A stretch of 34,663 bases of DNA, taken from contig JAQTQU010000004.1 in the NCBI GenBank assembly GCA_028712095.1, positions 1 through 34,663 of the forward strand, in the 5' to 3' direction. The notes under the pieces were generated by a model. That model saw only the letters and a program-made list of their open reading frames with translations, had not been told where the DNA came from and ran no database searches. Below, in pieces: positions 1 through 34,663 of the stretch; position 1 is the stretch's first letter, and each line of letters begins with the position of its first letter. The stretch comes from Candidatus Peribacteraceae bacterium. Lineage in GTDB: Bacteria > Patescibacteriota > Gracilibacteria > Peribacterales > Peribacteraceae. Both the position numbers and the translations under genes were made by a program.

Positions 1-2776
<2,776 letters not shown>

Positions 2777-2920
2777 ACGGGTGGGAGGGAAACGGAGATG
2801 GGAGGAGTTTTAGAAGTTGTTGAAGTGAGGAAGGCTGGAAAGGTTTTCGCGTACAAAAGACCGCAGCCCTTCTTGCGCTCTTCGTCTGAAAGAGGAGAAG
2901 GACTCCGGTGAATTGGACCT

Positions 2921-2948
2921 ATTCTACTGAGGAAAATTGCTGAAGCAA
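2921..2948 (-). promoter_or_regulatory. Putative sigma70-type promoter for rpoC (TTGCTT-N16-TAGAAT)
   Basis: Minus strand: -35 TTGCTT (2948-2943), 16-nt spacer, -10 TAGAAT (2926-2921), about 140 nt upstream of the rpoC start. Confidence 0.5.
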
Positions 2949-2970
2949 GTGAATGGCATTTTTCTTTTTT

Positions 2971-3060
2971 GCCTCACCCCCCTTCCCCCTCTCCGTACCG
3001 ACCTACGCCAACCCGCCTTCGCCAAGGCTGCGGACGGGCAGGCCGGAGAGGGGGCGTAAG
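2971..3060. repeat. GC-rich palindromic intergenic element, copy 1, with an inner hairpin-like insert
   Basis: Left arm GCCTCACCCCCCTTCCCCCTCTCCG and right arm CCGGAGAGGGGGCG; inner segment ACCTACGCCAACCCGCCTTCGCCAAGGCTGCGGACGGGCAGG. Confidence 0.75.
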
Positions 3061-3081
3061 CCGTTCTGCACAGAGCTATCG

Positions 3082-3333
3082 CTACCCTAGCCGTTTGTAT
3101 GTTTCCTCATTCCTCCTCGTCACGCGCCGGATTTCCGCTTTCCCCGATGTCGGATCCACGGTGAAGATGATGCGGTAATCTCCCACGCGCACGCGGAACC
3201 ACCCCTTCATGCCGCGCAGGGCCTTGAGACCGGGCACCTTTCGATAGTCGCGCCGAAGCTGTTCCATGAGGAGGAGCATGGCCTCCCGCTCAGTCGTGGA
3301 GAGGGCCCGGATGATTTTTTCGATCCTATCCAT
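3082..3333 (-). CDS. RelE/ParE-family toxin
   Basis: 83 aa with the RelE-type core GWFRVRVGDYRIIFTVD...EIRRVTRRNEETYKRLG; start overlaps the 3' end of the AbrB-like antitoxin gene. Confidence 0.85.
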   Translation of the reverse strand: MDRIEKIIRALSTTEREAMLLLMEQLRRDYRKVPGLKALRGMKGWFRVRVGDYRIIFTVDPTSGKAEIRRVTRRNEETYKRLG

Positions 3334-3571
3334 GCCGGATCTTCTTGAGGGTCCTGATGATCTGTTCCGGACTCACGCCCTCCCCGTCGTTGTCGCGGTC
3401 CGCGTCGAAGAGAATCTCATCCTCCGTGACGGAATCGAGGCGGAAGGGAATGATAACCAGACGGTCCCCGTGCATCTCCATGAGGTAGTGATCCGTCGGA
3501 AAATTCGCTCTCCACTGTCCGGGGAGCGTGATCTGGCCGCGCGTGGTGCTCTTCACGATCCTGGTCGTCAT
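3326..3571 (-). CDS. AbrB/SpoVT-fold antitoxin
   Basis: MTTRIVKSTTRGQITLPGQWRANFPTDHYLMEMHGDRLVIIPF is AbrB-like; 8-nt overlap with the toxin gene. Start reset from the ORF track 3706 to the ATG at 3571. Confidence 0.75.
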   Translation of the reverse strand: MTTRIVKSTTRGQITLPGQWRANFPTDHYLMEMHGDRLVIIPFRLDSVTEDEILFDADRDNDGEGVSPEQIIRTLKKIRHG

Positions 3572-3573
3572 AC

Positions 3574-3626
3574 AGAAAGTAAGAAAGTACGTAAGTAAGT
3601 ATATCGTATCCTCAAGGGCGGTGCAA
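3574..3626 (-). promoter_or_regulatory. Putative TA promoter (TTGCAC-N17-TATACT) followed by short direct repeats
   Basis: Minus strand -35 TTGCAC (3626-3621), 17-nt spacer, -10 TATACT (3603-3598). The 5' UTR consists of direct repeats (TACTTACTTACGTACTTTCTTACTTTC). Confidence 0.5.
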
Positions 3627-3708
3627 GGCCGAAAGAACCCAAAGGGAGGCAAGCGCATGGACGAGGATTTCTCTACTCCAAAATTCCTGGAAAAAACGGG
3701 CGACAACC

Positions 3709-5940
3709 CTATCGGCCTTTTTCCTTTTTGCTCCGACTATTGATCTGTTCGGCATCCCGCAAAATTTCGTCCAGCGGTTGTCCGGTCGGGGATGAGGACG
3801 TCTCTGCCGGTGCCGGAAACAGATCCAAATCCGGCGGCCATACGAATGCGGGTTCATTCACTTCGAAGAAGACGACGCCGATTGAGCGCGCAAGATTTTC
3901 ATCCGTCGCGGCGTCGATGAGGGCGAGAACCGCCCGCGCGCGCTTGTCGCCTTCGCCTCCCGGAACATCGCGCCAGCGCGACCATGACTGCGTCACCGCA
4001 TCGATCGCGTTCGCCACCTTCCCCTTCCGTTCGCCACGGAACGCATCCGCGCCGTTCCAGGCGTCGATGCCCTGCCGTTGCCACGAAAATTGCAGTCCGC
4101 GCTCCGCGATTTTTCCTCTCTCGTCATCGGTCAGCTCGCGGATCTCGCCTTTGATCTTCTCTAAGCGACGCTCTATCGTCTTTTCGAGTTTTTCGGGTTC
4201 CGGAGCGGGCGCTTCCGTAGATGGCACGGAGTCAGCCGATCCCACGGACTTTTTTTCCGCAGACTCCTCTGCCGCCGGTGCGGGGACGATAGGTTTCGCC
4301 TCCGGCTTGGCCGGAGCGGATTGAGGCGCTTTGGGAGTCGCCGGGGCCGCCGACGACGGTGCGCTGAATCTTGCGATCGTCTTCCGCAGTGCATCCTTAT
4401 TCCAAAACTCCCATGCTTTCCCCATCCAACGCTCCGCCAAACGCCCCAAGCCGCCAAGCAATCCAGATGCGACGGGAGGAGTAGCCGCGGGTTTGTCAGC
4501 CGCACTCCCGGAGAGGCTCCCGGACCCGGGCGAAGGTGCAGGCCGCGTTCGGGACGATCCTCGCTGCGCGGGCTGCGCCGAGACCACTTCCTCCCGAGAC
4601 TCTCCGGAAGCCAGCACCATGTCGATGAAGTGACGCAGCGACCCGATGTTGCGCGGGGCGACGCCGTTCACCGCCCGGGGAGAGAATCGACCCGACAAGA
4701 GTCCCCTGATGATCCGATCAGCGTCGCGGTGCTCGCGGCTCGCCCACCGGAATGTCCCCGCATCCATCTGGCCGCGCAGATACTCGCAGGCCTGCCGCGC
4801 TGCGGGGTCCTGACCCGCGATTGCGGCGATCCGGCCGAGGAGCCCGCGCAGTCGCGGACGCTCGTTCGCGCGCTCGCCGGAACTGCGGGGCAGCCGGGGC
4901 GCAGGGCGCTCGCGAGCCGCCGGTGCAGGTTGCGAGGGGACTGGCGCCGCGGGAACTTTGGCGCGGGAGGAGGGTTTCGTACCGAAAATTTTGGGGTATC
5001 CCTCCACCTGCACCCACGCGCCTTCCGGCACGTACGTGACTTCGATGCGCGTGCCGTCCAAGGTGCGTGCGACGTTGACCCCCGCCTGCTCCAGCGCGCG
5101 GCGATGGGTATCTTCCTGCTTTCGTTCCTGCTCGATCGCGTTCAGCCGGCTCCCCGCCGTTCCGACCTGCGTGAAGGGGTTGCTCTCCATCGGCAGGTTG
5201 TTGAGCATGATCGACTGCGGCAGGACGAGGTTCTCCGCGCCTTCATTGCCGGGAACATTCCGGAGCGCCGTGAGGTTGTTCCCCTCCCATCCCGTCGCGG
5301 AGAAGGAGATGATGATGCGCTCGTTCCTGCCGCGCTGCCCCCGTGCATCGGGATGACCGAAGGGGATATCGAAGACATGGGAGGAAGGCATGCGCTCCCT
5401 TTCCCCCTGTGGCGGGACCCACTCCGAAGCCGGCGGTTTCTCCGCCTCCAGTCCCACTTTCGTCTCCCAGTCGGCCAGCTCCGCCTCCATCTGACTGATG
5501 AAGCCGGCACACTTCTCAAGGGGGTCGCGGGCCGCCCCGGGGGTTCTCTCGGCTTCATTCAGGTTCAATTTGTATTGATCGATGATGCGTTCGTAGAGGC
5601 CGCGGAAGTTATTGAGTTCATGGATCTTTGTTGTTTTCTTGTCGAAGAGAGGCAACCGCTCGAGCGCTGGTTTCTTATCGATCTCCTGATCGAGATCCCG
5701 GATGTGCCGTGCGATCTGCCGCTCAATTTTCTCCTTGCGCCGCTTCGCGCTCCTCTCCCGTTTAAACAATTCATAAAGGAGGATACCGGCGGGCTTCTCG
5801 ACGCGCTTCGGGGATTGAGCCTCGGGCGATCCGGGAACCTCGCCCCGTGGGAAACCCTCTCTGTAGGCCGAAGGTTTATTCGGCTCATTCTTGCGCGTGA
5901 GGCGCGACTCGCCGATGGAGGAGTGATGGAGCCGGATCAT
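3709..5940 (-). CDS. Hypothetical 743-aa protein: charged/coiled N-terminus, central folded region, Pro/Ala-rich linker
   Basis: Long ORF translationally coupled to the upstream small gene by an ATGA overlap (5937-5940); domain-like segments separated by low-complexity PAPAAEES-type linkers. Confidence 0.85.
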   Translation of the reverse strand: MIRLHHSSIGESRLTRKNEPNKPSAYREGFPRGEVPGSPEAQSPKRVEKPAGILLYELFKRERSAKRRKEKIERQIARHIRDLDQEIDKKPALERLPLFDKKTTKIHELNNFRGLYERIIDQYKLNLNEAERTPGAARDPLEKCAGFISQMEAELADWETKVGLEAEKPPASEWVPPQGERERMPSSHVFDIPFGHPDARGQRGRNERIIISFSATGWEGNNLTALRNVPGNEGAENLVLPQSIMLNNLPMESNPFTQVGTAGSRLNAIEQERKQEDTHRRALEQAGVNVARTLDGTRIEVTYVPEGAWVQVEGYPKIFGTKPSSRAKVPAAPVPSQPAPAARERPAPRLPRSSGERANERPRLRGLLGRIAAIAGQDPAARQACEYLRGQMDAGTFRWASREHRDADRIIRGLLSGRFSPRAVNGVAPRNIGSLRHFIDMVLASGESREEVVSAQPAQRGSSRTRPAPSPGSGSLSGSAADKPAATPPVASGLLGGLGRLAERWMGKAWEFWNKDALRKTIARFSAPSSAAPATPKAPQSAPAKPEAKPIVPAPAAEESAEKKSVGSADSVPSTEAPAPEPEKLEKTIERRLEKIKGEIRELTDDERGKIAERGLQFSWQRQGIDAWNGADAFRGERKGKVANAIDAVTQSWSRWRDVPGGEGDKRARAVLALIDAATDENLARSIGVVFFEVNEPAFVWPPDLDLFPAPAETSSSPTGQPLDEILRDAEQINSRSKKEKGR

Positions 5941-6263
5941 GGGTTGCGGGGAGGATTGTCCGTATTGAGCTTCTTCTCCACGCGCTCGATATCCCGCTCC
6001 TGCCCGCGCATCTCGCTCTCGGCCCGCCGGACCTTGCGGAATGCCTGCTCCGCCTGCGTGAGATTCTGTTCGGCTGCGACGAGGGCTTTCTCCGCCTCCG
6101 CTTCCTTCTCCCTGATCCGCTCATTGAAGTGCGTGAGCCGATCCGCCAATTCCCCCCGCTCATCATCATTGAGCCGCTCGCCGATGTTGAGCGCACGCGC
6201 GCGGGCGGACTCCGGAAGGGATTCCAGTGTGCGAACGGTCTTCTGGAACGTGTGTGTATCCAC
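5937..6263 (-). CDS. Small coiled-coil protein, paralog of the 9096-9407 product
   Basis: The ORF track starts at TTG 6275, but a GTG at 6263 gives (M)DTHTFQKTVRTLESLPESARARALNIGERLNDDER, which aligns without gaps to MNQKTFMQELAKLIAIPAVQAARARIVGEGLSDADR of 9096-9407. Confidence 0.8.
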   Translation of the reverse strand: MDTHTFQKTVRTLESLPESARARALNIGERLNDDERGELADRLTHFNERIREKEAEAEKALVAAEQNLTQAEQAFRKVRRAESEMRGQERDIERVEKKLNTDNPPRNP

Positions 6264-6274
6264 TGTTAATTGCA

Positions 6275-6283
6275 ATTATAGCA
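6275..6283 (-). promoter_or_regulatory. Extended -10 promoter TGCTATAAT
   Basis: Minus strand TG-C-TATAAT (6283-6275), with the GTG start 12 nt downstream of the -10. Confidence 0.55.
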
Positions 6284-6390
6284 CATTAATAGTATCAATG
6301 CCATATTCCATGCAATAACCGACAACACGGTAAATCGGCATTTCTTACCATCAAAGCATCTCTCAAATCACCCTCTCATCGTGATGCCGG

Positions 6391-6434
6391 ACCCCGAGAC
6401 TCGGGGGGCAAAGGCGGCGGGTTTCCTCCGCCAC
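6391..6434 (-). terminator. Tandem GC-rich hairpins between the two coiled-coil cassettes (possible terminator)
   Basis: Minus strand TGGCGGAGGAAACCCGCCGCC followed by CCCCGAGTCTCGGGG, just after the stop codon of the 882-aa gene. No long U-tract, so intrinsic termination is uncertain. Confidence 0.4.
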
Positions 6435-6439
6435 CATGG

Positions 6440-9088
6440 TTACTTCTTGCTTTCCAGCTTCTTCACGACCTCCTCGATCTCCCGAAGCATCTTGTAGCTC
6501 GGGAATTTTTTGTACTCTGCTCCAGGATCTTTGATGTACAACTCACCGCGCCGCTCGCGCTCCTGTAATGCCGCGAGTCCCTCCCGCAGCGAGGGAAGGG
6601 ATTTCTGACTGCCTCCATGGGCGATCAACCGATGAAGTGCACGCAAAGCATTTATGGCCTCTTCAAATTTTTCCGCCTGGCTCACCACTTCTTCCCGCTG
6701 GGCCACCCGCTTCGCGTCCTCTCCATTCGTCTCTTGCGCTGCAACACGCGCTCGATCGTTCTCCCGCTGCATCGCAAGAAGGTCCGTCTGCCAACGCAGG
6801 AGCTCTGTGATGCGTTGCTCCTGCTCCGGCGTCAGAAGACCGGATTTCTTTGCATCATGGAGCAGTGATCCCTCCTTCCGAACCGCACCGAGAGCGCGCG
6901 CGATATGCTCGGGTGTCGCGCCTGACGCATCCGCTCGAGATCGGAGGCCGTTGGTGGCGGCCTGAAGCGCGGGGAGCTTTGCATTCAGTTCCTTTTTCAA
7001 CAGAGCGTCGCGCAATTCCCGCTCATCCTGCTCCAGGCGGGACTGAGCCCTTTTAAGCTCATCAAAGCGGTTTTTGAGTTCCGGCGGCAACGCAGACGGA
7101 CCGGCGCGGAAGAGGGAACTCCCCTCTGCACGGACCGCGTCGAGCGCCGCTTCGATCTCCCCGACCGTCGCCGTGCTCCGCCGCCGACCTCCGGTTTCAT
7201 AGACTTTCGCCCACGCGCCGTCCGTCGCCGCACGGAGGATCGGCGCTTGCTCTATCGCCTGTCGCCTGAGGCACTCTGCCTTCTTCCCCTTCCACTTGCG
7301 GTCAAGGGCGAGGAGCTCGCCGATCCGTTCCCCCACACCCTCCTCGTCGGCAAAGCCCCGGAGGTACGTTTGCTCGCGATGGATCGCGCCGAGCACCCGA
7401 TCAACACGATCCACCGTGGGCGCGGCATCACGATCGATCATATCATCCAGGATATTCGTCTGCGCCTTACAGAGTTCGCGGACGCGCACCTTGGCGGCCT
7501 GCGTCATCTGCAGTTCCTTTCCGTCTCTCCCCTTCAGTTTCCACCGAACCTCGCGGTCGGGATCAAAGTTGCGGTAGAGCAGACTCCCCTCCTGACGAAT
7601 CTGCGTGAGCGTATCCTCCGCCACTTCTTCGTAGGAGCGCCGTTCATCCTCCACCGTCGGACGCACAAATCTCTTGGCCTCCGCCAGGTGAGTGCGGGCC
7701 TTCTCCAGATCCGCTTCCGCATCCGTCAGAGGTTTGCGTGTGTCCCGGTATGCCTTCTCTTTCTGCTCGCGGATCGTCTTCAGCTTTGCCAGGGCATTCT
7801 GTGTCTCCGTGAGGCTTTCTTTCCGGGCCTGCTCATTCCCCTCACGGACTGTGACGTCTCCGGCGGCCTTCTCTTTGTCGAGTGCCTCCTGCTTTTTGAC
7901 ATTCGCCGCTCCGCGCAGATCTTCCGGCTTCTTCTCCGCCGCAATTTCCGCTCCCAGTGCGGCAATGTCGTCTGTGATTTTCTTCTTCTTCGCCTGAGCA
8001 TCGGCATTATTCTCCGCTGCCATCCGGGCCGCTTTGGCCCGCGCGGCTTCAATTTGCGGTGCCTTCACGGCGGCATCGCCCGCTCCTGCATTGATGCGAG
8101 CTGTCTCCTGAACCAGATCCGCTTTGAGCTTCTTGTCTGTCTCATCCCACTGCAGGTCAACGGCATTCTCCTCCTGCGCCTTCTTGTCTTTCTTCTCGTT
8201 CAGCTGATCCTGCTTGAGCTTGCGTTGACCTTCAACCTCTCCGGCCTTCCGCTCCAGATCCGCAGCTTCCGTCCGCAACTTCTGGGCATCTTCGATCTGT
8301 TTCTTGGCATCCGTGAGCGCCTTCGTCGCCTGCTGGGACAATTCCGCGGCAACAGTGACTTCCAGATTCGCGTCGGCTTCATCCTGAATGGCAGCATCCA
8401 TTTCGCTCTTGAGCTTGCGCAGGTTCTTCCCCGAAAGACCGCGCTGCTGATCCTGCACTTCGCGCTCCGCCTCCGTGATCTCCCGCTGCGCTTTCCTGAC
8501 CTCCGTGTCTTTGTACACCTGCTCACGGAACGTGCGGTAGATTTGCACCCCCTTGTCGGTCCTCTGCGCGCTGTCCGTCGCCAGGCGCTGGAATGATTCC
8601 TCGATTTTGCCTGTCTGCTGCGTGTACCACATCACGAGGTTGTCCAGATTCTCCACAATCTGTTCCTCTTCCGCCGCCGTCTGTCGGATCACCTGCGCCT
8701 GCCGCTCGAAGGTCTCGAACTTGGGCAGCGCGCCGTAGCGGGCAATGCCTCTCTCCACCGCTTGTTTTCTCTCCCGCTCCAACGTGTTCAAAGCGTTCTG
8801 CAAATCCCCGCCTGCATTCTTCAGATAACCCATGACTTCCTCATAGTTGATTCCGCTCTTCTCCGCGCCGCGCGTCTCAAGATCGTGGATGCGCGCATTC
8901 ACGGCCTCGAGGAGCTCACTCGCGAGCTTCCGCGACCGCTCAAAACGCTGGCCGACACGCTCCTGCTCCTCCCGCGTCAGGCGCAGCAACTCATTCGTTT
9001 CGCCCTGATATTTTTTCATACCCCGCCTGTACATCTCTTCGAAACCCCAATTCGGATTGGAAGGCCGATGATCGAATCCATCAGCCAT
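6440..9088 (-). CDS. Hypothetical 882-aa coiled-coil protein with about four degenerate internal repeats
   Basis: Long Lys/Glu/Ala/Gln-rich coiled-coil composition; repeated motif (I/V)xxEGSLLx...RIxELLxxQ in the C-terminal half. Confidence 0.88.
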   Translation of the reverse strand: MADGFDHRPSNPNWGFEEMYRRGMKKYQGETNELLRLTREEQERVGQRFERSRKLASELLEAVNARIHDLETRGAEKSGINYEEVMGYLKNAGGDLQNALNTLERERKQAVERGIARYGALPKFETFERQAQVIRQTAAEEEQIVENLDNLVMWYTQQTGKIEESFQRLATDSAQRTDKGVQIYRTFREQVYKDTEVRKAQREITEAEREVQDQQRGLSGKNLRKLKSEMDAAIQDEADANLEVTVAAELSQQATKALTDAKKQIEDAQKLRTEAADLERKAGEVEGQRKLKQDQLNEKKDKKAQEENAVDLQWDETDKKLKADLVQETARINAGAGDAAVKAPQIEAARAKAARMAAENNADAQAKKKKITDDIAALGAEIAAEKKPEDLRGAANVKKQEALDKEKAAGDVTVREGNEQARKESLTETQNALAKLKTIREQKEKAYRDTRKPLTDAEADLEKARTHLAEAKRFVRPTVEDERRSYEEVAEDTLTQIRQEGSLLYRNFDPDREVRWKLKGRDGKELQMTQAAKVRVRELCKAQTNILDDMIDRDAAPTVDRVDRVLGAIHREQTYLRGFADEEGVGERIGELLALDRKWKGKKAECLRRQAIEQAPILRAATDGAWAKVYETGGRRRSTATVGEIEAALDAVRAEGSSLFRAGPSALPPELKNRFDELKRAQSRLEQDERELRDALLKKELNAKLPALQAATNGLRSRADASGATPEHIARALGAVRKEGSLLHDAKKSGLLTPEQEQRITELLRWQTDLLAMQRENDRARVAAQETNGEDAKRVAQREEVVSQAEKFEEAINALRALHRLIAHGGSQKSLPSLREGLAALQERERRGELYIKDPGAEYKKFPSYKMLREIEEVVKKLESKK

Positions 9089-9095
9089 GAGAGAA

Positions 9096-9407
9096 TCAGG
9101 AAAGATTGACGATCTGCTCCTCTGCGGAGCCTAAGTTCCTGGAACGTTCGGCCTGTTCCGCCTCCTCGCGGACTTCCTTCTTGAGACGCCTGCTCATGTT
9201 CCGGACCGCGCTATCAAACCCGTCGAGCGCCTTGAGCTGCCGGACATGCGCCTGCGAAAGCGCCGCATGCGCCTCGGTGAGCTTTTTCATGAATTGTGCG
9301 CGGTCGGCATCCGAAAGCCCCTCGCCCACGATCCGCGCCCGTGCGGCCTGCACCGCCGGAATGGCGATGAGCTTGGCGAGTTCCTGCATGAAGGTTTTTT
9401 GATTCAT
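9096..9407 (-). CDS. Small coiled-coil protein, paralog of the 5937-6263 product
   Basis: 103-aa ORF ending 7 nt before the 882-aa gene, preceded by an extended -10 box; ungapped N-terminal alignment with the other small protein. Confidence 0.85.
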   Translation of the reverse strand: MNQKTFMQELAKLIAIPAVQAARARIVGEGLSDADRAQFMKKLTEAHAALSQAHVRQLKALDGFDSAVRNMSRRLKKEVREEAEQAERSRNLGSAEEQIVNLS

Positions 9408-9432
9408 GTGGGTTTAGGTGTTCTTTCCTACT

Positions 9433-9441
9433 ATTATAACA
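9433..9441 (-). promoter_or_regulatory. Extended -10 promoter TGTTATAAT
   Basis: Minus strand TG-T-TATAAT about 25 nt upstream of the ATG at 9407, with a purine-rich AGGAAAG between. Confidence 0.55.
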
Positions 9442-9529
9442 GAAACTGCCTTACAGCTCAATAACCCATTTGAGCCCTTCCCTGAAGCCATTTCATCCAA
9501 TCCTAACCCTATCCCGAACCCTTCCCGCC

Positions 9530-9895
9530 CTACTCCCCACGCCCTACACCCTCTTCAATCAGTTGCTTCCCCTCCTGAATCTTCTCCACTCCCTCCTGCA
9601 CCTTCGCGGCACGATCCTGGATCTCCTGCACTGTCGCCTGCGCACCGCTCATCACCTGCGCACCCAGCTCCACGGCGGCACGGCCGGCCTCGACTGTTCC
9701 CCCCACGGTTTCGCGTGTGGTGGCAATCGCGCCGCTTGCGGTACCAGTGAGCTGCGCCCACCATTCCCGTACCCGTGCCTGTTGACGCTCGACCGGAGCG
9801 CAGCCCGAAAGGAGCACGGCAAAAAGAAAAAGGCTCCAAAGCAGGGCGAGTGATGTTCCCCGCAAACCGCCGGACCGGGCACGGCGTGCTTCCAT
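9530..9895 (-). CDS. Small putative lipoprotein
   Basis: MEARRARSGGLRGTSLALLWSLFLFAVLLSGCAPVERQQ: n-region, hydrophobic h-region and lipobox LLSGC, then an amphipathic helical mature part. Confidence 0.7.
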   Translation of the reverse strand: MEARRARSGGLRGTSLALLWSLFLFAVLLSGCAPVERQQARVREWWAQLTGTASGAIATTRETVGGTVEAGRAAVELGAQVMSGAQATVQEIQDRAAKVQEGVEKIQEGKQLIEEGVGRGE

Positions 9896-9899
9896 ACAA

Positions 9900-10283
9900 T
9901 TACGCGATATCCGAACCTGTGCTCGTGCTGCTCTGCTCCATGCCGAATTTCTTGAAGAGCAGATCGAACGAGCCATCGGACTGATCGAGCGCCTCGTGAA
10001 GCATTTTGACCTCATGGTCACTCAACTTGAGCGAAGAAGAGACGTTCTGCCGGGCATCGGATTCGATGGGACGCGCGCCCAATTTCTCCACACCCTGAAG
10101 GGAGGCATGCAGGACGATGTAGGCGTTGCACGTATCGCACTTGAGCTGCAGCAGCATGGCATTCTCGCTCACCACGCGCACCGCGCCGAAATCGACCGGC
10201 ACCTGCTTGCCACACTGCGGGCAACGCATCTGATTGCGGATCCGGAGGAGGATTTGCTGCAGCGTGTGCGGGTCCAATTCCAT
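9900..10283 (-). CDS. Small zinc-ribbon-like protein
   Basis: MELDPHTLQQILLRIRNQMRCPQCGKQVPVDFGAVRV...LKCDTCNAYIVLH: CPQC/CDTC pair. Start trimmed to the ATG at 10283. Confidence 0.75.
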   Translation of the reverse strand: MELDPHTLQQILLRIRNQMRCPQCGKQVPVDFGAVRVVSENAMLLQLKCDTCNAYIVLHASLQGVEKLGARPIESDARQNVSSSLKLSDHEVKMLHEALDQSDGSFDLLFKKFGMEQSSTSTGSDIA

Positions 10284-10345
10284 CACTGCAAGTATACCAC
10301 GAAGGAGCATTTCACTCAAAGAAATCAAGTGGCTGAAGAGACCGA

Positions 10346-10500
10346 CCTCACCCCCCAACCCCCTCTCCCTGCCAACCCCATTCGCCAACGGGAGAGGGGG
10401 CGTACTCTTTCTGTCTTAATAACATTTCAGAATGACAACGTGTGCCCCCTCTCCATGAAGGAATCGTGGGCGGGATGGAGAGGGGGATAGGGGGTGAGGC
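10346..10500. repeat. GC-rich palindromic intergenic element, copies 2 and 3 nested as a composite
   Basis: CCTCACCCCCCAACCCCCTCTCCC ... GGGAGAGGGGGCG then GCCCCCTCTCCATGAAGGAATCG ... ATGGAGAGGGGGATAGGGGGTGAGGC. The outermost arms are also mutually complementary. Confidence 0.75.
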
Positions 10501-10559
10501 AATGCTCCTCCAACCCAAACATTTTCATCCCCGGCCAATAGGCGCTACACTTTCATTCC

Positions 10560-11225
10560 GTGCCACGACCACCACGGATTTCGCGCAAGAGTGAACCTGA
10601 CATGCCGCAGGAATCTTTGGTGCGTGTGCGCAGCGTTCCGCACAGGAAAAAACGCGCCGCGCCCCCTCCTGCGACTCTATCGGCGGCTTTGCCTGTGACA
10701 GCGGTGCAGCCGGCAGAACGGCAGGGTTTCACGCTGCACGCCGCGGCGGCGGTGGCTGCCATTGTCGCCGTCGTTGTGCTCTCACAGGGTGCGCTCCGGG
10801 ACGGTGCATCCTCACTCACGGCCGCACTCATTCCCGGCGAGCGGGCCGAGATCGGTCTGGAGCACACGAAACCCGTGACCCTCTCGCTCTCGTTCACCAC
10901 GAACGGTACGAATGGGGTGATGGACATCCGTCACGATGCACTCGAAACGGTGTATCTGAGCCTCCCCTCCACGTGGATCAGGCGCGAGGTGGGCGGCGTT
11001 CCGCTCACGGCTGTCACGGCGGATCCGCCGGTGTTCGGCTTCACACGGTGGAGCATGCCGGCCGGCGCTCTGGTTTCGTTTGACGTGACGCCCCCCTCCA
11101 CGATTCTGCTGCACAATCCATCGGGAATCCCTGCTGACATCAGACTCACGCGCGTAGATCTTGAACAAAATGCCGTGGAGCGCGATATTCTGCTCGTACA
11201 GGAAGGGAGCATCCTTCTGTGGTAA
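10560..11225 (+). CDS. Hypothetical single-pass membrane protein
   Basis: 221-aa ORF from GTG; basic N-terminus, TM-like segment FTLHAAAAVAAIVAVVVLSQGAL, then a beta-rich exterior region; TACACT box 8 nt upstream. Confidence 0.7.
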   Translation: MPRPPRISRKSEPDMPQESLVRVRSVPHRKKRAAPPPATLSAALPVTAVQPAERQGFTLHAAAAVAAIVAVVVLSQGALRDGASSLTAALIPGERAEIGLEHTKPVTLSLSFTTNGTNGVMDIRHDALETVYLSLPSTWIRREVGGVPLTAVTADPPVFGFTRWSMPAGALVSFDVTPPSTILLHNPSGIPADIRLTRVDLEQNAVERDILLVQEGSILLW

Positions 11226-11998
11226 GGTGGCTTGCCGTGCGCATCCTTCCGCTCCACACACCGATTCTCAACGATGGCGACGATCTCGTCGGCATTTTCG
11301 CGCAGAGTGCTTCGTTCGAGGAGGGTGACGTTCTCGTGATTTCATCGAAGGCCATTGCCACGGTGGAGGGCGCACGGATCGACCTCACAAAAATTTCAGT
11401 GACACCAGAGGCCGAGGAATGGGCGAAGCGCAGTGGCCGCTCTGCGGCTTTCCGGCAGGCCGTTCTCAATGAAGCAAAACGTCTGAATGGAAAAGTGGTG
11501 GGCGGAAGCGAACTCGCCATGCTGACGGAACTCAAGCCCGAAGGACTGGAGGGTACGTTGCTCGTTCCCAATGCCGGACTGGATCAGTCGAACGTGCCCG
11601 AAGGCTTCTGCATCGGCTGGCCGGTTGATCCGCTCTCCTCCGCCAGTGCACTACGGGATGTTCTCTCTCAGGGAACGGGACAGCACCTCGCCGTGATCGT
11701 GAGCGACAGTTGCTGCCGGCCGCGGAGATGGGGCGTGACCGCGTTCGCCTTGGTCTGCGCAGGCATGGATCCCCTCTCACCACAGATCGGAAGAAAAGAC
11801 CTCTTCGGCCGTCCGCTCACGATGACCGTAGAAGCAGTTGCGGACCAGCTCGCCACGACCGCCAATGCGGTGATGGGCAACGCCGACCAGTCCATCCCCG
11901 CGGCGATCATCCGCGAACACGGTCTGCCCATGACGGATTTTGCCGGATGGGTGCGGGGGATCAATCCGGAGGAGGATTTATTTCAGGGAGCGTTCTGA
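11219..11998 (+). CDS. Coenzyme F420-0:L-glutamate ligase-like (CofE family) protein
   Basis: VLVISSKAIATVEG, NAGLDQSNVPEG, VIVSDSCCRPRRWG, LFGRPLTMTVEAVADQLATTANAVMGNADQSIPAAIIR resemble CofE motifs; overlaps the upstream gene by 7 nt. Confidence 0.8.
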   Translation: MVRWLAVRILPLHTPILNDGDDLVGIFAQSASFEEGDVLVISSKAIATVEGARIDLTKISVTPEAEEWAKRSGRSAAFRQAVLNEAKRLNGKVVGGSELAMLTELKPEGLEGTLLVPNAGLDQSNVPEGFCIGWPVDPLSSASALRDVLSQGTGQHLAVIVSDSCCRPRRWGVTAFALVCAGMDPLSPQIGRKDLFGRPLTMTVEAVADQLATTANAVMGNADQSIPAAIIREHGLPMTDFAGWVRGINPEEDLFQGAF

Positions 11999-12001
11999 CC
12001 A

Positions 12002-12718
12002 CTAGACGTAATCCTCGCTGTGGACCCGTTCTTTGGGGATATTCCACTCACTCAAGGCTTTTTCTTTCGCCGCTTTCACCATCTCGGGCCCTCCGCAGAC
12101 GTAGACGCTGCGCTCTGGCAGATCGTTGATCACCTGCTCCGCCACGTCCTGCACATGGCCTGTTCGGCCCTTCCATGAAGATGACGGCTGACTGAGCGAA
12201 ACGTGTATGTGAACGTTCGGATGCCCCTTGGCAATCGCTGCGAGCTCTTTGGTCCAGAACAGATCTTCCTCTTTTCGTACGCAGAACATCAGATCCATCG
12301 GCCGCGCATCACCCTGATGCAAGGTCTCAACCAGATGTGAACGCAGCGGAGCGATGCCGGAACAGGTCGCGAGAAAGAGCAGTTTCTCCTCCCCTTGCCC
12401 CGCGAGCGTAAAGTTGCCCAGCGGCCCCTGGAACGTCACATCGTCCCCTTCTTTCAGCATCTCGGAGATCCATCGTCCCGCGCGACCGCCCTGCTTGATC
12501 TTGGCAACGAAGAGAAGCTGCGACTCACTGGGCGCGGATGCAATGGAGAACGCGCGACCCTGCACGTCAGAAGAATTGTCGATCAGCGGAACCTGAAACA
12601 TGACGAATTGTCCCGCCTGAAACGAAAAACCATCCGGCTTCGCGAGCGTGAATTCGTAGACATCGTGCGCGATCTGACGGTGGCCGGTGCAACGGGTGGA
12701 GTAGGTGGGAATGGGCAT
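12002..12718 (-). CDS. FAD/NAD(P)-binding oxidoreductase, ferredoxin-NADP reductase-like
   Basis: FAD motif GRAFSIAS, nucleotide-binding LFLATCSGIAPLRSHL, C-terminal VYVCGGPEMV. Confidence 0.88.
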   Translation of the reverse strand: MPIPTYSTRCTGHRQIAHDVYEFTLAKPDGFSFQAGQFVMFQVPLIDNSSDVQGRAFSIASAPSESQLLFVAKIKQGGRAGRWISEMLKEGDDVTFQGPLGNFTLAGQGEEKLLFLATCSGIAPLRSHLVETLHQGDARPMDLMFCVRKEEDLFWTKELAAIAKGHPNVHIHVSLSQPSSSWKGRTGHVQDVAEQVINDLPERSVYVCGGPEMVKAAKEKALSEWNIPKERVHSEDYV

Positions 12719-12830
12719 GGAGGTTTGAGAGGTGAGAAAGGTTAGAGAGGCCGGAAAGGTTGGAGAGGTTCTTGAATAGTCTACCTCTCAGGCCTTCCTC
12801 ACCTCTACAACTTCTCTCACTTCCCTCATA
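12719..12830. repeat. Inverted polypurine/polypyrimidine repeat, short-loop version
   Basis: Purine arm GGAGGTTTGAGAGGTGAGAAAGGTTAGAGAGGCCGGAAAGGTTGGAGAGGTT, short loop, pyrimidine arm ACCTCTCAGGCCTTCCTCACCTCTACAACTTCTCTCACTTCCC. Confidence 0.8.
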
Positions 12831-12837
12831 TCTTCGT

Positions 12838-13437
12838 TCACAACTTCACTTCCCCCACCTCAATCATCTGCAGCACCCTCGGGTACCACTCTTTCTCCAG
12901 CTCCTGTACGCGCTTCTGGAGCGACTCGGGAGTATCACCGGGCAGGACGGGGCACATTTTTTGCAGGAGTACCCGGCCGGTATCCACGCCCTCGTCCATC
13001 AGATGAATACTGACGCCGCTCTCACTGTCGCCTGCGGTCAGTACCGCATCGTGCACATGATGGCCGTACATCCCCTTGCCGCCGTGCTTCGGCAGGAGCG
13101 CGGGGTGCACGTTGATGATCCGGTTCTTCCAGGTTTCAATGAACCACGAGGAGAAAATAAACATCCAGCCCAGAGCCGCAATGACCGTCTGCTTGTCCGC
13201 GCCCAGAGACAAGATGGCTTCGTGCACACGGAAATCGAACTCCTCGCGGGTCTGACCCTTCACACGTTCGACGATCGTGTACGGAAGCCCGGCCGCCTTC
13301 GCCTTGTCGATGCACGCCTTGTCCGGACTGTCTGTCACAAGACCGAGACACTTCGCCATGAGCTCGCCGCGCTTCTGCGCTGCGATGACGGCCTGGAAGG
13401 TCGTGCCGCGGGAGGAACTGAGGACGACGAAGCGCAT
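12838..13437 (-). CDS. purN: Phosphoribosylglycinamide formyltransferase
   Basis: Formyltransferase signature INVHPALLPKHGGKGMYGHHVHDAVL...SGVSIHLMDEGVDTGRVLLQKMCPV. Confidence 0.88.
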   Translation of the reverse strand: MRFVVLSSSRGTTFQAVIAAQKRGELMAKCLGLVTDSPDKACIDKAKAAGLPYTIVERVKGQTREEFDFRVHEAILSLGADKQTVIAALGWMFIFSSWFIETWKNRIINVHPALLPKHGGKGMYGHHVHDAVLTAGDSESGVSIHLMDEGVDTGRVLLQKMCPVLPGDTPESLQKRVQELEKEWYPRVLQMIEVGEVKL

Positions 13438-13438
13438 G

Positions 13439-13672
13439 CTGAGGTTGGAGAGGTAAGAGAGGTTGGAGAGGTTAGAGAAGCCTGAGAGGTTGGAGAGGTT
13501 AGAGAAGCCTGAGAGGTAAGAGAGGTGAGAGAAGTCTGAGAGGAAAGGTTAGAGAGGTTAGAGAAGCCTGAGAGGTAAGAGAGGTGAGAGAAGTCTGAGA
13601 GGAAAGGTTAGAGAGGTTAGAGAAGTCTGAGAGGAAAGGTTAGAGAGGTTAGAGAGGCTAGAAAAGCGAAAG
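13439..13672. repeat. Purine-only tandem repeat tract
   Basis: About 230 bp built from GAGAGGTTAGAGAAG/CCTGAGAGGTAAGAGAGGTGAGAGAAGTCTGAGAGGAAAGGTTA units of about 60 bp, themselves made of 7-9 bp GAGAGGT-like modules. Confidence 0.93.
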
Positions 13673-13675
13673 AAG

Positions 13676-14035
13676 CTAACGGAAACAGGAAGCACGCAGA
13701 CGAGAGATCAGATATCCGACGCGAGCAGTTCGATCATCCGCTTCCAGTTTCAATTTTTCGCTGATGTAATGAAGATCGAATGACAAAACAAATTGATAGT
13801 GCAATTCCTCAAGTGAGCAGAGAGCTGTTTCATAGTACCTCGCCTGTTCTTTTTTGGAATCTTTCGCACTGCCTTCGGCGATGTTGGTCGGTACGCTCGC
13901 GGATGAACGGCACATTTGATCAACAAGCCTGAAACGCTCCTCGTTCGGAAACGATTTCGTCAGCTCGTATGTCCAAAGACACAATGCATGGGCCTCTTTC
14001 CATGCCACTAAGCGCTGATATGGTCGTTCCGCCAT
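13676..14035 (-). CDS. Four-helix-bundle protein (S23/23S rRNA intervening-sequence family)
   Basis: LVAWKEAHALCLWTYELTKSFPNEERFRLVDQMCRSSASVPTNIAEGSAKDSKKEQARYYETALCSLEEL matches the typical family pattern. Confidence 0.92.
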   Translation of the reverse strand: MAERPYQRLVAWKEAHALCLWTYELTKSFPNEERFRLVDQMCRSSASVPTNIAEGSAKDSKKEQARYYETALCSLEELHYQFVLSFDLHYISEKLKLEADDRTARVGYLISRLRASCFR

Positions 14036-14039
14036 ATAA

Positions 14040-14080
14040 ATAGTGTACCTCTCAGGCCTCCCTCACCTCTACAACTTCTA
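14040..14080. repeat. Pyrimidine arm of the polypurine inverted repeat (second locus)
   Basis: AATAGTGTACCTCTCAGGCCTCCCTCACCTCTACAACTTCT is almost identical (2 mismatches over about 39 nt) to AATAGTCTACCTCTCAGGCCTTCCTCACCTCTACAACTTCT at about 12776. Confidence 0.88.
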
Positions 14081-15196
14081 TAACTTCGAAACAAACTCAT
14101 CAAACAGATAATTGGCGTCTTCCGGACCCGGCGTGGCCTCGGGATGAAATTGCACCGAAAGGAATCGTCCTGACTCGTGACGAATCCCCTCCACTGTTCC
14201 GTCATTGGCGTTGGTAAACCAGATGTGCCACCCCTTGGGTAGCTGATCCGGCTTCACCGCAAAGCCGTGGTTCTGGCTCGTGATGATGCACTTCTTGGTA
14301 GGCTTGCCTTGCGTATCGTGCTCAATGCAGGGCTGGTTCACGCCGCGATGCCCGTACTTGAGCTTAAAGGTATCGCCGCCGATGGCGAGCGCGAGCAGCT
14401 GATTGCCGAGACAAATGCCGAACGTGGGGAGATTCTTCCCGATGCTCCACTGAATCTGCCGGATCGTCGCATCGCACTTTTTGGGATCGCCGGGGCCGTT
14501 ACTGATGAACACGCCGTCGTACTTCAGTTCGGATGATGCGAGGTCATAATCCCACGGAACGCGGTGCACGGTGACTCCCCTCTTGAGGAAACTCCTCAGG
14601 ATGTTGTTCTTGATACCGCAGTCGAAGACGATGACCGATTTGCCGGATGCGTTCTCTTTTGGTTCGTACGTTACGGGCTCTTTGCAGCTCACCTCGGCAA
14701 CCAGATTTTGTGCATTCGGATCCGCAATGTCCGCCACTTTCCACTTTCCACTTTCCACTTTCAATTTCGCATCGTCCGTAACGATGCGACCCAGCATCAC
14801 CCCATGCTCCCGCAGCTTCTTCGTCAGCGCCCTCGTATCCACCCCCGTGATGGCGGGGATCTTGTGGTGCTCCAGCCAGCGCGGGAGGGAACTGGCAGCA
14901 GCCTGATGACTAAAGTGCTCGCTCCCTTGCGCCATGACGACGCCGCGCACATGAATGCGCTCGCTCTCGAGGTTCTTCGCAAATCCGTACGCGTTCTTCT
15001 CCTCCGTCGGCACGCCGTAGTTGCCGATGAGCGGATACGTGAACACGAGGATCTGCCCCTCGTAACTGGGATCGGTGAGGCTCTCGGGGTACCCCGCCAT
15101 GCCCGTGTTGAAGACGACCTCACCGTCGCTCTCGCCCGCAAAACCAAACGACTCCCCCTCGAAGGTGGTGCCGTCTGCGAGAACAAGAGTGGCCAT
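14078..15196 (-). CDS. carA: Carbamoyl-phosphate synthase small (glutaminase) subunit
   Basis: MATLVLADGTTFEGESFGFAGESDGEVVFNTGMAGYPESLTDPSY; glutaminase motifs FGICLGNQLLALAIGG and QFHPEATPGPED. Confidence 0.96.
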   Translation of the reverse strand: MATLVLADGTTFEGESFGFAGESDGEVVFNTGMAGYPESLTDPSYEGQILVFTYPLIGNYGVPTEEKNAYGFAKNLESERIHVRGVVMAQGSEHFSHQAAASSLPRWLEHHKIPAITGVDTRALTKKLREHGVMLGRIVTDDAKLKVESGKWKVADIADPNAQNLVAEVSCKEPVTYEPKENASGKSVIVFDCGIKNNILRSFLKRGVTVHRVPWDYDLASSELKYDGVFISNGPGDPKKCDATIRQIQWSIGKNLPTFGICLGNQLLALAIGGDTFKLKYGHRGVNQPCIEHDTQGKPTKKCIITSQNHGFAVKPDQLPKGWHIWFTNANDGTVEGIRHESGRFLSVQFHPEATPGPEDANYLFDEFVSKL

Positions 15197-15275
15197 GCGT
15201 CGGGCGCAGGGTACACGAAGAAGAACCGGCGCTCTACCCGATCCAATAGTTTCTCTGTGTACCTGTCAGGACGCC

Positions 15276-15590
15276 TTAGACTCCCCCGAAGGCCAGCAGC
15301 TTGTCGATACGCTTGTGATAGCCGTCAATCAGCCGGAACACAGGATTCGTCACGATCTGAAGCGGCGTCTCGATGGCCCGCCTGCCAAGGGCAAGCGATC
15401 CTTTTGCAAAGTTTGTGGGAGCTGTGAGCACTGCCCGCGCCGCATGCTTGGCTGCGTACCCGATTCCGCCGATGGTCTGGCCCACGTAATGGAACCACCC
15501 CGGCGCCTCTGTCTTGACGCCAGCTTTACCGGATTCTTCAGGTGAGGGCGGCCGGAAGAGGTTGAGGGGGTTGAGGCTCTTGAGATTCAT
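15276..15590 (-). CDS. Hypothetical 104-aa Gly/Ala-rich amphipathic protein
   Basis: MNLKSLNPLNLFRPPSPEESGKAG...; start moved from the ORF track 15695 to ATG 15590, just downstream of the TTGACA-N17-TACAAT promoter. Confidence 0.65.
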   Translation of the reverse strand: MNLKSLNPLNLFRPPSPEESGKAGVKTEAPGWFHYVGQTIGGIGYAAKHAARAVLTAPTNFAKGSLALGRRAIETPLQIVTNPVFRLIDGYHKRIDKLLAFGGV

Positions 15591-15599
15591 ATTACCTCT

Positions 15600-15628
15600 A
15601 TTGTACAATCTATTGAGTTTTCTGTCAA
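15600..15628 (-). promoter_or_regulatory. Strong sigma70-like promoter TTGACA-N17-TACAAT
   Basis: Minus strand -35 TTGACA (15628-15623), 17-nt spacer, -10 TACAAT (15605-15600). Confidence 0.75.
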
Positions 15629-15647
15629 TATTTGACAAATCGCAGAA

Positions 15648-15676
15648 TTGACACTTAAACACATAAATAGTAGAAT
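15648..15676 (+). promoter_or_regulatory. Strong sigma70-like promoter TTGACA-N17-TAGAAT
   Basis: Plus strand -35 TTGACA (15648-15653), 17-nt spacer, -10 TAGAAT (15671-15676); about 20-nt leader to ATG 15704. Confidence 0.75.
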
Positions 15677-15703
15677 AGATGTGTTTCCTTTCCACCTATA
15701 GAT

Positions 15704-16942
15704 ATGTCTACAAACCCCGAGACATCTGAGGCACAGCAGGAGAATCCCACTCTTGCGGAACTCAATAGTGCCGCTTCTCCAGCCGGAACCGAACCTCTCC
15801 AACCAGAAACAGCGGATGGTGATAGTGGTATTCTTGTGGAAACTACAAATGCAAGTGTTACGCAGGAAGCAACTACGCAGAAAGGAATACTGCGTCGAAT
15901 TTTGGGCATCGGGAGGAATGTTGGGAAAAGTATCCGAAGAGCTGTCTTACCGAACAGAGAGGAACGGGCCTCAATGTCAGAGAGTGAGAAACTGACCCGG
16001 AGAAGGTTCCTTCAAATCGGGGGAGGAACGGCAGCCGCGGCAACGCTAGGTGGTGTCGGATATTCGCTCTGGCCAAAAGGGGGAAGAGGATTTAGTGCGC
16101 GTGAGACGGAGTCGAAGGTTGAGAACATAGACGAGGGACGCCCCGACTTTATACCCCTCGATGAATGGAGAAATACACTGACGCCAGCCCAACGGGACGC
16201 CATCCGCAAGCACAGTCAGGAAATGGCCAAGAAGGGGTCGATGTCGAGTACAGGAAGAGCCAAGGTACCCGAGGCCCACAAGCCGGAGCAGGGCACTGTG
16301 CGCGAAGGATTGGAGAATCTGAATAGTTTCTGGGGTGTTGCTCCGGTACCTGCTGCCGAAATTGCCGGGTGGATTGCTAATGCCATAGTGAGTGAACTCG
16401 CCATCCACCAAAAGCACCTCAAACTGACAAGGGAAATTACTGATCCCGGCTCTCCTGATATGTCCAAGAACAAGCGATACACCGCAATCAACCTTCCTGC
16501 CCATTCTGTTAAACAACTCAGGGAACTCCGGGATGAAATCAACGCCACAAAAGAGGCAGTGGAAGCAATGGGTGAAAGAGTTGACAATGGAGAACGAGCA
16601 ATTCGATTGGTAATACAGACTATTCTGGTTCTTCTTGGTACCGGCGCAAAACTCTCTGGCATCCTGACCTCACAAGGTCTGAAAACCGCAGTGGGAATCG
16701 GCGCGGCTTTCGGCATCAACAGATTAAGACCTGAGAACATCAGTCAGGCAGTGGCGCAACGAGTGATCAAGGATCTCGATAGACATCTCACACGAGTGAA
16801 AGATGCTCTCGACGATGCAATAAAAGCCGCTGCGACTGCACCTGCAGCCGCACCCGTTCCTTCTCCAGCACCTATTGCCCCCCAGGCCCCCCCCTCTCCT
16901 CTGCCCCCAGCATCCCCTTCTTCTCCCGCCTCCAATCCTTGA
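15704..16942 (+). CDS. Hypothetical 412-aa protein with an internal twin-arginine-like motif
   Basis: SESEKLTRRRFLQIGGGTAAAATLGGVGYSLWPKGG beginning near residue 92; Pro/Ala/Ser-rich C-terminus. Confidence 0.85.
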   Translation: MSTNPETSEAQQENPTLAELNSAASPAGTEPLQPETADGDSGILVETTNASVTQEATTQKGILRRILGIGRNVGKSIRRAVLPNREERASMSESEKLTRRRFLQIGGGTAAAATLGGVGYSLWPKGGRGFSARETESKVENIDEGRPDFIPLDEWRNTLTPAQRDAIRKHSQEMAKKGSMSSTGRAKVPEAHKPEQGTVREGLENLNSFWGVAPVPAAEIAGWIANAIVSELAIHQKHLKLTREITDPGSPDMSKNKRYTAINLPAHSVKQLRELRDEINATKEAVEAMGERVDNGERAIRLVIQTILVLLGTGAKLSGILTSQGLKTAVGIGAAFGINRLRPENISQAVAQRVIKDLDRHLTRVKDALDDAIKAAATAPAAAPVPSPAPIAPQAPPSPLPPASPSSPASNP

Positions 16943-16966
16943 TCAGAGTTGAGTGCAGAGAGAGAA

Positions 16967-17899
16967 TCAACCAAGTCCGATCAACCCAGGGATCGTCTTG
17001 AGAAACGCTCCAAGCTGATTGACGATTAACCACCATGCTCCTGTAGTGCCTGTCGTCCAAGCGAGACCGTATGTCACAAGTGCAGCCGTCCCGACAGAAG
17101 CAACGAGACTAACGGGATTGGAGAGTGCCGACCATCCTCCTTTGAGAACGCCGTCGAGAGCCGCGTGCGTTGCTTTGAAAGGAATACTGAAGATTGCCGC
17201 GGCCATTTTCAGTATCGAATCGAGTGTCCATTTCGCCGCATCAAGGAGTTTACCACCCGCAAATTTCAGCTTGTCGAGTGACCAGTGCCCAACTTTTCCG
17301 ACCCTTGTTGCAATTGATTCAGTCAGGCGGCCGACAAACCCTTTCTCCTCTGTTTTCGCTTTCCCGGTGAGCCCTTGAATCACATTGCCCGCAACATCCA
17401 GTGGAAGTGCGGGGAGAGTGATAGTACCCGCCAGCAGATCGCGAACCTCCGTGGCAGTGGAGGTGATAATGCTGCGCGGGATCTCGTACACATTTCCAAC
17501 CACTGGGATCTTTGAAATAGTATTCCTCGCAATCTTATCCAGCCCCCAGATCCCCAGAGCCGGAATGGGTGCTGCCGCGATGGCCCCGTACTTAAATACC
17601 TTGCCAAGGGGTTCTCGGACCGCCTCGCGCGAGGTGCGCCACAGCGTAGCGCTGACTTCGGGCCCTTCGCCATTTCCGTTCTCTCCGTTCTCCTCTTTAT
17701 TTTCAGCTTCCTGTTCCTTCAGGTATTCATCAATAATCTTCTTGCGCATTTCGGGTGTCACAGTGGGAGTAGACGCGCCATCACCACCTTCTTTCTTATC
17801 TTTCTTCTTCTCTTTCTCCTTCTCCCCTGCAGGCGCCTCTTGCTCCGCAGGCTTCTTTTTTTCTTTGGGTTCTGCCTCTGGTGAAGTCATTGTTGTCAT
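16967..17899 (-). CDS. Hypothetical 310-aa protein: charged Lys/Glu N-terminus, several hydrophobic/amphipathic segments
   Basis: Starts 5 nt after the stop of the 1.77k-aa gene (operon-like). C-terminus LVASVGTAALVTYGLAWTTGTTGAWWLIVNQLGAFLKTIPGLIGLG is hydrophobic. Confidence 0.85.
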   Translation of the reverse strand: MTTMTSPEAEPKEKKKPAEQEAPAGEKEKEKKKDKKEGGDGASTPTVTPEMRKKIIDEYLKEQEAENKEENGENGNGEGPEVSATLWRTSREAVREPLGKVFKYGAIAAAPIPALGIWGLDKIARNTISKIPVVGNVYEIPRSIITSTATEVRDLLAGTITLPALPLDVAGNVIQGLTGKAKTEEKGFVGRLTESIATRVGKVGHWSLDKLKFAGGKLLDAAKWTLDSILKMAAAIFSIPFKATHAALDGVLKGGWSALSNPVSLVASVGTAALVTYGLAWTTGTTGAWWLIVNQLGAFLKTIPGLIGLG

Positions 17900-17904
17900 G
17901 GCAA

Positions 17905-20900
17905 TTACGGTAACTTCTGATCTCTCTCGGCGGCTGCGACAGAGCTCCAGACCTCCAAGAATTGCTTGAACGAAACGAGACGCTCGCGCTCTTCAAGATA
18001 TTGCTTCATCAGACGTGCTTCGTGCACAGAGAGATGCAGGGGGTGCTGCATTTCACCCTCTGCTCCTCCGTGGCTTGTGAGCATCGAGCGCAGGAAAGCT
18101 TCATTCAATGCGACATTCTCAAGGTACCGCTCGTAGGCGGCGCGGGCCGCAGGATCTTTGTTCTGCGTAACATACTCCTGATATGCAGGGTCCTGGGAGA
18201 GACGCCGCTGAACCCAGGAGGGAATGGCCGAGGAGAATGCTCGATACTCTGCATCGCCCATGAGCCAGTTCATTGGAATATAGAAAAGCTTCGAATTCGC
18301 AATGGTTACTGATTTGAGGCTATCAGACCGACGATTGGCACTATTGCCCACATTGAGAATCGTGGCATCAACCGTAGCCACGGTAAGCAGCGTAGTGAAA
18401 TCAAGAGCAACGGGGTCGACTCCCCTCCTCACGAGGTCGGCATACTCGCGCTGACGCTGTTCGAGTAAGTTCTGTGCCCCCCGGTAAGCATCCTGTGCAG
18501 CCCGGGCACCGGCTTCGGCAGTAGGTAGACCTTGGAGTTGCCGATCGATAGATTCGAGTCGGTCTTTGATTTGCTGAAGCTGTATGGCAAGCGAGTCCCT
18601 GCGCTTCTGTTCATCTGTGGTCGGAGTGGCGAGTACAACCAGTCTTTTGTACTCCTCCTGATAATCTAACCGTTTCTTTTCAAGTTGTTCACTTTCCTTT
18701 TTGAGTACATTCAAATCAGCCACATCTTTGGCCAAACGATCCATGTCTTGCTTGGTGCGATCGCGGGCCGTCGTTGCAGCCTCGATTTCACTCTTCTTTG
18801 ACTGCTCTGCCTGCTCATACTGACCGATTGCATCCTTGAGCTTATCACTCTTCGCCAATGCCTGAAATTGATTTGCCTGCAGAATCTCCATGACGTATCG
18901 TTTTTGAGAGGGTTTCAGATCCTCCCACTTCGTCGCATCCCCCCATAGCGTCTTCGCGATCTTGGCCTGCAACGGAGCAATTGTCTCCCGAACCTCTACT
19001 TCACTGATCGGACGTGGAGGGTCCGTAGGCACCCCTTTTGTGAAGGTTAGACGATCGGTGCGCTTGATGCCCGTGTGTTCGAAGGCACTCACCGTTGCGT
19101 TAGGGGCGAGTATGTCACGAATGGGATAATTGCCCCCATCGAAGAAGCTGACCATCGCTTGTTCCTCTTCCTCGTATTGCTTCTTACCCATTTCCGGATC
19201 CAATTCCTTGAGTGGGAAACCGAACACGCGGGAAACGCTCTCCAGGAACGACCCAACATATTCGTGCAGAAGCGGAATCGTCATCATGTAGTCATGGATC
19301 CCCTTAAGCTCCGTCAACGTGCGCCCTGTAATGTTGACCGTACCGTCGAAAATGAATTCCACGACACCCGGACCCTTAGTGATAACCGTCATGCCAATAG
19401 CCTTGCCCGTCTCCACAACAAACTTCCATGACGCTGCAAAATCCTCCACGACTTCCGGCTTCAGCTTCGCATACGTCAGCCGGGCCCAATCGTGAATCGC
19501 ACCTCCCGTATCCCACGCCCAGTCTTTCGCAGCAGCCGCAATCTCCGGCACCTTGTGAATCCCCTGCTTCATCATCACCCACGCCTGCACGCCGTACTTC
19601 TTGACGAGCGCTGCGGCTTCATCATAGGTGTAACCGAACAGATCCGCAGCGGCCTCAAGGTAGCTCCTGTTTTCCAGCATCTCCTTCGTCGGCATCTGGC
19701 ACTCGGACATGATCACCTCGAACATCGTGGCGGGCTTGAGGGAGGTCGAACGGTTCATGACATAGCGGCGCTGAATCAGATCGGCACCCTGCTCGGCATT
19801 GGTATCGGTGTTGCCGCCGGAAAGCCCGTTGATGCGCGCCACGTCGGCACACAGGGATTCAAAGGCAAGGTATGCCACTTCGCATGCCTTCTCTCTGGAA
19901 CCCGTGACACCAAGATTGTCTTCGATATCAGAAACGCGCAGCGACCGGGGCACGCCGAGCGAGAATCTCTTGCTGCCCGTAGCGCCTCCAGACTTCACGG
20001 CATTGCGCCATGCGAGCAGCTCCTGCACCGCAATGGGATTCTTCTCATTCATCAGGACACGGATGGCCGCCTGCCCCGCCGGCTGCATCAGCACTGCATA
20101 GCGCTTGTCGAGCGCGGCTCCGCGCCGGCGGAACGCCTCTAACGGAGAGGTACGATCCTCCTTATTCTTCCAGCGCAGGTTTTCACCCAAAAGGTCGCGG
20201 CCCGTACGCTGCTTCACAATCGCATTCACACCCAGCAGAATCGGCAGACCCAGCAGGACAAATTTGCCCTTCTTGTTCTTCCATATCTCTTTGATCATCC
20301 AGTACGCGGCGAAGGCGATGGCGATCACTTCGGCCTTGCCCACCATGTCCGTATTCCACAGGTCCTTCATGGATTCGATGCCGGTGCGCAGCCACCGGTC
20401 CACGGGGTTCGTGAATTCGTCTTCGTCCTCGATCTGCTCTTTGGCCTTGAGACTGCCGCGCATTTCAAAGAGCAGGCGCTGCTGCAGAGCGTTCACCGCC
20501 AGGCGGGCATCGATCACCGAAACCTTCTCGGTGCGGCCCTGATACTCGTACGTCTGCTCTTCGCCCGTGACGAAGGCCTCGAGAAACGCCGCCTTCGCGG
20601 GAGAGTCCTCCAGTGCGATTTCGAGCGAGGCACGCACTTTTTCCGGCGGATCCATGGTCCAGCGGCCGATACCGGCGGCAAGGTTGAGCGCGGGATTCGC
20701 CGGGTCTTTGGCCTGTCGCAGCAGATCCAGGGCACGGGGATTCAAGTTGAGTCCGCGCTGCTTTAAAGGAGAGAGGATGTCGCGCCCCGCCTGCGTTTCG
20801 ACGATGGCACGCGCATCGATCGTGCGCAGGAACGCCTGCCGCTCGGCAGGTTTCATCTTGGCCATCTGCTCATCCACGAACTTGTCCTGATCTTCGGGCG

Positions 20901-23226
20901 TGCGAAGTTTTCCTGCTGCCTGCAAGAGCTGTCTGGCCTCTTTCAAACCAGCCTCGGGATCTTTCTTGGTTCCCTTGTGCATGGCGGTCCACAGCGTCAG
21001 CTGACGCAGCCTTCTGGAACAGGTACTCCAGCCCATCGTATTCAGCTGCCCAATCACGTGCTGATTAGCCATGAGGAGTGCCTCCGCCTGCACATTGTGC
21101 TCCGACGGAGAAACTGCTGGATCACCGCGGAGTGCCTTCAGCTGCGCCTCCCTGCGGCTATGCAACCCGGTTTCGGTCGTCTCGAGGAACCGCTGCGCAC
21201 CCGAAGATGTCTTGAGCAGCTTCTCGAGCGAGGCCTTGCCGTCCTTCAGGGCTGCCTGCTGATTCAGTAGTTTGAGGAGGTCGGCATCGTGTTCCGGATC
21301 CCAGAAATTCTTGCGGATCCCCGCGATGTAGTCCCACCAGATGCCGGCCCCGGCCTTGGTGAGTTTCCACAGTTCCGATGCATGCATCGACACTGATTCC
21401 TTCCACGTGATATCGGCAACATGTGACCTCCCCATTGCATCACAAATAGTTTTTGCCTTTGCAGAGACGGTCATGTTTTTCAGTTCCAACTCCAGATCAT
21501 CTTTGGCACTGACTTTAATCTTCTTCGCGGGATCTGCGGGATCTGGTTTCTCAACCTCTGCAACAATCAATGTGCCATCGCCTCCATCGACAATAAGACC
21601 TTTGGTCTTCAGCCCGTTGAATTGATCCTTGGCTTTAACACGTGCTGCAGCCTCCTTGTCCTCCAGAGAGAAGAATGTGAAATACTCCAGCAGCAGTGCT
21701 TCGTTCACGAGCAACCGTTTGCCGGTGGCATCAACAGCCTTGACGGAATTTTCGATGATCGTCTTCGCTGCCTCTGCCCCGACCTTGACCCCGTCACCCA
21801 ACTTGGGCATCTTCGCAATTTCAACCAAGCGCCCCACTGCAATGTCGTACTGTGCGTCCGACAGTGGCTTCACTACATCATCGGTCAACCGCGCGCGCAG
21901 CGCCAGCGCCGAGAGCGAAACGCCTGTGGGATTATCGATCTTCACACCCTCGCTCCTGAGGTACTCCTCCGCCTTGCCGGTATTCCACAGGCTCAAAAGA
22001 TCGCGCGAGAAATCCTCGATGGAAACCGTTTGGGATGGGACTGTCTTCTTCAATTCTGCCTCCGATTTCGCACGGTCCGCCTCTACCGCATCCCTTCCGC
22101 CTTTGAGGATGGCGAGGATGAGTTTCTTCGCTTCGTTGGCGTCTTTGATCTTGTACTTCTTCAGAATTCGATCCACCTGCATAGCCTCCGTCAACTCCAC
22201 ACTGGTCTTGAGCCCGAGAGCTTCCTCGATTTTCTTTTTCTGATCATCCGTCAGCTTGGCCTTCTTCAGAATCTCCAGCCGTTGAATGAGTGCATCAAGA
22301 CGGAACTTTCCATTGCGCTCAAGCGACAGATGAATGAGCGCCTCCTGATCGGTACCGCCGAGGCGGTCCAAGTAGCGCAGGCGCTCCTGGAACGCATCCG
22401 CGATGAGCTTTTGCTGATTCATCTGAAGCTCCGACAACTTGGTATCGATGGCCCGCATGGCCGCCTCCACTTTCTTGCGCTCCTCCGGATTCAGAAGCTC
22501 GATGCCGCCGGTCTCGCGGACGATCTTGAGCAATGCCGAGCGCCGAGCGGTCGCGTCGGTGGCCGTGGTGAACGGCGTAAGGCTCAATGCGGGAATGCCA
22601 ATGGCCTTGAATTTGTCCGTCCACTTCCTGGCATCCTTCAGATCATCATCGGTGGCCCAGAGAATATCCTTCATCAGATCGACCAATTGATCGAACCGCT
22701 TCTTGAACGCATCGACGTTCGTCTTCTTCTCGAGGATGCCGCGGAGCTCCGTATCGAATCCCGGAAAGTCCCCTTCCCCTCCGGCATCGCTGTAGGCTTT
22801 CTGCAGTTTCCGGAGTTCGTCGATGGTCGCCTGCAGGATCTCTGAACACTTTTTCGCCAGATCCGTGGATTTGTCCTTGGCAGCGTTGATGGCCTGCCCC
22901 TCGCCCGTAAAAGCATCATGGCTCTTCTGCAGGAACGACAGGGCAATGGCATTGAGCCACTTCTTGGAATCATTGCCCGCAAGCAATTCCACCTGCGACG
23001 CGATCATGTTGAGCGTTTCCTCATCCGCGAGCATCTCTTTGATCCTTTGGTCATTCAGCGTCGTTGCAGCGTCACGGAGCGCCTTCTTGGCTTCAGCGAA
23101 TCCGGGGCCGCGCTTTTCCGTATCCAGCCGCATCGCATCGCCGCTGCGCTCCGGCGTCTTGTCGTAAATCAGCCGCGCTTCGCGCAGGCCTTCAGACCCA
23201 AAATCCGGAAAGAGTTTTTGTGTCAT
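17905..23226 (-). CDS. Giant orphan protein (about 1773 aa) with a central hydrophobic hairpin and C-terminal coiled coil
   Basis: Single uninterrupted ORF (ORF track start TTG 23235; ATG at 23226 preferred). Hydrophobic segment AEVIAIAFAAYWMIKEIWKNKKGKFVLLGLPILLGVNAIV mid-protein; coiled coil with KKESEQLEKKRLDYQEEYKRL near the C-terminus. Confidence 0.9.
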   Translation of the reverse strand: MTQKLFPDFGSEGLREARLIYDKTPERSGDAMRLDTEKRGPGFAEAKKALRDAATTLNDQRIKEMLADEETLNMIASQVELLAGNDSKKWLNAIALSFLQKSHDAFTGEGQAINAAKDKSTDLAKKCSEILQATIDELRKLQKAYSDAGGEGDFPGFDTELRGILEKKTNVDAFKKRFDQLVDLMKDILWATDDDLKDARKWTDKFKAIGIPALSLTPFTTATDATARRSALLKIVRETGGIELLNPEERKKVEAAMRAIDTKLSELQMNQQKLIADAFQERLRYLDRLGGTDQEALIHLSLERNGKFRLDALIQRLEILKKAKLTDDQKKKIEEALGLKTSVELTEAMQVDRILKKYKIKDANEAKKLILAILKGGRDAVEADRAKSEAELKKTVPSQTVSIEDFSRDLLSLWNTGKAEEYLRSEGVKIDNPTGVSLSALALRARLTDDVVKPLSDAQYDIAVGRLVEIAKMPKLGDGVKVGAEAAKTIIENSVKAVDATGKRLLVNEALLLEYFTFFSLEDKEAAARVKAKDQFNGLKTKGLIVDGGDGTLIVAEVEKPDPADPAKKIKVSAKDDLELELKNMTVSAKAKTICDAMGRSHVADITWKESVSMHASELWKLTKAGAGIWWDYIAGIRKNFWDPEHDADLLKLLNQQAALKDGKASLEKLLKTSSGAQRFLETTETGLHSRREAQLKALRGDPAVSPSEHNVQAEALLMANQHVIGQLNTMGWSTCSRRLRQLTLWTAMHKGTKKDPEAGLKEARQLLQAAGKLRTPEDQDKFVDEQMAKMKPAERQAFLRTIDARAIVETQAGRDILSPLKQRGLNLNPRALDLLRQAKDPANPALNLAAGIGRWTMDPPEKVRASLEIALEDSPAKAAFLEAFVTGEEQTYEYQGRTEKVSVIDARLAVNALQQRLLFEMRGSLKAKEQIEDEDEFTNPVDRWLRTGIESMKDLWNTDMVGKAEVIAIAFAAYWMIKEIWKNKKGKFVLLGLPILLGVNAIVKQRTGRDLLGENLRWKNKEDRTSPLEAFRRRGAALDKRYAVLMQPAGQAAIRVLMNEKNPIAVQELLAWRNAVKSGGATGSKRFSLGVPRSLRVSDIEDNLGVTGSREKACEVAYLAFESLCADVARINGLSGGNTDTNAEQGADLIQRRYVMNRSTSLKPATMFEVIMSECQMPTKEMLENRSYLEAAADLFGYTYDEAAALVKKYGVQAWVMMKQGIHKVPEIAAAAKDWAWDTGGAIHDWARLTYAKLKPEVVEDFAASWKFVVETGKAIGMTVITKGPGVVEFIFDGTVNITGRTLTELKGIHDYMMTIPLLHEYVGSFLESVSRVFGFPLKELDPEMGKKQYEEEEQAMVSFFDGGNYPIRDILAPNATVSAFEHTGIKRTDRLTFTKGVPTDPPRPISEVEVRETIAPLQAKIAKTLWGDATKWEDLKPSQKRYVMEILQANQFQALAKSDKLKDAIGQYEQAEQSKKSEIEAATTARDRTKQDMDRLAKDVADLNVLKKESEQLEKKRLDYQEEYKRLVVLATPTTDEQKRRDSLAIQLQQIKDRLESIDRQLQGLPTAEAGARAAQDAYRGAQNLLEQRQREYADLVRRGVDPVALDFTTLLTVATVDATILNVGNSANRRSDSLKSVTIANSKLFYIPMNWLMGDAEYRAFSSAIPSWVQRRLSQDPAYQEYVTQNKDPAARAAYERYLENVALNEAFLRSMLTSHGGAEGEMQHPLHLSVHEARLMKQYLEERERLVSFKQFLEVWSSVAAAERDQKLP

Positions 23227-23237
23227 AAAATCCAACT

Positions 23238-23266
23238 ATTGTACCAAAAATCGGGTTTTTGTTCAA
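23238..23266 (-). promoter_or_regulatory. Promoter TTGAAC-N17-TACAAT with TG extension
   Basis: Minus strand -35 TTGAAC (23266-23261), 17-nt spacer ending TGG, -10 TACAAT (23243-23238). Confidence 0.7.
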
Positions 23267-23307
23267 TGGAGCACAGAGCCTTTGCATAAGCCAAGAACGA
23301 GAATAGC

Positions 23308-23607
23308 CTAGGGCTGATAGGCCTCCCTGCGGTGGCGGACGGCGAGGACTTCGATGACGTGCGTACGGCCCTTCACATCCACGAGGACGCGATAATCACC
23401 CACACGGAACCGAAATAAACCCTGACGGTTGCCCTGCAACGGTTTGGCAAAGTGCAGCGGATCGACATGGGCGGCATACCACTCCATCTTGTCGAGAATG
23501 CGCGTGGCAATCATGCGCGGTAACCGCGCGAGGTCCTGTTGCGCTGAGGACGATATTTTGATGCTGGGAGTCCGAGCATCTGCCGGACTTCCTCGGTCGT
23601 GTACCAC
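23308..23607 (-). CDS. RelE-family toxin (start uncertain)
   Basis: IKISSSAQQDLARLPRMIATRILDKMEWYAAHVDPLHFAKPLQGNRQGLFRFRVGDYRVLVDVKGRTHVIEVLAVRHRREAYQP is typical RelE. No ATG near the family N-terminus; in-frame GTG at 23607. Confidence 0.82.
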   Translation of the reverse strand: MVHDRGSPADARTPSIKISSSAQQDLARLPRMIATRILDKMEWYAAHVDPLHFAKPLQGNRQGLFRFRVGDYRVLVDVKGRTHVIEVLAVRHRREAYQP

Positions 23608-23819
23608 TCGCCTCTCGCGATCTGCCTCCGCGCCTCCGCGATATCCGCTTCCAACTCCTCCATCGTGCGTTTCCTCCGCGGTTTTACGGGGACTAAATGA
23701 GCCACCGGCTCGCCGAAGCGCATGATGACGAAGTGGACATTGTCCCTGCGTGCCTCGTTGAGAATCTTCTGCATATTCGCCCGGAGGGAACGGACGCCAA
23801 TCGTGCGGGTCTTTGCCAT
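23511..23819 (-). CDS. Phd/RelB-type antitoxin
   Basis: MAKTRTIGVRSLRANMQKILNEARRDNVHFVIMRFGEPVAHLVPV pattern; paired with the downstream RelE-like gene. Confidence 0.82.
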   Translation of the reverse strand: MAKTRTIGVRSLRANMQKILNEARRDNVHFVIMRFGEPVAHLVPVKPRRKRTMEELEADIAEARRQIARGEWYTTEEVRQMLGLPASKYRPQRNRTSRGYRA

Positions 23820-23844
23820 GGTCTGAAGGGGAAGAACGATCCAT

Positions 23845-23873
23845 AGTGTACACAAATGTGTACTCAATTTCAA
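23845..23873 (-). promoter_or_regulatory. TA promoter TTGAAA-N17-TACACT with embedded palindromic operator
   Basis: -35 TTGAAA (23873-23868), -10 TACACT (23850-23845). Palindrome GTACACA-AA-TGTGTAC at 23848-23863 overlaps the -10. Confidence 0.72.
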
Positions 23874-23880
23874 GTGATCC

Positions 23881-26346
23881 TCAAAGCCCCCACCATTTGC
23901 GCCCAAACCAGATAAGCGCGATCCCAAGGCCAGAGAACGCCCCCAGCGCGCTCACTTCGGGCACGGGGGACTGTTCTGTGACAGGACCTGCCACCGTGAG
24001 AGTATCCGGCAGTTCGGACAGGGCGTAGGTCATGACGAAGGAACCAGAGGATGAAAAAGAAATAGAGGAAAGAGAAGAAAGAGAGGATTGGGAAGCCACG
24101 ACATACCGTGTCCGTGAAAATGCAGGCGAGGGCGCGACGACGGACTTTTTCGAACTGCGGGCAGACGGGGCTGATGACTGTGTTGCGATCTGACAGGCAT
24201 TAATGCGACCGGGCGTAGTGCTCGAAGCCCGCCATTCCCCGTCACAGTAACTGAACGAGATTCCGGCTTTGAGTTTCGGAACTGTGACGTGATCCGACCA
24301 GGATGCATCGGGAGCAATGAACCACGCGTCATCGCCCGCATCATTGAGCTGAAGTTTCGTCAGGCTCCCGGGGAAAATCAGGTACTCCCCTGCCCCGATG
24401 CTGGAATCTGATGGGAGCTTCCATGGCTTACTTCCGCCATCCTTGAGATCATCGAGGATCCAACCGCCAAGGGAAATTGCATGATCGGTCGGGTTGAATA
24501 ATTCGATCCATTCGTCACCGGTCATCTGCACTTCGCTTACAATAACCCCAAGCTCGATGCGGACAGAAGAAGCAGAGGATGGAGAGGATGGAGAGGATGG
24601 AGAAGATGGAGAGGATGGAGAAGATGGAGAGGAAACAGAGGAAAGAGAAGAAACCGAAGATGCCGATGAGGCCGAAGAGCTCGATGATGTTTTCTCTTCT
24701 GGAAGAACGGTAACCGAAAGCGTACTCACCGAAATCCCGCCGCAAAAATCCCGGACCGTCAGACGAACGGTATAGCTGCCAGCATCGGTGAACGTATGAG
24801 ACGGTGGATTGCATTTGCCGCTCACTGCATCATCGTCAAAGTCCCACACGCACGCGGCAGAAGCCAAAGATCCGGCTCCCACTGCCGCCTGCAGGTTGAG
24901 TGTCACATGCTCCTCACCCGCGACAAATGCGCTGCCGACCGAGGCCGATCCGGCATCCTGAATGAGGATGCGCGGCGCGAGCGGCTCCGCAACATTGTGT
25001 TTTCCCTCGCTCGGAACACAGAACGCATGGAGTGAATAGGGAGGATCTTTGTCCCGCCCGAAGCTCACCTCCTCCGCCGTCTGCGGATACTCCCACGCAT
25101 CGATGAGTTGCGAGCCGTTCATCAGGCTCACGCGCTCGCCGGAATTATCGAGCGGCAGAGCAGTGACGGATTTACGAAAAGAAACGTACTCGCCCGGCGC
25201 CAGCAGAAAACCGGAAGCGCTGCGCGGAGGAATCGTGTACACGGCGGAGGAATTGCCATCATCGAGGATCCAGCCCGCGATATTCACGGAATCCGCTCCC
25301 AGATTGGCGATCTCGATCCACTCTTCGGTATCGGCGCCGATGGGATTACTGAGGACCTCGGTGATGAGGACGGAGGACGGAGAAGAGGAAGATGAAGAAG
25401 ATGGAGAGGATGGAGAGGATGGAGAAGAGGAAGATGAAGAAGATGGAGAGGATGGAGAAGAGGAAGATGAAGAAGATGAAGAAGATGGAGAGGATGGAGA
25501 AGAGGAAGATGAAGAAGATGGAGAGGATGGAGAGGGGGCAGAAGAAACAGAGGACGAACAGGAAGAGCCGGAGCCGGAGGATGAAAAGGAGGTTGGAGAG
25601 GTTGAAGAAGTGAGGGAGGCCTGAGAGGAAGAAGATGAATCAGGGGAAGAGGAAATAGAGGAAATCAAAGAATCCGAAGACGAAGAGGAGAGCGGCCCTT
25701 CGCGGCCGCGGTCCAAAGAGATGTCACCCGGCGTGCCGAAGATCTGCGCACCTTCATCGAATCCGGATGAGGTATCGGCCGTCTGCCAGTTTTCCGGATT
25801 ATTCCCCGGCAGTGTGAGATCAATGCGCTCCATGCTGGCTTTGGGATCGCCCGAAACATTGACTCCCGCAAAGGGATTGCCCACGCCATCGTCCACTTCG
25901 TCGCGCACGGCACCGGATGCATCGCGCAGACGCAGCAGGAGCTTGGTATTCGGCAGACTCATGGCGGTCGTTGCCATCCACGGTTCCGACAGCAGCCGCG
26001 AAGAGGAGGCAGCATAGTGACTGAGAACGCGCACGCCTCCGGCCGGGATCACCGCACCCGTTGCAAAGGAAACCACCACTGCCTCCTCCCCCGTGCTCCT
26101 GAGACTCGTGAACGTCCAGCCGGCAAGATCGCAGTCGCCCATTCCCGCGCACGCGATCTCCACCCATTCATCGGCGGTGGAAAGATCCGACCCCATCCAC
26201 ATCACTTCGCTGATGACCGCCGAACCGATCGCGGTGCTGCCATCCGCAAACGCCCGATGCATCGCCCGACCGGGCAAGAGGCAAAGCAGCATTCCTGCCG
26301 GAAGCAGGTATGTGAGAAGCCGGTGCAGAAACCCGTGCGGTTCCAA
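23881..26346 (-). CDS. Secreted surface protein with three lamin-tail-like domains, a PKD-like domain, Ser-rich linkers and a C-terminal TM sorting-like tail
   Basis: LTD-like blocks AVISEVMWMGSD..DEWVEIA, VLITEVLSNPIGADTEEWIEIANLG, VIVSEVQMTGDEWIELFNPTD; PKD-like CVWDFDDDAVSGKCNPPSHTFTDAGSYTVRLTV. Proposed TTG start 26346 gives a signal peptide. The ORF track start 26574 reads through a repeat. Confidence 0.8.
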   Translation of the reverse strand: MEPHGFLHRLLTYLLPAGMLLCLLPGRAMHRAFADGSTAIGSAVISEVMWMGSDLSTADEWVEIACAGMGDCDLAGWTFTSLRSTGEEAVVVSFATGAVIPAGGVRVLSHYAASSSRLLSEPWMATTAMSLPNTKLLLRLRDASGAVRDEVDDGVGNPFAGVNVSGDPKASMERIDLTLPGNNPENWQTADTSSGFDEGAQIFGTPGDISLDRGREGPLSSSSSDSLISSISSSPDSSSSSQASLTSSTSPTSFSSSGSGSSCSSSVSSAPSPSSPSSSSSSSPSSPSSSSSSSSSSPSSPSSSSSSSPSSPSSPSSSSSSSPSSVLITEVLSNPIGADTEEWIEIANLGADSVNIAGWILDDGNSSAVYTIPPRSASGFLLAPGEYVSFRKSVTALPLDNSGERVSLMNGSQLIDAWEYPQTAEEVSFGRDKDPPYSLHAFCVPSEGKHNVAEPLAPRILIQDAGSASVGSAFVAGEEHVTLNLQAAVGAGSLASAACVWDFDDDAVSGKCNPPSHTFTDAGSYTVRLTVRDFCGGISVSTLSVTVLPEEKTSSSSSASSASSVSSLSSVSSPSSPSSPSSPSSPSSPSSASSVRIELGVIVSEVQMTGDEWIELFNPTDHAISLGGWILDDLKDGGSKPWKLPSDSSIGAGEYLIFPGSLTKLQLNDAGDDAWFIAPDASWSDHVTVPKLKAGISFSYCDGEWRASSTTPGRINACQIATQSSAPSARSSKKSVVAPSPAFSRTRYVVASQSSLSSLSSISFSSSGSFVMTYALSELPDTLTVAGPVTEQSPVPEVSALGAFSGLGIALIWFGRKWWGL
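24565..24640. repeat. Coding minisatellite (GGAGAGGAT/GGAGAAGAT units) encoding SPSSPSSPSSP
   Basis: Direct repeats of GATGGAGAGGATGGAGAGGATGGAGAAGATGGAG. Confidence 0.9.
25375..25545. repeat. Coding minisatellite encoding Ser/Pro linker
   Basis: Repeated GAAGAGGAAGATGAAGAAGATGGAGAGGATGGA units. Confidence 0.92.
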
Positions 26347-26477
26347 AGCACACCATTGCAGCGCAATGCATGGATCAGAGCAGCACTCCCGGGTCAACGA
26401 AACTGAGACGGTGTCTGTTTTTTGGCTTCGGAATGCGATGAAACACGTTCCATGCGGAAGCAGAACGCGTGGATTCC

Positions 26478-26568
26478 GCCTCACCCCCCTACCCCCTCTC
26501 CATGAAGGAATCGCGGCAGGCCACGTCACACACGTGCGACGTGGCGGGGATGGAGAGGGGGTGAGGCC
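26478..26568. repeat. GC-rich palindromic intergenic element, copy 4, with an inner hairpin
   Basis: Arms GCCTCACCCCCCTACCCCCTCTCCAT / ATGGAGAGGGGGTGAGGC. Inner hairpin GCCACGTC...GACGTGGC. Shares CTCTCCATGAAGGAATCG with copy 3. Confidence 0.82.
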
Positions 26569-26697
26569 AAGCACGGAACATCCAATACAAACATTATTCT
26601 GTCAATCCAATCTTTTGGCTTCCAGCCTGCACGGTGGCTTCGCAAAGCGCCGACTTTCTCTCTTCTGCCGGGAGCCGAAATCCGATAGAATAGGTTT

Positions 26698-26718
26698 GAG
26701 CTCATTGATGAGCTTTTT
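26698..26718 (+). terminator. Small hairpin with U-tract in the region upstream of rny
   Basis: AGCTCA-TTGA-TGAGCT followed by TTTTT, 160-180 nt upstream of the rny start codon. Confidence 0.4.
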
Positions 26719-26880
26719 CGTACCATTACACGCATCTTCCCCCTCTGCTCCCTTCCTTTCGAACTCATTCCTGTGACGCATTTCTCTTCATTCGCGGCAA
26801 CTCTCCTTCTTCTTGAGAGGAGAGGCAGGTAAGACGCTCAAGGCAGGAGCAGGGATTGTTTCCCTGTTCCCCATGATCCC

Positions 26881-28437
26881 ATGGCAAACACCATCGTATT
26901 CCTTGCCCTTCTCGGAGGGGCTGCCCTCGGCATACTCGCCGGCTGGTTCCTGTTCAACAAAGGCAAACACGTCAGTGCGTCACTGCAGGCGGACATCAAC
27001 AAGAAGGAGCAGGAAGTCGAACGGCTGAGCCTGCGTATCGCGCAGGCGCAGAGTCAGATCAAGACGGCCGAAGCCGAGGCGCGCGTCGCGGCGAAAGAAA
27101 TCCTCTCGGAAGCGAAAACGCAGGCCGCCGAAATGGAGGCGAGGCTGGAGAAGGAACAGGGGCGCATCGAGGAGAAGGAGAAATCTCTGGACGAAAAAGT
27201 GCGGGAGCTGGAACGCCAGCGCACGAACGTCGCAAAGCAGGAGCAGGAAGTTGCCGCCCTCAGGAACGAGCTGACCGCCGCCAGCGCCTCGCACCGCGAG
27301 GCGCTGGAGAAAGTGTCGAAGCTCACGCAGGTTGAGGCGAAGGAGCAGCTGAAGGAGGAGCTCGTGCACGAGTTCTCGTCCTTCTATGCGGGGCAGGCCA
27401 AGCTGGTCAAAGAGCAGTTCAAGGAAGAAGCGGAGGAAGAGGCCAAGAACCTGCTGGCCGAAGCCATGCAGCGGTACGCCTCCGAAGTCGCCACCGAATC
27501 CACGGCCACCGTGGTGCAGCTGCCCTCCGATGACGTGAAGGGCAAGATCATCGGCAAGGAGGGACGCAACATCACCGCCTTCGAGGCGGCGACCGGCGTC
27601 GACATCATCATCGACGACACGCCCGGCGCCATCGTCATCTCGGGCTACGATCTGGCACGGCGTTACGTGGCCAAGCTGGCCATGGAGAAGCTCATCAAGG
27701 ACGGACGCATCCAGCCCGCGCGCATCGAGGAGGTCGTGGCCAAGATGAAGGAGGAGGTCGGCAAGATGATGCTGGAATTCGGCAAGCGCGCCGCCGAGGA
27801 GCTGAACATCACCAACTATCCCCAGGACCTGCTCAAGATCATCGGGCGGCTCCGCTTCCGCACAAGCTACGGACAGAACGTGCTCAAGCACTCGCTCGAG
27901 ATGGCGAACATCGGCCGCATGCTGGCCGAAGAGATCGGCGCCGATGCCAAGGTGGTGACGGAGGGCTGCCTGCTCCACGACATCGGCAAGGCGCTCGATC
28001 ACGAGATCGCCGGAACGCACGTGGAAATCGGTATGGAGATCGCCCGCAAGTTCAAGGTCCGCCCCGAGGTGCTGCACTGCATTGCCTCCCACCACGGTGA
28101 TGTGCCGATCGAATCTCCCGAGGCCTTCATTGTGGCGGCGGCGGATGCCATCTCGGGCGCCCGCCCGGGCGCGCGGCGCGAATCGTTCGAGGCGTACGTG
28201 CGCCGCTTAAAAGAGCTGGAAGAAGTGGCCAAGGGATTCGAAGGCGTGAAGCGCGCATTCGCCATCTCGGCCGGACGCGAAGTGCGCGTGTACGTGGATA
28301 CGGAGAAAGTGGATGACCTCGGGCAGGCTCTGCTCGCCAAAGATATCGCACAGAAGATCGAACAGGATCTGACGTATCCGGGCGTCATCAAGGTCAACGT
28401 GATCCGGGAGCGGAGAGTGGAAGAAACGGCGAAGTGA
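26881..28437 (+). CDS. rny: Ribonuclease Y
   Basis: N-terminal TM anchor, long coiled coil, KH motif GKIIGKEGRNI, HD domain LLHDIGKALDHE, C-terminus VIRERRVEETAK. Confidence 0.97.
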   Translation: MANTIVFLALLGGAALGILAGWFLFNKGKHVSASLQADINKKEQEVERLSLRIAQAQSQIKTAEAEARVAAKEILSEAKTQAAEMEARLEKEQGRIEEKEKSLDEKVRELERQRTNVAKQEQEVAALRNELTAASASHREALEKVSKLTQVEAKEQLKEELVHEFSSFYAGQAKLVKEQFKEEAEEEAKNLLAEAMQRYASEVATESTATVVQLPSDDVKGKIIGKEGRNITAFEAATGVDIIIDDTPGAIVISGYDLARRYVAKLAMEKLIKDGRIQPARIEEVVAKMKEEVGKMMLEFGKRAAEELNITNYPQDLLKIIGRLRFRTSYGQNVLKHSLEMANIGRMLAEEIGADAKVVTEGCLLHDIGKALDHEIAGTHVEIGMEIARKFKVRPEVLHCIASHHGDVPIESPEAFIVAAADAISGARPGARRESFEAYVRRLKELEEVAKGFEGVKRAFAISAGREVRVYVDTEKVDDLGQALLAKDIAQKIEQDLTYPGVIKVNVIRERRVEETAK

Positions 28438-28662
28438 AGCTAAAAAGGAGGCAAAAGATGCCGAAAAAACCGAGGATACCGGGGAGAACATTCTCTCGTC
28501 GGCTTCTTCGGTCTCCCCGGATTCATCGGCCTCCTCCCTCCGATTCGCCCTCACATCCACAAACATCAATACCAAAAATAACCACCTTCCCGTCAAGCCA
28601 TCACGGATGCGCCGGAATCCATCAATGGTACGCTTTGCTAAATACTTTTCCCGCTCTCCGCC

Positions 28663-31600
28663 ATGGTTTCAAAGCGCTTCGTTCTCCTTGGAATTTTTGC
28701 TCTCAGTGTCGGTGCCGCTTTCGTCGGAACGCTCTGGAATCTGCAGGGAGAAACCCTGCAGGGGCAACTCGCCCCGGGAATGTCGCAGGTGATCGATGAC
28801 GGCGATGCCGGATTTAAGACGAATGGCAAGGGATGGCAGAGCTTTCAACATGCCTTGGGATATGGAGGGGACATTGCATCTCCATCCTCTGCCAGTGATG
28901 CCACACTCGCCGCCACGTGGACGTTTTCGAATGTCACGGCCGGTCAGTATAAATTTTTCGTGACATTCAAAGCCTACAGCCTGCTCACGAACCAGGCGCC
29001 CTACATCATCAGGGACGGGGCCTCCATCCTCAGCAAGCGGACGGTGAATCAGAAGGCCGATCCCACGGGTAACACCTATGACGGCAAGGCATGGCTGCTG
29101 CTCGGAACGTACACGGTGAAAGGCCCCACGGTCTCGATCACCCTCTCCCGCCCGACCTCGCTGACGGCCAACGGGATGATCGCGGACGCCGCGCGCATCG
29201 AGCGGGTAAGCGCGGGGGCAACTGCGGGAACGTCGTCTTTCTCCTCATACAGCTCCAGCAAACCTTCGAACCTTTCCTCGTCATCGTCGTCCGTCGCCTG
29301 CATCGCAGAGGGGCAGATCGGCGCGTTCAATGACCAGTGCTGCACAGGGTTGCAGACAATGCCGACCACCATCCTCGGCTCAGGCGACCTGTGCGTGGCG
29401 AACAACAACGGTTCGTTCTACTGCACCGCTCTCTGCGGCAACGGTCAGTGCTCTGTCATCGAGAACAAATGCAACTGTCCGGCGGATTGTCCGCTGCTTG
29501 CCTCCCGCTCTTCGTCCAGCGTTGCCTCATCGGCCTCCCCCGCCGCAGCCAGAACACCCAACAACGTCTATTCGCTGTTCGGGCAGAGCAGCAGCGCGTT
29601 TCTCACCTGTCCGGCCGCCGGCTGTAACGAAGGCTCCTTCTGTACTTGCGATGACGCAAGACGCAATTGCAGCTGCTGCAGGCTGGGCACGACGCTGCAG
29701 TGCGATGAGAACCGCACAAACTGCGCTTGCCGGTATATCGAGTGCCTCCCAGGATATCATGTGGGCCCGAACAACTCCTGCATTGCCGATGCGGTCTGCG
29801 GCGACGGCTACATCGACCTGAGCGTGGAACCGCGGGAGTTCTGTGAGACGCAGCCGCAACAGAGCTGTCCGCCGGACCGGTCCTGTATCGGCTGCACGCG
29901 GTGCTCCGTGTGCGGAGACGGGGTCGTCGAAGGAAGCGAGCAGTGCGAGGCGGACTTCACCTGCGGAAACGGACGGGCATGCGATGCCTGCGCCTGCGTT
30001 TCTTCTGATACCCGACTCACGGCGAACACGACCATCAGCCTTGATAGCACGAAGGCGACAGTCACGACCCCCGCCAATATCACGCAGACCAGCTGGCCCG
30101 TGACCGTCACCGCCGGCGAGAGCTACGACGTTTACGTCTGGACGGAAAATTGCCCGACGAGTTACTGGCGCGTCTACGACGGTTCCCGGAATGTCCGCCC
30201 CCTCCTCGTTGAATACGGCTCCGTCCTCTGCAGGAATACTACCGGTTGGATCCGCCTCGTCCGGGTCCAGCCGACCGGTTCTTCCCTCACGATCCAACAC
30301 GAACTCCCGTCCACTGCCGCAGGGGAAGGCGCGGAGGCCACATCCATCCGCATCATCCAGGTTTTCGATGACGAAGGGACCGCTCCGCTCGGCATTACGC
30401 TCATCGACGACGGAGACGAGGGTTTCTCCTTGAGCGGCGGCAAGGATTACGCTTCGGTAGACGCCGACGACTATTCCCTCCCCTGGGTTTCGGCCGACTA
30501 TGGACTCCTGCCGCTCTACGGGGATGACTTCGTGACCCCCGCGTACCGCACCTACTGGAGATTCACGGTCACTCCGGGTTCCTCGTACCAGATCTTCGCT
30601 TCTTACCGGCCCTACATCAGCTCCGGGTACAACAGAACGTACTCCATCACGGCCGGCCAGAGCACAAATCTGGGTTCCGTAACCGTCGACGGAAGCAGCA
30701 TCCCCGACGGCGCGTGGTTCCGCGGCGCGAAATGGCAAAGCCTGGGAACGTTCTCGGTGCTCTCTGACCGGCTCACCGTCGCCCTCACGCAAGGATTCTA
30801 CGACACCGACGCCGTGCGCATCGTCCGCGTCGGGAACGCAAGTTCTTCATCTTCTTCCTCCAGTTCTGCTCCGCACAGCTCCAGCAAGTCTTCGAGCAGT
30901 CAATCCTCGCCCTCCTGCATCCCCGAAGGAGGCATCATCTCCGAAACGAACATGCGACCCTGCTGCGTCGGCCTCCAGTCGCGCGCCAATATCGTCCCGA
31001 ATCCGCAAACCGGACAGTGCCCGAGTGCCTCACTCACGAGCATTTGCACCTACTGCGGGGACGGACGGTGCGGCATCGGGGAGAACGAGTGCAATTGCAC
31101 TTCGGATTGTCCGCGTTCGAGTTCCTCTGCCTCATCCGTACCCTCGTCGACTGCATCGAACTCCAGCGCGTCCGCAAGCTCCTCCGGCGGAGTCTGCACG
31201 ACGTCCTCCTGGCAAACCTGTGCGGCCGACTACTTCTGTCTCACCTCCTGTCTGGACGGCCAATGCCAGACCGGCAACCACCTCGACTGCCCGACGGGAA
31301 TGACTGCCGTGTACGTGGGCGGCTGCGGGAACCAGACCTGCTACGGCCCGTGCGCGCGCTGCGTGCCCGCATCCTCATCCAGCTCCTCTGCCGCCGCCTG
31401 CATCGCGGAAAGCCAGATGGGCTTCTCGACCAGGGGGCATTCCTGCTGCGCGGGCCTCCGCTCCATCCCCACCTTTACGGTGCCGGAGGACGGCTCGTGC
31501 ATACCAAAAACCGACGGCTCCTTCTATTGCACGGCGTTCTGCGGCAACGGGCAGTGCGCGGGAATAGAGGATGTGTGCAACTGCCCCGCGGACTGCGCCA

Positions 31601-33804
31601 CCTCTTGCGGCAATAACCGGCCCGACGCAAACGAGCAATGCGACGGTGCCGCGTCCGCCTGTGCCGACGGACAGATCTGCTCGGCCGACTGCCAATGTAT
31701 TGCGGAACCTCCGGCATCCATCCAATGGCAGTCCGTTGGTGATTCATACCTGTTGAGCACCCTGTCCGACTACGCCCTCTTCAGCACCGACACCTCCCTG
31801 TACCTCGTAGGCGGAACGGGGTTCTGGGGCCCCACCGCGGACGTGCGGCGCTCCGCCGACGGATTGATCTGGTCCAGCATCTCCTCTCTCCCGTCCCCCC
31901 TCTCCAACGCCGCCCCCCTGCAGTCGAACGAGATCGCCATGCTCCTGGGAGGCCTGACGGATGACGACAGCGTGGTGAGCTGGACTTTCGCGACTTCCGC
32001 GCTGGATTCCACCGATTTCCGTTCCAACAGCGATTACACCCTCCCCGCCCCCCGCTACGACGGCGCGGTCCTGCGCGTGGGGAGCGTCACCTACTTCCTC
32101 GGCGGCTCCTACACCACTTCGTCGCTCGGCGGCTCGCTCCTGGGCTCGCTTCTGGGAGCCCTGCTCGGCAAGTCTTCCACCCCCCACGCCTCCAGGGCAA
32201 TCTACGTGTACAGCGGATCGAACTGGAGCCAGCTTGATACGGAGCTTCCTTTCGACGTCACGAAGAATGACGCCTTCACCATCGGCGGCAAGCTCTTCAT
32301 CCTCGATGCTTCCAGCCCCCGCAAGGTATACATGTCGGCGAACGGAGCTTCCTGGTCCCAGGTTGCCACTCTGCCATCCGCCTCCGCCGGCTCCTCGTTC
32401 CTCCGCCCCGTCCTGCACGACGGCGCCATCTGGCTCCTCGGAAAATCCGGCGCCTTCGCGGGCTCCGCGGCGATGACCACGGACGGACAGCAATGGTTCA
32501 CGGTCTCCGGCGCTTTCCCCTCCGATCTCGACAACTTCACGCCGGAGAATGCCGTTTCTTTTCAAGGAGAACTCTGGGTGCCGGGCACCGTGGACGGCGC
32601 CTACGCCGGAAGCCGCAACGGCAAGGTGCTTAAAACGGGTACAGCCGGCGCCTGCGTTTCTTCGCCCTGGACCACGTGCCCCTCCGGATTCTCCTGCCTC
32701 GCAGCCTGTCCCGACGGAACCTGCCTGCTCCCCGATGACGTCGAATGCGCCTCGGGTACGACGCCGCAGTACTCCGACGACACGTGCGGCAACGACACCT
32801 GCTCCGGGCGGTGCGTCCGGTGCGTGAGCGGTTCGTCTTCGTCTTCGTCTTCTTCCTCTTCTTCCTCCTCTTCAAGTTCCTCTTCTTCCTCGCCTCAATC
32901 ATGCGGTAACGGAATCCTGGAGGAAAACGAGGAATGCGATGACGACAACAATATCGGCAACGACAGCTGTGACAGTAATTGCAGGATCACCTTTGTCTCC
33001 CCTGCTCTTTCCATCTCCGAACGGTACATGGGTGTCGGGGCCATCTCTGTCACTCCCGGTCAGTCCGACGTTCCGTTGCTCCGTTTCACCGCGACCGCAA
33101 AGCAGGAATCACGCTTCCGCTGGCTCTCCCTTCAGTCAACCACGGGTTTGCTCCCGCTCTCTGACGCATCACTGTGGATGGATACAAACAGCGACGGCAT
33201 CGCGGACCGGGAAGTAGCTGGCACTTTCCATCCTGACCAATTGCGGCCCTCCGGTTACATCTCTCTTGAGAACGACGATACGTATAATCTCCCCGAAAAC
33301 ACGACAGTCACTTACGAAGTCCGTGGCGATATCGATCCATCCGTCCATCCATCCGCCCATGGCTTCTTCAACATCCGCATCCAGAATGACGGGTCTGACC
33401 TGCTTCCTATCCACGTCATCTGGAAGCACCCTGTGAGCGGTTCATACTACCCCCTCCTCGGCGGAGTGAGCTTCGACGGTGGAACGTGCATCAAGGTCCC
33501 ACCCAATGACCCGAATACCAGCCCCCCCTACTACAGGAATTGCGATATCACCGTGGCCACTTACTCGTCACCGACTTGGGTTATTTCCTCCGCCTCTTCT
33601 TCCTCTTCAAGTTCCGCCTGCCCCGACCCCACCCCGCCCTCCTGCACGAATGGCGTGCTCGTTCCGCAGCTGGGCCCCGATGCGAACGGCTGCGCACTGG
33701 CCCCGGTCTGCTGCGAGGGGGCCCGGAATTCCGCCGCCCGGTGCTCGCTGGATCTGCTATGCGCCAACAGAACCTGCCTCATCTCTTCGTGCACCTGTCA
33801 GTAA
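28663..33804 (+). CDS. Giant secreted Cys-rich multidomain surface protein (1713 aa) with poly-Ser linkers
   Basis: Signal-like MVSKRFVLLGIFALSVGAAFVGTLW; two golvesin/CBM-like IDDGD(A/E)GF domains; three copies of a about 65-aa Cys-rich module; Myxococcus-type Cys-rich repeats (CGNGILEENEECDDDNN); Kelch-like propeller region. Confidence 0.92.
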   Translation: MVSKRFVLLGIFALSVGAAFVGTLWNLQGETLQGQLAPGMSQVIDDGDAGFKTNGKGWQSFQHALGYGGDIASPSSASDATLAATWTFSNVTAGQYKFFVTFKAYSLLTNQAPYIIRDGASILSKRTVNQKADPTGNTYDGKAWLLLGTYTVKGPTVSITLSRPTSLTANGMIADAARIERVSAGATAGTSSFSSYSSSKPSNLSSSSSSVACIAEGQIGAFNDQCCTGLQTMPTTILGSGDLCVANNNGSFYCTALCGNGQCSVIENKCNCPADCPLLASRSSSSVASSASPAAARTPNNVYSLFGQSSSAFLTCPAAGCNEGSFCTCDDARRNCSCCRLGTTLQCDENRTNCACRYIECLPGYHVGPNNSCIADAVCGDGYIDLSVEPREFCETQPQQSCPPDRSCIGCTRCSVCGDGVVEGSEQCEADFTCGNGRACDACACVSSDTRLTANTTISLDSTKATVTTPANITQTSWPVTVTAGESYDVYVWTENCPTSYWRVYDGSRNVRPLLVEYGSVLCRNTTGWIRLVRVQPTGSSLTIQHELPSTAAGEGAEATSIRIIQVFDDEGTAPLGITLIDDGDEGFSLSGGKDYASVDADDYSLPWVSADYGLLPLYGDDFVTPAYRTYWRFTVTPGSSYQIFASYRPYISSGYNRTYSITAGQSTNLGSVTVDGSSIPDGAWFRGAKWQSLGTFSVLSDRLTVALTQGFYDTDAVRIVRVGNASSSSSSSSSAPHSSSKSSSSQSSPSCIPEGGIISETNMRPCCVGLQSRANIVPNPQTGQCPSASLTSICTYCGDGRCGIGENECNCTSDCPRSSSSASSVPSSTASNSSASASSSGGVCTTSSWQTCAADYFCLTSCLDGQCQTGNHLDCPTGMTAVYVGGCGNQTCYGPCARCVPASSSSSSAAACIAESQMGFSTRGHSCCAGLRSIPTFTVPEDGSCIPKTDGSFYCTAFCGNGQCAGIEDVCNCPADCATSCGNNRPDANEQCDGAASACADGQICSADCQCIAEPPASIQWQSVGDSYLLSTLSDYALFSTDTSLYLVGGTGFWGPTADVRRSADGLIWSSISSLPSPLSNAAPLQSNEIAMLLGGLTDDDSVVSWTFATSALDSTDFRSNSDYTLPAPRYDGAVLRVGSVTYFLGGSYTTSSLGGSLLGSLLGALLGKSSTPHASRAIYVYSGSNWSQLDTELPFDVTKNDAFTIGGKLFILDASSPRKVYMSANGASWSQVATLPSASAGSSFLRPVLHDGAIWLLGKSGAFAGSAAMTTDGQQWFTVSGAFPSDLDNFTPENAVSFQGELWVPGTVDGAYAGSRNGKVLKTGTAGACVSSPWTTCPSGFSCLAACPDGTCLLPDDVECASGTTPQYSDDTCGNDTCSGRCVRCVSGSSSSSSSSSSSSSSSSSSSSPQSCGNGILEENEECDDDNNIGNDSCDSNCRITFVSPALSISERYMGVGAISVTPGQSDVPLLRFTATAKQESRFRWLSLQSTTGLLPLSDASLWMDTNSDGIADREVAGTFHPDQLRPSGYISLENDDTYNLPENTTVTYEVRGDIDPSVHPSAHGFFNIRIQNDGSDLLPIHVIWKHPVSGSYYPLLGGVSFDGGTCIKVPPNDPNTSPPYYRNCDITVATYSSPTWVISSASSSSSSSACPDPTPPSCTNGVLVPQLGPDANGCALAPVCCEGARNSAARCSLDLLCANRTCLISSCTCQ
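32830..32895 (+). repeat. Coding poly-Ser microsatellite (TCN)n
   Basis: GGTTCGTCTTCGTCTTCGTCTTCTTCCTCTTCTTCC... encodes an uninterrupted run of over 20 Ser. Confidence 0.9.
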
Positions 33805-33828
33805 TTCCTCTTTCCTTTTGTCTTTCTG

Positions 33829-34663
33829 ATGTTCTCTCTCCGCTTGCACTGGCCTGCTCTGCTCCTTCCCATCGGCCTCTTTGCGCTCCTGGCGGGCGTG
33901 ATCGTTTCTCTCCGCCCCTCGCCCCTCTTCCAACGCGCCCAGGTCACTGCGAAGCCACAGGTGGATTTAAGTATTACGCTGCCGACCCCCGTCATGCACT
34001 CCACGTACAGTTCGTATGTGGTTTTACGGCCAACGGTAACCAATAACGGCCCGGATGCGGAGTGCCTCGCGTTCGTCGAAACAGAGACACTGGATCCGAG
34101 CACGCGGTTCATTCCCTCACTCTCCAGCGATCACTGCTTCGGGCCGGAGACAGGCAACGACCGTAACTACGTTCGCTGCAACCTGGGCACGCTCGCCAAG
34201 GATGCGACCGGTTCGGCAACCATCGTCCTTCAACCTGGTTCTCTGCCCCTGAAATCGAAAACCGGTCAGGATTTAGCCGTTCTCGCCAAGATCTATTCGT
34301 ACTACAACGGCGGTACACTGATTTCCTGTGCCGATCCCAATCAGACGAACAACTCCGCATACATCGGGTGCGGCAACGGCCGCGTGGAGAGTGGCGAAGC
34401 GTGTGACGACGGAAACTGGAAAGGACAGAACCAATATGGATATGAAGGAGACGGATGCAGCGGAACCTGTACGGTGGACGATGGCTGGTCCTGCTCCGGT
34501 TCGCCCTCCGTCTGCACTGTGGCAATCATCACGACCAGTTCCTCCACGGAGACCGTCCCGCAGGAAGTCGCGGCCGCCATCGGAACGACAGTGGAATTTA
34601 CGGGAAAAGTGCGGGGACCCACGGTGGCGGATTACACCTTCCAATGGCAATGGGATGCAACAC
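33829..34663 (+). CDS. Secreted protein with DUF11/CARDB-like domain and Myxococcus-type Cys-rich repeat (partial, runs off right edge)
   Basis: MFSLRLHWPALLLPIGLFALLAGVIVSL signal/anchor; PTVTNNGPDAECLAFVETETL; CGNGRVESGEACDDGNWKGQNQYGYEGDGCSGTCTVDDGWSC. Starts 24 nt after the 1713-aa gene; absent from the ORF list because it is open at the edge. Confidence 0.85.
   Translation, partial: MFSLRLHWPALLLPIGLFALLAGVIVSLRPSPLFQRAQVTAKPQVDLSITLPTPVMHSTYSSYVVLRPTVTNNGPDAECLAFVETETLDPSTRFIPSLSSDHCFGPETGNDRNYVRCNLGTLAKDATGSATIVLQPGSLPLKSKTGQDLAVLAKIYSYYNGGTLISCADPNQTNNSAYIGCGNGRVESGEACDDGNWKGQNQYGYEGDGCSGTCTVDDGWSCSGSPSVCTVAIITTSSSTETVPQEVAAAIGTTVEFTGKVRGPTVADYTFQWQWDAT

Follow-up and report, generated by a model that had tools for sequence, protein, structure and literature searches.

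A two-gene cassette in two tandem copies beside rpoC of a Peribacteraceae genome: a small helical protein and a large, hypervariable partner

Two adjacent gene pairs in a genome of Candidatus Peribacteraceae, each consisting of a short gene followed at once by a very long one, raise the question of whether they are copies of one unit and what such a unit might do. For most large proteins of the uncultured Peribacteria, no function can be assigned. The host genome comprises 1.25 Mb in 67 contigs, and the window, i.e., the whole stretch of 34,663 nucleotides that was analysed, corresponds to positions 1-34663 of one contig. Its start falls inside rpoC (minus strand, 1-2776), and both units are placed between rpoC and zinc-ribbon/lipoprotein-like genes; a ParE-like toxin gene and a small partner gene separate unit B from rpoC. 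The zinc-ribbon protein (9900-10283) is a conserved neighbour, whose relatives belong almost all to Candidatus Peribacter, Peribacteraceae and Peregrinibacteria metagenome genomes of the Candidate Phyla Radiation (CPR). According to simple ORF calls, unit A is composed of small protein A (103 aa; 9096-9407, minus strand) and large protein A (882 aa; 6440-9088, minus strand), which is rich in coiled coils and has no membrane segment. Unit B is composed of small protein B (108 aa, GTG start; 5937-6263, minus strand) and large protein B (743 aa; 3709-5940, minus strand). The gap between the small and the large gene is 7 nt in unit A, and the two genes of unit B overlap in ATGA; genes, strands and spacings are as given in the original prediction, which had regarded the locus as a duplicated cassette. 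Both small proteins belong to a family named here family 1. Other genes of the window include ParE-type toxin genes with partners at 3082-3571 and 23308-23819, the partner of the second being Phd/YefM-like, a member of the F420-0:gamma-glutamyl ligase family (11219-11998; Pfam E = 2e-53) that adjoins the locus conservedly across the order, a 412-aa protein (15704-16942) with a twin-arginine-like stretch unusually distant from its start (residues 96-116), and a large Ser-linker protein with a Golvesin_C domain and a DUF4215 match (28663-33804), which is probably exported.

Small proteins A and B are homologous. Their first 36 residues share the 13 ungapped identities counted originally, compared to a mean of 2.6 and a maximum of 8 in shuffles, and the full Smith-Waterman score of 98 (z = 11) is reached by none of 2000 shuffles (mean 33.5, maximum 67). 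A search of one genome connects small B with small A at E = 1.7e-4, and the family-1 profile, of which both are rows, recovers them at about 1e-27. Generic coiled-coil composition, named in advance as the finding that would speak against kinship, was not seen, the similarity being far above that of shuffled sequences. Within the genus, one unit is present in G001, G002 and G003 and two in G000 and G004. In G004 they occupy two contig ends, an arrangement that would fit the same tandem order but does not prove it. In the phylogenetic tree, whose bootstrap had not settled, unit B of G000 clusters with that of G004 (96/99) and unit A of G000 with G001/G002 (84/86). Since the unit B copies group apart from the unit A copies, the duplication is old; the duplicated cassette thus stands as an old paralogy but not as a recent duplication, both units being found in only two of the five genomes of the genus.

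Each unit had been credited with its own extended -10 promoter, and these are indeed the two best-scoring sites of the region in a promoter scan. The promoter of unit A (9433-9461, minus strand) consists of TTGAGC, a 17-nt spacer and the extended -10 element TGTTATAAT, and is kept in 5/5 genomes of the genus. That of unit B (6275-6304, minus strand) consists of ATGGCA, an 18-nt spacer and TGCTATAAT, and is kept ahead of the copy in G004, the sole other genome of the genus with unit B. Because its -10 element is located just 11 nt ahead of the GTG, the mRNA of unit B is nearly leaderless. The hairpins predicted between the units are present as two GC hairpins 3' of large A (6330-6442, minus strand; fold z = -2.7), but they lack a T tract, and terminator calling over the region did not call them as terminators.

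The distribution of family 1 was determined with a first query alignment of seven sequences from the genus and later with a profile of 36 rows. The seven-sequence query detected family 1 in 34 of 358 genomes of the class, 30 of which belong to the order, and the 36-row profile in 41 of the 74 genomes of the order, the weakest of the 41 being marginal; these genome counts are not phylogenetically independent, and the stretches used in the censuses amounted to about a third of each genome. A partner ORF adjoins the stop codon of every one of the 36 aligned family-1 genes; small proteins scattered without large partners were looked for and did not appear. The partner starts from a few tens of nucleotides before to 102 nt after the stop of the small gene, with start codons picked by hand in a way that favours nearby ATGs, and is 111-1770 aa long, some partners being cut by contig ends. 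Many family-1 units are located directly upstream of rpoC, and others adjoin metK, rpsG-fusA or ribosomal-protein genes. One profile match, a 215-aa metalloprotease-like protein (L083), was excluded as false, weak matches in other classes of the phylum were left uncounted as they lie mostly inside long unrelated ORFs, and a plasmid search gave no match. Outside the order, the small-protein profile alone found genes in another family of the class (L247), with a 757-aa partner tagged SENRMV at its N-terminus, and in two genomes of a third family (L248 and L250), with untagged large partners; family 1 is therefore probably not strictly confined to Peribacteria. In all three genomes, the small gene and the large ORF are situated just downstream of murB. 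Two genomes of the order found later by the same profile alone (L252 and L253) have tagged partners.

The tag in question is a motif, E-x-R-[LMF]-hydrophobic, which occurs within the first 32 residues of 47 of the 62 non-redundant partners, usually in the form M-x(3-20)-[S/G]-E-x-R-L-[L/I/V]-x-F. Shuffled N-termini contained it in a mean of 0.7 and a maximum of 4 partners (2000 shuffles), and it was present in 0.5% of 32-aa windows taken from the protein bodies. In proteome samples, the motif was matched by 5/316 genes of G001, which belongs to the same genus (about three of them convincing; 7/257 in a looser count), by 1/285 genes of G174 outside its cassette loci, and by 1/268 genes of G007, from another family of the class and read with TGA = Gly. 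Start selection favoured ATGs ahead of the motif, a bias that is bounded by the body-window and proteome controls. The Arg of the motif is written with all six codons, and synonymous codons vary freely, therefore selection acts on the protein; a reading of the motif as regulatory RNA was rejected for the same reason. In large B, the motif is GESRLT (residues 10-15; 5896-5913, minus strand), and the protein has a disordered N-terminus, helices at residues 51-161, a domain at about 200-330 and a Pro/Ala-rich middle. Unit B thereby has all three features of the cassette, i.e., a small gene of family 1 or 2, an adjoining partner ORF and the ExRL motif. Unit A has the small gene and the adjoining partner ORF; the canonical motif is absent from large A and from the partners in G001/G002, although the small protein is present.

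The motif also occurs on proteins encoded without an adjoining small gene. In the window, a 1773-aa protein with hydrophobic segments (17905-23226) bears the motif MTQKLFPDFGSEGLREARLI, with EARLI at residues 16-20 (23167-23181, minus strand); it has no match in Pfam, and its relatives are found in 12/74 genomes, several of which retain the motif. G001 encodes a 182-aa protein near ftsZ/ftsA/truB-like genes (L145:14480-15028) and a 320-aa protein near carA (L139:16254-17216), both bearing the motif and lacking an adjoining small gene. Motif and small protein are thus not strictly coupled, as the small protein occurs with untagged partners (large A, G001/G002), and the 1773-aa protein and the 182-aa protein of L145 bear the tag with no small gene.

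A second small family, with the signature YDxIMxxIEPDLTxxxLPxLxxKYxGE, also sits ahead of motif-bearing large ORFs, so that the motif is found on partners of both small families. Family 2 is present in 68 of the 74 genomes of the order, with two marginal matches among the other 284 genomes of the class and none in an even sample of the phylum outside the order. The host genome carries its family-2 gene outside the window (C52:9582-9872), and some family-2 cassettes adjoin ftsZ/ftsA-like genes. In the comparison of the two families by hhalign, only a weak match was obtained (probability 32%). Their C-terminal tails are alike, reading hydrophobic-E-x-x-L-S, and are found in 21/37 and 33/50 sequences compared to 3.2 and 5.4 in shuffles. 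The tail of small A is SAEEQIVNLS (9099-9128, minus strand), with A-E-x-x-L/I as the tail of the family, and that of small B is IERVEKKL (5967-5990, minus strand). In addition, a domain of about 110 residues in large B (residues 209-315; 4996-5316, minus strand) recurs in one family-2 partner with 41% identity, and the two cassette types therefore form one system. Family 1 is likewise missing from the six genomes that lack family 2 (G157, G159, G160, G188, G190 and G196), a joint absence with a chance of about 0.006 in a naive hypergeometric calculation that ignores kinship. In G157, G159 and G160, the locus was read from carA to rpoC and contains neither a cassette nor the 1773-aa protein.

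The AlphaFold model of small B (mean pLDDT 95.8) has helices at residues 3-12, 18-28 and 33-102, from which a three-helix head continuing into a helix of 70 residues is predicted. Foldseek searches of the PDB with this model yielded only three-helix-bundle analogues of the protein-A type, the best at E 0.44 and none at or below 0.001. The model of large B (residues 1-340) has a mean pLDDT of 55, so that its domain is unreliable, and its motif region is unstructured with a pLDDT below 36. None of the 62 partners contains a membrane segment or hydrophobic signal, defined by a simple hydropathy test (not SignalP) as a 19-mer with a mean hydropathy above 1.6, and their Cys content is 0.25% as opposed to 1.19% in controls, both of which indicate cytosolic proteins. 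The large bodies are hypervariable. Searches of Pfam, NCBIfam, PHROGs, PADLOC and the PDB gave no significant relative and no family that would assign a function; one of the 62 partners ends in a DnaJ domain, a Pfam scan of the 62 showed weak DUF4116 repeats, weak matches to the MukB-like JetC model (E = 7.5e-5) were obtained for two partners, and single sequences match Pfam coiled coils at E near 1e-3. The original prediction of a pair of no known family has thus held up in these databases, the pair being real, conserved and taxon-restricted, but an envelope complex is not supported, given the 0/62 partners with a hydrophobic signal or membrane segment.

The window accordingly contains a two-gene cassette twice in tandem, and this cassette is widespread in Peribacteria. 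The first gene encodes an all-helical protein of about 100 aa with a conserved C-terminal tail, and the second a large, hypervariable, Cys-poor, cytosolic protein, usually with an N-terminal [S/G]ExRLL. Our best guess from the sequences, to which we assign a probability of roughly 0.4, is a co-translated adaptor-scaffold pair whose tag would dock to a common receptor; the adaptor-scaffold reading, though inferred, is the most economical one. Gene order, the near-leaderless promoter and the overlap of stop and start codon suggest that a complex is produced in a coupled manner; the small and the large protein would be co-translated, and the long helix of the former may pair with helices of the latter. 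The motif common to unrelated bodies and the tail common to both small families point to a shared binding site elsewhere, so that the flexible N-terminal motif of the large protein and/or the C-terminal tail of the small one could dock on a common receptor. Such a third factor would be favoured over direct binding of the motif to the small protein by the occurrence of small proteins without the motif and of tagged proteins without a small gene. The differing large bodies would in this way become parts of one structure or machine or be brought to it; the small protein would serve as the adaptor, and the large one would be a scaffold or cargo that can be exchanged. A broader version of this idea is more doubtful: Peribacteria may possess a dedicated, hitherto undescribed sorting system in which an N-terminal [S/G]ExRLL code and interchangeable small helical adaptors direct large proteins to a common machine or structure. 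Such a system would go back to the ancestor of several families of the class, and the smallest genomes would have lost it altogether. A rare N-terminal motif on otherwise unrelated large proteins provides a handle on a hidden protein class, and the two interchangeable small families provide an interaction hypothesis that is concrete and can be tested. Should the motif prove to be a targeting signal, protein sorting of a new kind would be present in the CPR. This system is not mentioned in the literature searched, subscription journals excepted, or in the examined passages of the two Peribacter genome papers (PMC4736985; PMC9040852).

Several other functions were considered. A structural system in the cytoplasm or linked to the membrane, which would resemble a cytoskeleton or be connected with cell-wall growth, comes close to what was first suggested for the locus and is an unlikely, though the least unlikely, alternative. 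The long coiled coils, the family-1-like gene with its large ORF downstream of murB in three genomes that belong to other families of the class, the family-2 cassettes beside ftsZ/ftsA-like genes and the hydrophobic segments of the motif-bearing 1773-aa protein point in this direction. However, the neighbours vary widely (rpoC, metK, fusA, mfd, ribosomal genes), so that murB and ftsZ may be coincidental, the cassette partners lack a membrane segment, and the system is missing from several near-complete genomes. Only slightly less plausible is a chaperone-cargo pair with non-Sec delivery, in which the motif would mark the large protein for export or delivery, with the small protein as its dedicated chaperone, and the large protein would be an effector acting on a host or neighbour cell. 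This would account for the small helical gene directly upstream of the large one, for a short signal, unstructured and rich in Ser and Phe, at the N-terminus of unrelated bodies, and for the extreme variability and lineage restriction. Against this, a secretion machine was neither found nor linked, no toxin or enzyme domain occurs in the 62 partners except for the one DnaJ domain and the weak DUF4116 repeats, and the cassettes adjoin housekeeping genes and have strong promoters. For the Peribacter genome, the examined passages of PMC4736985 name type II secretion and type IV pili alone.

It is improbable that the motif is a degron-like signal for degradation or chaperone recognition and that the small protein protects the large one or hands it over; the motif does sit at a flexible N-terminus, and is rare in the proteome, and one partner ends in a DnaJ domain, but the motif is retained over very divergent bodies without other common features. 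A toxin-antitoxin or defence pair is very improbable, since the near-universal presence in the order at stable housekeeping sites and the lack of a toxin-antitoxin or nuclease domain (Pfam, 62 partners) outweigh the two-gene, variable and multicopy character and the toxin-antitoxin genes nearby, and the weak JetC matches in two partners (E = 7.5e-5) resemble coiled-coil similarity. Chance or compositional similarity without any functional unit can be dismissed: coiled-coil-rich sequences do inflate scores, as in the Pfam coiled-coil matches, but for family 1 it is refuted by the ungapped N-terminal domain with a score that shuffles never equal, the distribution over 41/74 genomes, the partner genes throughout and the conserved promoters.

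The cassettes match no known kind in any test made here, and they resemble several known systems in part. Like the WXG100/LXG modules of type VII secretion, they encode a small helical protein directly ahead of a large variable one; however, the family-1 alignment has no WxG, small B is predicted to form a three-helix head and one long helix instead of a helical hairpin, and Pfam detected no LXG domain in the 62 cassette partners. Type III chaperone-effector pairs likewise combine a small helical gene upstream with a short disordered N-terminal signal on variable bodies, whereas the small protein of the cassettes matches no chaperone family (Pfam and NCBIfam above cut-off; PDB fold at E <= 0.001) and its partners have no recognised effector domains. 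To our knowledge, no type III-type apparatus has been described for these organisms. SMC/MukBEF-like complexes share the long coiled coils and the small partner, together with the weak JetC matches in two partners, and differ in their SMC/ABC ATPase head, which Pfam did not find in the 62 cassette partners. Finally, unlike the cargo peptides of encapsulins and microcompartments, the motif of the cassettes is N-terminal, reads [S/G]ExRLL and was found with no identified shell protein, and what both have in common is a short linear motif carried by otherwise unrelated proteins.
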